A DNA stretch of 64,000 bases from positions 6,815-70,814 of the forward strand of contig NZ_MUYM01000028.1 in assembly GCF_002150765.1 (NCBI RefSeq), read 5' to 3'. The DNA is from Lentzea kentuckyensis (GTDB taxonomy: Bacteria; Actinomycetota; Actinomycetes; Mycobacteriales; Pseudonocardiaceae). The position numbers and the translations under genes were made by a program. The first letter of the stretch is position 1. Every line of letters starts with the position of its first letter. Shown here piece by piece: positions 1 to 64,000 of the stretch. The notes below the pieces were generated by a model. That model was not told the DNA's origin. It worked only from the letters and a program-made list of their open reading frames with translations, and did not search any database.

Positions 1-71
1 GGCAACCCGACAAAGCACTATGGTGTGGCTCGGAACGTTGCCGGGGGAATTCGCGGTCAGACTGGTGCATC

Positions 72-130
72 GTGCCGCGAGGCGCCCTGTTGAGCGTGGA
101 TTACCTCGCCAACGTTCCGGGACGCGCTGC
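72..130 (+). repeat. Degenerate dispersed repeat, copy A
   Basis: This stretch aligns without gaps to 14482-14540. Both read as an open N-terminus in the same frame (MPRGALLSVDYLANVPGRA here, MRRGVLPGVNYPCHVPGRA there) and end in ACGTTCCGGG(A/G)CGCGC. Most differences fall at codon third positions, as in a once-coding sequence. I do not recognise the parent protein. No convincing full gene follows either copy. Confidence 0.4.
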
Positions 131-167
131 TAGTTCGCCGCCGTCGCGAGGTCCCACGACTGACGCG

Positions 168-1877
168 TCACGCGACCTCAGCGGCCGCCCGGCAGCGGTT
201 CTCCTCGATCGGCCTGCGCAGGGTGGCGTACAGCTCGGCCGCTTCGAGGAACAACGCGGCGGCCTGGGCGGTCTGCCCGGCCGCCCGGCGCAGTTCGGCC
301 CTGACCTCCCACAGAGCGGCCGACCACGGGCCGCCCTGCCACAGCCCGCTGATCCGTTCCGCCTCGGCCAGGTGCGTCCGCGCCCGGCTCAGGTCGTTGG
401 CCCGCGCGCAGGCCCGTGCCGCCTCGATCCGGAACGCCATCGAGCACGGATCGCACACGTGTGGCGCCTCGGTGAGCAGGCGTTCACCGTCCCGGACCGC
501 GGAGAGTGCCTCGACGAGCCCGCCGGCGGCGAGTACGCGCAGTCCGTGGATCCTGATGACGAGGTGGGACCGGATGCCCGACGCGTGCGCGAGCGGCATG
601 GCTCGGTCGAGCAGGGCGACGGCGGCGCTGCGGTCTCCGCGCCGGATGCGCGCCTCGGCGGCACGTTCGAGCGCGATGCTCTGCGCCGAGAGGCACCCCG
701 ACCGCTCCGCGTCCGTCAGCGACCGGTCGAGGTGCGCGGAGGCCTCGTCGAGGTGGCCGGACAGCAGTGCGAACTCGCCGAGCAGCAGGTGGGCCAGCGC
801 CCGGCCGGCCGCCGAGTCCGCCTCGGTGGCGATGCCGAGCAGGTCTCGGCCGAACGACTCCGCGCCCTCGTGGCCTTCCGGTCCGTAGAGGTAGAACTCC
901 TGGAAGCACAGGTGGGCGTCGAGCACGGCGCCTTCCAGGTTCGCGGACCGCCGGACGGAGTCGGTGAACTCCCGCCGGAACTGCTCGTGCCACGTGCCTC
1001 GCGCGTAAGCGACGAGCGCCAGCAGGGTGGACGCCTCGCCGAGCTCGTGCCCGAGGTTCGCGTCCAGCGCCAGCGCGCGTGCCCGCTTGGCGAGCCGCTC
1101 GGCCTCCTCGACGTTGCGCCGTCCCCAGGCGACCAGCCCGTTGGCGAGGATCACCGCCACCGTGTGCCGCACCGACGGAGGCTCGGCACCCTCGGCCAGC
1201 GCCGTCTCGTACAGCGCGACCGTGTCGGCGTCCGGCCCGACGCCGATGCGTTCCCGCAGCGCCTCGCGGAGTCGTTCGAACTGGCGCAACGCTTCCCGGC
1301 GCCGCCCGGCCGCGAGGTGGCGGCGCATCATCGCCCGGTGGGCTTCCTCGTCGGTCTCGTCGAGCTCCAGCAGCCGGGTCCAGTCACCGGCGGCCCGCAA
1401 CAGCGCGAGGTAGTGGGTCCTCGCCCTGGCTCGTGGCTCCTCCGCCCACCACTCGTACCGGTCGTCCGGCACCACGTCGCCGCCGTAGCTCGCGGCTGCC
1501 GCGGCACACGCCTGTGCGTTGCCCGACGCCAGCGCGGTGTCCGCGGCGCGGTCGAACCGTTCGAGGTCGCAGTCCAGGCATCCGTCCGGCCACAGCACCA
1601 GCACGTGGCCGTCCACGCCGATCGCTTCGGGGCCGCCGAGCGCCCGGCGGGCGTAGTGCACGGCCTTGCGCAGGTTCGCGCCGGCCGCCTCGACCGGCAG
1701 GTCCGGCCACAGCAGCTCCATGACCTGTTCGCGGTGCAGCCGGTGCGCGGGTTCGATCGCCAGGAGCTTCACCACATCGGCGGCGCGCCGGCTGCGCCAG
1801 GCATGGGTGGGGACGGGGCTGCCGTCCACGGTGACGCCAAACCCGCCGAGCACACGCACCTGGCAGGTGGCAGGCAT
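168..1877 (-). CDS. SARP/BTAD-domain transcriptional regulator
   Basis: 569-residue regulator. The N-terminus (VRVLGGFGVTVDG, then a winged-helix region with LHREQVMELLWPDLP near residues 47-61) is the OmpR-like DNA-binding domain of SARPs. It is followed by a bacterial transcriptional activation domain (DETDEEAHRAMMRRHLAAGRR, with ALRQFERLREALRERIGVGPD). The C-terminal half (about 250-569) is Ala-rich helical repeats resembling TPRs. There is no P-loop/NB-ARC module, unlike the larger AfsR-type protein at 54978-57971. It is transcribed divergently from the DUF4242 gene across 87 bp. Such proteins usually activate secondary-metabolism genes. Whether this one acts on the NRPS cluster 16 kb away is unknown. 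Confidence 0.85.
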   Translation of the reverse strand: MPATCQVRVLGGFGVTVDGSPVPTHAWRSRRAADVVKLLAIEPAHRLHREQVMELLWPDLPVEAAGANLRKAVHYARRALGGPEAIGVDGHVLVLWPDGCLDCDLERFDRAADTALASGNAQACAAAAASYGGDVVPDDRYEWWAEEPRARARTHYLALLRAAGDWTRLLELDETDEEAHRAMMRRHLAAGRRREALRQFERLREALRERIGVGPDADTVALYETALAEGAEPPSVRHTVAVILANGLVAWGRRNVEEAERLAKRARALALDANLGHELGEASTLLALVAYARGTWHEQFRREFTDSVRRSANLEGAVLDAHLCFQEFYLYGPEGHEGAESFGRDLLGIATEADSAAGRALAHLLLGEFALLSGHLDEASAHLDRSLTDAERSGCLSAQSIALERAAEARIRRGDRSAAVALLDRAMPLAHASGIRSHLVIRIHGLRVLAAGGLVEALSAVRDGERLLTEAPHVCDPCSMAFRIEAARACARANDLSRARTHLAEAERISGLWQGGPWSAALWEVRAELRRAAGQTAQAAALFLEAAELYATLRRPIEENRCRAAAEVA

Positions 1878-1878
1878 G

Positions 1879-1897
1879 GGCCGACCTTACGTCGGCC
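1879..1897. promoter_or_regulatory. Inverted repeat at the SARP gene start
   Basis: Perfect 7-bp inverted repeat GGCCGAC-N5-GTCGGCC immediately upstream of the SARP start codon and inside the 87-bp divergent spacer. The position suits an operator or autoregulatory site; no function is demonstrated. Confidence 0.35.
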
Positions 1898-1964
1898 GGC
1901 GTGGGAACGCTCGGGGAACGCCGGCCTGCCTAACCTCGCCGCACAGTCGGAAGAGGAGGAAGCC

Positions 1965-2213
1965 ATGTTGTTCATGGACGTCCACAACGAACTGCCCGAC
2001 GGCGCCACCGCGAAGGACGTCGCGGAAGCCCACGAGGCCGACCTGCGCACCCAGGGCCAGCACGGTGTGCGCTACCTCAACTACTGGGTTGACGACCAGG
2101 CGGGCAAGGTGTTCTGCCTGGTGGAGGCCCCGGACGCGGAGGCAGCCCACAGAGTGCACCGCGAAGCGCACGGCCTGGTCGCCGACGAGATCTACCCGGT
2201 CGTGCAGGGGTAG
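1965..2213 (+). CDS. Small DUF4242-like (nickel-binding-type) protein
   Basis: 82-residue soluble protein (MLFMDVHNELPDGATAKDVA...), with GVRYLNYWVDDQAGKVFCLVEAPDAEAA and HREAHGLVADEIYPV. The MDVHNEL start, the YWVD..GKVFCL strand and the HxxAHGLxADEI helix are typical of the DUF4242/SCO4226-like ferredoxin-fold family, some members of which bind nickel. The start is fixed by a strong GAAGAGGAGGAA ribosome binding site just upstream. Its physiological role is not known. It has no obvious operon partner. Confidence 0.75.
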   Translation: MLFMDVHNELPDGATAKDVAEAHEADLRTQGQHGVRYLNYWVDDQAGKVFCLVEAPDAEAAHRVHREAHGLVADEIYPVVQG

Positions 2214-2226
2214 GCCTCCGGCGGCG

Positions 2227-2366
2227 TCAGCCCTTGGCGGCTTCCCCGTGGCGGTCCCGGAACAACTGGACGATCGAGTCGAGCGTCCGAGCCGGTCCGG
2301 TTCAGTGACGGTGCCGAAGCCGCCGGGTCTGACGCGCAGGGCGCGGCGGGCCGTCTCGAAAGTCAT
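2227..2366 (-). pseudogene. Possible small gene with a frameshift
   Basis: On the minus strand an ATG at 2366 sits behind an excellent GAGGAG ribosome binding site and begins MTFETARRALRVRPGGFGT. About 20 codons later the protein-like reading moves to another frame (RTLDSIVQLFRDRHGEAAKG, then stop at 2227-2229). Each half looks protein-like, which suggests a short 40-50 residue gene with a one-base indel. It could also be a sequencing error. No family recognised. Confidence 0.35.
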
Positions 2367-2492
2367 CTCGTCTCCTCGTGTAACGCCGGTCGCGGGTGCG
2401 GGAACTGAGTCCTCGGTGTCGGCACCAACGACACGGGAATCGCGTTCAGCAAGCCGATCGTGCGAATCGACGACCGCAGGAGGAGTTTCCGC

Positions 2493-2921
2493 ATGCCCAG
2501 AATCGTGACCAGTGCTGTGCTCGACGCCCCCGCCCAGGAGGTGTGGGAGCTGTTGCGGGACTTCTCCGCCATCGGCTCATGGCACCCGTTCCTGCCCGAG
2601 GCGAAGATCGAAGGCGGTGACCCGGTCGACCGCGTGGGCGCGGTCCGCGTCTTCCCCGCGGCGGGCGGGCACCGCGAGCGGCTCGTCGCACTGGACGACG
2701 CCGAACGCAGCACCCGGTACGCGTTCGAGGACACCGCCGGACTGCCCGTGCGCGGCTACGTCTCCGGCCTGCGGGTGAGGCCCGCGTCCGACACGACGTC
2801 GCTGGTCGAGTGGACGGCCGACTTCGACTGCGACGCGACCGACGAACCCCAGGTGATCTCCCAGGTCCGCGACGGGATCTTCCTGCCCGGCCTGGCCGCG
2901 TTGGAGGAGCGTTTCGCATGA
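2493..2921 (+). CDS. SRPBCC-fold (START/polyketide-cyclase-like) protein
   Basis: 142 residues, MPRIVTSAVLDAPAQEVWELLRDF..., with the SRPBCC opening (VWELLRDFSAIGSWHPFL), a central YVSGLRVRP strand and a long C-terminal helix (FLPGLAALEERF). Members bind hydrophobic ligands or act as cyclases/dehydratases; the ligand cannot be read from sequence. The ATG at 2493 is preceded by AGGAGG. Its stop overlaps the next start (ATGA at 2918-2921), so it is translationally coupled to the oxidoreductase and belongs to the four-gene operon ending with the sigma/anti-sigma pair. Confidence 0.75.
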   Translation: MPRIVTSAVLDAPAQEVWELLRDFSAIGSWHPFLPEAKIEGGDPVDRVGAVRVFPAAGGHRERLVALDDAERSTRYAFEDTAGLPVRGYVSGLRVRPASDTTSLVEWTADFDCDATDEPQVISQVRDGIFLPGLAALEERFA

Positions 2922-3622
2922 CCGACCACAGCGACCTCAAGGCGATGTTCATCAACTGCACCCTGAAGCGTTCGCCCGATCGCAGCCACACCGAGGGCCT
3001 GGTGGACGTCAGCCGGGCCATCATGGAGAAGCAGGGCGTCCAGGTCGAGGTGCTGCGCGCGATCGACCACGACATCGCGATCGGCGTGTGGCCGGACATG
3101 AGAGAGCACGGCTGGGCGACCGACGCGTGGCCGGAGATCTACGAACGGGTCATGGCGGCCGACATCCTGGTGATCGCGGGCCCGATCTGGCTGGGTGACA
3201 ACAGCTCCGTGACCAAGCAGGTGATCGAACGGCTCTACGCGTGCTCGCACCTGCTCAACGACGCAGGCCAGTACGCCTACTACGGCCGCGTCGGCGGGTG
3301 CCTGATCACCGGCAACGAGGACGGCGTCAAGCACTGCGCGATGAACGTCCTCTACAGCCTGCAGCACCTGGGCTACACGATCCCGCCGCAGGCCGACGCC
3401 GGCTGGATCGGCGAGGCCGGGCCCCGTCCGTCCTATCTGGACCCCGGATCTGGTGGGCCGGAGAACGACTTCACCAACCGCAACACCACGTTCATGACGT
3501 GGAACCTGCTGCACCTGGCTCGCATGCTCAAGGACGCGGGCGGGATCCCGGCGCACGGCAACCAGCGCTCCGGGTGGGACGCGGGATGTCGTTACGACTT
3601 CGACAACCCCGAGTACCGGTAG
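2918..3622 (+). CDS. Flavodoxin-like NAD(P)H-dependent oxidoreductase
   Basis: 234 residues with a flavodoxin/NADPH-dependent FMN reductase fold. The first strand and phosphate-binding loop read AMFINCTLKRSPDRSHTEGL. VIAGPIWLGDNSSVTKQVIERL corresponds to the second FMN loop, and YYGRVGGCLITGNEDG to the third. It probably reduces FMN, quinones or a small electrophile with NAD(P)H in the cytosol. The start overlaps the SRPBCC stop by 4 bases, and the ECF sigma gene begins 10 bases after its stop. Co-transcription suggests it is part of the response controlled by that sigma factor. Confidence 0.8.
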   Translation: MTDHSDLKAMFINCTLKRSPDRSHTEGLVDVSRAIMEKQGVQVEVLRAIDHDIAIGVWPDMREHGWATDAWPEIYERVMAADILVIAGPIWLGDNSSVTKQVIERLYACSHLLNDAGQYAYYGRVGGCLITGNEDGVKHCAMNVLYSLQHLGYTIPPQADAGWIGEAGPRPSYLDPGSGGPENDFTNRNTTFMTWNLLHLARMLKDAGGIPAHGNQRSGWDAGCRYDFDNPEYR

Positions 3623-3632
3623 ATTTCCGTGG

Positions 3633-4235
3633 ATGCTGCCCGCGGACGACGTCCTCGTCGCCGGACTCCGGTCCGGTGACGAGGCGACGTTCGCGCGGCT
3701 GCTGGACAGCTGGTCGGCGTCGATGCTGCGGCTGGCCCGGTCGTTCGTGTCGACCGACGCCTCGGCGGAGGAGGTCGTCCAGGACACCTGGCTGGCCGTG
3801 ATCCGCGGCGTCGGCGGGTTCCAGGGCGCCTCGTCGTTGCGCACGTGGGTGTACCGGATCCTGGTCAACACGGCGAAGAAACGGGGCGTCAAGGAGAAGC
3901 GGACCATCCCGTGGACCAGCCTCGACCCGGACGGCGGACCGACCGTCGACCCGGACCAGTTCCGCGGGCCGGATGACGCCTATCCGGGGCATTGGCGGGA
4001 GTTTCCCGAGCCGTGGGTGCTCGGCGACGAGTTTCGCCACGTCGTCGCGCGGGCACTCGACCGGCTGCCGGAACGGCAACGGGTCGTGGTGACCTTGCGC
4101 GATGTGGACGGCTACTCCTCCGAGGAGGTGTGCGCGATGCTGGAGATCTCGGCGGCCAACCAGCGGGTGCTGCTGCACCGCGGCCGTGCGGCAGTCCGCG
4201 CACACGTCGAGAAGTACCTGGGGGGAGTGGCATGA
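3633..4235 (+). CDS. ECF-type RNA polymerase sigma factor
   Basis: 200 residues. Region 2 spans about 20-85 (FARLLDSWSASMLRLARSFV, then EEVVQDTWLAVIRG and SSLRTWVYRILVNTAKKR). Region 4 spans about 138-190 (ALDRLPERQRVVVTLRDVDG, then YSSEEVCAMLEISAANQRVL). The acidic linker WTSLDPDGGPTVDPDQF lies between. This two-domain layout without regions 1 and 3 is ECF. It overlaps the anti-sigma start by 4 bases, the classic arrangement for a sigma and its inhibitor. Upstream co-operonic genes (SRPBCC, flavodoxin) hint at a redox or lipid-stress input. Confidence 0.92.
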   Translation: MLPADDVLVAGLRSGDEATFARLLDSWSASMLRLARSFVSTDASAEEVVQDTWLAVIRGVGGFQGASSLRTWVYRILVNTAKKRGVKEKRTIPWTSLDPDGGPTVDPDQFRGPDDAYPGHWREFPEPWVLGDEFRHVVARALDRLPERQRVVVTLRDVDGYSSEEVCAMLEISAANQRVLLHRGRAAVRAHVEKYLGGVA

Positions 4236-4462
4236 CCTGCGAGGAGTTCGTCGAGCTCGTCACGGCGTTCCTGGAGGGCACGCTGGACGAGGGGACCGAA
4301 CGCGACTTCGTCGCCCACCTCGCCGAGTGCCCCGGCTGCGAGCGTTACCTCGACCAGTTCCGCGTCACCATCTCCGAGCTGGGGGAGCTGCCGCCGGAGA
4401 CGTTGTCCGGCGACACCCGCGACCGGCTGCTCGAGGCGTTCCGGAACTTCCCGCGGGCGTGA
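4232..4462 (+). CDS. Zinc-finger anti-sigma factor
   Basis: 76 residues, MTCEEFVELVTAFLEGTLDE..., with the zf-HC2 signature HLAECPGCERYLDQF (HxxxCxxC, positions about 29-36) that binds zinc in ZAS anti-sigma factors. There is no transmembrane segment, so it is probably a cytosolic, RsrA/RshA-like inhibitor of the sigma factor it overlaps. The Cys pair gives an obvious route for redox release, but that is inference from the family. Confidence 0.88.
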   Translation: MTCEEFVELVTAFLEGTLDEGTERDFVAHLAECPGCERYLDQFRVTISELGELPPETLSGDTRDRLLEAFRNFPRA

Positions 4463-4639
4463 CGTCCGGCAGGCTCGCAGGCACTGAACTCCCGCCGCCC
4501 CTGTTGTCGTCTCGTGACGGAGACCAGACGAACGATGGTGCACGTCGGGTAGCCAGACGTCCTACCGTCGGTGACTGATCGGAAACCCTGCACCGGTCCG
4601 CGTCCTGAGCGGCCGGATTTCCGTGAGGAGCCCAACTTC

Positions 4640-6292
4640 ATGAAGACCCTGCGGCTGGGGGCGCTCACGGTGCTGACGGCATCGGCGATCGCCCTCACGA
4701 TGTCGGGCGCGTCCGCGCACGACCCCGACACCCCCGAAGGACAGGCGGCGGCCAGAACGTTCATGGCCGACTACCAGCCTGCGGAGCGGCACGCCGTCAC
4801 GAACACCGCGGCCGGTGTGCCGTGCGTCGACGGCAAGGCCGACGTCTACCCCTGCAAGAACGTGGACCTGCTCAGCGTCCTGCCGCTGGCTCAGATGGGC
4901 GGCGGCAACGGCAACGACATCTGGGGCTGGACCGACCCGTCCTCCGGCAAGGAGTACGCGATCGTCGGCCGCACCAACGGCACGGCGTTCGTCGACGTCA
5001 GCACCCCCACCGCGCCTCGCTACCTGGGCAACCTGCCGTCCAACGGCGGCAGCAGCTCATGGCGTGACATGAAGGTGTACAAGGACCACGCGTTCATCGT
5101 CGCGGACTTCATCACCGGCCACGGGATGCAGGTGTTCGACCTGACCCGCCTGCGGACGATCACCTCGCCGCAGACGTTCACCGCCGACACCGTCTACAAG
5201 GACTTCGGCCCGGCGCACAACATCGCGATCAACGAGGAGACCGGTTTCGCGTACGCGATCGGCTCCAACACGTGCAGCGGTGGCCCGCACATGGTGGACA
5301 TCCGCTCGCCGAAGTCGCCCAAGAACGCGGGTTGCGTTTCCCAGGACGGGTACACGCACGACAACCAGTGCGTGATCTACCGGGGCCCGGACGCGGCCTA
5401 CCGGGGCAGGGAGATCTGCTTCAACTCCAACGAGGACACGCTGACGATCGTCGACGTGACCGACAAGGCCAAACCGGTGCAGATCTCCCGCAAGGGCTAC
5501 TCCGGCGCGCAGTACTCGCACCAGGGCTGGCTGACCGAGGACCAGCGCTACTTCCTGCTCGACGACGAACTCGACGAGTCGCGCGGCACCGACAAGCGGA
5601 CCAAGACCTACATCTGGGACCTGGCCTCGCTCGCCAACCCCGTGCACACCGGCGTCTACAACTCGCCCGCGACGGCGATCGACCACAACCAGTACATCAA
5701 GGGCAAGTACTCCTACCAGGCCAACTACCAGGCGGGCCTGCGGATCCTCGACGTCAGCGGGGTCGCCTCGGCGCAGCTGACCGAGGCCGGGTACTTCGAC
5801 ATCTACCCGGCCGCGAACGAGGCGAAGTTCAACGGGGCGTGGAGCAACTACCCGTACTTCGCCAGCGGCATCGTGCTGGTCAACGGCATCGAGCAGGGCC
5901 TGGTCGTGGTCAAGCCCAACCTCGGCGCCGCCGAACCGCCGCCGGCGGGCGGGAAGTTCGAGAACACCGCGGACGTCGCCATCCCGGACGCGGGCGCGGC
6001 GGTCACCTCCCCGGTGACGGTCTCCGGTGTCGCGGGCAAGGCCCCGTCGACCCTGAAGGTGAACGTGGACATCAAGCACACCTACCGCGGCGACCTCGTG
6101 ATCGACCTCATCGCGCCGGACGGCACCTCGTTCCGTCTCAAGGGATCGAGCAACGACTCGGCGGACAACGTGGTCACGACCTACACGGTCGACGCGTCGG
6201 CGAGGACGGCGGAAGGCACCTGGCAGCTCAAGGTGCAGGACGTCGCCAAGGCCGACACCGGCTACATCGACGCGTGGAGTCTCCAGTTCTGA
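4640..6292 (+). CDS. Secreted LVIVD-repeat protein with C-terminal P-domain
   Basis: 550 residues. A Sec signal peptide (MKTLRLGALTVLTASAIALT, cleavage after SGASA) precedes a beta-propeller-like region with LVIVD-type repeats (TAFVDVSTPTAPRYLGNLPS, MVDIRSPKSPKNAG, LTIVDVTDKAKPVQISRKGY), as in 'choice-of-anchor B' proteins. Residues about 440-550 (AIPDAGAAVTSPVTVSG to DTGYIDAWSLQF) form a proprotein-convertase P-domain, a jelly roll often appended to secreted peptidases and surface proteins. No catalytic protease domain is present. ATG 4640 is chosen because the signal peptide begins there and GTGAGGAG precedes it. Confidence 0.8.
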   Translation: MKTLRLGALTVLTASAIALTMSGASAHDPDTPEGQAAARTFMADYQPAERHAVTNTAAGVPCVDGKADVYPCKNVDLLSVLPLAQMGGGNGNDIWGWTDPSSGKEYAIVGRTNGTAFVDVSTPTAPRYLGNLPSNGGSSSWRDMKVYKDHAFIVADFITGHGMQVFDLTRLRTITSPQTFTADTVYKDFGPAHNIAINEETGFAYAIGSNTCSGGPHMVDIRSPKSPKNAGCVSQDGYTHDNQCVIYRGPDAAYRGREICFNSNEDTLTIVDVTDKAKPVQISRKGYSGAQYSHQGWLTEDQRYFLLDDELDESRGTDKRTKTYIWDLASLANPVHTGVYNSPATAIDHNQYIKGKYSYQANYQAGLRILDVSGVASAQLTEAGYFDIYPAANEAKFNGAWSNYPYFASGIVLVNGIEQGLVVVKPNLGAAEPPPAGGKFENTADVAIPDAGAAVTSPVTVSGVAGKAPSTLKVNVDIKHTYRGDLVIDLIAPDGTSFRLKGSSNDSADNVVTTYTVDASARTAEGTWQLKVQDVAKADTGYIDAWSLQF

Positions 6293-6301
6293 GATGACGT
6301 C

Positions 6302-6340
6302 GTGGGTGGTTTTGGCTGCTGCGCGGCCAAAACCACCCGC
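6302..6340 (+). terminator. Strong hairpin terminator
   Basis: Perfect 13-bp stem GGGTGGTTTTGGC (6304-6316) / GCCAAAACCACCC (6326-6338) with a 9-base loop, starting 10 bases after the LVIVD stop. There is no T-tract, as is common in high-GC actinobacteria. It separates the LVIVD gene from the next one. Confidence 0.8.
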
Positions 6341-6352
6341 TGAGGAGTGGTC

Positions 6353-7219
6353 GTGCGCAAACTGACCTTCGTGGACTGGGTGTTCGCCTTGGTGGCCGTC
6401 GTCATCGTGGTGGCGGGGTCGGTCATGATGTTCGGCCGCAGCACGCCGCCGACGCAGCACCAGAACATGGGTCCGGTGGTCCCCGCCTCGCACAGCGACG
6501 GCCTGTCGGAGGCCGAGTCCGGCTACCGGTTCGAGCGCGTGGTGATGCCCGCGAACCGCGGCACCGGCGTCCCCGTCGCGTTCCGGATCCTCGGCGCCGA
6601 CGGAAAACCGGTGACCAGGTTCCTGGACAACCAGACCAAGCAGATGCACTTCTTCGTCGTCCGCGACGACATGCACGTGTTCCGGCACGTCCACCCCGTG
6701 CTCGACGGCGACACCTGGGACACGTCGGTGGACCTGCCCGATGGTGGTGCGTACCGCATGTTCGCCGAGTTCATCCCGCTCGACACCAAGGATCCGCTGC
6801 ACCCCGTGGTGCTGGGCGTGCCGTTCAGCCTCGCCGGTGACACCGAACTCGTGCCGGTGCCCCAACCGGAGGCGCAGTCGCGGACCGGTACGGGCTACTC
6901 GGTGACCAGGGTGGACGAGCCCGCCACGCTCGGTGTGATGAGCGAGCGCAAGCTGCGCTTCGCCATCCGCACCCCGGACGGTGTACCGGTCGAGGGACTC
7001 GAGCCGCACCTCGGCGCCAACGGGCACATGACCGGGTTCCACACCATGCTGCTCTCCGCGACGCACTTGCATCCCGTCGAACCGCTCGGTGCGCCACTGA
7101 TCAACGGTGAGCTGACGTTCCGCGCCGTCTTCGCCGACCGCGGGGAGTACCGGCTGTTCCTCGAGTTCTCCCATCACGGGCGACTGCACACCGCGGCTTT
7201 CACCGTCGCCGTCGAGTGA
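6353..7219 (+). CDS. Membrane-anchored His-rich secreted protein
   Basis: 288 residues. An N-terminal signal anchor (LTFVDWVFALVAVVIVVAGS) is followed by an extracytoplasmic region with two Ig-like halves rich in His and Met: QMHFFVVRDDMHVFRHVHPV, and later NGHMTGFHTMLLSATHLHPV with FSHHGRLHTAAF. The paired clusters suggest binding of a metal, perhaps copper, but I cannot name a family securely. GTG 6353 is favoured over GTG 6347 because GAGGAG lies 5 bases upstream of it. Confidence 0.65.
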   Translation: MRKLTFVDWVFALVAVVIVVAGSVMMFGRSTPPTQHQNMGPVVPASHSDGLSEAESGYRFERVVMPANRGTGVPVAFRILGADGKPVTRFLDNQTKQMHFFVVRDDMHVFRHVHPVLDGDTWDTSVDLPDGGAYRMFAEFIPLDTKDPLHPVVLGVPFSLAGDTELVPVPQPEAQSRTGTGYSVTRVDEPATLGVMSERKLRFAIRTPDGVPVEGLEPHLGANGHMTGFHTMLLSATHLHPVEPLGAPLINGELTFRAVFADRGEYRLFLEFSHHGRLHTAAFTVAVE

Positions 7220-7473
7220 CCGGCAGGCGCTGGAGCGATGTCAACGGTCAGCGGGCAGCGTCGTCCTTCGTTCACACACTTCGTGATCTGCGCCATCGTC
7301 TGCTCGGAGTTCTTGTCCGCGAACCGGACGTGGTCGCGGTGGTTGGCGCCGCTACGTGTCCCACTACAACCACCGACGACCACATCAAGCGCGACCTGTT
7401 CCAGGACCCGGCACTTCGAACGGCGCCTGCGTTCGAACGGCGCCTGCGGATGCCTGCTTCGTTCGGATAGGAC
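7220..7473. other. Gene-poor spacer
   Basis: About 250 bases between the His-rich protein and the terminator. Short ORFs exist but none has a recognisable protein or convincing ribosome binding site. The only structure seen is the tandem duplication at 7415-7448. Confidence 0.5.
7415..7448. repeat. Perfect 17-bp tandem duplication
   Basis: TTCGAACGGCGCCTGCG occurs twice back to back (7415-7431 and 7432-7448). The unit carries the palindromes TTCGAA and GGCGCC, so the pair could be a protein-binding site or a recent slippage duplication in a non-coding spacer. Confidence 0.7.
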
Positions 7474-7508
7474 AGAGCCCGGCCGGATGGATCTTCTGGC
7501 CGGGCTCT
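7474..7508. terminator. Bidirectional hairpin terminator
   Basis: Perfect 11-bp stem AGAGCCCGGCC / GGCCGGGCTCT with a 13-base loop. It lies 46 bases beyond the stop of the minus-strand cold-shock gene and also downstream of the plus-strand genes, so it can serve both directions. Confidence 0.7.
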
Positions 7509-7554
7509 CATGTCTTCCGCGCGTGCCGCTGATGTTCAGCGGCTGGCAACGGGA

Positions 7555-7758
7555 CTAGGCGGGAACGATGTTCTCCGCCTGCGGGCCCTTCTGGCCCTGG
7601 GTGATGTCGAAGGAGACCTTTTGGCCTTCCTGGAGCTCGCGGAAGCCCTGGGCGGCGATGTTCGAGTAGTGGGCGAAGACGTCGGCGCCGCCACCGTCCT
7701 GCTCGATGAAGCCGAAGCCCTTTTCAGAGTTGAACCACTTGACGGTTCCGGTGGCCAT
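7555..7758 (-). CDS. cspA: Cold-shock protein (CspA family)
   Basis: 67 residues, [20 protein letters not shown]..., a single OB-fold cold-shock domain with RNP1 (KGFGFI) and RNP2 (VFAHYS) nucleic-acid-binding motifs. Length and sequence are canonical for actinobacterial CspA/ScoF-type RNA chaperones. The start is fixed by the conserved MATGTVKWF. The upstream leader contains a stable hairpin (7781-7803) that could contribute to temperature-dependent expression. Confidence 0.95.
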
Positions 7759-7780
7759 GGTGCACTCCAAGCATGAATGT

Positions 7781-7803
7781 GACCCCCGCACTGCGCGGGG
7801 GTC
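7781..7803 (-). promoter_or_regulatory. 5'-leader hairpin of the cold-shock gene
   Basis: Perfect 9-bp stem GACCCCCGC / GCGGGGGTC with a 5-base loop, ending 22 bases upstream of the csp start codon on the minus strand. Structured leaders are known to regulate csp mRNAs; here the role is inferred from position alone. Confidence 0.45.
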
Positions 7804-8267
7804 GGGGTGACCCGCCATGGCCGGAGACGCTGAACAGCAAAACGCCGGTGACCTGTGGTCACGGGCGACCTGTACTTCAAAACCATGGCAGACGCGATCA
7901 CGCTACACCGTGGACCTTTGTGACCTGCGCTCGCATCACGCCGGGAACATCTTGGGCGGCTCCCCACGGCATCCCAGCAGAGTCGCCTCCCGAACCGGAG
8001 CTTCACCTCGTCCAGTACTGATCTGCCACGTGGTTGATCGGTACGAACAGCAGGAGGAGTTCGGTGCTCACGGCCACGGGAGCTGAGCTTGTCTGTCCCG
8101 TGTCTCGAAACCCAGGCGGCAGCTCGTGTCGTGCAGAGCGGACGTCACGCGAGCTCAGACTGTCCCATGCGGGGTGGCGTGGCGCGTGCCCGTGCATCTC
8201 CGTGGCGCCAGTCGCGAACATGGCCACCTATCTCGCTCCGCCGGAGAGCTACCACCCGCCACAGGTG
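7804..8267. other. Long intergenic region upstream of csp
   Basis: About 460 bases with no supportable gene on either strand. It includes the csp promoter side (7820-7950, locally A/T-richer) and the region beyond the alpha-galactosidase stop. The ORFs here lack family resemblance and ribosome binding sites. Confidence 0.5.
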
Positions 8268-10226
8268 TCAGCAGGTGATGGTGGCAGCGGCCCAGTCCGC
8301 GTGGTCCGAGTTGTTGCCGTCACCTCCGTCGGTGACCTGGAGGTCGAGCATTCGCACACCGGTCACGTCGGCCTGGACCGGCACGGCCTCCGCACCGCCC
8401 CGCAGCACCGGGGTGACGGCGAGTTCACGCCCGTCGCCCAGCACCCGGAAGGACACGCTGCCCAGGCCGTTCGTCTCGTCGTCCACCCCGACCTGCGCGG
8501 TGAACGCCGAGCAGGTGGTGCCGAGGTAGATCCGCACGGACGACGCGGCGTGCACGCCCAGACCGGTCTGGTACCGGACACCGCCGATGGTGATCGGCTT
8601 GCCGTCGGTCGGGGACTGCTCACCGTTGCTGCGGTCGCGTTCCACCGGGCCCCAGCTGTTGACCTCCGACACGAACGGCAGGCCGGAAACACGGTGGGCA
8701 CCTGTGGACGGTGCCGTGACCAAGGGCGGCGCGATCTCGCTCCAGCGCGACTCCGCGCCCGCCGTCGTGTGATAGCTCGCCCCCGCGGTCAGCTTGACGG
8801 TCGCCGCCGACGTCACGGGTCTGGCCGTCACCGTCCAGGTGGTGGTGAAACCGCGGCCGGGCAGCACCAACGGCGTCTCGCGCACCGACGGTCCGTTGAG
8901 GACCCAGCCGTCCGGCACCTGGAGCTGCACCCTGGCGCCGATCAACGGGGACGTGCCGTCGTTGACCAGACCGGTGGTCACCGTGAACGGCCGGGCACCG
9001 TCGACCAGTTCCGGTCCGGCGAGCGTGAACGACGTCAGCGGGGCGAGCTTCGCCGTGCCGCCCGGCCACACCCGGTACGTCACCGCGCCGTGTGACAGGA
9101 CGCCGCCGCGGATCATGCCGGAGCTCGCGTGCTGCTCCTTGCTCCACAGGTCCTTGACGCGGTACGACCTTCCCGCCGGCAGGCCGAGCTCGGTGGCGGT
9201 CGCGCCGATGGCGGCGTTGGCAGTGCCGCGGTTGAGCAGGACGACCGCGACCGAGCCGTCCGACATGGGCTTGGCCCACACCTCCTGGTCGCCGTCGTCA
9301 CGCACCTTGCGACCCTGCGTGCCCGACCAGTCCTGGTTCACCGCCAGCAGATCACGGTTGAGCAGGATGCGTTTGGTCGCGTCGTCCATCGACCGGACGT
9401 CGTTGCCCGCGATGAGCGGCGCGTTGAGCACGGACCACAGTGCGAAGTGCGCGCGGTACTCGGCGTCGGTCATGCCGCCGTTCCCGACCTCCAGCATGTC
9501 CGGGTCGTTCCACCCGTCCGGGCCCGCGTACCGCTCCAGGCCGACCTGCTGGTCGAGGATGCCCATCACCGACGTCCAGTTGTCGGAGATGTCGCCGGTG
9601 GTCCGCCACAGGTGCCCGCCGACCGCCCGGCCGAGCCCTTCCCACGGCCGGTTCTGGCCCCACTCGCACAGGCTGTAGACGATGTTCCTGCCGGTCTTGC
9701 GCAACGCCTCACCCATCGCGCGATACCGGTCCAGCGCCGGACGGTTCTCGTTGTAGCAGTTGTCGTACTTGAGATAGTCGACGCCCCAGTCCGCCCACGT
9801 CCGCGCGTCGGTCTCCTCGTGGTCGATGCTGGCAGGGAAGCCCGCGCACGTCTTCGTTCCCGCCGACGAGTAGATGCCCAGCTTCAGGCTCTTGCCGTGG
9901 ACGTAGTCCGCCAACGCCTTGATACCGCTGGGAAAGCGGGTCGGGTCCGCTTGCAGCCTGCCCTCGGCGTCACGGTCGCGTGCCATCCAGCAGTCGTCGA
10001 TGTTGACGTAGGTGTACCCGGCGTCACGCATGCCGGACGACACGATGGCGTCCGCGGTCTGCCGGATGAGGTTCTCGTCGATGTTGCAGCCGAACTGGTT
10101 CCACGAGTTCCACCCCAGCGGGGGAGTGGACAAGACGGCGGCTGAAGGCTCGCCGCCGGCCGCGGTCGGTGCGATGAGGGAAAGGGGAAGCAGTGCCGAG
10201 ACGATCAGCGCGATCCTGCGACGCAT
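8268..10226 (-). CDS. Secreted GH27 alpha-galactosidase with NEW3 and NPCBM domains
   Basis: 652 residues. Signal peptide 1-23. GH27 catalytic barrel about 34-390 opens with TPPLGWNSWNQFGCNI. Nucleophile Asp155 is in YLKYDNC and the general acid Asp212 in RTTGDISDNW. A NEW3-like beta-sandwich (about 395-475) and a C-terminal NPCBM domain (about 505-652, EVNSWGPVERDRSNGEQ, YQTGLGVHAASSV) should bind sugars. It removes terminal alpha-galactose, for example from galactomannan side chains. It is the last gene of a minus-strand operon after the beta-mannosidase and GH5 genes, 30 bases behind the latter. Confidence 0.92.
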   Translation of the reverse strand: MRRRIALIVSALLPLSLIAPTAAGGEPSAAVLSTPPLGWNSWNQFGCNIDENLIRQTADAIVSSGMRDAGYTYVNIDDCWMARDRDAEGRLQADPTRFPSGIKALADYVHGKSLKLGIYSSAGTKTCAGFPASIDHEETDARTWADWGVDYLKYDNCYNENRPALDRYRAMGEALRKTGRNIVYSLCEWGQNRPWEGLGRAVGGHLWRTTGDISDNWTSVMGILDQQVGLERYAGPDGWNDPDMLEVGNGGMTDAEYRAHFALWSVLNAPLIAGNDVRSMDDATKRILLNRDLLAVNQDWSGTQGRKVRDDGDQEVWAKPMSDGSVAVVLLNRGTANAAIGATATELGLPAGRSYRVKDLWSKEQHASSGMIRGGVLSHGAVTYRVWPGGTAKLAPLTSFTLAGPELVDGARPFTVTTGLVNDGTSPLIGARVQLQVPDGWVLNGPSVRETPLVLPGRGFTTTWTVTARPVTSAATVKLTAGASYHTTAGAESRWSEIAPPLVTAPSTGAHRVSGLPFVSEVNSWGPVERDRSNGEQSPTDGKPITIGGVRYQTGLGVHAASSVRIYLGTTCSAFTAQVGVDDETNGLGSVSFRVLGDGRELAVTPVLRGGAEAVPVQADVTGVRMLDLQVTDGGDGNNSDHADWAAATITC

Positions 10227-10256
10227 GAACGTCCTCCTCTGGAGTGATCAGCGGAG

Positions 10257-11774
10257 CTACGGGGTCTGGCTGCGAAGGTGAGCCTTGAAGCCCTCACCGA
10301 CACCGGGCTCGGGTGTGCCGTTCCAGTCCTTGATGAGCACGGCGCCGGTGCTGCAGCCCCACGGGTTCCAGGTCCACGCGAGGTAACCCAGGCCGTGCGT
10401 GTCGGCCCAGTTCACCAACCGCTGCATGTAGTCGAAACCGCAGTTGTCCTGGCCGAACTCACCGATCACGACCGGAACCTGTTGTGCCAGCGGGGAGATC
10501 TGGCTGTCCCAGCAGGATTCGGTGGCGCAGGCGTTGAAGCTGTAGGCGTGCCAGGAGGCCGCGATGTTGTTCAACGGGTCGATCGGCTTGTGCGCCAGCC
10601 ATTCCCGCATGTCGTTGGCCCACTCCAGGCCGCCCAGCATGAGGACGTTGGTCGCGCCCGTGGCCCGCACCGCGTCGACCAGGTCCTGCATGCCGGCGGT
10701 CTCGTACGGGAGACCGGTGCAGGTGCCGCCGTCCCGCCAGCACTGCCAGCCCAGGGTCTTGTTCCAGTCGCTGGCGATCTCCGGGTACGGCTCGTTGAAC
10801 AGGTCGAGGACGACGGCGTCGTTGCCCTTGAACGCGGTGGCGACGCCCGTCCAGAACTGCGGGGCGTACCGCGCGTCCGGCATCGGCTTCTGGCACAGCG
10901 CGTGCTCGTCCTTGCAGTGCCAGTCCGGCCCGTTCGTGTAGGCGCCCCAGGTCCAGTGCAGGTCGAGGATCACGTTGATGCCGTTCTTCACCAGCAGGCC
11001 CACGTAGTCCTTGACGGCCTGCTGGTAGGTGGCACCGCCGGGGGAGCCGTTGACGCCCAGCCAGCACTCCTCGTTCAACGGGATGCGCACCGCGTGGATG
11101 TTCCAGGTCTTCATCGCGTCCACCGACGCCTGGTCCACGGGACCGTTGTCCCACATGCCCTTGCCCTGCACGCAGGCGAACTCGCCGCTGGAGCGGCTCA
11201 CCCCGAGCAGCCGGTACGGCTTGCCCTTGTCAGTGACGATCTTGTTGCCGGAGACGCGCAACGCCGGTGCGGGACCGTCGACCGGCGGGGTGCCCGTCGT
11301 TGTCGTGGTGGTGGTGGTCGTCGTCGGTGGGATGCCGGTGCACGCGGCACCGTTGACGGCGAAGTCCGTGGGCTTGGCATTGGTGCCGCTGTAGGAGAAG
11401 TTGGCCCCAGCGCTGACTTTGCCGCCGGCCGGGACGGTGCCGTTCCAGCTCAGGTTGGTGACGGTGACCTTCTTGCCCGACTGGGACCAGGTGCCGCTCC
11501 AGCCGTTCTGAAGGGTCTGGTCGCCGGCGTAGGTGTAGGTCAGCGTCCAGCCGTCGACCGCCGACGAACCGACGTTGGAGATGGTCACAGTGGCGCCGAA
11601 CCCACTGCCCCAGTCGTTGGTCGTGTAGTCGACCCGGCACGCGAACGCCGCCGCCGCGCTCGCGTCACTCGCCCACGACCCGCCCGCCGCTGCCAACAGC
11701 GCCGTGGACGTGATGGACACCGCGGCAGCCAACGCGGCGAACGTGGTGCGACGATTTCTGACTGTTCCCGACAT
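10257..11774 (-). CDS. Secreted CBM2-GH5 glycoside hydrolase (cellulase/mannanase type)
   Basis: 505 residues. Signal peptide about 1-42. CBM2 cellulose-binding module 44-147 (CRVDYTTNDWGSGFGATVTI, conserved Trp residues). Thr-only linker 151-160. GH5 domain about 170-505 with acid/base Glu328 in DLFNEPY and nucleophile Glu439 in VVIGEFG. The neighbours (alpha-galactosidase, beta-mannosidase) argue for a mannan backbone, but the sequence (SGEFACVQGKGMWDNGP) also resembles GH5 endoglucanases, so specificity is open. ATG 11774 is preferred over GTG 11780: AAAGGAG lies 5 bases upstream of it. Confidence 0.88.
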   Translation of the reverse strand: MSGTVRNRRTTFAALAAAVSITSTALLAAAGGSWASDASAAAAFACRVDYTTNDWGSGFGATVTISNVGSSAVDGWTLTYTYAGDQTLQNGWSGTWSQSGKKVTVTNLSWNGTVPAGGKVSAGANFSYSGTNAKPTDFAVNGAACTGIPPTTTTTTTTTTGTPPVDGPAPALRVSGNKIVTDKGKPYRLLGVSRSSGEFACVQGKGMWDNGPVDQASVDAMKTWNIHAVRIPLNEECWLGVNGSPGGATYQQAVKDYVGLLVKNGINVILDLHWTWGAYTNGPDWHCKDEHALCQKPMPDARYAPQFWTGVATAFKGNDAVVLDLFNEPYPEIASDWNKTLGWQCWRDGGTCTGLPYETAGMQDLVDAVRATGATNVLMLGGLEWANDMREWLAHKPIDPLNNIAASWHAYSFNACATESCWDSQISPLAQQVPVVIGEFGQDNCGFDYMQRLVNWADTHGLGYLAWTWNPWGCSTGAVLIKDWNGTPEPGVGEGFKAHLRSQTP

Positions 11775-11841
11775 CAGCACTCCTTTGTGCAGGGTGGTGT
11801 TCAGTCCGGACAGGACAAGTACTCGCGTGTGGACTTCCTGC

Positions 11842-14274
11842 TCACACAGACGTGTTGGCGCAGCGCAGCACGCGTGGGTGCAGCAATGCGGCCGGATCGC
11901 GCAGCTTCTCCGACGTGCGCACGATGAAGTGATGTGCTTCGCCGGCGGTCAGTGAGACGAGCATGTCGTCGACGACCGCGTCACCGGCCACCTTGTCGGC
12001 GAGCAGACCGAGGTCCCGGACGAACGAGGTGGCCCGCACGTCGACGCGGTACCCATCGGCCACGGGCGTGACGTCCGCGGTGAACGGTGCCGGGTCGTAG
12101 CGGAGGTCGAGGTCTTCGCGGAACAGGTGGTGGGTGCGGACATCGCGGGAGGTCGCGACCAGCACTTCGCTCGTCGGATCGGCGGGCTCGAGGAGATCGT
12201 CGGCCAACGCCAGCAGCGCGGTGGATCGAGGCGGCACGTCGAGTCGCAGTTCGGCGGTGGCCAGCAGCGCGCCGGCGAAGTCCTGCCGGGTCACGTGCAC
12301 CGCACCCGCCCACGGCTCGTCGTGGTCGTTGACAGCGATCAGCGTGGGCTTCCCCTCGCGGGGCTGGACGGTCAGCAGCCGCGGTGCGAACGCGTGCTTG
12401 AGGGCGTAGTAGAGGGGCTTGGGGCGTTCGTCGCTGTCGATGGCGGCCCACGAGGTGACCGGCCAGCAGTCGTTGAGCTGCCAGACCAGGGTTCCCGCGG
12501 TCCGCGGCCACCAGGAGCGGTAGTGCTCGACGCCGAAGGCCACCGCGCGGGCCTGGTTGAGCTGGGTCGCCCAGTGCCACTGCTCGAAGTCGGCCGGCAC
12601 CGGCAGGTGGGGCGCGAGGCCTCGGTCCAGGTTGGCGTTGCCGTTGTGGCCTTTCTGGTGGAGCAGGAACGCGGGGGAGGTGGGTGTCAACGGCTCGTCG
12701 TGGATCCATCGGGTGAGGGTGGCCCAGGTGGGCGGCCCCTGAAAGCCGAACTCGGCGCAGAACCTCGGAACGTGGTCGCGGTAGTGCGTGTAGTCCAGGA
12801 AGTTCCAGACGTCCCAGTCGTGGCGGGTGCCGTGGTCTGCGTCGTTGGGTGGCAGGTCGCCAGGGCTGTACGGGCTGCCCGGTGCGTACGGGCGGGTGGG
12901 ATCGAGCTCTTCGACGATCTTGGGCAGAATCTCGTGGTAGTAGCCGCCGCCCCAGCTCCGTCCCTCCAGGCCGTCCTGCCAGCCCCAGTCGGTGTAGGCG
13001 GGGAGGTTCTCGTTGTTGCCGTTCCACAGCACCAGGGACGGGTGGGCGAGGATGCGGGTGACGTTCTCCTCGGCCTCGGCCTCGACCTCCCCGCGCTGCG
13101 GCTCCTCCTCGGCGTAGTAGGCGCACGAGAAGGGGAAGTCCTGCCACACCATCACGCCGCGTTCGTCGCAGACGTCGTAGAAGTCGTCGGTTTCGTAAAT
13201 GCCGCCGCCCCAGACCCGCAGCATGTTCATGTTCGCGCCGACGGCCTGGTCGATCCGGCGCACGAGGCGCTCGCGGGTGACCCTGGTGAGAAAGTGGTCG
13301 TCCGGGATCCAGTTGGCGCCCTTGGCGAAGACGCGCTTGCCGTTCACGACGAAGACGAACGGGGTGCCGAACTCGTCCGGTTCGGTGTCCACGGTGACGG
13401 TGCGGAACCCGATCCGGCGCTCGACGGCGTCCACCTGCCGGCCATCGGCCAGCAGCGCGACGGTCAGGTCGTAGAGCGGCTGGTCCCCGTGGCCCACCGG
13501 CCACCACAACCGGGCGTCCGGCACGAGAACGACGATGTGTGCGACGTCGCCGGTGATCGCGACTCGTTCCGCGTGTGCGCCGACCGTGACGAGCGCGGTG
13601 TAGTCGCGATCCGCGGCGCGGTCCAGTTCGAGGTGCACGTCGACGCGGCCGGTGCCGTCGGCATGGACCGTGACGAGCGGACGCACCTGGGTGAGGCGCG
13701 CGGTGTCCCATCGTTCCAGCCGCACTGGTTTCCACAGGCCTGCGGTCTGGAGGTCGGGTCCCCAGTCCCAGCCGAAGGAGCAGGCCATCTTGCGGATCGC
13801 GTTGTACGGGTGCGGGTACGCCCGTTGCCGCCAGCCGAGTTCGGTCTCCGTCTGCTCGGCGTGGGTGAGCGCGGACCGCAGCGTCACCGTCAGGTCGTTG
13901 TCACCGTCGCGCAGCGATCGCCCGACGTCGAAGCGATAGCCGCGATGCATGTTGGCGGTGTGGCCGAGCACCTCCCCGTTCAACTCGACGGTGGCGACGG
14001 TGTCGATGCCGTCGAAGACCAGGTCCACCCGCTCACCGGCCCGCGGCGCCTCCGCCCGGAACGTCGTCGAGCACTGCCAGTCGACGCGGTGCAACCAGGT
14101 CAGCGCCGCCTCGTTGCTGTCCAGGTACGGGTCAGGGATGAGGCCTGCGGCCATCAGATCGAGGTGGGTGCTGCCGGGTACCTGGGCTGGCACGTCCAGG
14201 CCGGCGAGAAAGCCCGGCACCGGACCTCCCACGGCACGCAGACGCCAGCCGTCGTGCAGGGGCGAGCTCGTCAC
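11842..14274 (-). CDS. GH2 beta-mannosidase
   Basis: 810 residues with no signal peptide, so probably intracellular. N-terminal galactose-binding-like domain (FDGIDTVATVELNGEVLG near 87-104), an Ig-like domain, and a GH2 barrel with WNGNNEN (acid/base Glu422) and FCAEFGFQ (nucleophile Glu508). The MRVWGGGIYE-like MLRVWGGGIY is typical of beta-mannosidases. It would cleave mannobiose and short manno-oligosaccharides imported after extracellular attack. It is the first gene of the operon; the GH5 start follows 67 bases after its stop. Probably repressed by the adjacent ROK protein. Confidence 0.9.
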   Translation of the reverse strand: MTSSPLHDGWRLRAVGGPVPGFLAGLDVPAQVPGSTHLDLMAAGLIPDPYLDSNEAALTWLHRVDWQCSTTFRAEAPRAGERVDLVFDGIDTVATVELNGEVLGHTANMHRGYRFDVGRSLRDGDNDLTVTLRSALTHAEQTETELGWRQRAYPHPYNAIRKMACSFGWDWGPDLQTAGLWKPVRLERWDTARLTQVRPLVTVHADGTGRVDVHLELDRAADRDYTALVTVGAHAERVAITGDVAHIVVLVPDARLWWPVGHGDQPLYDLTVALLADGRQVDAVERRIGFRTVTVDTEPDEFGTPFVFVVNGKRVFAKGANWIPDDHFLTRVTRERLVRRIDQAVGANMNMLRVWGGGIYETDDFYDVCDERGVMVWQDFPFSCAYYAEEEPQRGEVEAEAEENVTRILAHPSLVLWNGNNENLPAYTDWGWQDGLEGRSWGGGYYHEILPKIVEELDPTRPYAPGSPYSPGDLPPNDADHGTRHDWDVWNFLDYTHYRDHVPRFCAEFGFQGPPTWATLTRWIHDEPLTPTSPAFLLHQKGHNGNANLDRGLAPHLPVPADFEQWHWATQLNQARAVAFGVEHYRSWWPRTAGTLVWQLNDCWPVTSWAAIDSDERPKPLYYALKHAFAPRLLTVQPREGKPTLIAVNDHDEPWAGAVHVTRQDFAGALLATAELRLDVPPRSTALLALADDLLEPADPTSEVLVATSRDVRTHHLFREDLDLRYDPAPFTADVTPVADGYRVDVRATSFVRDLGLLADKVAGDAVVDDMLVSLTAGEAHHFIVRTSEKLRDPAALLHPRVLRCANTSV

Positions 14275-14322
14275 GGCAGCTCTTTTCCTTGTTGGTCGAC
14301 GCAGGGTTGAAGACCACTTGAA

Positions 14323-14351
14323 TGCTTACTCAGGTAGCCGAAGTAAGTCAA
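14323..14351 (-). promoter_or_regulatory. Promoter of the mannan operon with embedded inverted repeat
   Basis: On the minus strand TTGACT (14351-14346), a 17-base spacer and TAAGCA (14328-14323) form a plausible -35/-10 pair. Inverted half-sites CTTACT (14325-14330) and AGTAAG (14342-14347) overlie both elements and span the spacer, the expected position of a repressor operator. Similar TTACT half-sites recur upstream of the ROK gene at 16019-16032. Confidence 0.5.
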
Positions 14352-14726
14352 CGGCCTGGTTCAACGGGTGCCGAGGTCGGCCGTGCGGTTAGGCAAGTCG
14401 GACGCGGGTAGCGTGATCTGTGAACGTTTTCATCGGCAGGTTTCCGCAACCGACTTGGCGCGATGACAGCGTGAGAGACGGGTGCGGCGTGGTGTCCTGC
14501 CGGGCGTGAACTACCCCTGCCACGTTCCGGGGCGCGCCACCGCTATGGCTCCGCAACCCGTACTGGCCGCAGCAGGCCGCGCTCACACTCGGCGCCGAGC
14601 CTCGCTGGCCGGACCAGTACGGCTACGCCGTACGCCGGCGCGCCAAGGGATGAGCCGGACGGCACCCACTCGCCCAGCGCAGAGCTTCACCCGCAAGCCG
14701 GACTGTTCGCCGCGCTGAGCGAACGA
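14352..14726. other. Spacer between beta-mannosidase and ROK genes
   Basis: About 375 bases with no supportable intact gene. It holds the second copy of the degenerate repeat (14482-14540). The plus-strand ORF around that repeat (14482-14718) reads as low-complexity Arg/Ala/Pro and is probably not a gene. Confidence 0.5.
14482..14540 (+). repeat. Degenerate dispersed repeat, copy B
   Basis: Partner of the repeat at 72-130 (see that entry). It begins GTGCGGCGTGGTG, reads MRRGVLPGVNYPCHVPGRA, and ends at CACGTTCCGGGGCGCGC. Confidence 0.4.
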
Positions 14727-15986
14727 TCAGACTGTCTCGACCGCACCGGCCGGCACTGGCCGCGCTCCGTTCTCGGCGCGGCCGGTGCCGGCCGTCAGCT
14801 CACTCTGCAGGACGAGCACCGCCCCGCCGATCGCCGCCGCGTCCGACCCGTTGACCGACGGCACCACTCGCACCGGATGCGCCCGCCGGGCGAACAACCG
14901 GCGGTCCAGCTCCTGCTGGATCACCGCCTGGTAGATCGAACCCGCCACCGTGAAGCTCGGTCCGGCCAGGACGATCGCGTCCAGGTCGAACAGGACCGCC
15001 AGGGTGACCGCGGCATGACCGAGGTAACGCGCGGACCGCTCGACGAGTTCGCGGGCCTCGGGATCACCGGCGTTCGCGGCTGCCGCGATCCGCGCGAACT
15101 CGCTCAGGAGGTCGTCGCCAGCCGGGTCGAGTGCCAGCCGCCGGGCGAGTCCCGGTGTCGCCAGCGCCTGCTTGACCAGAGCCGACGGGCCGGCGTAGTT
15201 CTCCAGGCAGCCGACGTTGCCACACGAGCACTCGTCGCCGTGGACGTCGATCGAGATGTGACCGATCTCCGCGGTGTTGGACGAGCTGCCCCGGTACACC
15301 TCACCGGCGACCACCACCCCGCCGCCGATCCCGGTCGCCATGTAGATGCAGCCGTAGGTGCTCCGCGGGTCCACCGCACCCATCCAGTACTCGCCGATGG
15401 CGGCTGCCGCGGCGTCGTTGTCGAGCAGCACTGGCAGGCCGAGACTCTCCGAAAGACGCTGTGCGACGGGGTAGTCGCGCCACTCCTCGGTGGGTTGCGG
15501 CGTCAACAGCACACCCGCCCGCCGGTCCTGCGGGCCGTAACTGACGAGACCGACTCCGAGTACCTTCTCCCGGTCGGCAGCCGCCGTCGTCAGCAGGGCA
15601 TCCACCTGTGCCGCCACCAGCGGCAGTGCTTGCTCCGGTGGCATCGAAGCCACGCCTTGAAACGTTGTCCTGGCCACCGGTCGTCCAGCCAGGTCGACGA
15701 CCACGATGACGCACGTGTTGCGCTCCAGCAGGACGCCCACGCTGTAGCGGGCCAGCGGGTTGAGCTGGACCAGCGTGCGCGGCTTGCCGCCCGTCGGCGC
15801 ACCACGACCGACCTCGATGATCAGGCCGTCGCCCAGGAGCTCCTTCACGACCTCGGAGATCGTCGCCCCGGTCAGGCCGGTCGCCGTGGTCAGCTCCACC
15901 CGGCTGATCGTGCGCGCGGCCCTGATCACGTCCAGGACCAAGCCGCGCGTCTTCGGCCGGCTTGCCCAGATCGGGCTCCTCGCCAC
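14727..15986 (-). CDS. ROK-family transcriptional repressor
   Basis: 419 residues. An N-terminal winged HTH (about 12-65, TRGLVLDVIRAARTISRVEL, TATGLTGATISEVVKELL) is fused to a ROK sugar-kinase-like domain. The latter has the zinc motif CSCGNVGCLENYAG and the sugar/ATP segments DNDAAAAAIGEYW and ATGIGGGVVVAGEVYRG. ROK repressors release DNA on binding a sugar or sugar phosphate. Its position beside the mannan genes suggests a manno- or galacto-sugar inducer. The start is GTG 15986, because AAGGGTGG lies 4 bases upstream and the homology begins there. The upstream ORF extension is not conserved. Confidence 0.88.
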   Translation of the reverse strand: MARSPIWASRPKTRGLVLDVIRAARTISRVELTTATGLTGATISEVVKELLGDGLIIEVGRGAPTGGKPRTLVQLNPLARYSVGVLLERNTCVIVVVDLAGRPVARTTFQGVASMPPEQALPLVAAQVDALLTTAAADREKVLGVGLVSYGPQDRRAGVLLTPQPTEEWRDYPVAQRLSESLGLPVLLDNDAAAAAIGEYWMGAVDPRSTYGCIYMATGIGGGVVVAGEVYRGSSSNTAEIGHISIDVHGDECSCGNVGCLENYAGPSALVKQALATPGLARRLALDPAGDDLLSEFARIAAAANAGDPEARELVERSARYLGHAAVTLAVLFDLDAIVLAGPSFTVAGSIYQAVIQQELDRRLFARRAHPVRVVPSVNGSDAAAIGGAVLVLQSELTAGTGRAENGARPVPAGAVETV

Positions 15987-16018
15987 GGTTCCACCCTTCA
16001 GCCGGCTGCTTTGCCAGG

Positions 16019-16032
16019 TTACTTTACTTACT
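16019..16032. promoter_or_regulatory. TTACT repeats upstream of the ROK gene
   Basis: Three TTACT units (16019-16023, 16024-16028, 16028-16032) lie 33-46 bases upstream of the ROK start. The same sequence forms the inverted repeat in the beta-mannosidase promoter, so both may be ROK operators (autoregulation plus operon control). Confidence 0.4.
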
Positions 16033-16124
16033 CCCGACCCTGGCTCATTCGCGCCGCCTCCACCGGTGCAGACCTCAGCTCGACTATCCGAGGGCTGAGT
16101 TTCGCAGGCACCTTTAGAAAGCTC

Positions 16125-16514
16125 ATGAGTGACCGAGTGAAGGTTGTGCTGACGTCCGACCCGCCGGGATGGTCTCCTTCGAACAACGCTCGTTCGGTGC
16201 TCGACTCCGATCCGCAGCGCAACACGGTGTTCTCCATCCACATGTACGGCGTCTACAACACCGCGGCGAAGATCAACGCGTACTTCGACGCGTTCCGCTC
16301 GGCGGGGCTGCCGTTGGTGGTAGGGGAGTTCGGGCACAACCACAGCGACGGCAACCCGGACGAGGACACGATCATGGCTCAGGCGCAGGCTCGCGGTCTC
16401 GGGTACATCGGCTGGTCGTGGAGCGGCAACGGCGTCGAGTACCTGACGCAGAGCTGGAGGACGGTTTCGCACCGTGAGGCGGTGCGATGGTGGCACGTGG
16501 ACCTTCTCCGGTAA
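16125..16514 (+). pseudogene. C-terminal fragment of a GH5 beta-mannanase
   Basis: The plus-strand reading (SDPQRNTVFSIHMYGVYNTA, then SAGLPLVVGEFGHNHSDGNP and LGYIGWSWSGNGVEYL) matches the C-terminal third of GH5_8-type mannan endo-1,4-beta-mannosidases, including the nucleophile Glu in VVGEFG. The signal peptide, the acid/base half and the mannanase C-terminus after VEYL are missing. A different frame just beyond (GGTWTFSGNQTGSAS near 16485) may be a shifted remnant of an appended binding module. It lies on the opposite strand to the mannan operon and looks like a decayed member of the same utilisation locus. Confidence 0.75.
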
Positions 16515-16606
16515 CCAGACCGGATCGGCGAGCGATACCCCTCCACATCACCGGAGCGCGTCTCACGCAACCGGCGCTGACCTTCTGATCCATCGCGTTC
16601 CGGCCC

Positions 16607-16790
16607 ATGAGGACACTCGTGGCCGGGCTGGTGCTGGCCCTCTCTCAGGCCCCCACGCCGGTATCGATCGACACCCATCTGGACCAGGCGCTCGACGCGA
16701 CTGGGCTGCCCGGCGTCTCGGTCGTCGTCACTCACGGCGGCGAAATCGTGCACGCCATCGGCGCCGGGACGGCCGCGTCGGGGCTGGACG
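16607..16790 (+). pseudogene. N-terminal fragment of a serine beta-lactamase-like hydrolase
   Basis: MRTLVAGLVLALSQAPTPVS, then HLDQALDATGLPGVSVVVTHGGEIVHAIGAGTA, is the signal peptide and first strands of a secreted class-C beta-lactamase/D-Ala-D-Ala carboxypeptidase-like protein. The match stops before the SxxK motif. The frame then runs on through unrelated sequence into the next gene, so it is a truncated remnant rather than a domain of that protein. Confidence 0.6.
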
Positions 16791-16927
16791 ACGAGGTGCG
16801 CGACCGCGGGTCTACTCTCGAGACCCAAGAGGACAGGGTTCGTCCTCTACACCCAGGAGTGCTGCAGTGTCCTGGGCACAGCTCGGCCGGGTTGTTCCTG
16901 CGCCGAGCAGTGGTCGCGGGGGCGGAC

Positions 16928-17896
16928 GTGAGCGAAAACCCTGAACGAACGCATGGCCGGTCGAAGGCGCGCGCCGCGGCGTACTTCTGCTGCGCCGTCG
17001 CCGGTTTCGTGCTGATCCTCGCGGTCGTGGTGGCGTTGGCGATCACGACCGACTGGCTGGGCGGTGGTGCCCTTTACTTCGTCGGCCTCGTCGCGGCTCA
17101 CCTGATCTGCCAGCCGATCGGCAGGCATGTCGTCGTCAGGTGCTGGGTCGGGTTCAAGCGGAACACCTCGGCAGACGGATGGTCCGCACTCCAGGCCGAT
17201 CCCCGTCGTCCCGTGCTCTACCTGCGCTCGTTCCTGATCGACGATCTGCTGGCGCGCACCGGTGAGACTGCGATGGACTACTTCCGGACCGAGGAGGAGC
17301 GGCTCGCCCGTGCGTTCGCCAGGATCGGACCGCTGGTGGCGATCGGGCGGCCCGGCGAGCCACTTCCACCGGCCGGTGCGCCTCGTGTCTACGTCGGCGA
17401 CGACTGGCAGGAGACGGTGCGTGAGCTCCTCGACCGCTCCCAGCTGGTCCTCATCGGCGCAGGCCGGGGTGAGGGGCTGCGCTGGGAGCTCGACCAGGTC
17501 AGAGCAACCGTCGACCCGCGCCGCGTCGTGGTCCTGCTCCCGTTCGGGAACTGGGAGTACGACAACTTCCGCTCCGACGTGGCCGACCTGTTCCCGCACC
17601 CGCTGCCAGACCTCGCGCCGCTGCCCGATGCCGACGACCACACGGTCCGAGCAGCACTGCACTTCCGCGAGGACTGGACCGCGGAACAGGTCCGCCTCAG
17701 CACCGATCGCGCCACCAGCCTCGAGATGGCGCTGCTGCAGCAGCTCGCACCCGTCTTCGCGCACCTGGACGACACCCGTGCACCGACCAGGCTGCAACGG
17801 CAACGCGACCTGAGGTGGCTGGCGCTGAGCTTGGCGGGTCTCGTTCTCGTGCTGTCCGCGGTGTGGGGACTCCTGCGCGTCTTCGTGCTGCGCTGA
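16928..17896 (+). CDS. Membrane protein with cytosolic TIR/SLOG-like domain
   Basis: 322 residues. Two N-terminal membrane helices (YFCCAVAGFVLILAVVVALA and ALYFVGLVAAHLICQPIG), a cytosolic alpha/beta domain (about 85-280) and a C-terminal helix (LALSLAGLVLVLSAVWGLL). The cytosolic part has VLYLRSFLIDD, AIGRPGEPLPPAGAPRVYVG, SQLVLIGAGRGEGLRWELDQ and RRVVVLLPFG. This pattern is widespread in uncharacterised bacterial membrane proteins and looks nucleotide-binding or TIR-like; the fold assignment is inference. GTG 16928 is chosen because sequence before VSENPERTHGR belongs to the truncated hydrolase. Confidence 0.6.
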   Translation: MSENPERTHGRSKARAAAYFCCAVAGFVLILAVVVALAITTDWLGGGALYFVGLVAAHLICQPIGRHVVVRCWVGFKRNTSADGWSALQADPRRPVLYLRSFLIDDLLARTGETAMDYFRTEEERLARAFARIGPLVAIGRPGEPLPPAGAPRVYVGDDWQETVRELLDRSQLVLIGAGRGEGLRWELDQVRATVDPRRVVVLLPFGNWEYDNFRSDVADLFPHPLPDLAPLPDADDHTVRAALHFREDWTAEQVRLSTDRATSLEMALLQQLAPVFAHLDDTRAPTRLQRQRDLRWLALSLAGLVLVLSAVWGLLRVFVLR

Positions 17897-17914
17897 GGCC
17901 GGGACCAAGGCGGT

Positions 17915-18300
17915 CCCGTCACTTCCGGCCCGGACAGCAGTTCGGTGAGGAAGTAGCTGTCGACAGGCGGAATTTCTCCCCTGTCGATGGCACTCTCGAA
18001 CCGCTGGCGGGCGGCGGCGAACTGCTGGTCGTCGGCAGCGCGCATCGCCTCGGCCAGATCCGTGTTCGCCGTGGCCGTGACGGTGGCCTGCAGCATGGCG
18101 CGGCCGACCGAGCTCGACGGCCGCTCGGCCAGCGCCACCAGGAAGTCGACCGGATCAGGGCGGAGATCGCCGGAGTCGTGCAGAGGCGCGGAGTCCTCCG
18201 CGTACTGCAGCAACGCGTCTTTGACGAGCTCGGCGCGGTCCGGCCGGTTGCGGTGGACGCTGTTCCTGTTGACGCCGGCGAGCCCCTTCATGCCCTGCCC
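17915..18300 (-). pseudogene. TetR-family regulator remnant
   Basis: The minus-strand reading MKGLAGVNRNSVHRNRPDRA, followed by ELVKDALLQYAEDSAPLHDS, VDFLVALAERPSSSVGRAML and AAARQRFESAIDRGEIPPVD, is the end of a TetR HTH plus most of its ligand-binding domain. The first half of the HTH is missing or frameshifted (VSRQTISTITDKVIEG lies upstream in another frame). The C-terminus is cut at about 17920, next to the stop of the convergent membrane-protein gene. Confidence 0.7.
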
Positions 18301-18509
18301 GATCAGCTCGAAGTGCTGTTTCTCGACCCTCGATCACCTTGTCGGTGATGGTGGAGATGGTCTGGCGCGACACCCGGGGAATCGTCGCCTGACTCGACTC
18401 CCCACCGCAGTGTCCGAACCTGACCCGCCGGCCGAACGGCCAGATGACCGGACACGGCGGCCGACCACTTCGCACGCGGATCCTTGGCGCAGCGGTGCCC
18501 GCAGGGTGC

Positions 18510-18998
18510 TCACGAACCCGAGGCGATGCGCGCGATGCGTGGTCCCGCAATGAACACGTAGTCGCGCACGTTGAGCACCACAGAGCGGTCAAGCCTGGCG
18601 GCGTTGAAGTAGATGACCTCGTGGTCGAGCAGGCCCACGTCCACCACGACGTCAAGCCTGTCGTGCAGCGGGAACGGCGGGATGGAGCCCACCGCGGCCC
18701 CGCCGTACTCCTCAGCGAGATCCGGGGGAGCGAGGCTCGCGTCCTTGCGCCGGTAGAGCCGCTTCAACGCCTTGAGATCGACCTTGCGGTGGCCCTCGAC
18801 CACGGCCAGCACGAACCGGGACGCGCCTGCCTTGGTGCGGACCTCGGTCACCAGGCACTTGGCCGCCGCGTGCAGGTCGTGGCCACGGGTTCGGCTCGCC
18901 CGTTCCGTGTTGCCCTCCGGTGCGTGGCGCAGGACCGTGTACGGCACGCCGTGCGCGTCCAGCAGGCGCAGGATCGTGGCGAAACCGTCAGTACTCAC
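18510..18998 (-). CDS. YbaK/EbsC-type aminoacyl-tRNA deacylase
   Basis: 162 residues spanning the whole YbaK/ProXp trans-editing fold (VPYTVLRHAPEGNTERASRT; AAKCLVTEVRTKAGASRFVL; the loop GGAAVGSIPPFPLHDRLDVV; a C-terminal FNAARLDRSVVLNVRDYV). Such enzymes hydrolyse mischarged aminoacyl-tRNAs, often Pro-tRNA carrying Ala or Cys. It is the last gene of the NRPS operon, overlapping its neighbour by 11 bases. It may therefore protect against misacylation by a pathway amino acid, or act as a thioesterase-like editor. The role is inferred from context. Confidence 0.85.
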   Translation of the reverse strand: MSTDGFATILRLLDAHGVPYTVLRHAPEGNTERASRTRGHDLHAAAKCLVTEVRTKAGASRFVLAVVEGHRKVDLKALKRLYRRKDASLAPPDLAEEYGGAAVGSIPPFPLHDRLDVVVDVGLLDHEVIYFNAARLDRSVVLNVRDYVFIAGPRIARIASGS

Positions 18999-19353
18999 AC
19001 TCCACCTTGTTCATCGCGCACACCACGTCGTCGAAGACCTCTTCCAGCCCCATCAACACGTCCACGTCGCCGGCCGCCGTGATCAGGCCCGCGCGAAACG
19101 CCTCGCCCGGCATCAGCTCGCGCTGTGCCATCCGGACGGCGGTCTCGTAGGTGTAGCTGAGCGAGGCGTCCGGGGAGGTCGCTTCGCCCGGTGACAGCAC
19201 GACCTTCTCGACGCCCACGTTCAGGGTGAGCGGGGGAGCGGAGGTGATGTTCAGCTGCAGCAAGCAGGAACGGTCCGGCAGCTCGTCCACCAGGTCGTCC
19301 TCGACGATCCGTGACGTGACCGCTTGTGTCCACTCCGGACTGAGAAACCGCAT
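18988..19353 (-). CDS. SCP2-like domain protein
   Basis: 121 residues, MRFLSPEWTQAVTSRIVEDD..., with SCLLQLNITSAPPLTLNVGV, SYTYETAVRMAQRELMPGEAF and LITAAGDVDVLMGLEEVFDD. The pattern (LSPEW start, substrate-cavity strands, Q/A-F-x-xGxIxxxGD motif) is that of stand-alone sterol-carrier-protein-2-like proteins. They bind hydrophobic ligands, so a carrier or chaperone role for a lipophilic intermediate is possible. It lies 7 bases behind the glycosyltransferase and overlaps the deacylase. Confidence 0.7.
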   Translation of the reverse strand: MRFLSPEWTQAVTSRIVEDDLVDELPDRSCLLQLNITSAPPLTLNVGVEKVVLSPGEATSPDASLSYTYETAVRMAQRELMPGEAFRAGLITAAGDVDVLMGLEEVFDDVVCAMNKVECEY

Positions 19354-19360
19354 GGAAACC

Positions 19361-20731
19361 TCACAGGTATCGCGATATCACGGACAGTATTGATTCGGCC
19401 TGCCTGCGAACGGAGTGGTGCTCGCGGACGTAGGCGCTCGCGGCCTCGCCCTTGCCCTCACCCGAACGCCAGGCGTCGTGGGCGGCGCGCAGTTGCTCGG
19501 CCGCGTGGTCCTCGTCGACCAGCCAGTAGTCGCCCGCCGGGCCGTAGTTGCCCACGAAGTCGGCCACGAACTCCTCGCCGGGCGCGTCGGCTGGAACCTT
19601 GACCGGACAGCGGATCGGCCACGCCCACGCGTCGTCCAAATAGTCGATCATGCCGGAGTTGTGGGCGCACACCAGTTCCATGCCGCACGCCATGGCCTCC
19701 AGCGGCGGCAGGCCGACGCCCTCGCCCTTGGACGGCCACAGGAAGCAGTCGTGCGACTGGTACGACTCCAGCACCCGGCCGGGGTCGCCGTCCGACCTGA
19801 CGACGTTCACCCGCGGGTCGGAACGAGCCGCGGTCTTGATGTCGTGGCCCAGTTTGCCGCGGTTCAGGATGGTGAGTTCCCAGTCCGGTGAACCGCCGCT
19901 CGCCGCCTGGAAGACGCGGATCGCGGCGACCACGTTCTTACGCGGGGTGAGCGCGCCGATGATCAGCACCCGGAACCGGGGACCGGGCGGATGCGCGACG
20001 GGTGTGAACACGTCCGTGTCGATCCCGGAGGTCAGCACGGACATCGGGATCGTCACACCCGCCTTCTTCCAGTTGTCGTACTGGAAGCTCGACGTGACGA
20101 TCAGATGCGTGCACTCGTTGACCCACGACGCGAAGCACGGCGGGACAGAGTCGGTGTCGTGCTGGGTGACAGCGATCTTGATCGGGGACGGGTTCTCCCG
20201 CAGCACCGGGTCGAACGGCGTGGTCATCGCGACCGCGATGCGCGCGGGCGATGCGGTGGAGGCGGCCGCACGCACGACGAAGTCGTCGACGTATAGGCAT
20301 TCGGCCTGGTAGCTGGCCGCGTGCTGGTACTGGCTCGGGTGCAGTCGCGCCTCAACGCCCAGCTGGCACAGGCCGCGCCACATGTCCAGCGCCTGGCGGC
20401 CGTAGCCGCGCACTCCGTCGATCGGGCCCCACCAGTCGATCAACGGACGCTGGTCGGATGTTCTGGTCGGCAGCTCCTCGGCGATGTCCGACAGGTCGAC
20501 GTGCAGGTTGTGGTCGTCGGACCGGTGCGCCAGCGCTTCGGTCGTCACCTTGGTCCAGGTTCCTGGTGGCAGCCGCTGACCGTCCAAAGTGGTCTCGTCC
20601 GCGTTGCGGTTGAGCACGGCGACAGTGCGTCCCGGCGGCAGGCCGGTGAACTCCAGGCCGTCGCCGAACTTCGACTCGTGTTGCCGCCAACCCAGACGTG
20701 GGCGGTCCCAGTAGTACCAGAGCGTCGTCAT
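19361..20731 (-). CDS. GT4-type glycosyltransferase
   Basis: 456 residues. The C-terminal Rossmann domain has VLIIGALTPRKNVVAAIRVF and the donor-binding motif KGEGVGLPPLEAMACGMELV. The N-terminal domain includes the acceptor-side segment WWGPIDGVRGYGRQALDMWR. The first ~90 residues (YYWDRPRLGWRQHESKFGDG...) are an unusual extension that I do not recognise. A retaining GT-B enzyme is expected, probably glycosylating the peptide product. ATG 20731 overlaps the E2 stop (ATGA). Longer upstream ORF sequence is out of frame with E2 and not part of this gene. Confidence 0.85.
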   Translation of the reverse strand: MTTLWYYWDRPRLGWRQHESKFGDGLEFTGLPPGRTVAVLNRNADETTLDGQRLPPGTWTKVTTEALAHRSDDHNLHVDLSDIAEELPTRTSDQRPLIDWWGPIDGVRGYGRQALDMWRGLCQLGVEARLHPSQYQHAASYQAECLYVDDFVVRAAASTASPARIAVAMTTPFDPVLRENPSPIKIAVTQHDTDSVPPCFASWVNECTHLIVTSSFQYDNWKKAGVTIPMSVLTSGIDTDVFTPVAHPPGPRFRVLIIGALTPRKNVVAAIRVFQAASGGSPDWELTILNRGKLGHDIKTAARSDPRVNVVRSDGDPGRVLESYQSHDCFLWPSKGEGVGLPPLEAMACGMELVCAHNSGMIDYLDDAWAWPIRCPVKVPADAPGEEFVADFVGNYGPAGDYWLVDEDHAAEQLRAAHDAWRSGEGKGEAASAYVREHHSVRRQAESILSVISRYL

Positions 20732-21765
20732 GTCTGCTCCTGTCCGTAGCCGGTGACGAGGTGGCGGCAGCGGTTGAGGAACTGGCTCACCTCGCGTCCG
20801 GTGGTCACGCGATGGTCGAACGTGGCGGTCACGCAGATCGGCGCGCCGGGCAGCGTCCGGTCGCCGCCGAGACCGATGGCCAGCGCCTGACCGTGGTTGA
20901 GCAACGGCTGAAACGACAGGACGTCCTCCATGGACAGGTCGCTGATCGTCACGCCGCCGCCGGTCACGTCGGACACGGCCAGCTCGTCGTTGAGGTAACG
21001 GGAGACCAGTTCTCCCAGCCGTCGCTCGGTCGCGTCCAGGTCGAGCTGGTCGGCCTCGTGCACCACGCCGACCTTGAGCGAGTCGTCCAGGTCGATGGCG
21101 ACGCCGACGTCGATCGACTCGTGTGTTCGGATCCCGTTGTCGAACCAGGAGTTCAGGTTCGGGAACTCGGTCAGCGCGGACGCCACGGCCCGCACCACGG
21201 TCGCCAGCAGCCGCACCGACGGCACGGTGGCCTTCGCCGCGAACTCGCGCACACCGGCGCCGTCGAACTGGACCGAGATGGCCGCGTTCAGGACGTTGGC
21301 CTCGGCGAGCCGCCGCACCTCCAGTTCCTTGGCCCGGCTCAACGGTTCTGCCGAGCCGGCCGACTGAACGTCCCGCAGCGTCACCACCGGCTGGCCGGCG
21401 AACTGCGAGAGCTCCACACCGTGTTCCTGTGCGTAGCGCAAGGCGGCAGGGGACACCCGTTGCCCGTCGGCTTTCGGGGCAGGTTCGGTTTCCTGAACCC
21501 GCCGCGCCCGCGCGTCGGCCAGCTCGGTCTCGTCGGCGCACACGTAGGCGACGACCTCGCCCACGCGGGCCTCGTGCCGCAATGCGACGGCGGGCACGAC
21601 GAACCCCGCCGACGGGGCCTGGATCTCCACGGTCACCTTGGAGGTCTCCACCTCCAGCAGCGTGTCGCCCTCGTCGACCCGCTGGCCGTCCTCGACGAAC
21701 CAGCCGAGCACGACCGCGGACTCGTCGTTCGCGCCTTCCTGTTCCAGCTTGATCTCCGTGATCAC
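20728..21765 (-). CDS. 2-oxoacid dehydrogenase-type E2 acyltransferase
   Basis: 345 residues. Lipoyl domain 1-80 with Lys43 in EVETSKVTVEI. Short E3-binding-like segment about 104-125 (RVSPAALRYAQEHGVELSQF). CAT-like catalytic domain about 150-345. The catalytic motif is FDHRVTTGREV: the His (318) is present, but the Asp normally found four residues later (HRxxDG) is Thr322. It pairs with the fused E1 immediately upstream (4-base overlap), probably moving a two-carbon or alpha-keto-derived acyl group. The missing Asp suggests an altered acceptor or weaker CoA chemistry (inference). No E3 is present in the window. Confidence 0.85.
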   Translation of the reverse strand: MITEIKLEQEGANDESAVVLGWFVEDGQRVDEGDTLLEVETSKVTVEIQAPSAGFVVPAVALRHEARVGEVVAYVCADETELADARARRVQETEPAPKADGQRVSPAALRYAQEHGVELSQFAGQPVVTLRDVQSAGSAEPLSRAKELEVRRLAEANVLNAAISVQFDGAGVREFAAKATVPSVRLLATVVRAVASALTEFPNLNSWFDNGIRTHESIDVGVAIDLDDSLKVGVVHEADQLDLDATERRLGELVSRYLNDELAVSDVTGGGVTISDLSMEDVLSFQPLLNHGQALAIGLGGDRTLPGAPICVTATFDHRVTTGREVSQFLNRCRHLVTGYGQEQT

Positions 21766-23735
21766 GACTCACCCACCACCTCGAGTGCGGCCAGCACGAT
21801 GTCGCCGGGTTCGGGGAACACGTCGCGCTCCAGCTCCTTCGCCGCCGGGATCGGCGTCTCCTTCGGCACCACCCTGCGCGCGGGCAGGGCGCCGGCCTCC
21901 TCGACGAGCTGCGCCAGCAGCTCCGAGCCGAAGCCCGCGAAGCCCGGCCCCTCCTCGGCCACGACGACACCGCGTCCAGCGGTCAGCACGTCGAGCAATC
22001 TGCGCCACCGCAACGGGTAGATCTGCGTAGGGCACAGCACCTGCGCCAGCACGTCGTGCTCGGTGAACAGCAGGTCGGCCGCCGCGAGCAGGTAGTCGGC
22101 CATGCCGCCGTAGCCGACGAGAGTGACGTCGGCGCGACCGCCCGCCGACACGCGTGCGACCGGGAAGTCCTCTTCGGACAGTTCGAGCGTGAACCCGTGC
22201 GGCACGGTCTCGCCCAGCCTGCGGCCGTACAGGAGCTTGTTCTCCAGGAACACGGTCGGCCCGTGGCCGCCGCGGCACAGCGCGGCGATCAGCGAACCCG
22301 GATCCACCAGGCTGTTGGACGCCACGACCCGCAGTCCCGGCGTGCCGACGAACAGCCGGTCCAACGTCTGGCTGTGGGTCGGGCCGTACCCGCGCCGCCC
22401 TCCCATCGGGGTGCGGACCACCACGTCCACCGGGTCGGCACCGGGGCCGCGCAGGAACGCGATCTTGCTGGCCTGATTGACCAGCTGGTCGGTCGCCAGC
22501 GTCATGAAGTCGCCGAACATGATCTCGACGAACGACCTCATGCCGCACATGGCGAGACCCGTGCCGATGCCGGTGATCGCGGCCTCCGAGATCGGCGTGT
22601 TCAGGACCTTGTCCGGATGGTCGTCCGACAGGCCCCTGGTGACCTTGAACGCGCCACCGTACGGCGCCTTGATGTCCTCTCCCAGCAGGATCGTGTCCGG
22701 GTTCGCCCGCATGCCCGCCGCGAGGGCTTCGTGCAGCGAGTCGACGAACCGCGGGCCGTCGAGCCGCACGGCTCGCAGCCGCAGCGGGGGATCGTCGTCG
22801 ATTTCGGGGTGCGGAAGGGGATTGGGCGACCTGCGTGCGTCGGCGGTCGCCGAGTCCACGACCCGCCGCACGTCCGCGACCATGCCGGCGACACCGGGTT
22901 CGTCCGAGGCGACGATGCGGTTGAGCGGGTCGTGCTCCTCGAACCGCGCGACCTCCTCCTCGCTGCGGTCGTCATCGCCCTTGGAGTGCGCCCGCAGCCG
23001 GTACGTCGACACCTTGAGGAAGAACGGTGCGCCCGCGCGGACGTGCTCGACCGCCTGGCCCGCGGTGTGCCACAGGTGTTCCCACTGCCAGGTGTTCGCC
23101 GACGCGGTCTCGACGCCGAACGCCGAGGCGCGCGCGACGATGTCACCGGCGAGCACCTCGGGCTGCTGGGTCGACTGCGCGTATCCGTTGTCCTCCAGCA
23201 CGAACAGGATCGGCAGACGCCACAACGCGGCGATGTTGAGCACCTCGTACAGAACACCCTCGCCGAGCGTCCCGTCGCCGATGAACGCCACCGCGATCCG
23301 GTCGTCGCCGCGGAGCTTGCCCGCGAGCGCGGTACCCGCCGCGATCGGCAGGCAGCCACCGAGGATCCCGGTCGACAGAAACCCTTCCCGGCACAGGTGC
23401 TGGCTGCCGCCACGGCCTCCGCAGGTGCCCGCCGAGCGCCCCATCACCTCGGCGATGAGCCCGAGCACGTCGCCGGTCGCCGCCAGGTAGTGGCCGTGAC
23501 AACGGTGGTTGGAGAACACCGCGTCACCCTCGCGCAGGTGGTCACCGATCACGGCCGCGCTGAACTCCTGACCGATGCACGTGTGCACCGTGCCGGACAG
23601 GGTGCCCTCCGCGAACAGCTCCAGCAGGCGTTCCTCGACGGCCCTGATCAGCAGGGCGGTGCGGATGATCCGGGCCCGTTCCGGCGCGGGCGGCCCGAGT
23701 GCGCCCGGATCAGTGCGGATGGTGACACTGGACAT
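21762..23735 (-). CDS. Fused E1 alpha-beta thiamine-diphosphate dehydrogenase
   Basis: 657 residues with both E1 subunits in one chain. The alpha half (about 20-320) has IGQEFSAAVIGDHL and the ThDP/Mg motif GDGTLGEGVLYEVLNIA (153 onward), with EDNGYAQST. The beta half (about 328-657) has ILLGEDIKAPYGGAFKVTRG, FGDFMTLATDQLVNQASKIA and LCPTQIYPL. It decarboxylates an alpha-keto acid, or takes a two-carbon unit from a ketose, and passes acyl to the E2 lipoyl arm. From memory, fused E1/E2 pairs in naphthyridinomycin-type pathways load a glycolyl unit onto a carrier protein. A similar starter or extender role is my inference here. Confidence 0.85.
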   Translation of the reverse strand: MSSVTIRTDPGALGPPAPERARIIRTALLIRAVEERLLELFAEGTLSGTVHTCIGQEFSAAVIGDHLREGDAVFSNHRCHGHYLAATGDVLGLIAEVMGRSAGTCGGRGGSQHLCREGFLSTGILGGCLPIAAGTALAGKLRGDDRIAVAFIGDGTLGEGVLYEVLNIAALWRLPILFVLEDNGYAQSTQQPEVLAGDIVARASAFGVETASANTWQWEHLWHTAGQAVEHVRAGAPFFLKVSTYRLRAHSKGDDDRSEEEVARFEEHDPLNRIVASDEPGVAGMVADVRRVVDSATADARRSPNPLPHPEIDDDPPLRLRAVRLDGPRFVDSLHEALAAGMRANPDTILLGEDIKAPYGGAFKVTRGLSDDHPDKVLNTPISEAAITGIGTGLAMCGMRSFVEIMFGDFMTLATDQLVNQASKIAFLRGPGADPVDVVVRTPMGGRRGYGPTHSQTLDRLFVGTPGLRVVASNSLVDPGSLIAALCRGGHGPTVFLENKLLYGRRLGETVPHGFTLELSEEDFPVARVSAGGRADVTLVGYGGMADYLLAAADLLFTEHDVLAQVLCPTQIYPLRWRRLLDVLTAGRGVVVAEEGPGFAGFGSELLAQLVEEAGALPARRVVPKETPIPAAKELERDVFPEPGDIVLAALEVVGES

Positions 23736-23741
23736 CCGCGA

Positions 23742-23963
23742 TCACGCCGTTCCCGTGGCACGTGCCATCCGTTCGCGCAGCCCGCGTGGCCGCATGTCGG
23801 TCCACACCTCGTCGATGTGCGCGAGACACTCCTCACGCGACCCGCTCGGTCCGTTCACCCGCCAGCCGCTCGGCAGTTCCGTGCCCTGCGGCCAGATCGA
23901 GTACTGCTCCTCGTCGTTCATCACGACCTGGTACGTGCCCACAGCGGACTCTCCTTTCGTCAT
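23742..23963 (-). CDS. MbtH-like protein
   Basis: 73 residues carrying the family signature NDEEQYSIWP, LPSGWRVNGPSGSREECLAH and IDEVWTDMRPRGLRERM. MbtH-like proteins bind adenylation domains and are needed for their folding or activity. This one should serve some of the five A domains of the cluster. The ATG at 23963 overlaps the hydroxylase stop by 4 bases. The E1 gene starts 6 bases after its stop. Confidence 0.95.
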   Translation of the reverse strand: MTKGESAVGTYQVVMNDEEQYSIWPQGTELPSGWRVNGPSGSREECLAHIDEVWTDMRPRGLRERMARATGTA

Positions 23964-24877
23964 GACGTGGTCGCCTCGGCCATGGCGACGAGCACCTTGC
24001 GCGGCGGCGTGTAGGAACGTCGGCCGTGTGCGGCGAGCAGGTTGTCCACCAGCAGCACGTCGCCGTCGCACCACGCGACGTCGACCATCTCCGCGTCGTA
24101 GGCGGCGCGGACCTCGTCGAGGTGCTCGACGGGGATGTCGCCGCCGTCGCCGAAGAACGCGTTGCGCGGCAGGCCGTCCTGGCCGAACAGCAGCGTCAAC
24201 GCCTCCCGCGTCTCCTCGTCCAGCGCGGAGGGGTGGAAGAGGTGCGCCTGGTTGAACCAGACGTGCTCGCCGGTCGCGGGATGCGTGGCGACCGCCGGGC
24301 AGACCTGGCTGGTGCGCAACAGGTCGCCGTCCCAGCGGAAGTCGATGTCCGCCTCGCGACAGAACTTCTCCACGTTCGCGCGGTCCTCGGTCTGGAAGAC
24401 CTCCTGCCAGGGCAGGTCCATGCCCGCGCCGTAGTTGCGGACGTAGCGCACACCCCGTCGTGCGAACTGGTCCCGGATCTCCGGATCGACGCGCCGGTAC
24501 ACCTTGCGGCTGTCCGCCAGCGGCGTCGCCCCGCCCGCCGCCGCGGCCTGCTGGCAGTAGAACCACAGCTTCGCCGGCCACGTGCGCGAGTAGGAGTTCT
24601 CGTTGTGCATCGGGATCTGCTCGTCCGGCGGGTACTCCGTGGACGTGTAGACGCCCGTTTCGGCCTGTTTGCGCGGCGTCGATCGGTAGGTGTAGTCGAG
24701 CAGGTCCGGTGTGTACGACCGGGCCACGTCGCGGAAGCCCGACGGGTCGTTCACGTCGAAGCCGCGGAACAGCAGCGCGCCGGCCTCGTGCAACTTCGCG
24801 AGCAGCGCGTCGTGGTCGCGGCGCAGTCGTTCCGCGAGATCGGTTGTGTCGTCCGGTGTCAGCAGATACGGCAACAT
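23960..24877 (-). CDS. SyrP-like Fe(II)/2-oxoglutarate hydroxylase (TauD family)
   Basis: 305 residues. GALLFRGFDV begins the jelly roll. The iron ligands are His91 and Glu93 in PMHNENSYS plus the distal His284 in DNLLAAHGRRSY, and Arg293 (PPRK) should bind 2-oxoglutarate. The HxE variant and the YTSTEYPPDEQIPMHNEN context resemble clavaminate-synthase/SyrP-type enzymes. SyrP hydroxylates the beta carbon of Asp while it is attached to a T domain. Two A-T proteins in this cluster carry an Asn/Asp-like code, so beta-hydroxylation of carrier-bound Asx is the leading hypothesis. Confidence 0.85.
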   Translation of the reverse strand: MLPYLLTPDDTTDLAERLRRDHDALLAKLHEAGALLFRGFDVNDPSGFRDVARSYTPDLLDYTYRSTPRKQAETGVYTSTEYPPDEQIPMHNENSYSRTWPAKLWFYCQQAAAAGGATPLADSRKVYRRVDPEIRDQFARRGVRYVRNYGAGMDLPWQEVFQTEDRANVEKFCREADIDFRWDGDLLRTSQVCPAVATHPATGEHVWFNQAHLFHPSALDEETREALTLLFGQDGLPRNAFFGDGGDIPVEHLDEVRAAYDAEMVDVAWCDGDVLLVDNLLAAHGRRSYTPPRKVLVAMAEATTS

Positions 24878-24879
24878 GT

Positions 24880-26092
24880 CTAGCCTTCCGTTCGATTCGC
24901 TTGCGGGGGAACCACTTTCCCGGCGAACGCCGACCCGGCCGCAGCGAGCAGGCAGACACCCGCGAGCGCGACGAGCAGTGACACGCCGTGCCCACCGCCG
25001 AGCAGCCATCCCGCTGCTGCCGGGCCCGCGATCTGCCCGAGCTGGGTGGAGAGGTTGAACACCGCGTTGTAGCGGCCGCGGACACCCTCCGGCGCGAGAT
25101 CGTTGATCATCGCGGGCAGGGTGGGCGCGAGCAGCGCTTCGGCCAGCGCGAACACCGCCATCGCGAGCACCAGCGTGACGGGGCTCGGCGCGGACGCCAT
25201 CAGCAGCCACGACACGGCGAACACACACCCGGCCGCGGCGGCTCCGGTGGTTCTCCTCGATTGACGTTTGATGACGACCAGCTGGCTCACCGCCAGCACA
25301 GCCGTGTTGACCGCGAACGCCACGCCCACCACGGTCGTCGACACTCCGGCGGGGCCGGTCGCCCACGCCGGGAACGCCGCGGTGGTCTGACTCAGCGCCG
25401 CCGTCCAGAACATCGTGTTCAGCACGAACGCGACCAGCAGCGCCCGATCTCCGAGCACGGCGCGGTATCCGGGGTTCTCCCGGCGCGGTTGCCGGTACCC
25501 GCGGTCGAGCGTCAGCAGGACGAACGCGAACAGCACGAACGAGACTCCGTCAACGAGGAAAACCGTTGTGTAGGCCGATGTCTCGCCGAGTGACAGCACG
25601 AGGCCCGCCGCGAGGGCACCCATGCCGGTGCCGATGTTGTACGTCGTGTACCCCAGGCCGAACGCCGCGCCACGTTGCTGCGCGGGTACCACCACCGCGA
25701 GCAGAGTGGACAGTCCGTTGGTCGTGATGCCGCCGGACGCGCCCAGCAACAGGCAGGCGATCAGCGCGGTCGTGACATCGTCGGCCAGCACGAACCCGGC
25801 CGTGCCGACGCCGCCGACGACCTGGCCGGCGGCGAACGCCTTGAACGGGCCGATCCGGTCGATCAGGACGCCCGCGAGAGGCATGGCGAGGAGTCCTGCC
25901 AGCCCGATCGAGCCCAGTAGCAGACCCGCGGTCGCCAGTCCGATGCCGCGCACCTCGTGGAGGTACACGATGAGGAACGGCTTGGTGAGCCCGCTGCCGA
26001 AGCACGACAGCAGGTTCAGGCCGAGCACCAGCCACGCGGTGCGGCCCAGCGGCGGGACCAGCCCGCCGGAGGGGCCGCTCGCGGTGGCGGAG

Positions 26093-26106
<14 letters not shown>
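24880..26106 (-). CDS. MFS efflux transporter
   Basis: 408 residues with about 12 membrane helices and the MFS loop motif GVLIDRIGPFKAFAAGQVVG between helices 2 and 3. A second such loop is APEGVRGRYNAVFNLSTQLG. DHA1-like drug:proton antiporter architecture. It lies inside the operon, overlapping the A-T gene by 14 bases and 2 bases from the hydroxylase, so export of product or a precursor and self-resistance are likely. It is redundant with the ABC exporter at 45392-47774. Confidence 0.9.
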
Positions 26107-27867
<1,761 letters not shown>

Positions 27868-27871
<4 letters not shown>

Positions 27872-29487
27872 GAGTGGTCCTCCTCAAAGTTCTCGTTGCG
27901 CCACATGGCTTCCACCTCGTCGCGGATGCCCTCCGAGTCCGGCGTGCCCGCGACGCTCTCCGGCGACTCGATGGCGCGCGCGAGCTTCTCGACCGAGGTC
28001 AGGCTGAAGATCGTCTCGACCGGGATGGCGACACGGAGCGTGCGCCTGATCTGCCGCATCGCCCGCACGGCCAGCAGCGAGGTGCCGCCCATCTCGAAGA
28101 AACTGGTCCGTACGTCGAGCTCGTCCCTGCCGAGCAGACGGCGGAAGATGTCCGTCAGCTCGGTTTCCAGCTGTGTCCGGGGTTCCGGTGAGGTGCGTTC
28201 GAGGGTTACCGGCGCCGCGGCCGCGACCAGGTCCGCGCGGTCGAACTCGACCCGCGCGTCCGGCTCGTCGAGCATCTCCTCGACGACGTCGAGCCATTCG
28301 GCTGCGATGCGTTGCGCCGTCGGGAGGTCGAACAGGTCGGAGTTGTACTCGAGCCAGCCGCTCATCGCGTCGCCGTCAGGACGCAAGGCGAGCCGCAGGT
28401 CGAACATCGCGGTGTCGCGCGGAACGTCGCGCGGCGTGAGCCGGGCACCGGGCAGGTCGACCACCGGCGCCGGGGTGTTCTGCACGGCGAAGAACACGTG
28501 GAACAACGACCTGCTGCGATCAGGGGCGACCTGCTCGACGACCTGTTCGAACGGCGCGTCCTGGTGCGAGAAGGAGTCGAGGCTGGTGTCCCGGACACGG
28601 CGCACCAGTTCGCGGAACGTCGGGTCGCCGTCGATGTCGGCCCGCAGCACCACCGTGTTCACGAACAATCCGATGCTGCGCTCCACCTCGGGCATCCCGC
28701 GCCCGGCGACCGGGGTTCCCACCGCGAAGTCGGCCTGACCGGACCGGCGGGCGAGCAACGCCTCGAACGCGGCCAGCAGCACCATGAACGTCGTCGCCCG
28801 CTCCTGCGCGGCCAGGTCGGCGACCCGCCGGGTCAGCACCGGCGGCAGGTGCACGTCGACCCGTCCGCCGCGGAACGACTGGCGCTCGGGGCGCGGCCGG
28901 TCGGTGGGCAGCGCGAGCGAGGGCACCCCGGCGAGCCGGTCGCGCCAGAACGCGAGGTCCAGCCGGGCGGCCTGCTCCCGTTGCCACTCCGAGAAGTCCG
29001 CGTACTGGATCGGCAGCTCCGGCAGGTCGGGGGAGCGTCCGCCGGTGATGGCCCGGTAACACTCGGCGAGCTCGTCGAAGAACACCGCGAGCGACCAGCC
29101 GTCGCAGATGATGTGGTGGGCGTCCAGCCTCAGCACCCGTCCGGACAGCCTCATCCTGAGCAACGGCAACCGGTCCAGCTCGAACGGCTCGTCGGTCTCG
29201 TCGAGCGGGATCTCACCGGTCGGCTCGATCACCTGGCACAGCCGGCCGCCGAAGCGTTCGTCGTCCTCGTCGAACAGCACGAACCTGGTCCGCAGGATCT
29301 CGTGCCTCGCGACCAGGACCGCGAGCGCCTCGCGCAGCACCTCCAGGTCGAGCTCACCGTCCACTTCGAACTCGCCCGACATGTGATAGGTCCGGTGTGC
29401 CTCGGGATTCAGCTGGCACAGGAACCACATCCGCTGCTGGGCGAACGAGGCCGGGAACACGTAGCTCTCGGCGAGGCGTCCGCTCAT
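27868..29487 (-). CDS. NRPS C-T didomain
   Basis: 539 residues. Condensation domain about 10-430 with HHIICDG (124-130), then a T domain about 440-515 with FFEMGGTSLLA (Ser470; Thr replaces the usual His/Asp before the Ser). There is no adenylation domain, so the T domain must be charged by another protein, plausibly the adjacent A-T didomain. It starts inside the stop of the trimodular NRPS (4-base overlap) and should extend that enzyme's tripeptidyl chain. The acidic C-terminal tail ends EEDHS. Confidence 0.9.
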
Positions 29488-32400
29488 GACGATCCTCCCT
29501 GTCGATAGGTGACCCGGCGTTGTCTGGTGATCGCGGGCGCCGCGGTGGCCTGTTGCTGTCCGCTCATCTCGTCCGCCAGCTCGGCCACCGTCGGGTGGTC
29601 GAAGAGCGCCCGCAGCGACACGGGAAGCCCGAGCGACTGCCGGATGCGAGCGACGACGGCATTCGCCAGCAGCGAGTGGCCACCCAGCTCGAAGAAGTCG
29701 TCGTGCCGCCCGATGCCGTCGCGGCCGAGCACCGCCTGCCAGATGTCGGCGATCTGCCGTTCCACGTCGTTGGCAGGCCGCTCGTGTCCGGCGCCGGTCC
29801 AGTCGGGATCGGGCAGGCGCAGCCGGTCGACCTTGCCGGTGCGCGTGTGCGGCAGCTCCGGCAGCTGGATGTAGGAGTCCGGCACCAGGTACGACGGCAG
29901 CACCGCGCGCATCCGCGTCCTGAGGTCCGGATCACCGACCACGTACGCGACGAGGTGGTCTTCTCCGCGGTCGTCTGACCGGACTACCACCGCGGCCGCG
30001 TTCACTCCGGGGCATCCCCGCAGCGCGGCTTCGACCTCGGCGGGTGCGATCCGGTGGCCGCGCAGCTTCACGTACCCCTCACCCCGGCCCGCGAACTGCA
30101 GCGTTCCGTCCGGCAGCCGCCTCAGCACGTCACCGGAGTCCCAGTGGCCTCCCGCGACCTGGGGGCCGCGGCACACGGCCGGACCGTGCGGTTCGGGAAG
30201 CTCGATCTCGATGCCCGGGACGGGCCGGCCGACGGGCACGCTGTCCCTCCGGTCGGCGGGATCGGCCACGTGCAACGTGGCGAGCGTGCATTCGGTGGCA
30301 CCGAACAGGTTCACGACCGTGCAGTCCAAGCCCGCGATGTCGGAGCCGCGCAGCTCTTCTCCTCCGAGCACCGCGACGCGGACCGTCTCCGGCCAGCCGG
30401 AGGGACGCAGGTGACGAAGCACTGTGGGGGTCGAGTGGTAGACGGTCACGCCCGCGTCGCGGATCTGGGCGACCACCTCGTCGGCAGACGACGCCCGCAC
30501 GTCGATCGGGCACAGCGTCGCGCCGGTCAGCAGTGCGCCGAAGATGTCCAGCACGGCCGCGTCGAACGTGTACGAGCTCAGCTGGGACACGCGGTCATCT
30601 GGCCGGATGCCCAGTGCCTTCACGTAGTTCCGCACATGCAGCATCACGTTGCGATGGGTCTGCGCGACACGCTTCGGCTCGCCTGATGACCCCGACGTGT
30701 GCAGCAGATAGGCGACATCTTCTGGCGCGTTCCGCGCAGTGGCGATCGGCTTTCGATGATCACCACTGGCCGGATCACCAGAACGGCCGAGGCCGACCGT
30801 CGGCAGACCCAGGTCCGCGTCGACGTCCGTGACCACGGCGGCGAGTTCGGCGGCTCTGGCCAGCTGAGCCAGCCGTTCGGGCGGGTCGGCCGGATCCAGC
30901 GGCACGTACACGTGTTCCGCCGCCAGCACACCGAGAAACGCGTCGGGCACGCGCGTGACGTCCGTGCACAGGACACCGACGTGACTCCCCGGCTCCAGAT
31001 GACGCAGGTGGTACGCGAGACCTCCTGCCGACTCGGCCAGCTCGCGATAGGTTCGGCCGGCCACCGCGATGTTGTCCGGACACGCCTCGACGATCTCCGC
31101 GAACCGGTCCGTGATCGACTGCTCCGGCAGCGCCACCGGTGTCGGCGCCTCGGGCTCGCGCAGGCCGAGGTCGGCGACGCGGACGTCCCGTTCTGTCATC
31201 TGCCGCAGCACCTCGGCGTAGTCGGCGAGCAGCTGTCGCACGGTGTCCGCCTCGAACAGGCCGGCGTCGTACTCGACCAGCAGGTCGAGGCCGCCGTCGG
31301 AAGCGCCGGACAGGTACACGTCCAGGTCGAACTTGGGCGCGGGCCTGGGCGTGTCCACCGGCGTGACCGTGAGGCCGTCGAGCTCGGGCACGGTGGTGGG
31401 CAGGTCCAGGTTGTTGAACACCACCCGCGGCGCCCGCCCCGCCGGACAACCCTGGTGCGCGAAGGCGTCGATCACCGTGCGCCGCACCCGGCCGACGACG
31501 TCCAGGACGGGATCGTCCGCGGTCACGGACGTCCGGATCACCGGTGTGCTGACGAACATCCCGATCGCGCGCTCCAGCCCCGGCTGGTCGCGACCCGCCA
31601 CCGGCACGCCGACCGCGATGTCGTCCTGGCCGGTGTGCCGGTGCAACAGCACGGTGAACCCAGCGAGGAGCACCATGAACGGCGTCGCGCCGGTGCCGGC
31701 GGCGAGACCGCGCAGCGCGTCGAGCACACTGCTGTCCACAGTGGACCTGCAGACGCCGCTGATCTCCCGGCTCGGCTGCCGGACGCGGTCCGTGGGCAGC
31801 TCCAGCGGTGCGAGATCGGCGAGCTGCTCGTCCCAGTAGTCGTGGTCGACGCGTTGCCACTGCGTGAAGTCGACGTGCTGCAGTGGTGGATCGGGCAGCG
31901 TGCCACCGTTGTAGAACGTGGCCAGCTCGGTGAAGAAGACCGGCAACGACCAGCCGTCGCACACCAGGTGGTGTGCGGTCAGCGTGAGGACGTCCTCGTA
32001 CAGCGAGGCGCGCAGCAACGGAGGGCTCGTCAGGTCGAACGGCCGGTCGTCGGGTTCGCGGCTCAGCGTGAAGTCCACCGACGGGTGGATCCGTTGCCGC
32101 ACCCGGCCGTCGACGCTCACGAACCCGGTGCGCAACGGCTCGTGCCGTCGCACGATCTCCTGCAACGCGCCTTCCAGCCGGTCGACGTCCACGGGACCTC
32201 GCAGTCGCAGCGCGCCGCTCACGGTGTACGCGAGGTTCGCCGCGGGACTCAGCTCCGCCGCGAGCCACACGCGTTCCTGCGCGGGCGACGCGGGCATGTC
32301 CGGCTCGCGCCGCACGCGTTCGATCGGCCGAACCCTGGAACCGGTGCGGACCACCTCGGCCAGCCCGGCGACGGTGGGGTGCCGGAACACCGCGCTGACC

Positions 32401-35400
32401 GGCACGTCCACGCCGGTGAGAGCACGCAGCCGGGACACCAAGCGGACCGCGGACATCGAGTGCCCGCCGAGCCGGAAGAAGTCGTCGTGCGCCGCGGCCG
32501 CGCCGCAGCCGAGCACCTCGGCCCACACGGACGCCACGAGCTCCTCGGTGGCCGACAGGACCGCCACCCCTGTCTTCCCGGTGCGAGCGGACGGCAGCGC
32601 CTTGCGATCTACCTTTCCGTTGGGCGTCAACGGAAGCGAGTCGAGCACCAGCACGGATGACGGGACCAGGTGGCCGGGCAGCCGGTCGCGCAGCCACTCC
32701 CGCACGGCGTCGCCGTCGACGGCACCGACGACGTAGCCGACGAGAGCGTCGCCGACCACACCGGCGACGGCCTGGGTGACCCCGGAGAACCGGGACAGCC
32801 AGGTCTCCACCTCACCGAGCTCCACCCGGAACCCGCGCACCTTCACCTGGTTGTCGGCGCGTCCGACGAACGTGAGGCCGCCGTCGTTGCGGTAGCGCGC
32901 CAGGTCGCCGGTGCGGTACAGCCGGGAGCCGTCCGCCGCGGGCACGAACCGGTCCGCGGTCAGCCCACCGCGTCCGTGATAGCCGCGTGCCAGTCCGACA
33001 CCGCCGACGCACAGCTCGCCCACCACACCGACGGGCGCGCGCCTGCCGTCCTTCATCACCACCACCCGCTCGCCCGCGAGCGGACGGCCGAGGCTGATCG
33101 ACGTGGGGTCGACCAGCTCGTCCACTGTGGACCAGATGGTCGTCTCGGTCGGCCCGTACACGTGATGTACCGGCGCTCCGGTGTCGAGCAGCCGCCTGGC
33201 CAGCTCGGACGGCATCGGCTCCCCGCCGCACAGGCACCGGACGCCGTCGGGCCGCCAGCCCGCGTCCAGCAGCATCCGCCACGTCGTCGGCGTCGCCTGC
33301 ACGACCGTCGCGCCGACCTCGGTCAGCCTGCGGCCGAGCAACGCCGGGTCCATCACCTCCTCGCCGGTCAGCACCGCGACCTGCGCGCCGCACGTCAGCG
33401 GGAGGAACAGTTCGAGCCCGGCGATGTCGAACGACAGCGTCGTGACGGCCGCGACCACGTCGCCGGGCGAGAGCGGCACCTCGGCGGCGATCGCGCGCAG
33501 GAACGCGACGATCGCGCGGTGGGGGATGGCCACGCCCTTGGGCGATCCGGTCGAGCCGGACGTGTAGATCAGGTAGGCGAGGTTGTCCGGATCGACGTCG
33601 GCGGACACCGCCTCGGCGGGCAGCCCGGCCAGCGCCTCGGCTGTCACGTCCGGGTCGTCGAGCACCAGCGCGGCGCCGGAGTCGGCGAGCACGAGATCGA
33701 TCCGCTCCGCCGGGTACGCCGGGTCGACGGGCAGGTAGGCCGCGCCGGCCTTGAGGATTCCCAGCAGCGCCACGACCATCCACGGCGTGCGCGACATCCG
33801 GACGCCGACGACGTCCTCCGTGCCGATTCCCCGCGCCCGGAGCCGGTGCGCGAGCCGGTTCGACCACAGGTCGAGCTCGGCGTAGGTGAAGGCGTCCCTG
33901 ATCGCCGTCCCGCTGCCCGCCACGAGCTGGTGCAGGCACGTCGCCGGCTCGTCCAGCGCCGGTCCGGTGCCCCACTCGTCGAGCACCGCCCGTTCGGCGG
34001 GATCCACCAGGTCTACGTCCGCCAGCGGCGTGTCGGGGCCGGCGCCCAGCACCGTGTTCATGTGCCGGACGAGCCGCTGCGCGGTGTCGCGGTCGAACAG
34101 GTCGGTGTTGTACTCCAGCCAGCCGTCGCCGGCGGGGTCGACCGACAGCCACAGGTCGAACTTGGCGGTGTCCGTCGGCAGCTCGACCAGCGGCAGCCTC
34201 ACCGGGGGAGTGTTCTGCATGGCGAAGAACACCTGGAACAGCGGTGACCGGCTGGTGTCGCGGTGCGGGTCGACAGCGCGCACGACCCGTTCGAACGGCA
34301 CGTCCTGGCGGGAGAACGCCTCCAGGCTCGCTGCCTTCACCCGGCCGACGAGCTCGCGCAGCGTCGGGTTCCCGGACACGTCCGCCCGCACCACGACGGT
34401 CTCCGCGAACAGCCCGATCGCCCGTTCCAGACCGGGATGTCCGCGTCCGGCGACCGGTGTGCCGACCGCGAAGTCCGGGTCACCTGACCACGTGGCCAGC
34501 ACGGCCTGGTACGCCGCCAGCAGCGCCATGAACGGCGTGGCACCGCAGTCCTGCGCGAGTTCGCCGGTGGAGAGCGACACCGGCACGCGATCGCCGCGGT
34601 AGGTCTGCGTCGGCGGCCGGGGCCGGTCGGTCGGCAGGCCGATCGGCTCGAGGTCCTTCAGCGTCCTGCGCCAGTGATCGAGGTCGGGCTCCTGCTGCCG
34701 TTGCCACACCGCGAAGTCCGCGTGCTGGATCGGCAGCTCCGGCGGCAGCCCGCCGTCGTACAAAGTGGACAGTTCATCGAAGAACACCGACAGCGACCAG
34801 CCGTCGCAGACCAGGTGGTGCGCGGTCAGGGTGAGCACGTCGCCGGTGAGCGAGGCGCGCAGCAGTGGCGGGCTCGTCAGGTCGAACGGCCGGTCGTCGG
34901 GCTCACGGCTCAGCTCGAAGTCCACCGACGGCAGGATCCGTTGCCACACCTGCCCGTCCTCGTGCACGAAGCCGGTGCGCAGCGGCTCGTGCCGTCGCAC
35001 GATCTCCCGCAAGGCCCGTTCGAGGCGGTCGACGTCGACGGGGCCGGGCAACCGAACGGCGCCCCGCATGAGGTAGGCGCGGCCGGCGTCCATCTCGTTG
35101 AGGAACCACAACCGTTCCTGGGCATGGGAAGCCGGAACGCGGTCGCGGGCGACGGGCGTGATTCCCCCTGCTGCGGGCGGGCCGGCCGCGACCGCTTTCG
35201 TCAGCTCCGCCACCGTCGGGTGGTCGAACACCGCGCGCACGCCGATCTCGACCTCGAACACCTCGCGCAGCCGTGATGCGACCCGCGTCGCCGCCAGCGA
35301 ATGCCCGCCGAGGTCGAAGAAGTCGTCGTCCACGCCGACCGTGCGGCCGAGCACCTCGGCGAACACGGACGCGACCAGCTCCTCGGCGCTGGTTCTGGGG

Positions 35401-38033
35401 GCGGCGGTCGTGGCGACGGGCTCGGGCAACGCGGCCCGGTCGATCTTGCCGTTCGGCGTCAGCGGCAGCTCGTCGAGCACCACCACCCTCGGAACCATGA
35501 ACCCCGGCAACCGGTCGCGGACGAACGCGGTCACCTCGTCGGCGTCGGCGTCGCCCGCCGCGTACCCGACGAGCGTGTCGTCGCGCACGACCACCGCGGC
35601 TCGCCGCACACCGGGGCACCGGGCGAGGGAGGCCTCCACCTCGCCCAGCTCCACCCGGAAACCACGCACCTTCACCTGCGTGTCCGCTCTGCCGACGAAC
35701 GCGAGCGCGCCGTCGTCGCGGAAGCGCACGAGATCACCGGTCCGGTACAGGCGGGAACCGCCGGCGGCGGGCACGAACCGCTCGGCGGTCAGCCCGCCAC
35801 GACCGTGGTAACCGCGGGCGACACCCGTGCCACCGATGTACAGCTCTCCGATCGCTCCCGGCGGAACCGGGTTGAGGTCGGCGTCCACGACGACCACGTG
35901 CTCGCCCGCGAGCGGTCGTCCGATCGGCGGAGGGTCGTCGGCGGCCGTCACCCGTGCGCCGGTGGAGTAGGTCGTCGTCTCCGAAGGACCGTAGAGGTTG
36001 CGCACCACGACGGCCGGGTCGATGGCGGCGACGAGCCGGTGCGGCAGCGCTTCTCCCGCGAGGTTGACCGCCTTCACCGAACCGGGCAGGGCCGGTACCA
36101 GTTCGTCCATGATGGACGGAACCGTGTTCAGCATGCTGATGTCGAGATCGCGGTGCGCGTCGAGGAAAGCCACCGCGTCGGTGTCGGCGAGCACCACGGT
36201 GTGGCCCGCCGACAGCGGCACGAACAGCTCGAAGACCGACAGGTCGAAACAGATGGACGTGGCCGCGAGAACGCGTGCCAGCTCTTCTGCCGAGAACTCG
36301 GCCAACGCCCAGTCGACCATGGCGGCGGCGTTGCCGTGGGTGATCGCCACGCCTTTCGGCACACCGGTCGAACCTGACGTGTAGATGAGATACGCCAACG
36401 AGTCCGGCTCGATCTGACTGGTGACGGGGTCGTCCGGCCACTGCCGCAGGGCTTCCGCGCTCACATCCTCGTCCCGCAGCACGATCGTCGCGCCGGCGTC
36501 AGCGATCATGAAGTCCGTGCGGGCGGCGGGGTAGCCGGGGTCGATCGGGAGGTAGGCCGCGCCGCACCTGAGGACGCCGAGCAGCGCCACGGGCAGGCGG
36601 GACGAGCGGGTCACCCGCACCCCGACCACGTCCTCCTCGCCGACTCCGCGCTGCCGCAGCACGGTGGCCAGCCGGTTCGACTCGCGGTCGAGCTCGGAAT
36701 AGGTCAGGGTCGCGTCGGTCGCGACGATCGCGGGTTGGTCCGGCGGCCCTCCGATCCGTGCGACGAGAGACCTGCCCGGCCAGCTGCGGACGCCTGCTCC
36801 CCATTCGCGCAGCAGCCGGTGTTCGTCGGCGGACAACAGGTCCAGCCGGGAGAGCGGCACGTCCGGATCCGCGACGACGGACGTGAGTGCGGTTGCCAGG
36901 TGGTCGAGCAGCCGCCGCACGGTGTTCGCGTCGAACCGGTCCCGCTGGTACTCGGCGGTGATGCGCAGGCCACCTCCGCGCGGCCACACGTGCACCTCCA
37001 GCGGTGTCCGTACATCACCGGCGCGCAGCTGCACCGGTGTCAGCACACCATCAGCGAACGGCAGGTCCTCCTGCTCGTAGCCGTGCACGGCGAGCAGCAC
37101 GTCGAAGAGGTCGCCCTCGTACGGGCAGCTCTGGTGGCGGAACGCCTCGAACGAGGTCCGGCGAACCCTGCCGAGCAGCGAGCGGAACGTCGGATCGCCC
37201 GTGAGGTCCGCGCGCATCACCAGTGTGCGCGCCAGCAGCCCCACCAGGCCACGCAGCGCGGCGCTGGTGCGGCCTGCCACCGGGCAGCCGATGGCGAACT
37301 CCCGCTGACCCGACCACTTCGCGAGCACCACCTCCAGCGCCGCGAGCACCACGGTGAACAGGGTCGCCTTCTCGGCGTTCGCCAGATCCGTGACGCCGTC
37401 GAGCGCCGGGACGTCCACGGACGCGAACTCCGCGTGGAACGACGGCCGTGCGGGCTTGCGTGCGGGGAGGGCGCACGCGGGGACGTCCGCGAGCTGGTCG
37501 CGCCAGTACTCGCGGTCACGCGGCCGGACGGGGCCCGGCGTCCCGGCCCCGGGAGGCTCCAGCTCCTCGCCCGCGTACAGGCGGGCCAGCTCGGCCATCG
37601 CGATCCGCAGGGACACACCGTCGCACACCAGGTGATGTGCGGTGAACAGGACGAAATGATCCTCCACGCCCACCTGGTACACGGTCAGGCCCACCAGTGG
37701 ACCCGCGGCCAGGTCGAGCGCCGCATTCGCCTTTTCCCGTGCGCGCTCGTGTGCGGCAGCGGGCGGATCCAGGCAATTCCGCAAGTCCTCCCAGACGGGT
37801 TTCACCGGTTCATCGTGAACGCGCTGCAGTGGGCCGTTCCGGTCGGCGTGGAACGTGCTCCGAAGTGCGGAATGGCGACTGGTGAGTTTCGTGAACGCCT
37901 TTGTGAGCACGACCCGGTCGAGTGGCCCGGCGAATCTGCCGAAGTGTGCCAGGGTGAAGACGGACGTGCCGGGGTTGACCTGTTCGAACAACCACACGCC
38001 CAGCTGGGCGGAGGTAAGCGGTGCACGCGTCAT
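29484..38033 (-). CDS. Trimodular NRPS, C-A-T-C-A-T-C-A-T
   Basis: 2849 residues. C1 5-405 (HHLVCDG 133-139), A1 420-870, T1 Ser912; C2 960-1340 (1072-1078), A2 1350-1815, T2 Ser1859; C3 1905-2280 (2021-2027), A3 2300-2745, T3 Ser2787. Codes: A1 DLFNNALTYK (alanine-type), A2 DILQLGVIWK (glycine-type), A3 DALHVGLLAK (unassigned; degenerate core motifs). No epimerase or thioesterase. C1 at the very start suggests an acyl starter. C1 and C3 are shorter than C2 after the (F)xxHQxCP segment. ATG 38033 is chosen because C domains begin with this PLTSAQ motif; the upstream in-frame ORF is leader sequence. Confidence 0.93.
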   Translation of the reverse strand: MTRAPLTSAQLGVWLFEQVNPGTSVFTLAHFGRFAGPLDRVVLTKAFTKLTSRHSALRSTFHADRNGPLQRVHDEPVKPVWEDLRNCLDPPAAAHERAREKANAALDLAAGPLVGLTVYQVGVEDHFVLFTAHHLVCDGVSLRIAMAELARLYAGEELEPPGAGTPGPVRPRDREYWRDQLADVPACALPARKPARPSFHAEFASVDVPALDGVTDLANAEKATLFTVVLAALEVVLAKWSGQREFAIGCPVAGRTSAALRGLVGLLARTLVMRADLTGDPTFRSLLGRVRRTSFEAFRHQSCPYEGDLFDVLLAVHGYEQEDLPFADGVLTPVQLRAGDVRTPLEVHVWPRGGGLRITAEYQRDRFDANTVRRLLDHLATALTSVVADPDVPLSRLDLLSADEHRLLREWGAGVRSWPGRSLVARIGGPPDQPAIVATDATLTYSELDRESNRLATVLRQRGVGEEDVVGVRVTRSSRLPVALLGVLRCGAAYLPIDPGYPAARTDFMIADAGATIVLRDEDVSAEALRQWPDDPVTSQIEPDSLAYLIYTSGSTGVPKGVAITHGNAAAMVDWALAEFSAEELARVLAATSICFDLSVFELFVPLSAGHTVVLADTDAVAFLDAHRDLDISMLNTVPSIMDELVPALPGSVKAVNLAGEALPHRLVAAIDPAVVVRNLYGPSETTTYSTGARVTAADDPPPIGRPLAGEHVVVVDADLNPVPPGAIGELYIGGTGVARGYHGRGGLTAERFVPAAGGSRLYRTGDLVRFRDDGALAFVGRADTQVKVRGFRVELGEVEASLARCPGVRRAAVVVRDDTLVGYAAGDADADEVTAFVRDRLPGFMVPRVVVLDELPLTPNGKIDRAALPEPVATTAAPRTSAEELVASVFAEVLGRTVGVDDDFFDLGGHSLAATRVASRLREVFEVEIGVRAVFDHPTVAELTKAVAAGPPAAGGITPVARDRVPASHAQERLWFLNEMDAGRAYLMRGAVRLPGPVDVDRLERALREIVRRHEPLRTGFVHEDGQVWQRILPSVDFELSREPDDRPFDLTSPPLLRASLTGDVLTLTAHHLVCDGWSLSVFFDELSTLYDGGLPPELPIQHADFAVWQRQQEPDLDHWRRTLKDLEPIGLPTDRPRPPTQTYRGDRVPVSLSTGELAQDCGATPFMALLAAYQAVLATWSGDPDFAVGTPVAGRGHPGLERAIGLFAETVVVRADVSGNPTLRELVGRVKAASLEAFSRQDVPFERVVRAVDPHRDTSRSPLFQVFFAMQNTPPVRLPLVELPTDTAKFDLWLSVDPAGDGWLEYNTDLFDRDTAQRLVRHMNTVLGAGPDTPLADVDLVDPAERAVLDEWGTGPALDEPATCLHQLVAGSGTAIRDAFTYAELDLWSNRLAHRLRARGIGTEDVVGVRMSRTPWMVVALLGILKAGAAYLPVDPAYPAERIDLVLADSGAALVLDDPDVTAEALAGLPAEAVSADVDPDNLAYLIYTSGSTGSPKGVAIPHRAIVAFLRAIAAEVPLSPGDVVAAVTTLSFDIAGLELFLPLTCGAQVAVLTGEEVMDPALLGRRLTEVGATVVQATPTTWRMLLDAGWRPDGVRCLCGGEPMPSELARRLLDTGAPVHHVYGPTETTIWSTVDELVDPTSISLGRPLAGERVVVMKDGRRAPVGVVGELCVGGVGLARGYHGRGGLTADRFVPAADGSRLYRTGDLARYRNDGGLTFVGRADNQVKVRGFRVELGEVETWLSRFSGVTQAVAGVVGDALVGYVVGAVDGDAVREWLRDRLPGHLVPSSVLVLDSLPLTPNGKVDRKALPSARTGKTGVAVLSATEELVASVWAEVLGCGAAAAHDDFFRLGGHSMSAVRLVSRLRALTGVDVPVSAVFRHPTVAGLAEVVRTGSRVRPIERVRREPDMPASPAQERVWLAAELSPAANLAYTVSGALRLRGPVDVDRLEGALQEIVRRHEPLRTGFVSVDGRVRQRIHPSVDFTLSREPDDRPFDLTSPPLLRASLYEDVLTLTAHHLVCDGWSLPVFFTELATFYNGGTLPDPPLQHVDFTQWQRVDHDYWDEQLADLAPLELPTDRVRQPSREISGVCRSTVDSSVLDALRGLAAGTGATPFMVLLAGFTVLLHRHTGQDDIAVGVPVAGRDQPGLERAIGMFVSTPVIRTSVTADDPVLDVVGRVRRTVIDAFAHQGCPAGRAPRVVFNNLDLPTTVPELDGLTVTPVDTPRPAPKFDLDVYLSGASDGGLDLLVEYDAGLFEADTVRQLLADYAEVLRQMTERDVRVADLGLREPEAPTPVALPEQSITDRFAEIVEACPDNIAVAGRTYRELAESAGGLAYHLRHLEPGSHVGVLCTDVTRVPDAFLGVLAAEHVYVPLDPADPPERLAQLARAAELAAVVTDVDADLGLPTVGLGRSGDPASGDHRKPIATARNAPEDVAYLLHTSGSSGEPKRVAQTHRNVMLHVRNYVKALGIRPDDRVSQLSSYTFDAAVLDIFGALLTGATLCPIDVRASSADEVVAQIRDAGVTVYHSTPTVLRHLRPSGWPETVRVAVLGGEELRGSDIAGLDCTVVNLFGATECTLATLHVADPADRRDSVPVGRPVPGIEIELPEPHGPAVCRGPQVAGGHWDSGDVLRRLPDGTLQFAGRGEGYVKLRGHRIAPAEVEAALRGCPGVNAAAVVVRSDDRGEDHLVAYVVGDPDLRTRMRAVLPSYLVPDSYIQLPELPHTRTGKVDRLRLPDPDWTGAGHERPANDVERQIADIWQAVLGRDGIGRHDDFFELGGHSLLANAVVARIRQSLGLPVSLRALFDHPTVAELADEMSGQQQATAAPAITRQRRVTYRQGGSS

Positions 38034-38166
38034 CGCGACATTCCCATCGAAGGCACGTCGAATGGTCGAATGGCGGAACGGTCTCCTCTCACCGAGCCGT
38101 TCCCAGGCCTTTTCTTTGTGGCACAACGACGTTCCGGTCAGTGGTTGCCAGAACGTGAACCCCAGG

Positions 38167-38183
38167 ACATGTAACGTCCATGT
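38167..38183. promoter_or_regulatory. Candidate operator in the NRPS leader
   Basis: Inverted repeat ACATG-N7-CATGT, about 10-26 bases downstream of the predicted start point of the minus-strand NRPS promoter. A repressor bound here would block the 11-gene operon. It is short and could be coincidental. Confidence 0.35.
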
Positions 38184-38199
38184 AGCCCCAGTGCCATCC

Positions 38200-38227
38200 A
38201 CCATACGAGTAGCCATCTGGGTGTCAA
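38200..38227 (-). promoter_or_regulatory. Predicted promoter of the NRPS operon
   Basis: On the minus strand, TTGACA (38227-38222), 16 bases, then TATGGT (38205-38200). The -35 is a perfect sigma70/HrdB consensus and the -10 is a fair match. It predicts a leader of about 160 bases before ATG 38033. Confidence 0.6.
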
Positions 38228-38531
38228 ATCGGCGGGCAAAACCCAAAATTGTCAGCCTTTGTCACCGAACACGGTCAGGTTCACCGGTCTGGACTAGTTT
38301 GGGTTCGCTCACCCGCGGTAGTGGCGTGGTGCGGGGACACGGAGTGCTAGCCGCCCACCTGGAAGCTGAGTCCAGCGACGTGGAATTGGCCACGGCGCGT
38401 CACCTGCAGGGCCGGCTCTTCTCACTCGGACGGAGCATTGCCGGTTTGACAACGGTTTCTTCGGGGAGTTCTGTCGACGTCAGGTCTCCTCTCACCAGCC
38501 GCTCCGGCCGCGATCCCACCGGAGCGATCTG

Positions 38532-39860
38532 ATGACGAGCACCGCCGAACTGGCGCCGTTGCGCCACGACATCGAGCAGGTCATGTCGGCGCACGCGATA
38601 CCGGGCGTGAGCGCGGGCGTGCTCGCCGACGACGGCACCGAGCACCTGCAGACTCTCGGCGTCCGCGACGTCGGGGGACGTGCGCCGGTCGGGCCCGACA
38701 CGCCGTTCCGCGCCGCCTCGGTCAGCAAGATCGTCACCGCGTCCGTCCTCATGAGACTGTCCGAGGCCGGTGACCTCGACCTGGATCTGCCGGTCCGCAC
38801 CTATCTGCCCACGTTCCGGGTGCGCGATCCCGTTGTCACCGAGTGCGTGACGCTGCGCGACCTCGTCACCCACCGCGCGGGCTGGGTGTCCAACTTCTGC
38901 GAACGACGGCCGCACGACGAGTTCGGCGACGACGCGCTCGCCGCCGCCGTCACGGACCTCGCGCACGCCGCGCAGATCAGCCCGCCCGGCCGGTTCTACT
39001 CCTACTGCAACAGCGGGTTCTCCGTGCTGGGCCGCGTGATCGAGGTGGTGACCGGCACGTCGTTCGAGGACGCGGCGGACCAGCTGGTGCTGCGACCGGC
39101 AGGGCTCACCCGCACGCACTTTCCAGAGGACGGTTCCCCGCCGCCGGGAATCGCGTTGGGGCACAACGGAATCCCACCCGAGGTGGCACGACCGTGGAGC
39201 CGGTCGCGGGCACGGTCGCCGTCCGGCGGGCTCGTCACCACGGTGCGGGACCTGCTCGGGTTCGCGCGTTCGCTGCTGGACGGCTCCGTGCTGGCGCCGG
39301 AGACGGTCGAGGCCATGTGGACACCGCAGGCAGAGGCTGTCGGGTTCGCGGAGTCCATCGGCTTCGGCTGGAACGTCGACCACCTGGCGGACGGCACGTC
39401 GTACGTGGGGCACGGCGGCAACTCCGACGGGTACGTCGCGGTGCTGTCGATCGTGCCCGGCAAGCGGTTCGCCGTCGCGGCGCTGCTGAACTCGACGGCG
39501 TTCCCGCCACTCGGCGGCATGATCCAGGACTGGGCGACCGAGCTCTTCCTCGGCACGGCAAGGCCGGACGTGCCGGTGCGGGGCGAGATCCCGAAACCGG
39601 ACGTCACCGCGTATCTCGGCCGGTACACCGACGGCGTCGACCGCGTGGACGTCGTCGACTCGCCGACCGGTGTCGTGCTGCGCCCGCCCGCGAACCGTCA
39701 GGACCTGCCCGCCACCGAGGTCCGGTTCACCGGAGCCGACGAGGGTGTCACGACCATCGCGGGCGCCCGGCTCGTGGTGCGGTTCCTGCGGGACTCCTCC
39801 GGCGCCGTGAGCTGGCTGCGGATCACCGGCCTCGTCTTCCGGCGGGAGGACTTCCGTTGA
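38532..39860 (+). CDS. Beta-lactamase-family serine hydrolase
   Basis: 442 residues. Class-C/DD-peptidase fold: SxxK = Ser63-Lys66 (AASVSKIVTA), YxN = Tyr158-Cys-Asn160 (FYSYCNSGFS), and the third motif HGG in YVGHGGNSDG. C-terminal beta domain about 355-442. No signal peptide, so it acts in the cytosol, unlike penicillin-binding proteins. As first gene of the right operon it could hydrolyse or transfer a peptidyl/acyl group: leader removal, chain release, or resistance. Cluster-encoded members are known as esterases, transacylases and peptidases. Confidence 0.85.
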   Translation: MTSTAELAPLRHDIEQVMSAHAIPGVSAGVLADDGTEHLQTLGVRDVGGRAPVGPDTPFRAASVSKIVTASVLMRLSEAGDLDLDLPVRTYLPTFRVRDPVVTECVTLRDLVTHRAGWVSNFCERRPHDEFGDDALAAAVTDLAHAAQISPPGRFYSYCNSGFSVLGRVIEVVTGTSFEDAADQLVLRPAGLTRTHFPEDGSPPPGIALGHNGIPPEVARPWSRSRARSPSGGLVTTVRDLLGFARSLLDGSVLAPETVEAMWTPQAEAVGFAESIGFGWNVDHLADGTSYVGHGGNSDGYVAVLSIVPGKRFAVAALLNSTAFPPLGGMIQDWATELFLGTARPDVPVRGEIPKPDVTAYLGRYTDGVDRVDVVDSPTGVVLRPPANRQDLPATEVRFTGADEGVTTIAGARLVVRFLRDSSGAVSWLRITGLVFRREDFR

Positions 39861-41323
39861 GCGGCATGGACTTCGCGGACTACCGGCGGTTCGACGGACT
39901 CGGGCTGGCCGAGCTGGTGCGCACCGGCGAGGTGACGGCGGGGGAGTTGCTGGAGACCGCGATCGGGCGTGCGGAGGCGGTCAACGGACAGATCAACGCG
40001 ATCGTGCTGTGGATGACCGAGATCGCGCGGGAACGTGCGCGGCTGCCGTTGACCGGCCTGTTCGCCGGGGTGCCGTTCCTGGTCAAGGACCTCAACCAGG
40101 ACTACGCGGGTACGCCGACCTCACGCGGCAGCGCGGCGTGGCGCGACGTCGCCGCGACCGAGCACGCCGACGTCGTGAGCCGCTGGCTGGATGCGGGTCT
40201 CGTCGTGTTCGGCAAGACGAACACGCCGGAGTTCGGCGCGAAGGCGACGACTGAGCCGCTGGCGTTCGGCCCCACGCGCAATCCGTGGGACCTGACCAGG
40301 ATCGCCGGCGGTTCGTCCGGCGGGGCCGCCGCGGCGGTGGCGGCGGGCGTCGTGCCGGTCGCGGGCGCGAGCGACGGCGGCGGCTCGATCCGCATTCCGG
40401 CCGCGTGCTGCGGCCTGCTCGGCCTGAAACCCAGCCGTGGCCTGGTGCCGGCGGGCCCGATGCATGCCGAGCTCATGCACGGCGCGAGCACGCACGGCGT
40501 GATCTCGCGCAGCGTCCGTGACACCGCGGCGATGCTCGACTGCCTTGTCAGACCGGTGGACAGTTACCTCGAAGCGCTCGTGAAACCGTTGCCACGCCTG
40601 CGGATCGGTTACACCGAGCGGTCGTTCCGCGGTGTGCCGTCGACGCTCACGGCGGTGCGCCGCACCGCCGATCTCCTCGCGGAGGCCGGCCACGACGTCA
40701 CCGAGGCGGACCCCGGCATCGACGGCGACGCGCTCGCCGCGGACTTCCTCACCGTCTGGTACGCGCGAATCGCCGCGACCGTCGCGGAGACCCGGCAGGT
40801 GACCGGCTCACTGCACGGGCTGGAGCTCGACAGCGTGCTCGCCGCCGGCATCGGCAGGTCCATCCCCGCGCCCGTCTACGTCGCGGCGCAAGCACGTTGG
40901 CACGACCACACGCGGGCGCTCGCGAAGTTCCACCAGCGGTACGACGTGCTGCTCACCCCCACCGTGGCCGGTCCGGCGCCGCCGATCGGCGCTCTGGAGA
41001 CCCCGAGGTGGATGCGCGACGCAGGTCGTCTCGTCCGCGCGGTCGGCCTGAACCGGGCGGTGGTCCGCGCGGGCCTGGTCGACCGGATCGCGCGCACGAC
41101 GCTGGGCTGGGCGCCGTTCACCCAGCTGGCCAACGTGACCGGATGCCCTGCCGTGTCCGTGCCCGCCGATCCGGAGGGCGGCCTGCCGCTGGGCGTCCAC
41201 TTCGTTGCTCCGAACGGTGGCGATGCCCTCCTGCTCCGGCTCGCGGCTGAACTCGAAGAGATCGCGCCGTGGGCGCACCGCCACCCGTCAGAGAGGAACT
41301 TCGATGAAGCCGTGCCTGCATGA
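39857..41323 (+). CDS. Amidase-signature hydrolase
   Basis: 488 residues with the amidase-signature triad: Lys77 ([10 protein letters not shown]), cis-Ser154 ([12 protein letters not shown]) and nucleophile Ser177 ([16 protein letters not shown]). It cleaves or forms a C-N amide bond; the substrate is unknown. A pathway role could be trimming a peptide, or amide formation or hydrolysis on the Asx side chain. TTG 39857 is preferred over ATG 39866 because GGGAGGA lies 6 bases upstream of it and it overlaps the previous stop (TTGA). ATG 39866 remains possible. Confidence 0.85.
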
Positions 41324-43055
41324 CCTCGTGGCCGAGCAGGCCGCCCGAACACCGGAGGCCGTGGCGGTCGTCTGCGGCGAGACCAGGCTCAGCTACCGCG
41401 ATCTGGTGGAGAAAGCCAACCGGCTCGCGCACCGGCTGCGGGCGGAAGGTGCCGGCCAGGAGACCGTGGTCGCGGTATCCGTGCCCCGGTCGCCCGAGCT
41501 GCTGATCGCGGTGCTCGGCGTGCTCACGGCCGGCGCCGCCTACCTGCCGCTCAACCCCGACGAGCCCGCCGCACGCCGCGAGCTCATCCTCGCCGACGCC
41601 GAGGTCTTGCTGGTGGTCACCGAGGAGTGGCCGGCCGGCCTGGACGGTCCGGCCACCCGGCCCGATGTCGCCGTCAGCCAGGAGAACCTCGCCTACGTCA
41701 TCTACACCTCGGGCTCGACCGGCACTCCCAAGGGCGTGCAGGTCCAGCACGACACGGCGGTCAACTACGTCGAGTGGTGCGCGTCGACCTACGACGTGAC
41801 CGCGGGATCCGGGGCGCCGTTGCACTCGCCCGTCGCCTACGACCTCAGCGTCACCAGCCTGTTCACCCCGCTCGTGGCCGGCCGTGCGGTCACCGTGCTG
41901 CCCGAAGGGGCGACACCGCTCACTCCGCTCGCGGAAGCTCTGCCCGGCAACAACTTCAGCTTCGTCAAGCTGACGCCGTCACACCTGACGGCGCTCGCCG
42001 AGATGCTGCCTCGAGGCAGTGCGGCTGCCCGCCGTCTCGTGGTCGGTGGTGAGGCATTGACCGGTGAGGTGCTGAGGTCCTGGGCTCCCGACACGGTGGT
42101 GGTCAACGAGTACGGGCCGACGGAGGCCACGGTCGCCTGCTGTGCCAAGGAGTTCCGCGCCGGCGACGTGGCCGATGGCCCGGTGCCGATCGGTGACGGC
42201 ATCGCAGGAGCGCGGCTGCATGTGCTGGACGAGAATCTCGAAGAGTCCGAGACCGGCGAGCTGTACGTCGGCGGCACGCCCGTGTCCCGCGGCTATCTGG
42301 GCAGGCCGGGCGCGACCGCGGCCGCGTTCGTGCCCGACCCGTTCGGCGAGGTGCCCGGCGCACGCCTGTACCGCACCGGCGACCTGGTGTCGCGCACCGC
42401 CGACGGGTTGGTGTACCTCGGCCGCGCCGACGACGAGGTGAAGATCCGCGGCTATCGCGTCCACCCCGCCGAGATCGAGTCCGCGCTGTGCTCGCACGAC
42501 CGGGTCACCTCGGCGGCTGTGCTCACCGAGCCGCACCTGATCGCGTACGTGACGGGTGAGCCGGACGCGTTGCTGCGTGACCACCTGGCCGAACGTCTGC
42601 CGCCCCACATGGTTCCCGCGGAGATCCAGTGGCTGCCGTCGTTGCCGCTCACACCGGGAGGGAAGGTCGACCGCGCCCGGCTGCCGCAGCCGTCCGGCGA
42701 GGCCGCGGAAAAGCCCCGCACCCCGACGGAAGCGGCCGTGGCGCGGGTGTTCGAGGAACTGCTCGGCACGCCGCCTGTCCGGCTGGACAGGAACTTCCTC
42801 GCGCTGGGCGGTGACTCCGTGCGCGCGGCGCAGCTGATGGCCAGGCTGAGCCGGACCTACCACGTGGACATCCCGATGGACCTGTGGCACATGGCCCCGA
42901 CCGTGACGGGGCTCGCGCTGCTGATCGACACCTACGTGCGCGACGGCAGGGATGCCGCGATCGCTCTGCACGAACAGTCCGACCTGGACGAAGTCCTGCT
43001 CGACGACGAGATCCTTGCCGCGCTCGAGACCGGAGGCACACATGCCACACGATGA
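41304..43055 (+). CDS. Second NRPS A-T didomain, identical code
   Basis: 583 residues. A domain about 3-460 (YVIYTSGSTGTPKG, NEYGPTEAT, YRTGDL, GGKVDR). T domain about 475-545 (NFLALGGDSVRAAQL). Code residues D180 L181 T184 K222 V246 G248 E269 V277 A278 plus the A10 Lys give DLTKVGEVAK, identical to the A-T protein at 26093-27871. The two are clear paralogues and also share a C-terminal tail (here EVLLDDEILAAL). It is followed by the thioester reductase and acyl-CoA dehydrogenase, so this copy may supply a modified Asx unit while the other feeds the C-T protein. ATG 41304 follows GAGAGGA. Confidence 0.9.
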   Translation: MKPCLHDLVAEQAARTPEAVAVVCGETRLSYRDLVEKANRLAHRLRAEGAGQETVVAVSVPRSPELLIAVLGVLTAGAAYLPLNPDEPAARRELILADAEVLLVVTEEWPAGLDGPATRPDVAVSQENLAYVIYTSGSTGTPKGVQVQHDTAVNYVEWCASTYDVTAGSGAPLHSPVAYDLSVTSLFTPLVAGRAVTVLPEGATPLTPLAEALPGNNFSFVKLTPSHLTALAEMLPRGSAAARRLVVGGEALTGEVLRSWAPDTVVVNEYGPTEATVACCAKEFRAGDVADGPVPIGDGIAGARLHVLDENLEESETGELYVGGTPVSRGYLGRPGATAAAFVPDPFGEVPGARLYRTGDLVSRTADGLVYLGRADDEVKIRGYRVHPAEIESALCSHDRVTSAAVLTEPHLIAYVTGEPDALLRDHLAERLPPHMVPAEIQWLPSLPLTPGGKVDRARLPQPSGEAAEKPRTPTEAAVARVFEELLGTPPVRLDRNFLALGGDSVRAAQLMARLSRTYHVDIPMDLWHMAPTVTGLALLIDTYVRDGRDAAIALHEQSDLDEVLLDDEILAALETGGTHATR

Positions 43056-44163
43056 CCGCACGTACTTCCTGACCGGGGCCACCGGGTTTCTCGGGGCCTT
43101 CATCCTCGCCGAACTGCTCGACCGCACCGGCGCCACCGTGCACTGCCTGGTGCGCGCGGCCGACGACGCGGACGGTGCCGACCGGATCCGCGGGGCGATG
43201 ACCGAGTTCCGCACCTGGCGCGACGAATACGCGACCAAGATCGTGCCGGTACCCGGCGACCTCACCAAGCCATTGCTCGGCATTCCGGAGGACCGGTTCT
43301 CACAGCTGGCGCGCGAGGTCGACGTGATCTACCACGCCGGCGCGCAGGTCAACTTCGTCTATCCGTACGCGGCGCTCAAGGCGGCCAACGTCGGTGGCAC
43401 GCAGGAGGTGATCCGGCTCGCGGTGCGCGACCACGTCAAGCCGGTGCACCACGTGTCGGCGGTGGACGCGATGGTGAAGCTCGGGCTGGTCAGCGTGAAG
43501 GAGGACGACCCGTTGCCCGCGAGTCCGATCCCGCACGGCTACGTGCAGAGCAAGTGGGCCGCCGAGCGCGCCGTCGCCGCCGCACAGGCCAAGGGACTGC
43601 CGGTGTCGATCTACCGGCCGTGGCTGGTCGGCGCGCACACCACCACCGGTGTTTGCCACACGACCGACTACGTGCTGCGCCTGTTGCACGGCTGCCTGGA
43701 GGCCGGGGTCGTGCCGAACCACGAGGAGGACCTCAACATCAGCCCGGTCGACTTCTTCAGCCGCGCGCTGGTGCACATCTCGTTGGACGACAACAACCTC
43801 GGCAAGCCCTACCACCTGGCCAACCCGATCGGCGAACCGCTCGTCGACCTGTACGCGCGGATCCGGTCGTTCGGCTACGGGATCGAGGAGCTGCCCTACG
43901 AGGCGTGGCGCGACAGGCTGCACCGGACGTTGCAGCCGGAGAGCCCGGCGTACTCGGTGCTGCCGCTGATCCCCGAGCGCCCTGCCCCGGAAGGCGCGCG
44001 CCACCCGTCGATCGACTGCACCAGGACGTTCGCCGCGCTGGAGGGCACGGACATCACGTGCGCCAGGCTCGACGAGCAGCTGGCGCATCGGCAGCTGAGC
44101 TATCTGGTGGACATCGGGTTCCTGCCGGCGCCGGACCGAGCGCTGACGGCGGTCCGGTCATGA
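43042..44163 (+). CDS. Stand-alone thioester reductase (NRPS R-domain type)
   Basis: 373 residues, an extended SDR with TGATGFLG (11-18) and catalytic Ser139, Tyr167 and Lys171 (HVSA; YVQSKWAAE). HCLVRAADDADGADRIRGAM and VIYHAGAQVNFVYPYAALKAANVGGTQE (split across the cofactor site) are hallmarks of carboxylic-acid/peptidyl-thioester reductases. It should reduce a T-domain thioester with NADPH to an aldehyde or alcohol. It overlaps the A-T gene by 14 bases, so it may act on that aminoacyl thioester, or release the finished chain, since no thioesterase is present. Confidence 0.88.
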   Translation: MPHDDRTYFLTGATGFLGAFILAELLDRTGATVHCLVRAADDADGADRIRGAMTEFRTWRDEYATKIVPVPGDLTKPLLGIPEDRFSQLAREVDVIYHAGAQVNFVYPYAALKAANVGGTQEVIRLAVRDHVKPVHHVSAVDAMVKLGLVSVKEDDPLPASPIPHGYVQSKWAAERAVAAAQAKGLPVSIYRPWLVGAHTTTGVCHTTDYVLRLLHGCLEAGVVPNHEEDLNISPVDFFSRALVHISLDDNNLGKPYHLANPIGEPLVDLYARIRSFGYGIEELPYEAWRDRLHRTLQPESPAYSVLPLIPERPAPEGARHPSIDCTRTFAALEGTDITCARLDEQLAHRQLSYLVDIGFLPAPDRALTAVRS

Positions 44164-45392
44164 CTCTCGCGTTGGGTGCCCGCACCGAGGCAGGAGAGAA
44201 GTTCGTGGCGCTGTGCGAAGCGCACGCCGACGATTTCCGGTCGCGTGCCGCCGACCACGACCGCGACGGAACGTTCCCTCACGAGAACTTCGCGGCCATG
44301 CGGGACAGCGGGGTGCTCGCGGCGCCGGTGCCGGCCGAGCTCGGCGGGCTGGGCGTGACCGCCGTGGAGGACCTGGTCGTCGGCATGAGCCGGATCGCCA
44401 GGGGCGACGCGTCCACCGCGATCGCACTGGCGATGCACATGGGCCCGTGCTGGTCGATCAGCCGGAACCGGCGGCGGCCGGGCGCGGATCGCGAGGTGCT
44501 GGACGGCTACCTGCGCCTGGTCGCCACGGGTGAGCTGGTGCTGTGCGGCGCGGGTACGGAAGCCGGCACGCACACCAGGTTCCCGCTCACCGAGGCGTCC
44601 CGTGTGGACGGTGGATGGTCGCTGACCGGCGACAAGATCTTCGCGACGCTGTCGCCGGTGGCCACCGCGTTCAACATCTTCTGCCGCACCAAGCAGTCCG
44701 ACGGCTCGTGGGTCGCCGCACGAGCCTGGGTCACGCGGGGCAGCGGCGGCTTCGAGGTCGTCGAGAACTGGGACGCCATGGGCATGCGCGCTTCCGGCAG
44801 CCACGCGCTGCGGTTGCGGGACTGCTTCGTGCCCGACGAGCTGATGAGCGTGCGCGGCGCGTGGGGGGAGTGGAGCGCCGAGGAGCTGGTGCACTCGTCC
44901 GCGGGAAATTTGGCGCTGCTGTCGGCATATCTCGGCATCGCGGAAGAGGCCCGTGATATCATTCGCGGGACGCTTCTCAAGCGGCGCAAGGCGCCCAGTG
45001 ACCGGCTGCTCGCCGACCGGCACGCCATCCAGACGTTGTTCGCCCGGATCGAGACGCAGCTGCTGACCTGCCGCGCTGTGCTGCAGCGGGTCAGCAGGCT
45101 GTGGGACGAGCATCTGGAGTCGCATGTGGACAACGATGGATCGCTCTCCGACGCGCATCAGCTGATGGCGGAGTACCAGTGTGCCAAGGCTGTCGTCGAA
45201 CAGAACGCGATCTGCGCCGTGGACCTCGCGATGACGGCGTCGGGAGGCGCCGGCTACCTGTCCTCCAACCCATTGGCGCGTCTCTACCGCGACGTGCGCG
45301 CGGGACCGTTCATGCAGCCGTTCTCCCCGGTCGAGCTGTACGAGTACGTTGGAAAGGTGCGGCTCGACCGCGATCCGGTGGTGGACCTGTGA
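44160..45392 (+). CDS. Acyl-CoA dehydrogenase-like flavoenzyme
   Basis: 410 residues with the ACAD three-domain layout: N-terminal helices (FPHENFAAMRDSGVLAAPVP, ELGGLGVTAVEDLV), a middle beta domain (TGDKIFATLSPVATAFNIFC, NWDAMGMRASGSHALRL) and a C-terminal four-helix bundle (AVDLAMTASGGAGYLSSNPL). The usual catalytic Glu is not obvious. Beside an A-T didomain it more likely desaturates or oxidises an aminoacyl-S-T intermediate than a fatty acyl-CoA. It is coupled to the reductase (4-base overlap) and to the ABC ATPase (1-base overlap). Confidence 0.85.
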   Translation: MTLALGARTEAGEKFVALCEAHADDFRSRAADHDRDGTFPHENFAAMRDSGVLAAPVPAELGGLGVTAVEDLVVGMSRIARGDASTAIALAMHMGPCWSISRNRRRPGADREVLDGYLRLVATGELVLCGAGTEAGTHTRFPLTEASRVDGGWSLTGDKIFATLSPVATAFNIFCRTKQSDGSWVAARAWVTRGSGGFEVVENWDAMGMRASGSHALRLRDCFVPDELMSVRGAWGEWSAEELVHSSAGNLALLSAYLGIAEEARDIIRGTLLKRRKAPSDRLLADRHAIQTLFARIETQLLTCRAVLQRVSRLWDEHLESHVDNDGSLSDAHQLMAEYQCAKAVVEQNAICAVDLAMTASGGAGYLSSNPLARLYRDVRAGPFMQPFSPVELYEYVGKVRLDRDPVVDL

Positions 45393-46300
45393 TGATCGAG
45401 GCGGCCGGACTGTGCAAGCGGTTCGGCCGCCGCACGGCCGTCGACGGGATCGACTTCACGGTGCGCCGCGCCGAGGCGTTCGGGTTCCTCGGCCCCAACG
45501 GCGCGGGCAAGACCAGCACGATGCGCATGCTGTCGTGCGTCTCCCCGCGCTCCGGCGGCACGTTGCGCCTGCTCGGTTCCGACCCGGACTCGGCAGGCCC
45601 CGCGATCAGGGCCCGGCTGGGTGTCGTGCCGCAGGCCGATGCTCTGGACCGCGAGCTGACCGTGCTGGAGAACCTGGTCATCTACGGCCGCTACTTCGAC
45701 ATCCCGTGGTCGGCTGCGAAGCGAAAGGCGTTGGAGCTGCTGGACTTCGTGCGCCTGGCGGACCGCGCGCACGAGGAGGTCGACGGTCTGTCCGGCGGTA
45801 TGAAGCGCCGCCTGGTGATCGCCCGTGCGTTGATCAACGACCCTGACCTGATCATCCTGGACGAGCCGACCACCGGCCTGGACCCGCAGGCGAGGCACCT
45901 GATCTGGGATCGTCTGTACGAGCTCAAGCAGCGAGGCGTCACCCTCGTCCTGACCACGCACTACATGGACGAGGCCGAGCAACTCTGCGACCGTCTGGTG
46001 GTCATGGACCACGGTCGCATCATCGCCGAGGGCTCGCCGCGCGCGCTGATCCGCGAGTACTGCAGCCCAGAAGTCGTCGAGCTGCGCTTCCCGGTCGGCA
46101 GGCGCCCCGACATCGCCGACCGCTTCGCCGCGGTCACCGACCGCGTCGAGCAGCTGCTGGACCGCTTTCTGCTCTACACCGGCGACAGCGACGCGGTGCT
46201 GGCCCGGTTGAACGGCTTCCAGCCGGAGAACACCGTCGTGCGGCGCGGCAACCTGGAGGACGTCTTCCTGAGGCTGACCGGCCACGAGCTGGTGAGGTGA
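45392..46300 (+). CDS. ABC exporter ATP-binding protein (DrrA/NodI-like)
   Basis: 302 residues. Walker A LGPNGAGKTST (about 33-43), signature LSGGMKRRL, Walker B LIILDEPTTGLDP, and an H-loop in TTHYMDEAEQ. The C-terminal ~75 residues form the accessory domain usual in drug-resistance ATPases. It energises export with the two following permeases and overlaps the first of them by 4 bases. Confidence 0.93.
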   Translation: MIEAAGLCKRFGRRTAVDGIDFTVRRAEAFGFLGPNGAGKTSTMRMLSCVSPRSGGTLRLLGSDPDSAGPAIRARLGVVPQADALDRELTVLENLVIYGRYFDIPWSAAKRKALELLDFVRLADRAHEEVDGLSGGMKRRLVIARALINDPDLIILDEPTTGLDPQARHLIWDRLYELKQRGVTLVLTTHYMDEAEQLCDRLVVMDHGRIIAEGSPRALIREYCSPEVVELRFPVGRRPDIADRFAAVTDRVEQLLDRFLLYTGDSDAVLARLNGFQPENTVVRRGNLEDVFLRLTGHELVR

Positions 46301-47052
46301 CCGTGGCGATCCGCGTGGTGCAGCACAACGTGCTTACCTTCCGCCACATCTGGCGCTCGTACCTGGGCTCACTTCTGGGGCCGCTCGTGTTCCTGGTCGC
46401 GGTGGGCGCGGGCGTGGGCACCCTCGTCGACGCCGGCGAACTCGGTATGCCGTACCTGACCTACCTGGCACCTGGCCTGATCGTCGGCGCGGCCGTGCAG
46501 ACCGGCTCTCTGGCGGGGTTCGGCCCGATCATGGGCCGCATCCGCTGGGACCCGATCTACGAGTCGATGCTGCACGCACCGTTGCGCATCCGGGACGTGC
46601 TGGCAGGCGAGATGCTCTGGATCGTCCTGCGCCTGACGGTGGGGTCGCTGCTGTTCTTCACGGCCATGCTCGTCCTCGACGTGGTCGCTTCACCGTGGAC
46701 AGTCCTTTGTGTACCCGTCGCCGTGCTGTGCGGCTTGTCGTTCGCGGCGCTCTTCACCGCGATAGCCGGGCACGCTCCCAACGGCTACACCTACGACGTG
46801 CTGTCCCGCGTGGTGGTCATCCCGCTGTTCCTGTTCGGCGGCGTGTTCTTTCCGGTGGACCGCCTCCCTTGGCCACTCCGCGTGGTGGTGGAGCTGACTC
46901 CCGTTCCCCACGCGACCTCACTGGCCCGCGCGACGTTGACCGGACCGCCGGCCGCTGGCCTCGTTCTGGTGTTCCTGGCTGTTGCCGCCACGTACACGGC
47001 CGGCGCCCTCCTGGTGGCGCACAGGGCGTTCCGGAAACGGCTGACCTCATGA
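46297..47052 (+). CDS. ABC-2 type permease (first)
   Basis: 251 residues with about six membrane helices (YLGSLLGPLVFLVAVGAGVG, FGGVFFPVDRLPWPL and a C-terminal anchor), of the NodJ/DrrB type. GTG 46297 overlaps the ATPase stop. It differs enough from the next permease to form a heterodimer, and its neighbour ATPase should drive export of the cluster product. Confidence 0.88.
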   Translation: MTVAIRVVQHNVLTFRHIWRSYLGSLLGPLVFLVAVGAGVGTLVDAGELGMPYLTYLAPGLIVGAAVQTGSLAGFGPIMGRIRWDPIYESMLHAPLRIRDVLAGEMLWIVLRLTVGSLLFFTAMLVLDVVASPWTVLCVPVAVLCGLSFAALFTAIAGHAPNGYTYDVLSRVVVIPLFLFGGVFFPVDRLPWPLRVVVELTPVPHATSLARATLTGPPAAGLVLVFLAVAATYTAGALLVAHRAFRKRLTS

Positions 47053-47774
47053 GCCGCTGGACCCACCTGGTGGAACGCAACGCCCTGGTCTACCGCAGGC
47101 TGTGGCTGGTGATGGTGGCAGGCCTGCTGGAACCGTGCGTGTACCTGCTGGGCCTCGGCTACGGCATCGGCACCCTGATCGGTCCGTCCTACGCGGCGTT
47201 CGTCGCACCGGCCCTGATCGCAACAGCGGCCATGAACGGCGCGATCTACGACACGACGTTCTCCGTGTTGCACAAGCTCAGGTACGAGCGGATCTACGAC
47301 ACCCTGCTCACCACTCCGCTCACCACCAGGAGCATCGCGGCGGGCGAAGTCGCCTGGGCACTGCTGCGCGGCGCGGTCTACATCTCGGCGATGATCGCCT
47401 TCACCGCGCTGCTGGACCTTCTGCCGCTGAGCGCGGCCGTGCTGCCGGCCGCGTTGCTGGTCACGTTCTGCTTCGCCGCCCTGGGATGCGCGATCACCAC
47501 CTATCTGCGCAGCTGGCAGGACGTGGAGAACGTCAACCTGGCGCAGCTGGTCATCTTCCTGTGCTCCGGCACGCTGTTTCCCGTTGATGTGTACCCGGCT
47601 GCGCTGAGGTGGCTCGTGGAGTTGAGTCCGCTCACCCGAGGGATCGATCTGCTCCGCGGACTCGCGGGTCCCTTCCAGCCCGTGCTGCTCCTGGACGTGG
47701 CCTATCTGCTGGGCCTGGGCCTCGCAGGCCTGGCGATCACGACCCGCCGCCTGGCGCGCGTGGTACTTCGGTAG
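47049..47774 (+). CDS. ABC-2 type permease (second)
   Basis: 241 residues with six predicted membrane helices, including YRRLWLVMVAGLLEPCVYLL and the conserved CSGTLFPVDVYP loop. It is a paralogue of the preceding permease (FPVDR/FPVDV motif shared) and overlaps it by 4 bases (ATGA). Last gene of the right operon; the sequence after it is an IS remnant. Confidence 0.88.
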   Translation: MSRWTHLVERNALVYRRLWLVMVAGLLEPCVYLLGLGYGIGTLIGPSYAAFVAPALIATAAMNGAIYDTTFSVLHKLRYERIYDTLLTTPLTTRSIAAGEVAWALLRGAVYISAMIAFTALLDLLPLSAAVLPAALLVTFCFAALGCAITTYLRSWQDVENVNLAQLVIFLCSGTLFPVDVYPAALRWLVELSPLTRGIDLLRGLAGPFQPVLLLDVAYLLGLGLAGLAITTRRLARVVLR

Positions 47775-47894
47775 GTCGCGCCGAGCACGAGCGCCACTGG
47801 GCAGCCGGTACCGGGCGACCTGGCCTCGTGTAGGTGCCGAGAAATGCGTCCGTGCAGGTCAGCAGGCGTCGGCGGGTAGTGCTCATCGTCCGGC

Positions 47895-48136
47895 ATGATC
47901 GCGGCTGTGCTGGTCCGCTTCACCTGTCTCGCCATCTCCCAGGTCTTCGCCGCGCTGTGGCTCTTGCGCATGACCGATCGAGAGAAGGACGTCGAGATCC
48001 TTCGCTACGCCACCGATTCGCGGTCCGGCACCGGCGACTCGGCGATCAGCGCCCACGATTGCGACCTGAGGACAGGGCCTTGCTGGCCGCACTGCTCGTG
48101 CCCCTGGCCCGCGCGACGTTTGACACACCCGCTTGA
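47895..48136 (+). pseudogene. Frameshifted remnant of an IS integrase/transposase
   Basis: Reading MIAAVLVRFTCLAISQVFAA, then LLRMTDREKDVEILR, matches the N-terminus of the common actinobacterial integrase-core transposases that begin near '...MLRLLPMSDRDKDAEIL'. The following segment, RLRPEDRALLAALLVPLARA (about 48067-48130), continues the same protein in another frame. The DDE catalytic core is gone and no inverted repeats are seen. Confidence 0.6.
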
Positions 48137-48390
48137 GATCCGCAGGCCAGGCACGTTGAGCACGTCCTGGCGGATCACCCTCGCCGTGGCCAGGGGCCAA
48201 CATCGCGCTCGGTGTCGTGATGGCGGTGCTGGGGGCCGACCTGGTCGACGTGCCGCTGTTCGCGGCGAACGCCGTGCTGTAACTCGCGCTGCTGGCGTTG
48301 CCACTGCTGGGCAGGAACTCAGTCCGCCTGTCCAATGTGGAACTGCGCGGGCAGGTCAAGGGTACTTCGCCGTTCGCACGGCCACGTCGG
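48137..48390. other. Degenerate spacer with possible gene debris
   Basis: One frame reads NIALGVVMAVLGADLVDVPL, a stop, then LALLALPLLGRNSVRLSN. This is membrane-helix-like sequence interrupted by a stop and may be debris of another gene. No supportable intact ORF. Confidence 0.4.
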
Positions 48391-48428
48391 GACAGGGGGT
48401 GACGCGGAACCCCGCGTCACCCCCTGTC
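48391..48428 (-). terminator. Very strong hairpin terminator
   Basis: Perfect 17-bp stem GACAGGGGGTGACGCGG (48391-48407) / CCGCGTCACCCCCTGTC (48412-48428) with a 4-base loop, 15 bases beyond the stop of the minus-strand GH172 gene. The strongest hairpin I found in the window. Confidence 0.88.
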
Positions 48429-48442
48429 ACCTCACCGCCCGG

Positions 48443-51400
48443 TCACCACGCGCTCGGCCGCGGCACCTCGTCGCCCAGCGCGAACGAGTCGTGCCACTTG
48501 ACGCCGTCACCGCTGAACCGCGAGCCGGTGGACACCGCGACGAAGACGTCCGCCGCCGTGCCCCTGGTGAACGTCACCACGTCGTCGCGCCCGTCACCGG
48601 TGAAGTCGCCGACACCCGGCACCTCGTCGCCCACGGCGAAGTGGTCGTGCCAGCGCACCGCCGGGCCGAACGACGAGCCGGTGGACAGCGCCGCCGTGGC
48701 CTTCCCGTCGGCGAACGACACGACGTCGTCGCGCCCGTCGCCGTCCACGTCGCCCAGGAGCGCCCGCGCCGTGCCGGCGGCGAGGTCGTCGTGCCACTTC
48801 CAGCCGTCCTGCACGAAGCGGGTGCCGTCGGACAGCGACACGTACACGTCAGCGGAGGTGCCGCCGGTGAACGTGACGATGTCGTCGCGCCCGTCGCCGT
48901 CCACGTCACCGACCGCGGGCCGTTCGGCGCCGACGGCGAAGTGGTCGTGCCACTTCCACCCGTCCTGCACGAAGCGGCGGCCGTTGGACAGCGCCACGTA
49001 CACGTCGGCCGAGTCGCCTCGCGTGAAGGTGGCGATGTCGTCCTTGCCGTCCCCGTTGAAGTCGCCCACCAGCGGGATCTCCGCGTCGGCCGCGAAGTGG
49101 TCGTGCCACTTCCAGCCGTCCTGCACGAACTTCGTGCCGTCCGACAGCGACACGTACACGTCCGCCGCGTCACCGCGCGTGAACGTCGCCACGTCGGCGC
49201 GGCCGTCACCGTCGAAGTCCCCGGTCAGCGGAATCTCGTCCCCGACGGCGAAGTGGTCGTGCCACTTCACGCCGTTGCCGCTGAACGCCGAGCCGGTCGA
49301 GCGGGCCACGAAGGCGTCGGAGCTCGTGCCCCTGGTGAACGTGACGATGTCGTCCTTGCCGTCGCCGTCGAAGTCGCTCGTCGTCGGATGGGCGGTGCGG
49401 GCCGACACCGGCTCGCTGGGTGTACCGGCGTTGCCGGCTGCGTCCACCGCCACGACCCGGTAGTACCAGGTCTGGCCGGTGCGCAGCGCCTGGTGGGTGA
49501 ACGTCGGCAGCGTCGCGACCCCGAGCAGGTTCTGCGCCGAGACCGGCACCGACGCGGTCTGCGACCCGTACACCCGGTACTCGCGCGTGCCGACGTCGTC
49601 CGCGGCCGGTTCCCAGGTCAGCCGCAACGAGTGCACCTTCGTGCCGGTGAACCCGATGCGGGCGGCGGCCGCGGGGCCGCGGGTGTCGGCGGCGGGCGCC
49701 ACGAGGCTGTCCGCGGTGTAGCGGGCGGAGGTCCACGCCGGCGCGCCCGCGACCGGTCGCAGCGTCACGGTGACCGCCGACTTGCCGGCGGTCACCGCGG
49801 CGGGCAGCGCGTACGTGTCGTGCAGCCAGCGAGACGCGCCGTTGCCCAGTGGCTGGGTCCACGTGCCCGCCGGCGTGCCGTCCACCAGCACCTGCGCCCG
49901 CTGCCCGGCGGCGGCCTGGTCGCCGAGCCGGCGCAGCAGGACCCCGGTGTTGTCCGGGGAGACCGCCACGCGGAACGACGTCTCGCCCGTGCCGGAGCGG
50001 ACGTCGTCGCGCACCACGACGTCATCCGAGTCGCCTTCGTAGCCGGAGTCGAGCACGGTCTGGGTGGTGCCCGTCGCCTCGGTCCAGCCGTGCGCGGCCC
50101 GGCTCGCCGGGTCGCCGGTGTCGATCGCGTCGGTCTGCCTGCTCGCCGGTTCCGGCCGCGTGTAGAGGAACGCGGTGGAGGAGTAGTCGGCGTCGTGGTC
50201 GTCCTGCGCGCCGTGCTCGATGCCGAACTCCAGCGCGTTCGCGTACCCGACCGAGTCGGCCAGCATCAGCCGGTACACCGCGTCGCACTCGACCGTGCAG
50301 CCACCGGCGGCACGCAGGTGCCGGGGGTTGCCGTTGAACGGGTTGCTGAACTCGCCACGGTCGAAGTACCAGCCGCTCTCGTAAAAATCCTCCGTGCCGG
50401 TGCCGTGCAGCTGCGGGCTGGGGGAGGAGTCCACGTGCACCCGCTCGTCACCTTCCAGGTAGCCGCGGGTGTTGCCGCCGGGCACGGTGCCGCGCATGGT
50501 GTGCGAGACGCCGACGAACCGGCCGCGGCCCGCCGCCGAGACGAACGTCCAGTCACGGCCCGGCGTGGTGGCGCCCGCCCGCGACTGGGTGGTGAAGTGC
50601 CCGGCGCTGCCGCCGGGTCCGAGCGCCGTCGTCCACCGGCTGTCCGGCGCGGCGACGACCTCAGAGCCGATCCCGGCGATCGCGGCGGAGCCGGTGTTGA
50701 CCAGCTCGACGGTCGCCGCCGTGCGGTACGGCATCGGCCACCAGCTCGAATACCAGCCGCCGGGAGCCGTGTCCATGGCGAACATCAGCGCTCGCACCGA
50801 CGTCTCGCCCAGCCCGCCACCGAAGAACTCGCCGACCGGACTGTCCACTGTGGTGCGGCCGTCGAACGTGATCCGCAGCCGCAACGCGCGCAGCGCCGCC
50901 GCCCCGGCGTTGTCGGGCACCCGCAGGCGCAGGGCCGAGATGCTGCCAGGACCGGTCACCGCCGCCAGGGTCGTGCGCGCCCCGGCCGCCAGCGTGGACG
51001 TGCGGGCGGTGGTGGTCGCGCCCGGCGCGGCGGGCTTGGGATCGGCCGTGCCCGCGGCGCGCAGCATCGCCAGCACGTCGTCCGCGCGGTCGGCCGGGTC
51101 GAACGCCGTGACCCCGTCCGCGGTGGGGAAGTGCCGGTACGTCACGTGGTAGAAGTTCGGGTTGTTCTGCACGGTGACCCGCATGGACGTCCGGTACGGC
51201 ATCGGCACCTTGACGTACGCGCCGCCCGAGCTCTGCTCCGAGGTGGCCACCAGGGGGAAGCTGAACGGCGCGCCCTGCCGGCCCTCGACGAGCTCCTGCA
51301 GCGACCGGTCCACCACGGCACGGCCGTCGAGCTCGATCCGGATGCGGCCCGTGCCGGTCATGTCACCGGTCGGCCGGCCGGAGCTCGCCTGGGTGAACCA

Positions 51401-51712
51401 CAGCGACGCCAGTTCACCCGCGCCGCTGTCCTCGGCGATGACGCAGCCGCTCGCGTCGGTGCGCAGGCACGAGTTGGCGCCGCTGAAGCCGTCGTTGTTG
51501 CTGCCGTCGCGGCCGAAGCTGGAGAACTGCCGGGTCCGCACGCCCGGCGGGGTGAGGGAGGGCAGGTCGTCGAGCTGGCGATAGGTGGCCCAGCCGACCG
51601 GTCCCACTTCGGAGGTCGCGGCGTGCGCGGCCGGCGGTGCGACCGACGCGACGGCCGCGGCGGCCAGCGTGACCACCGCCGCCGTCGCGGCCCTGATCGT
51701 GAACGTGTTCAT
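48443..51712 (-). CDS. Secreted GH172/DUF2961 enzyme with FnIII and WHD repeats
   Basis: 1089 residues. Signal peptide about 1-32. DUF2961 double jelly roll about 40-530 with [20 protein letters not shown], the region holding catalytic Glu residues in GH172. A beta-sandwich about 540-665. A fibronectin-III-like domain about 675-775. Six FG-GAP-like repeats about 780-1089 ([16 protein letters not shown]...[12 protein letters not shown]). GH172 enzymes act on arabino- or fructofuranosides; a mycobacterial-type arabinan substrate is possible. ATG 51712 follows AAAGG. A terminator separates it from the upstream CHAP gene. Confidence 0.85.
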
Positions 51713-51732
51713 CACGGCCTTTCACGGTGTGC

Positions 51733-51765
51733 GAGGCGCCGCGGCGGTGTGCGCCGCGGCGCCTC
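51733..51765 (-). terminator. Hairpin between the CHAP and GH172 genes
   Basis: Perfect 14-bp GC-rich stem GAGGCGCCGCGGCG / CGCCGCGGCGCCTC with a 5-base loop, in the 61-base gap. It should terminate or attenuate transcription from the CHAP gene into the GH172 gene. Confidence 0.8.
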
Positions 51766-51773
51766 TGGTGGGG

Positions 51774-53288
51774 TCAGGCGCCGGGTGGGCTGACGTAACC
51801 GGAGATCAGCACGTTGCGGCCGCCGGCCCTGGCGGTCACCGGGTTGATCGTGGTGGCCTGCACCTTGGACGTCGTGGGGCTGTTGCCCCAGTTGCCGTTG
51901 ATGGTGGTGATCGTGCCGTTGGAGTTCACCGAGGCGATCACCGAGACGTGGCCGCCGGTGCCGGAGCCCGGCTCGCCGTAGATCACCCAGTCGCCGACCG
52001 CCGGGCTGCCGATCTGGCCGGCCGGGCGGCGCTTGAACAGCCCGCGGTTCACGCCCCACGAGCCGAGCGCCGTGGCCACGTACGTGCCGCGCGGCGTGCC
52101 CGCGATACCCGCCCGCTCCCACGTCCAGGTCGCGAACATCGCGCACCAGTCCAGCGTGCACGGGCCGTACTTCTTGCAGCCGGGGTAGGTGACGCCGACC
52201 TCGCCGCGGGCGATGTCCCCGATGGCCTGCCGCAGCGACGGCGCGCCGCCCAGCAGGAACGTCGAGATGTCGGCCTTGTGGTCGCCGTTGAAGTCGCCGA
52301 CGCGGGGCACCTCGGTGCCGACACCGAAGCGGTCGTGCCACTTGACGCTGGTGCCGACGAACGAGGAGCCCGTCGAGGTGGCCACGTACACGTCGGCGGC
52401 GTCACCACGGGTGAACGTGGCGATGTCGGCCTTCCCGTCGCCGTTGAAGTCCCCGACCTCGGGGATCTCGTTGCCGATGGAGAAGAAGTCGTGCCACTTC
52501 CAGCCGTCCTGCACGAACTTCGTGCCGTCCGAAAGGGACACGTAGACGTCACCGGCGTCACCGCGGGTGAACGTGACGAGGTCGTCCTTGCCGTCCCCGT
52601 TGAAGTCGCCCGTGCCGAGGACCTCGCCGCCGATGCCGAAGTGGTCGTGCCACTTGACGCTCGTGCCCTCGAACGCCGACCCCGTGGACAGCGCCACGTA
52701 GGCGTCGCCGGTGTCGCCGCGGGTGAAGGTGACGATGTCGTCCTTGCCGTCGCCGTTGAAGTCGCCGACGAGCGGGACCTCGTTGCCGATGGAGAAGAAG
52801 TCGTGCCACTTCCAGCCGTCCTGCACGAACTTCGTGCCGTCCGAAAGGGACACGTACACGTCGCCGGTGTCGCCGCGGGTGAACGTGGCGACGTCGTCCT
52901 TGCCGTCGCCGTTGAAGTCGCCCACCAACGGTGTCTCCGAGCCGGCCGCGAAGTGGTCGTGCCACTTGACGCCGCTGCCGTTGAAGGCCGACCCCGTGGA
53001 CAGCGCCACGTACGCGTCCGCCGCGTCGCCGCGGGTGAAGGTGACGACGTCGTCCTTGCCGTCGCCGTTGAAGTCACCGGTCAGCGGGATCTCGTTGCCG
53101 ATGCCGAAGAAGTCGTGCCACTTCCAGCCGTCCTGGACGAACCTGCCGCCGTCGGACAACGACACGTAGACGTCCCCGGTGGGGTCGTCGGCGTGCGCGG
53201 CGGGCGCGGTGATGCCCGCCAGCCCGGCCGCCACGGTGATCCCGGCGAGAAGCGCGCCGCCCAGTCGTCTCCTGCCCACTCCGGACAT
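51774..53288 (-). CDS. Secreted WHD-repeat protein with C-terminal CHAP domain
   Basis: 504 residues. Signal peptide [20 protein letters not shown], cleaved near AHA. Residues about 37-355 hold one N-terminally truncated and five complete ~49-residue repeats with DFNGDGKDD calcium-type loops. Two repeat types alternate ([11 protein letters not shown] and G(S/T)xVKWHDHF). The C-terminal CHAP domain (about 365-500) has Cys in [12 protein letters not shown], His in [11 protein letters not shown] and Asn in INGNWGN: a peptidoglycan amidase/endopeptidase. ATG 53288 (GGGGGAAAGG upstream) is preferred; ATG 53306 overlapping the upstream stop (TGATG) is the alternative. Confidence 0.85.
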
Positions 53289-53305
53289 GCCTTTCCCCCA
53301 GTTCA

Positions 53306-54907
53306 TCAGAGCACCGCCGGAGCCGGGATCTCGGCCCCGATCGAGAAGAAGTCGTGCCACTTGACGCCGTCGCCGCTGAAGCCCGAGCCCGTGGAGAGCG
53401 ACACGTAGACGTCTCCGGTCGTGCCGCGGGTGAACGTGACGATGTCTGCCTTCCCGTCACCGTTGAAGTCCCCGACACCGGGCGTCTCCCCGCCGACCGC
53501 GAAGTGGTCGTGCCACTTGACGCTCGTGCCGGAGAACGCCGATCCCGTGGACAGCGCGACGTAGACGTCGGCGGCGTCGCCGCGGGTGAACGTCGCGATG
53601 TCGTCCTTGCCGTCCCCGTTGAAGTCGCCGACCGCGGGGAGCTCGCCGCCGATGCTGAAGAAGTCGTGCCACTTGACGCCGTCGCCGCTGAAGGACGATC
53701 CCGTGGACAGCGCCACGTACACGTCGCCGGTGTCGCCGCGGGTGAACGTCGCGATGTCGTCCTTGCCGTCGCCGTTGAAGTCGCCCACGGCGGGCACCTC
53801 CGAGCCGACCGCGAAGTGGTCGTGCCACTTCACGCTGGTGCCGGTGAAGCCCGACCCGGTGGAGAGCGCGACGTAGACGTCGGCGGCGTCGCCGCGGGTG
53901 AAGGTGGCGATGTCGTCCTTGCCGTCGCCGTTGAAGTCGCCCACCAGCGGCAGTTCGCCGTAGAGGCTGAAGAAGTCGTGCCAGCGCACGCCGTCACCGC
54001 TGAAGCCCGACCCGGTGGAGAGCGCAACGTAGACGTCGCCGGTGTCGCCGCGGGTGAAGGTGGCGAGGTCGTCCTTGCCATCACCGTTGAAGTCACCGGT
54101 CAGCGGGATCTCGTTGCCCACCGCGAAGTGGTCGTGCCACTTCACGCTGGTGCCCGCGAACGCCGAACCCGTCGAGGACGCCACGTAGACGTCCGCCGCG
54201 TCGCCGCGGGTGAACGTCGCGATGTCCGCCTTGCCGTCACCGGTGAAGTCGGTGGAGCCGCCGCCGATGATCGCCGGCCCGGACGCCACGACCGTGTCGA
54301 ACCGGTACAGGTCGTGGTTGCGCATCAAGGAAATGACCTTGCTCGCGTAGTTCGGGTCGGTGGCGTACTTCTTGGCCACCTCGGTGATGAACCGGTTCGG
54401 GTCGTGCCGGTACGGCAGTGCGCCCGCGTAGTTCGAGCTGGTGGTCAGCAGCCGCCCGTAGTCGCGGAACGAGTCGCGCATCGAGGCGTACACCCGGAAG
54501 TACGCCGTGACGTTGTGGCACGACGGCGTGCACTCCTGCGTGGTGTAGGCGTGGCAGCCGATCGCGATCGGGCCGGGCGACCCAGGCGCGGTGCACTTGA
54601 ACCCGAAGTAGTTGCGGTCGTTGACGGACAGCTTGCTGGCGCCCCAGGCCGACTCGAGGATCGACTGGCCGACCGTGACCGAGGCCGGGATGTCGTACTC
54701 CGCCATCACGGACTGCGCGGCCGGGCCGGCCGCCGCGATGTAGGCGGCGGTGTCGGCGGCGATGGTGACCTCCGCCGAGGCCCGCACGTGCTCCTGGTTC
54801 GGAACGCTGTCCGGCGCGGCGGTGGCGGCGGTGGCGGTGGCTGCCGTCGCGAGCACCGCCACCACGAGGCCGCGCAGCACGCGGCCCGTCGTTGACGCTG
54901 ATCTCAT
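53306..54907 (-). CDS. Secreted GH73 glucosaminidase with WHD repeats
   Basis: 533 residues. Signal peptide 1-31. Glucosaminidase (LytG/FlgJ-like GH73) domain about 50-205 with catalytic Glu85 in [14 protein letters not shown] and the partner segment NYFGFKC. Six C-terminal FG-GAP-like repeats about 220-533. Odd and even repeats alternate strictly: (A)[22 protein letters not shown] versus [15 protein letters not shown](K/R)WHDFFS. It cleaves peptidoglycan glycan strands. Its stop touches the candidate start of the CHAP gene, so the two wall hydrolases are co-expressed. Confidence 0.88.
53310..54250 (-). repeat. ~147-bp tandem repeat array encoding WHD repeats (GH73 gene)
   Basis: Six tandem units of about 147 bp, highly similar at DNA level (for example the segment complementary to GTGAACGTCGCGATGTC recurs). 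Homologous arrays lie at about 52230-53180 (CHAP gene) and 48450-49390 (GH172 gene). The near-identity of units within and between genes makes recombination or gene conversion likely. Confidence 0.85.
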
Positions 54908-54928
54908 GGAATCCCCAGTGCTGTTTCA

Positions 54929-54947
54929 GATGGCCGTGCTGGCCATC
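54929..54947 (-). terminator. Hairpin after the AfsR-type gene
   Basis: 7-bp stem GATGGCC / GGCCATC with a 5-base loop, 31 bases beyond the AfsR-type stop and 22 bases before the GH73 start. It may be a weak terminator or a leader hairpin of the wall-hydrolase operon. Confidence 0.45.
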
Positions 54948-54977
54948 CCCCATGAGCGGGAAGCTAGGGAAGACCGC

Positions 54978-57971
54978 TCAGAGAACGCTGTGGAGTCGCT
55001 GCGAGGGTGCTGGCGGCTCGCCGGCCTCCCGGCTGCCGTGCCGGGCGAACAGCCGTGTCGCCTCCGCCGACGCCGCAGCGGCCTCGTCCTGGCGGCCCAG
55101 TCCCTCGAGCGCCCTGGCGAGGTCGCGCAGGCTGCGTCCCCGCCACAGCGGCAGGCCCAGCGCGTCCCACCACTGCAGTGACCGCTCCAAGAAGTGGCGC
55201 GCCTCGGCAGGCCTGCCCTCCGCCAGCTCCAGCTCGCCCAGGGTGCGCAGCACCAGCGCCTGGCCGAACCCGTCCTCCATCGCGTGACAGGTCACCAGCG
55301 CCTCCTGCAACGGCTCGCGCGCCGCCGCGGGCACCCCGCGCCGGATGCGGGCCTTGGCCAGTGACTGGGCCGCGTACGCCGTCATCAGCCGGTCATCCGC
55401 CGCTCGCATCGCCTCGAGCGCCCGCAGGCAGTCCCGTTCCGCCTCGGCCACCCGTCCCGCCGCGCGGTGGATGATGCCGCGGGACCGCAGGGTCAGCGCC
55501 ACGCCGTGCTCGTCGTCGAGCGCCTCGTAGGCGGCACGGGCGCGGTCGCACTCGGTGAGCGCCTCGTCCAGGCCGCCCAGCTCGGTGAGGGTGAGCGCCC
55601 GGCTGTGCGCGGCCCTGGCCAGCGCACGGGGCTCGCCGGCGGCACGCAGGGCGGGCAGGGCTGCGTCGAGCGTGGCCAGTGCCTCGGCCAGCCGGCCGTG
55701 CTCGCGCTGCGCGGTGCTGAGCAGCAGATTGGTCACCGCCTGCCCGGCCGTGTCGCCCACCTCCGCGTAGGCCTGGGCCGCCTGGGCGTAGTAGTCGGTA
55801 GCCTCCTCCACCCGGTCCTGCTCGCTGCGCAGCCAGCCGAGCCCGGCCAGCAGCAGGCCCTGCGCGGCCCGGTCGTCCGCCCGGCGCGCGGCCGCCAGTG
55901 CAGCGTCGTGCGTGCGCCACCAGTCGGCGAAGCGGTTCTCCACGGCGAACGACGACGAGCACAGCAGCGCCGCCAGGCGGGTCGCCACGTCGACCAGCTC
56001 CAGCTCGCTCAACCGCTCCACCGCGTGCACCATGGTGGCCTGCTCCGCCTCGAACCAGGCCACCGGGTTCGCGCGCACGTCGGCGAGCCAGTCCGGCGGC
56101 GCGTCCGGCCCGGTCGACGACGGACCCGGCCGCAGCACCCTCGTCCGCGTGTCCCCGGAGGCGTGTTCCACCAGCGCCGCCCAGCGGCCTCCCGCCCGCC
56201 GCGCCGCCGCGAGCAGCAGTTCGCGCGGCTGTTCGTGCTCGGCGCGTTCCCAGGCGAACACCCTGGTGAGGTCGTGCAGCCGGTACCGCGAACGGCCCGT
56301 GCCGTCCAGCCCGACCGGGTCGAGCAGCCGCGCGTGGACGAGTCCGTCGACCAGGTCCTCCGCCTCCTCGACGTCCACCTCCAGCAACGCCGCGACCAGA
56401 CGCGCGGTGAAGTCCGGCGTGCCCAGCCAGCCCAGCAGCCGCAACGCCGCCCGTTGCGGCTCGGTCAGACCCGCGTAGCTCAGCGCCAGACTGCCGCGCA
56501 CCTCCAGGTCGCCCGACACCAGCTCGTCCAGCAGCCTGCGCTGTCCGCGCAACCGGTCGGCGAGCCGGGCCAGCGGCCAGTCGGGGCGCGCGGCGAGCCG
56601 GGCGCCCGCCACCCGCAGCGCCAGTGGCAGGTGGCCGCACAGCCGTGCCACCTCCGCGGCGCGGTCCGGCTCGGTCGCCAGCCGCTCCGCGCCGACGATG
56701 CGTTCCAGCAGGGCGAGGGATCCCGTCTCGTCCAGGACGTCGAGGTCGACGTGTGTCGCGCCCTCCAGCACGGTCAGCCGCGCCCGGCTCGTGACGATGC
56801 ACAGGCAGTCAGGTCCGCCCGGCAGCAACGGGCGGACCTGGCGCTCGTCCGCCGCGTCGTCGAGCACGACCAGCACGCGCCGGGCGGCCACCAGGCTGCG
56901 GAACAGCGCGGTGCGCTCCTCGACCAGGTCCGGTACCTCGGCGGTCGGCACTCCGAGCGCCCGCAGGAACCGCCCCAGCACCTCCGCGGGGTCGAGCGGC
57001 GCAGACCCCGCGCCGTGCAGGCAGACGTGCAGCACACCGTCGGGGAACCGCTCGCGCAACCGGTGCGCGGCGTGCACCGCCAGCGTGCTCTTGCCCGCGC
57101 CTGGCTTGCCGGACACGGCCACCACCGCACCCGCCGTCGCACCGACCACTGCGGCGACCTCGGCTGACCGCCCGGTGAAATCGGCGACGTCGGGCGGCAG
57201 CTGTCCCGGCACCGGGTGCGGGACGTGCTCGGGCTCGGTGGCGGTGACCTCGTCCTCCCCGCGCAGCACGCGCTGCTGCGCGGCCCGCAGCTCGGGACCG
57301 GGCTCGACACCCATTTCCTCGACCAGGAGCCGCCGGCCCTCCTGGTACGCGGCCAGCGCGTCGGACCGCCGGCCGGCCCGGCCCAGCGCCACCACCAGCT
57401 GCCCGCGCAGCCGCTCCCGCAACGGGTGCCGCTCCACCAGCGCGGCCAGTTCCGGCAACGGCACCGCCGCACCGGCGCCCAGCAGCGCGTCGAACAGGTC
57501 CTCCCGTGCCGCCAGGCAGGCGTCCGCCAGCCGGGCGCGCTCGGCCTCGACCCACCACCCGTGCGCCCCGCCCAGCGGCTCGCCCCGGAACAGCTCCAGC
57601 GCCGCACCGAGCGCCCGCTCCGCCGCCGTGAACCGGCCTCCGGCCAGTTCACGCCGCCCCTCGGCGGTCAGCCGCTCCCACTCCCACAGGTCGACCCGGT
57701 CGTCCGGGACGTCCAGCAGGTAACCACCGCCGCGGTGCACGACCGCGCCGCCGAGGACCCGCCGCAGCGCCGACACGTGCGTCTGCACGGTGGCACGCGC
57801 GTTGTCGGGCGGACGCTCGGTCCACAGCGCGTCCGTGATCTCCCCGAGCCCCACCACCCGCCGGCCGCCCACCACGAGCAGCGCCAGCAGCGTTCGCAAC
57901 TTCGGTCCACCCACCGGTACCACCGCGCCGGCCACACGTGCTTCCACCGGCCCCAGAACCCGCAGCTCCAC
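54978..57971 (-). CDS. AfsR-type SARP regulator with NB-ARC and TPR domains
   Basis: 997 residues. OmpR-like DNA-binding domain 1-95 (MELRVLGPVEARVAGAVVPV), BTAD about 97-245, NB-ARC ATPase about 270-560 with Walker A SGKPGAGKST and Walker B RVLVVLDDAADE, then about ten TPR-like helical repeats to the C-terminus. The layout is that of AfsR, a nucleotide-switched activator of antibiotic genes. It is the nearest intact SARP-type regulator to the NRPS cluster (7 kb from its right edge) and, unlike the one at 168-1877, can sense nucleotide state. Start ATG 57971 begins the conserved domain. Confidence 0.9.
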   Translation of the reverse strand: MELRVLGPVEARVAGAVVPVGGPKLRTLLALLVVGGRRVVGLGEITDALWTERPPDNARATVQTHVSALRRVLGGAVVHRGGGYLLDVPDDRVDLWEWERLTAEGRRELAGGRFTAAERALGAALELFRGEPLGGAHGWWVEAERARLADACLAAREDLFDALLGAGAAVPLPELAALVERHPLRERLRGQLVVALGRAGRRSDALAAYQEGRRLLVEEMGVEPGPELRAAQQRVLRGEDEVTATEPEHVPHPVPGQLPPDVADFTGRSAEVAAVVGATAGAVVAVSGKPGAGKSTLAVHAAHRLRERFPDGVLHVCLHGAGSAPLDPAEVLGRFLRALGVPTAEVPDLVEERTALFRSLVAARRVLVVLDDAADERQVRPLLPGGPDCLCIVTSRARLTVLEGATHVDLDVLDETGSLALLERIVGAERLATEPDRAAEVARLCGHLPLALRVAGARLAARPDWPLARLADRLRGQRRLLDELVSGDLEVRGSLALSYAGLTEPQRAALRLLGWLGTPDFTARLVAALLEVDVEEAEDLVDGLVHARLLDPVGLDGTGRSRYRLHDLTRVFAWERAEHEQPRELLLAAARRAGGRWAALVEHASGDTRTRVLRPGPSSTGPDAPPDWLADVRANPVAWFEAEQATMVHAVERLSELELVDVATRLAALLCSSSFAVENRFADWWRTHDAALAAARRADDRAAQGLLLAGLGWLRSEQDRVEEATDYYAQAAQAYAEVGDTAGQAVTNLLLSTAQREHGRLAEALATLDAALPALRAAGEPRALARAAHSRALTLTELGGLDEALTECDRARAAYEALDDEHGVALTLRSRGIIHRAAGRVAEAERDCLRALEAMRAADDRLMTAYAAQSLAKARIRRGVPAAAREPLQEALVTCHAMEDGFGQALVLRTLGELELAEGRPAEARHFLERSLQWWDALGLPLWRGRSLRDLARALEGLGRQDEAAAASAEATRLFARHGSREAGEPPAPSQRLHSVL

Positions 57972-58208
57972 GCAATCCCCCTCGACTGGCAGTCGGCCGA
58001 GAGGACCAGTTCGTTACTGGCTCGTGATGTGATCTCCAGGTGTGCGAGCGGGTGTGGGAGTCGGGATCCACGTGGTGACCGGTTCCCGTGCCGAGGGTGC
58101 GATGGAGGTGCGGTCCGATGGCGACGCAAGAGCCCTGGGTCGCGCATCACCTCCGGAGCGGTTCGCCGGCGAGCTGTTCCTCCGGTTCGCCCGGCGCGGG
58201 TGGCTCGC
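57972..58208. other. Upstream region of the AfsR-type gene
   Basis: No gene seen. It contains the promoter side of the AfsR-type regulator, including a locally A/T-richer stretch at 58005-58030. Confidence 0.4.
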
Positions 58209-58406
58209 TTGACCTTTGAGAATTATGAACCCGTGGTGTGCGTGGAGTGTGAGAACTCCACTGCGTTCATCGAGGATGAGGCGTCGCTCGACGGATACGC
58301 TACGACCGTACGTGCGCTGAGCGAGTCCAGTTTGGACCTTGAGGAGTCGAAGGCCCTCATCGGTCGCCTCGGGGAGGCGCCGTGGCCACTCGACGAAGCG
58401 GTCTGA
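58209..58406 (+). CDS. Short protein, possibly a regulator C-terminal fragment
   Basis: 65 residues if started at TTG 58209: TFENYEPVVCVECENSTAFI, then LDGYATTVRALSESSLDLEESKALIGRL. The acidic helix-rich segment resembles the end of DUF5753/Scr1-type XRE regulators (VVYxE...YLEDPxDVxxY...LSxxESRALI). No HTH precedes it in any frame, so it may be a truncated remnant. A genuine small gene is not excluded. Confidence 0.4.
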   Translation: MTFENYEPVVCVECENSTAFIEDEASLDGYATTVRALSESSLDLEESKALIGRLGEAPWPLDEAV

Positions 58407-58853
58407 CGTCAGCCTAAGCAGGCTGCCAGAAGTTGTGTCCGTAACCCGATCGAGCACGCCCCCGCCTTGCGTTGATGGCGTCTGCAAGTACCACCAACTC
58501 AACATCAACAGGCACTTACCTACAACCAACAGGGCAATCACGCCAGGCACGCCGGTCCGGCGCACGGCGACCAGGTTGAGCGTCGTATCGCGGTCATGGT
58601 CGACTCGGCGGCAAGCAGATGTGCATCTTCATGTGGCGCGGGCGGGGATCGGACACACCGGGCGGTGCCCATCTGTCCGCTGGACGTTGATGAGGGGAGC
58701 TTTCATCAACCTCAGCACAGCGGGCACACTCGGACATGCTGAACAACCCCGGCTCCAGCTCCGGGTCGAGCGCGATCAGCCAACAGAGTCCCCGCAGGGC
58801 CCATGGCACCAACGGAGGCCACGCGGTTTCGGACAGGACTTCTGGCCAGTTGC
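58407..58853. other. Spacer with possible gene fragment
   Basis: On the minus strand just past the kinase stop, one frame reads LLSNWPEVLSETAWPPLVPW, RGLCWLIALDPELEPGLFSM and SECARCAEVDESS (about 58680-58865). It looks protein-like but has no start and joins no neighbour, so it is probably debris. Nothing else recognised. Confidence 0.35.
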
Positions 58854-59726
58854 TTAGAAGGTCTCGACGAGCTTCCTCAGTGGTGTGCCGAGGTCCGGGT
58901 GGTCGCCCTTGTCGATGCGGTGCAGCAGCCGGGCAGCGGCGTAGAGCTGGGCGAGCTGTCCGGCGTCGCTGTCGAGCACGTCGGCGAAGGTGTCGCGGAC
59001 TCGTTGCGCGGTGTCCGGAACGAGCAGGCTGTGGCAGAACAGTGTGGCCGCGTCTGTGCCGGCTGGACCGCGTCCCCACAGTTCCCAGTCAAGCAGGCCG
59101 AAGTCCGGTCCCGTCAGGTTCGCCCAGTGCAGATCACCGTGCACGGTTTCCCACTGGCGTACCACGGGATTCACCGAGTTTCCCAAGTACTGCTGGATCC
59201 GGCCGGTGACCAGAGCCTGATCGGCGTGGACCCGATCGGTCGGCGCCGCGGCGACCACCCCGATCGTGCTGCGGAGTTCGGCCCACCACTGGTCGGGAAG
59301 GTCGAGCACGTGGCGCAAGGTGTCGGTGGGGGAGCAGGGTGAACCCAGTGCCAGGGTCATCAGCTCGGCGCGCTGCTGCCTCCATTCCTCCCACTCGTAG
59401 ACGTCGAGAACCCGTGGCTTGGACAGGCTGGTGAACACGTTGGCGTCGAGGTTGCCGGTCCAGAATTCACCGTCGGTCCACTGCCTGTCCTCCGACACCA
59501 CGCGAAGCCAGAGCCGCCGGCCGGCAGCTTGTACGGGTGCGCTGATCGACCGGTCCAGCCAGCCGAGCCGGGGTGTGCCGGTGACGGTGAGACCGAAGTG
59601 GTCCGCGGCGTGGCTGAGGTTGTCGTGCATCCACTGCCGGAACCGCGCGTCGGCTTCGATGAGATCGACGCTGGACGTTCGGCCGTCGCGGTCGAGTACG
59701 GGTGGGTGGTCGAGCTGTTCGGACAC
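58854..59726 (-). CDS. APH-family (aminoglycoside phosphotransferase-like) kinase
   Basis: 290 residues. The catalytic loop HGDLHWANLTGPDFGLLDWE carries the Brenner motif His196-Gly-Asp198 with Asn203, and the metal-binding Asp213 (LLDWE). The N-lobe is poorly conserved. The family phosphorylates small molecules (aminoglycosides, homoserine, choline) and its substrate cannot be told. GTG 59726 is chosen because GAGAGG lies 5-6 bases upstream and the conserved part begins VSEQLDHPP. The longer in-frame ORF upstream is Arg/Pro-rich noise. Confidence 0.8.
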   Translation of the reverse strand: MSEQLDHPPVLDRDGRTSSVDLIEADARFRQWMHDNLSHAADHFGLTVTGTPRLGWLDRSISAPVQAAGRRLWLRVVSEDRQWTDGEFWTGNLDANVFTSLSKPRVLDVYEWEEWRQQRAELMTLALGSPCSPTDTLRHVLDLPDQWWAELRSTIGVVAAAPTDRVHADQALVTGRIQQYLGNSVNPVVRQWETVHGDLHWANLTGPDFGLLDWELWGRGPAGTDAATLFCHSLLVPDTAQRVRDTFADVLDSDAGQLAQLYAAARLLHRIDKGDHPDLGTPLRKLVETF

Positions 59727-60106
59727 GGGATCCTCTCGCGTTGGCGCGCACCGCGCACACTGTGCGATTTCCTTGGTACCGCTTGGAAAACCTCCAAGCG
59801 AGAAGCCGAAGGACTGATGACCCGAACTGGGGAAGTGTTGAACGAGTTGTCGGGCTTCTGGCGGGCGAGCTGGCTGTTGGCGCGTTCCTCCTAGGTGGCC
59901 ACAGGTTGTGAGTCGGGGGCTGCCTGCTCTCGTGCTGTCGGCAGGACGCCCCCGACCCTGTTCTGGCATCGGTCACGCGGCCAGCGGATGGTGCTCACCG
60001 GTGAGTGCTGCCAGTGCTGTGGCGACTTCTTCGAGGGTGGCGCGGATGCAGGAAATGATCATCGGGCGCCACCTGGAAGTGGCGCCGAAACGCAGGGCAG
60101 TCGTCG
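59727..60106. other. Spacer between kinase and LysR genes
   Basis: 380 bases without a supportable gene. A hairpin CGCTTGG (59780-59786) / CCAAGCG (59794-59800) lies about 55 bases upstream of the kinase start and may be a leader element. Confidence 0.45.
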
Positions 60107-61006
60107 TCACGGCTGGGCGGTTGAGGTGATCGCTTGGGTGACTGCTGTGATCGTTGGCGTGGCGGCGGCGGGGAGGCGGGCCACGAGAACCCGGCGGATC
60201 TCGGGTGGTGCGCCCTGGACGCGCAGGGAGGTCACGCCGGGCGGGAGAACCGGCGACAGGCGTTCCGGGATCGTGGTGACGCCGAAACCTCCGGCGACCA
60301 GGTGCAGTTTCGTCAGCCAGTCGCGTGCGCTGTGGACGACACGTGCTCGCCCGGGCAGGCCCGGCCAGACACCGAGCAGTGGCTCCGCGCCCGATGAGGG
60401 GGTGGCGATCCAGGGGGCGTCGACCAGTTCGTCGATGTGCACGGACGTGCGGCCGGCGAACGTGCCGATGGCCGGTGCCGCCACGAGAAGTTCGGTGTCC
60501 TGAACGGTCGTGATGTGCAGGCGTGGTGACTCACCGTCCGGTGGCCGGTGCGGTGGACGAGAGGTGAGTACGGCGACGTCGATCGAACCGGCGCGCAACG
60601 CCCGAACCAAGCTGGGCGTGGTGCCTTCGCGTGTGGTGACCCGGATCCATGGCGCTGTCGTGGCGAGTCGGGTGAGCGCGGCGGGCAGGATCACCGGTCC
60701 GGCGCTGAGGAACAACCCGAGCCGTACCAGTTCGGTGCGAGGTGCCTCGCCGGTGAGGTCGCGTTCGGCCGCGTCGACCGACGCCAAAATCGTTCGGGCA
60801 TGGCGCAGCAGCATCAGTCCGGGCCGGGTGAGCCGCACTCCGTCGGTCCGTCGCTCGAACAGGGTGGCACCGGCGCTGCGTTCGAGGGCGGCAGCCTGGC
60901 GCGAGACCGCGGACTGCGTGTAGCCCAGCTGTGCGGCGGCAGCGGTGAAGCTGCCCGACTCGGCGATCTGACAGAGCACCCGAAGGCTCGTGCTCGACAC
61001 ATCCAT
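60107..61006 (-). CDS. LysR-family transcriptional regulator
   Basis: 299 residues. N-terminal winged HTH 1-60 (LRVLCQIAESGSFTAAAAQL, GYTQSAVSRQAAALERSAGA) followed by the two-lobed effector domain (TELVRLGLFLSAGPVILPAA; SIDVAVLTSRPP; DWLTKLHLVAGGFGVTTIPE). It is divergent from the MDR oxidoreductase across 93 bp, the classical LysR arrangement, so that gene is the likely target. Start ATG 61006 is used because family homology begins MDVSSTSLRVL. Confidence 0.9.
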   Translation of the reverse strand: MDVSSTSLRVLCQIAESGSFTAAAAQLGYTQSAVSRQAAALERSAGATLFERRTDGVRLTRPGLMLLRHARTILASVDAAERDLTGEAPRTELVRLGLFLSAGPVILPAALTRLATTAPWIRVTTREGTTPSLVRALRAGSIDVAVLTSRPPHRPPDGESPRLHITTVQDTELLVAAPAIGTFAGRTSVHIDELVDAPWIATPSSGAEPLLGVWPGLPGRARVVHSARDWLTKLHLVAGGFGVTTIPERLSPVLPPGVTSLRVQGAPPEIRRVLVARLPAAATPTITAVTQAITSTAQP

Positions 61007-61015
61007 GCCGACTAC

Positions 61016-61030
61016 GCATACCACAGATGC
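61016..61030. promoter_or_regulatory. Candidate LysR binding site
   Basis: Short inverted repeat GCAT-N7-ATGC in the 93-bp spacer between the LysR gene and the oxidoreductase. Size and place fit a LysR recognition half, but the match is short. Confidence 0.3.
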
Positions 61031-61099
61031 CGGATCATCGCTTCCCGCATGTCTCTGTCCCGCCTAGCGTGGCGACGGACGAGACAGAAGGGTCTTCCC

Positions 61100-62185
61100 A
61101 TGCGTGCAGCGACATTGACCGCCTTCGGCTCCCCGCTGACGGTGCACGACGTGCCCGACCCGCAAGCCGGCAGCGGTGAGGTCCTGGTCGAGGTCCTGGC
61201 AACCTGTGTGCCCCCGTACGCGGCCGAGGTGTTCAGCGGCGCACGGCGCTATCCGCTGGAACCACCGGTCGTGCCGGGTGTCGGCGGCATCGGCCGAGTG
61301 GTGCACGTGGGTCCGGACGCGACCAAGCTGAGGGTGGCGGACCTGGTGTGGTGCGACTCAACGGTGCGCTCCCGCGACGACGCGCTGACACCCGACATCA
61401 CACTGCAAGGCTGGAGCTCCCGTGGCGAGGGCGGCGCACGACTGGCCCGGTACCTGCACGACGGACCGTTCGCCGAACTCATGCGGGTTCCCACCGAGAA
61501 CGTGTACCGCCTGCCCGCCGGGGCGGCAGCCGACCCCGCGCGCTGGTCCGCACTGGGCGTGCACACCATTCCCTACGGTGGCCTGCTGGCCGGTCAGCTC
61601 GCGGCCGGAGAGACCTTGCTGGTCAGCGGGGCGACAGGCAACCTCGGCAGCAGCGCGGTCGCCGTCGCGCTCGCCATGGGCGCCGGGCACGTGGTGGCGC
61701 CGGGACGTAACCGGGCCGCCCTCGACCTGCTCGCCGACCGGTTCGGCTCCCGGGTGAGCCCGGTCGAACTCAGCGGAGACGAGGACACCGACCGCGCCAC
61801 AATGGCCACGGCCACCGACGACCCGATCGACATCGTGCTGGATCTCCTCCCACCCGAGGCACCCAGCTCCGTGGCACGCGCGGCGGCCATGACAGTGCGC
61901 GAGTACGGACGCATCGTGCTGATGGGCGGCGTCGGCATGCTCGGCGGCGCGGACCTCGCCCTGCCCTACCCCTGGATCATGCGCAACTCGGTGACCATAC
62001 GCGGCCAATGGATGTACCCACGCACGGCCAACGTCGGCATGATCCGACTCATCGCGACGGGCGCCCTGGACCTCACCCCCGAACACACCACCCGGTTCGA
62101 CCTCGACCGGGTCAACGATGCGGTCACCCACGCAGCCACACACGGCGGACCCTTCGACCGCACCATCCTCACCCCAAGGGCCTGA
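61100..62185 (+). CDS. MDR-superfamily alcohol dehydrogenase/quinone oxidoreductase
   Basis: 361 residues. GroES-like N-terminal domain (AATLTAFGSPLTVHDVPDPQ; VPGVGGIGRVVHVGPDATKL) and a Rossmann domain with LLVSGATGNLGSSAVAVALA (about 174-193). The usual zinc-ligand Cys/His set is not evident (Val/Cys-Pro-Pro-Tyr where GxDxH/C is expected), favouring a zinc-independent, quinone-reductase-like enzyme. Probably regulated by the divergent LysR protein. Confidence 0.85.
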   Translation: MRAATLTAFGSPLTVHDVPDPQAGSGEVLVEVLATCVPPYAAEVFSGARRYPLEPPVVPGVGGIGRVVHVGPDATKLRVADLVWCDSTVRSRDDALTPDITLQGWSSRGEGGARLARYLHDGPFAELMRVPTENVYRLPAGAAADPARWSALGVHTIPYGGLLAGQLAAGETLLVSGATGNLGSSAVAVALAMGAGHVVAPGRNRAALDLLADRFGSRVSPVELSGDEDTDRATMATATDDPIDIVLDLLPPEAPSSVARAAAMTVREYGRIVLMGGVGMLGGADLALPYPWIMRNSVTIRGQWMYPRTANVGMIRLIATGALDLTPEHTTRFDLDRVNDAVTHAATHGGPFDRTILTPRA

Positions 62186-62405
62186 ACCCTCAGCTCGGCA
62201 CCGCGCGCTCATGCCGACACGGATCTCCGCGACAACGATCATCCGCTTTGCCGCTTGGCGAACTGATGGTGATCGCGTCCCCGCGAGTACACGCCCGTGC
62301 GGACGAGCGGATCTTGGCACTGCACGGTTCGACGTGTGAGAGTTCGTCGTCGCTGTAACCCGCCGGGCGGCTTCTTCGTCCCGCTGACGTTCTGAACTAC
62401 GTGTC

Positions 62406-62984
62406 CTACGTGAGGTCGCCGGCGATACGGGCGGCCTCACGTGCCGCGATCTCGACACGGTTGTGCAACTCGGACCACCCCTCAGGTAGGTTGCTGACCG
62501 TTGGGTGGTACCCGGCGCTGCCATCGATGAGCTCGCGGACGATATCGGCGTGACCAGCGTGCCGACAGGTCTCGGTGATCATGTGGACGAGCATCCACTG
62601 CAAGGTCACATCTCGCATGCCTTCGGGAAAGTGTGGCACCTTGCCGGGTGAGTCGAGATCAAGTGCCGCGATGGTGGCGTCGGCGTGCATCCACGACCGC
62701 TTGTACTCCGCGATAACCTCCTTGCTCGTCTCGTCCGGGCGGGCGAGGAAGTCCTCCGATTGAGTGCGGTCGACCCGCCACTCCGCCGCGTGGGCGGGCC
62801 GGTCGAACACTTCGCCGAAGTAGCCGAACTCGTTGCCCGTCATGTGCTTCACCAGTCCGAGCAGATTGGTGCCGGTCGGGGTGAGCGGTCGGCGCGCGTC
62901 GTACTCGGAAAGGCCATCGAGCTTCCACACCAGTACGTCGCGTACCTGCTGCAAGTACAGGTGCAGATAGATTTTCGTGTCCAC
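62406..62984 (-). CDS. DinB/DUF664-family protein
   Basis: 192 residues, a four-helix bundle with metal-ligand His residues in GLVKHMTGNEFGYFGEVFD and in MLVHMITETCRHAGHADIVRE. DUF664/DinB-like proteins of actinobacteria include bacillithiol/mycothiol transferases and detoxification enzymes, so thiol transfer is possible. It is convergent with the oxidoreductase gene and divergent from the AraC gene. Confidence 0.85.
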   Translation of the reverse strand: MDTKIYLHLYLQQVRDVLVWKLDGLSEYDARRPLTPTGTNLLGLVKHMTGNEFGYFGEVFDRPAHAAEWRVDRTQSEDFLARPDETSKEVIAEYKRSWMHADATIAALDLDSPGKVPHFPEGMRDVTLQWMLVHMITETCRHAGHADIVRELIDGSAGYHPTVSNLPEGWSELHNRVEIAAREAARIAGDLT

Positions 62985-63073
62985 ATCCCGACTCTAGAAG
63001 TCCGGTGCCGCCGCGGTCTTGAACACCAGTGCCGTATGGATCGACGATGCGTGCCATGTGATTGGATGGCCCG

Positions 63074-63994
63074 ATGGACCCGGTACGTGGCGCGGTTCGG
63101 CTGGACACCGAGCGGTTCGGTGTGGACGCCTTCCGCGACGGCTGGAAAGCGCAGATCGGCGACGGTTTCACGTTGCCCGCTTTCAACCACGAAGCCACAT
63201 CTGGTGCCATCGTTCGTGGTTGTGCCTCCCGCGTCGGGGACTCAGCCATCACAGACTTCGAGACCGCCACACGTGTACAGGTCGATTCCGCGTTTCCCGA
63301 CAACGGCGAACTGCGGATGTACGTGGTGCATCGTGGCGCCTACATCCTCAGACGTGAACGCGACACGGTGGTTGTCGATGCCGGCCAGTTCCTGCTGAGC
63401 CGATCGATCGGGCTGACCGGTTACGACGTCGCTGCGGGCACTTCCGCCCAAGTGATCGGCCTGCCCGCTGAGGCGCTGGGCGTGTTCGCCGACAGCACGC
63501 GAGCGACCGGCCCGGCCGCCGCCGCGGAGGTTCGTGTGCTCCTGGCACACACGCGTGTCGTCCAGGCGACGCTCGGCGACCTCAGCGATGACGGCGTCCA
63601 CGCAAGTCGCAACGCGTTGGTCGAGCTGGTTCGCGGGGTCTTGCACGGATATGTCGACGGCACCGAGCCCGGCCCGCTGGTCCACGCGGCCAGAAACCTC
63701 GCCGATCAACTACTCACCAACCCGGACCTGACACCAGCGCTGCTGGCGAGCCACCTCAAGGTCTCGTTGCGCACGCTGCACCGGGCTTTCGCGTCAACCG
63801 GCGAGCCCGTCACGGCGTACATCCGCCGGCGGCGCCTCGAGCAGGCGCGCCGCGCGCTCCTCTCGCCCTCCCACAGCACGGTTTCCGAGATCGCGGCACG
63901 CTGGCAGTTCGCCGACAGCAGCCACTTCATCCGAACATTTCGTCGCTACTACGGCCAGACGCCGGCCCGCTTTGCCCGCGATCACTATCACTGA
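63074..63994 (+). CDS. AraC-family transcriptional regulator
   Basis: 306 residues. The N-terminal cupin-like sensor (about 30-160; FETATRVQVDSAFP, VDAGQFLLSRSIGLTGYDVA) is of the AraC-binding-like type. The C-terminal pair of HTHs (about 205-306) has LTPALLASHLKVSLRTLHRAF and VSEIAARWQFADSSHFIRTF, ending FRRYYGQTPARFARDHY. It lies 89 bases from the divergent DinB-family gene and could regulate it. The gene is complete; its stop is 6 bases from the window end. Confidence 0.9.
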   Translation: MDPVRGAVRLDTERFGVDAFRDGWKAQIGDGFTLPAFNHEATSGAIVRGCASRVGDSAITDFETATRVQVDSAFPDNGELRMYVVHRGAYILRRERDTVVVDAGQFLLSRSIGLTGYDVAAGTSAQVIGLPAEALGVFADSTRATGPAAAAEVRVLLAHTRVVQATLGDLSDDGVHASRNALVELVRGVLHGYVDGTEPGPLVHAARNLADQLLTNPDLTPALLASHLKVSLRTLHRAFASTGEPVTAYIRRRRLEQARRALLSPSHSTVSEIAARWQFADSSHFIRTFRRYYGQTPARFARDHYH

Positions 63995-64000
63995 GCGTTT

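Follow-up and report, generated by a model that had tools for sequence, protein, structure and literature searches.

Two adjoining genes in a biosynthetic region of Lentzea kentuckyensis encode an E1/E2 pair that is probably a transketolase-acyltransferase of the RenH/RenI type, which would load a C2 acyl unit, most likely glycolyl, onto an NRPS carrier protein and not onto CoA. The pair lies within a stretch of 64,000 nucleotides (contig NZ_MUYM01000028.1, positions 6,815 to 70,814 of the forward strand) that we refer to as the window. Judged by sequence, the pair is a member of the already known NapB/NapD-type two-component transketolase clan, here in a cluster that is not of the renieramycin type. 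The marks of a classical 2-oxo acid dehydrogenase E2, that is, the Asp of the HRxxDG motif and an E3-binding domain scoring above cut-off, are absent from the window E2.

The E1/E2 pair and its gene neighborhood

The pair is set among tightly packed minus-strand NRPS genes. The features of the region, with the supporting evidence in brackets, are as follows:

18510–18998, minus strand: YbaK-type aminoacyl-tRNA editing domain protein (Pfam tRNA_edit)
18988–19353, minus strand: SCP2-like protein (Pfam SCP2)
19361–20731, minus strand: family 4-type glycosyltransferase, overlapping the E2 gene by four bases
20728–21765, minus strand: E2 acyltransferase of RenI type, 345 residues; it carries a lipoyl domain and the motif DHRVTTG, and its E3-binding segment is vestigial
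21762–23735, minus strand: E1 alpha-beta fusion (TPP enzyme) of RenH type, 657 residues (Pfam, RenH identity, tree)
23742–23966, minus strand: MbtH-like protein (Pfam PF03621, 75.8 bits)
23960–24877, minus strand: TauD-type Fe(II)/2-oxoglutarate oxygenase (Pfam TauD, 155.7 bits), its start inferred inside a longer ORF
24880–26106, minus strand: MFS transporter (Pfam MFS_1)
26093–27871, minus strand: free-standing A-T protein (Pfam)
27868–29487, minus strand: C-T didomain NRPS protein without an A domain, candidate acyl acceptor, T site FFEMGGTS (Pfam)
29484–38246, minus strand: NRPS of C-A-T-C-A-T-C-A-T architecture, 2920 residues, with three HHLVCDG motifs and three T sites; the TTG start is uncertain
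38532–39860, plus strand: PF00144 serine hydrolase of beta-lactamase/PBP type (Pfam), by inference a possible trans offloading enzyme
41205–43055, plus strand: second free-standing A-T protein (Pfam)
42952–44163, plus strand: NAD_binding_4 (thioester-reductase-type) protein (Pfam)

The E1 and E2 genes overlap by four bases, and the latter opens with a GTG start. Pfam places PF00676, PF02779, and PF02780, and with them both the alpha and the beta half, within the single 657-residue frame of the E1, as had been read in a first-pass annotation made from the letters and reading frames alone. We considered the fusion as a special mark of the pair and dropped it, because ordinary E1s from the same taxonomic family are also fused (e.g., L161, L162, L165, L167, L169, and L170). 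The E2 matches Biotin_lipoyl (40.6 bits) and 2-oxoacid_dh (114.3 bits) and retains the lipoyl Lys43 and His318, while Thr322 stands at the place of the Asp in HRxxDG, a replacement already recognized in the annotation. The E3-binding segment had been described there as short, in agreement with its E3_binding score of 19.8 bits, below the cut-off of 23.7.

A carrier domain lacking an A domain is present in all five window-type clusters. Such carriers adjoin the E2 as a C-T protein in G393, a C-T-C protein in G205, and a free T domain in G978. Both the HHxxxDG motif and the T site of the window C-T protein (27868–29487), which lies ~4 kb from the E1, are intact. This protein could instead be charged with an amino acid by the A-T protein at 26093–27871, the signature of which was read by eye from motif anchors as D-L-T-A-V-G-E-V-A. 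In G205, an A-domain gene likewise follows the C-T-C gene.

The Asp residue and the E3-binding domain across E2 proteins

A trivial explanation for Thr322, raised in the first-pass annotation itself, is that Thr is normal at this place in the housekeeping E2s of the lineage. We rejected this explanation because the three other E2s of the genome all keep the Asp (DHRVVDG, DHRLVDG, and DHRVCDG), as do most E2s outside the clan; the same three score 53–55 bits for E3_binding. Our motif survey comprised 126 distinct motif-bearing E2 matches, 17 further matches without a readable motif (16 short loci and L057) being uncounted. Among the 101 that fall outside the biosynthetic clan, the residue is Asp in 95, Asn in three, and Tyr in two, with a spurious motif in one (L149); Asp is therefore not universal there (Asn or Tyr in 5/101). 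Clan E2s were chosen by score, independently of the motif. All 21 of the NapD-type proteins have Asn (two of the 23 NapB-type stretches, L138 and L187, hold no E2 and stand outside this count), and all four window-type proteins have Thr or Ser, the three besides the window reading DHRVTSG, DHRVTSG, and DHRVSSG. RenI also has Thr (DHRVLTG). None of the nine clan E2s scanned, the window's included, has an E3-binding domain at the cut-off, and the other eight (G205, G978, G393, L083, L137, L174, L182, and RenI) gave no E3_binding match at E ≤ 1.

A phylum-wide search, with matches in 68 of 396 genomes, returned no further window-type E2; the window protein scored 605.8 bits and the next best match 148.6, and a lower match (L047, in G719) proved to be NapD-type. 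In the E2 tree the biosynthetic proteins form two clades on long branches, and their split from ordinary E2s has moderate support (96/72).

These comparisons bear on whether the pair could be an ordinary pyruvate or branched-chain dehydrogenase that supplies acyl-CoA to the cluster, Thr322 being harmless. Consistent with such a role, His318 and the core are kept, the cell encodes an E3, and a few E2s outside the clan do without the Asp; yeast E2 mutants at the Asp of HRxxD reportedly lose their activity only in part. We nevertheless consider it improbable in view of the loss of both Asp and E3-binding domain over the examined clan, the E1 trees described below, and the A-less carriers adjacent to the pairs. 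It is also conceivable that the E2 core is dead and its lipoyl domain is only a shuttle, with another enzyme (e.g., a C domain) passing the acyl group to the carrier. The loss of the Asp in the clan would suit this, as would the shortening of the stretch preceding the motif (18 residues in the four window-type E2s versus a median of 25). However, a dead core would have no need of the catalytic His, yet this residue is kept in 25/25 score-picked biosynthetic E2s and also in RenI, L195, L196, and L197, making a dead core very improbable in our estimation.

E1 kinship, the acyl unit, and the proposed chemistry

In a concatenated E1 tree, the window protein and those of G393, G978, G205, and RenH form one clade of five rows (96/92). 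This clade is sister to 23 NapB/NapD-type rows, which represent stand-in operons recognized by their domains, gene order, and size, and not the named NapB, NapD, QncN, QncL, and SclQ sequences; both are split from 40 ordinary E1s at 100/100. Separate alpha and beta trees, from which RenH was left out, agree (100/100 versus ordinary E1s). RenH sits on a long branch, and where precisely it falls within the clade is weakly supported (82/18). The family of the window has 16 NapB-like places, 15 of which were examined with their surroundings (all except G924). The proposed kinship to the naphthyridinomycin-type pair thus held at the level of the E1 clan, as represented by the stand-ins, although the closest named relative is RenH/RenI. 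Taken with the E2 motif survey, the trees also back the earlier view of a dedicated biosynthetic pair amid NRPS genes, and they make a carrier protein the likely acceptor.

Diagnostic E1 residues were defined on the NapB/NapD branch alone (46 alpha and 41 beta positions). The window E1 has 25/46 and 18/41 of these and RenH has 26 and 19, compared with a maximum of 9 and 9 in ordinary E1s (medians of 3 in 46 rows and 2 in 94 rows, respectively) and with 45–46/46 and 38–40/41 in branch members outside the residue selection (L195–L197). The positions retained by the window, each of which occurs in <25% of ordinary E1s, include among others the alpha segments SNHRxHGHY, GSQH, and HSKGDD and the beta segments PYGGAFK and RGYGPTHSQ.

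As the window E1 and RenH both depart from the branch at about half of these diagnostic positions, the donor may differ as well. It is feasible that the carrier is loaded in the same manner with another unit. The E1 would then act as a decarboxylase on pyruvate or some other 2-oxo acid, and the carrier would receive acetyl or a larger acyl group. The pepteridine E1 and E2-T-C proteins are described as proposed users of 2-oxo acids (PMC5384830), and the window E1 departs from the branch at 21/46 alpha and 23/41 beta positions, among them alignment position 127, where Leu replaces Gln. On the other side stand the retained segments that are rare in ordinary E1s. The C2 unit of renieramycin, the pathway of the nearest named relative, is presumably hydroxyacetyl. 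We regard a unit other than glycolyl as rather unlikely, and kinship points to glycolyl.

A different role, that of a duplicated, drug-resistant E1/E2 target protecting the producer, was suggested by the location of the pair in a biosynthetic cluster and by the description of a 2-oxo acid dehydrogenase E2 as the likely target of dynaplanin (PMC9239090). This was rejected on paralogue identity and the E1 tree and we give it almost no credence: the pair has 27–36% identity to the housekeeping paralogues, save for a 61-residue stretch at 41%, it groups with the biosynthetic pairs of other clusters, and its E2 lacks the Asp and a proper E3-binding domain.

In the C2-loading scheme that we favor, the fused E1 would bind TPP and cleave an alpha-ketol donor, which by analogy would be a ketose phosphate. 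The C2 unit obtained in this way would then pass to E2 by reductive acylation of the lipoylated Lys43. The E2 core, which has kept His318 and lacks the Asp, would hand the acyl group to carrier-bound phosphopantetheine and not to free CoA; the best candidate acceptor is the A-less C-T protein, through its T domain. Finally, the dihydrolipoyl group would be reoxidized, presumably by a housekeeping E3 working in the absence of a docking domain. Reductive acylation of lipoamide oxidizes the TPP-bound unit and leaves dihydrolipoyl, and turnover therefore requires an oxidant. A TIGR01350 profile search of the genome (92% complete) placed none of its 41 matches in the window's stretch, and the two E3s above cut-off are on other contigs (C198 and C210), bearing out the annotation's statement that no E3 stands beside the pair. 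Its further step, from absence of E3 to a non-oxidative transfer, does not follow, because the lipoyl group needs reoxidation and the genome has E3 genes at other loci. For their own E3-less cluster, the authors of the pepteridine study made the same E3 argument (PMC5384830).

Comparison with known systems

The closest named relatives found, RenH and RenI, belong to plasmid p-ren of the sponge symbiont Candidatus Endohaliclona renieramycinifaciens (MK748462). RenH has 47.5% identity to the window E1 over 94%, and like the window pair RenH/RenI comprises a fused alpha-beta E1 and a separate, overlapping E2 (26 bases) with Thr at the Asp place. The renieramycin cluster also resembles the window in having an A-less C-T elsewhere (RenK, FAAL-T-C-T), whereas in the window the C-T is a separate protein without FAAL, and host and pathway differ. 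No homologues of RenA-D, RenG, RenJ, or RenL were found in the window (phmmer, E ≤ 1e-5), and we therefore rejected a tetrahydroisoquinoline pathway of the renieramycin type. RenH/RenI would presumably be the C2 loader in renieramycin biosynthesis, the database record carrying names alone; among the papers listed in the literature searches, there was no mention of RenH, nor of EtuP1/EtuP2.

We also offer, tentatively, a broader idea. Loss of the Asp and of the E3-binding domain may be a joint, clan-wide mark of a switch in acceptor from CoA to carrier, and window-type pairs (fused E1, E2 with Thr or Ser) may be a mobile cassette that supplies ketose-derived hydroxyacyl units to A-less C-T modules in a variety of NRPS and NRPS-PKS assembly lines other than those for tetrahydroisoquinolines, giving depsipeptide-type ester links. 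The marks described here (an E2 lacking the Asp and a full E3-binding domain, clan E1 residues, and an A-less T domain nearby) could serve to separate carrier-loading pairs from housekeeping complexes in genomes and to foresee C2 hydroxyacyl units in the products of cryptic NRPS lines. Whether loss of the HRxxD Asp makes the enzyme acylate a carrier protein in place of CoA thereby becomes a question directly open to enzymological test.

Precedents for such loading are described for scleric acid (SclQ1-4; PMC6335953), dnacin (DinS/T/U; PMC7570522), and pepteridine, in which the E2 is fused to T and C (PMC5384830). The first is not absolute, since residual scleric acid remained after deletion of sclQ1-4, which its authors attribute to free glycolate (PMC6335953). 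Through the stand-ins, the naphthyridinomycin (NapB/NapC/NapD), quinocarcin (QncN/QncM/QncL), dnacin (DinU/DinT/DinS), and SclQ1-4 systems share the E1 clan of the window (100/100), with an E1 alpha identity of ~41–50% between the stand-ins and the window. The NapD-type stand-ins also have a lipoyl-bearing E2 without the Asp, and systems of this type are described as having a carrier-protein acceptor in an NRPS setting (PMC6335953, PMC7570522). They differ from the window in their separate E1 alpha, an E1 beta often fused to the E2, Asn in place of Thr/Ser, and an ACP of their own, with a KASIII partner as well in Nap and Din. The Nap-type layout (separate E1 alpha, E1 beta-E2 fusion, ACP, and KASIII) is not that of the window, where ORFs of at least 55 residues include neither a NapC-like free ACP nor, by Pfam, a NapE-like KASIII.

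The Photorhabdus pepteridine pathway (plu2792–plu2799), likened here by its description only, has E1-like and E2-like proteins without an E3 and T and C acceptor machinery, but these two domains are fused to the E2 and the proposed donors are 2-oxo acids (PMC5384830). The pyruvate and branched-chain 2-oxo acid dehydrogenase complexes share with the window pair their folds and their TPP and lipoyl chemistry, and differ from it in typically having the Asp, an E3-binding domain, and CoA as the acceptor.

The E1/E2 pair and its gene run

The E1 alpha-beta fusion and the E2 that the first-pass annotation had placed in the window were confirmed by their Pfam domains, and the E2 motif reads as described there, DHRVTTG, with His318 present and Thr322 in place of the aspartate of HRxxDG.

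Features of the E1/E2 pair and associated NRPS genes (C, condensation; A, adenylation; T, carrier domain)
20728-21765, minus strand: E2, 345 aa; lipoyl domain and 2-oxoacid_dh core
21762-23735, minus strand: E1 alpha-beta fusion, 657 aa; E1_dh, Transket_pyr and Transketolase_C
26093-27871, minus strand: A-T protein
27868-29487, minus strand: C-T protein without an A domain
29484-38246, minus strand: NRPS, C-A-T-C-A-T-C-A-T

These genes belong to a minus-strand run, tightly spaced or overlapping, which encodes the NRPS, C-T, A-T, MFS, TauD-type oxygenase, MbtH, E1, E2, glycosyltransferase, SCP2 and tRNA_edit proteins. The opposite strand carries, in order, genes for a PF00144 hydrolase, an amidase, a second A-T protein, an NAD_binding_4 reductase, an acyl-CoA dehydrogenase and an ABC transporter. 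Judged by signatures taken via motif anchors, the first adenylation code of the NRPS is presumably alanine-like and the second glycine-like. A thioesterase domain was not found in the NRPS by Pfam; the hydrolase (38532-39860, beta-lactamase/PBP-type), which is divergent from the NRPS, is a candidate trans-acting release or cyclization enzyme. The free A-T protein, reductase and dehydrogenase are consecutive (41205-45392, plus strand) and could oxidize or reduce a carrier-bound amino acid. At the end of the NRPS run, a YbaK-type aminoacyl-tRNA editing protein (18510-18998) lies beside the SCP2-like protein and glycosyltransferase, and at 48443-54907 three consecutive proteins combine FG-GAP repeats with DUF2961, CHAP or glucosaminidase domains.

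The catalytic motif and the E3-binding segment

The three other E2s of the host genome all have aspartate at the motif position (DHRVVDG, DHRLVDG and DHRVCDG); threonine is therefore not normal in the housekeeping E2s of this lineage, for which Thr322 is unusual; a threonine normal there would have counted against the first-pass reading. Kin at E<=1e-25 occurred in 3 of 397 genomes of the order, the host genome included. Among the matches listed from a GTDB-based contig collection (80 loci kept), two clear relatives stood out, from Saccharothrix sp. ALI-22-I (54%, 2e-104) and Micromonosporaceae bacterium KJ-029 (37%, 2e-51), followed by a locus at 3e-30; a third window-type relative, in genome G978, came from a family search with a different query. 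All three have serine at the aspartate position (DHRVTSG, DHRVSSG and DHRVTSG). In the four actinobacterial window-type E2s (window 20728-21765 and stretches L014, L016 and L172) 18 residues make up the stretch ahead of DHR, the median being 25 in the measurable E2s (12 of 21 NapD-type and 84 of 101 others).

The NapB/NapD type, with a separate E1 alpha and often an E1 beta-E2 fusion, was read in 23 stretches (L083, seven from a one-genus search and 15 of 16 from a family search). An E2 was recognizable in 21, every one with asparagine at this position. Plasmid records beyond these added asparagine in Streptomyces sp. NBC_01136 and S. cattleyicolor and threonine in Nonomuraea gerenzanensis. 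In the last (L196:13553-14935, DHRTVTG) the threonine probably had a separate origin, because the accompanying E1 groups in the Asn-type clade beside a member with an asparagine E2. The catalytic histidine is present throughout (25 of 25 biosynthetic E2s and 4 of 4 further E2s from plasmid records). Ordinary E2s have the aspartate in 95 of 101 cases, so that it is not invariant outside the clan.

The segment joining the lipoyl domain and core of the window E2 scored 19.8 bits for E3_binding, below the cut-off of 23.7; in the three housekeeping E2s the E3-binding domain is complete (53-55 bits). Nine biosynthetic E2s were scanned in all, and the other eight (from G205, G978, G393, L083, L137, L174 and L182, and RenI of the renieramycin plasmid) had no E3_binding match at E<=1. 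Among the clan members examined, neither the HRxxD aspartate nor a complete E3-binding domain is retained, a double loss that should be of general interest to specialists. Two E3s exceeded the family cut-off in the host genome (searched assembly 92% complete), both on contigs other than that of the window.

Clan kinship and predicted chemistry

Trees of E1 alpha, E1 beta and both concatenated (26, 31 and 40 ordinary rows, respectively) split the window and NapB/NapD types from ordinary E1s at 100/100. A tree of the E2s, built on 61 rows with the motif masked, recovered the window type (100/100) and the Asn type (100/99), and the branch separating both from ordinary E2s had 96/72, a value subject to a long-branch warning. 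The NapB/NapD-type set was defined by domains, gene order and size, the published NapB, NapD, QncN, QncL and SclQ lying outside the compared sequences. The naphthyridinomycin-type kinship proposed at first pass accordingly holds as a shared E1 clan, with operon stand-ins for the named proteins; the closest named relative found is instead RenH.

A tree-free check used residues diagnostic of the NapB/NapD branch (46 + 41), picked without the window type. The window has 25/46 + 18/41 and RenH 26 + 19; three branch members outside the selection set have 45-46/46 + 38-40/41, and ordinary E1s at most 9 + 9. Since about half of these residues are absent from the window, and likewise from RenH, it is possible that the window E1 uses a donor different from that of NapB/NapD. 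The clan-specific residues are concentrated, among other segments, in SNHRxHGHY, GSQH, HSKGDD, PYGGAFK and RGYGPTHSQ, for which we conjecture a role in sugar-phosphate binding.

The clan extends further. In Streptomyces griseus BIG105 (L083, a weaker relative) three neighboring genes encode E1 alpha, a fusion of E1 beta with E2, and a beta-ketoacyl synthase III, the same gene kinds as dnacin DinU, DinS and DinQ, which one report pairs with NapB, NapD and NapE (PMC7570522). A search with the L083 E1 alpha gave matches at E<=1e-50 in 7 genomes out of 150 from a single genus. Across 249 genomes of the window's family, the same query found 16 loci with 344-524 bits, followed by G393, G978 and the window at 232-236 bits and ordinary E1s at up to 174 bits. 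L138 (genome G813, 8645-10659) holds a divergent E1 pair that branches basally in the NapB-type clade; no E2 was recognized within its 20-kb stretch. A Thermus plasmid (L198:4953-7140) encodes E1 alpha, E1 beta and an 82-aa biotin/lipoyl-type protein, then a TRAP transporter, with no E2 recognized within the 11.9 kb read.

The window pair is a real, dedicated pair, predicted to load an acyl unit; its donor and a glycolyl identity for that unit are proposed from kinship. E1 would convert an alpha-ketol to a TPP-bound C2 carbanion, the oxidized lipoyl group of E2 would take up the C2 unit by reductive acylation, and E2 would pass the acyl unit to phosphopantetheine, the lipoyl steps being reportedly from NapB/NapD work. 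Lipoyl reoxidation would probably be borrowed, which fits the loss of the E3-binding domain. For pepteridine, the passages concerned propose direct T-domain priming in place of CoA, with E3 coming from elsewhere in the cell (PMC5384830). Reductive lipoyl acylation needs reoxidation, and the earlier step from a missing E3 to non-oxidative transfer therefore does not hold. QncN/L/M are described, in the portion of the source on this step, as directing how a glycolyl unit is made and attached, and the same role, with glycolyl from a ketose phosphate, is proposed there for SclQ1-4 of scleric acid; residual product after sclQ1-4 deletion is blamed by the authors on free glycolate (PMC6335953).

The candidate acceptor and comparison with RenH/RenI

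Each of the five window-type clusters contains a T domain whose own protein has no A domain. It adjoins the E2 gene in G393 (C-T), G205 (C-T-C) and G978 (free T); in the remaining two it lies in RenK and in the window C-T protein. The latter, with HHxxxDG and the T-site motif both intact, is the best acceptor candidate, although the neighboring A-T protein could also serve it in trans; in G205, too, an A-domain gene comes after the C-T-C gene. Also on the opposing side, neither a free ACP nor a KASIII was found among the window's ORFs of at least 55 aa. Among the three actinobacterial relatives, G393 and G205 have proteins with a lantibiotic-dehydratase N-terminal domain (PF04738) near the pair, inside NRPS/PKS-type clusters (L015:7970-10240, L017:7537-9786); PF04738 had no match in the window, nor in the 20 kb covered for G978.

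A tblastn search of plasmid records with the window E1 had RenH as its top match, present in four records from Candidatus Endohaliclona renieramycinifaciens and aligned in a single piece (47.5% identity, with 94% of the query covered). RenH is likewise an alpha-beta fusion, and the next gene, overlapping by 26 bases, encodes the E2 RenI (DHRVLTG); RenK is FAAL-T-C-T, its final T lacking an A domain. The E1 tree placed the window, G393, G978, G205 and RenH in one clade (96/92), within which RenH is a long branch of weak position (82/18). We take RenH/RenI to be the suppliers of renieramycin's two-carbon unit, and the identity of that unit is likewise our assumption, the plasmid record giving names only; the literature searched yielded nothing on that unit or on RenH/RenI as its supplier. 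RenA-D, RenG, RenJ and RenL have no counterpart within the window by phmmer at E<=1e-5, and a renieramycin-class product is therefore ruled out for its cluster. Within the NapB/NapD-like clan, the window pair adds a new member to the RenH/RenI subtype, and the NRPS cluster that carries it is an unrelated one.
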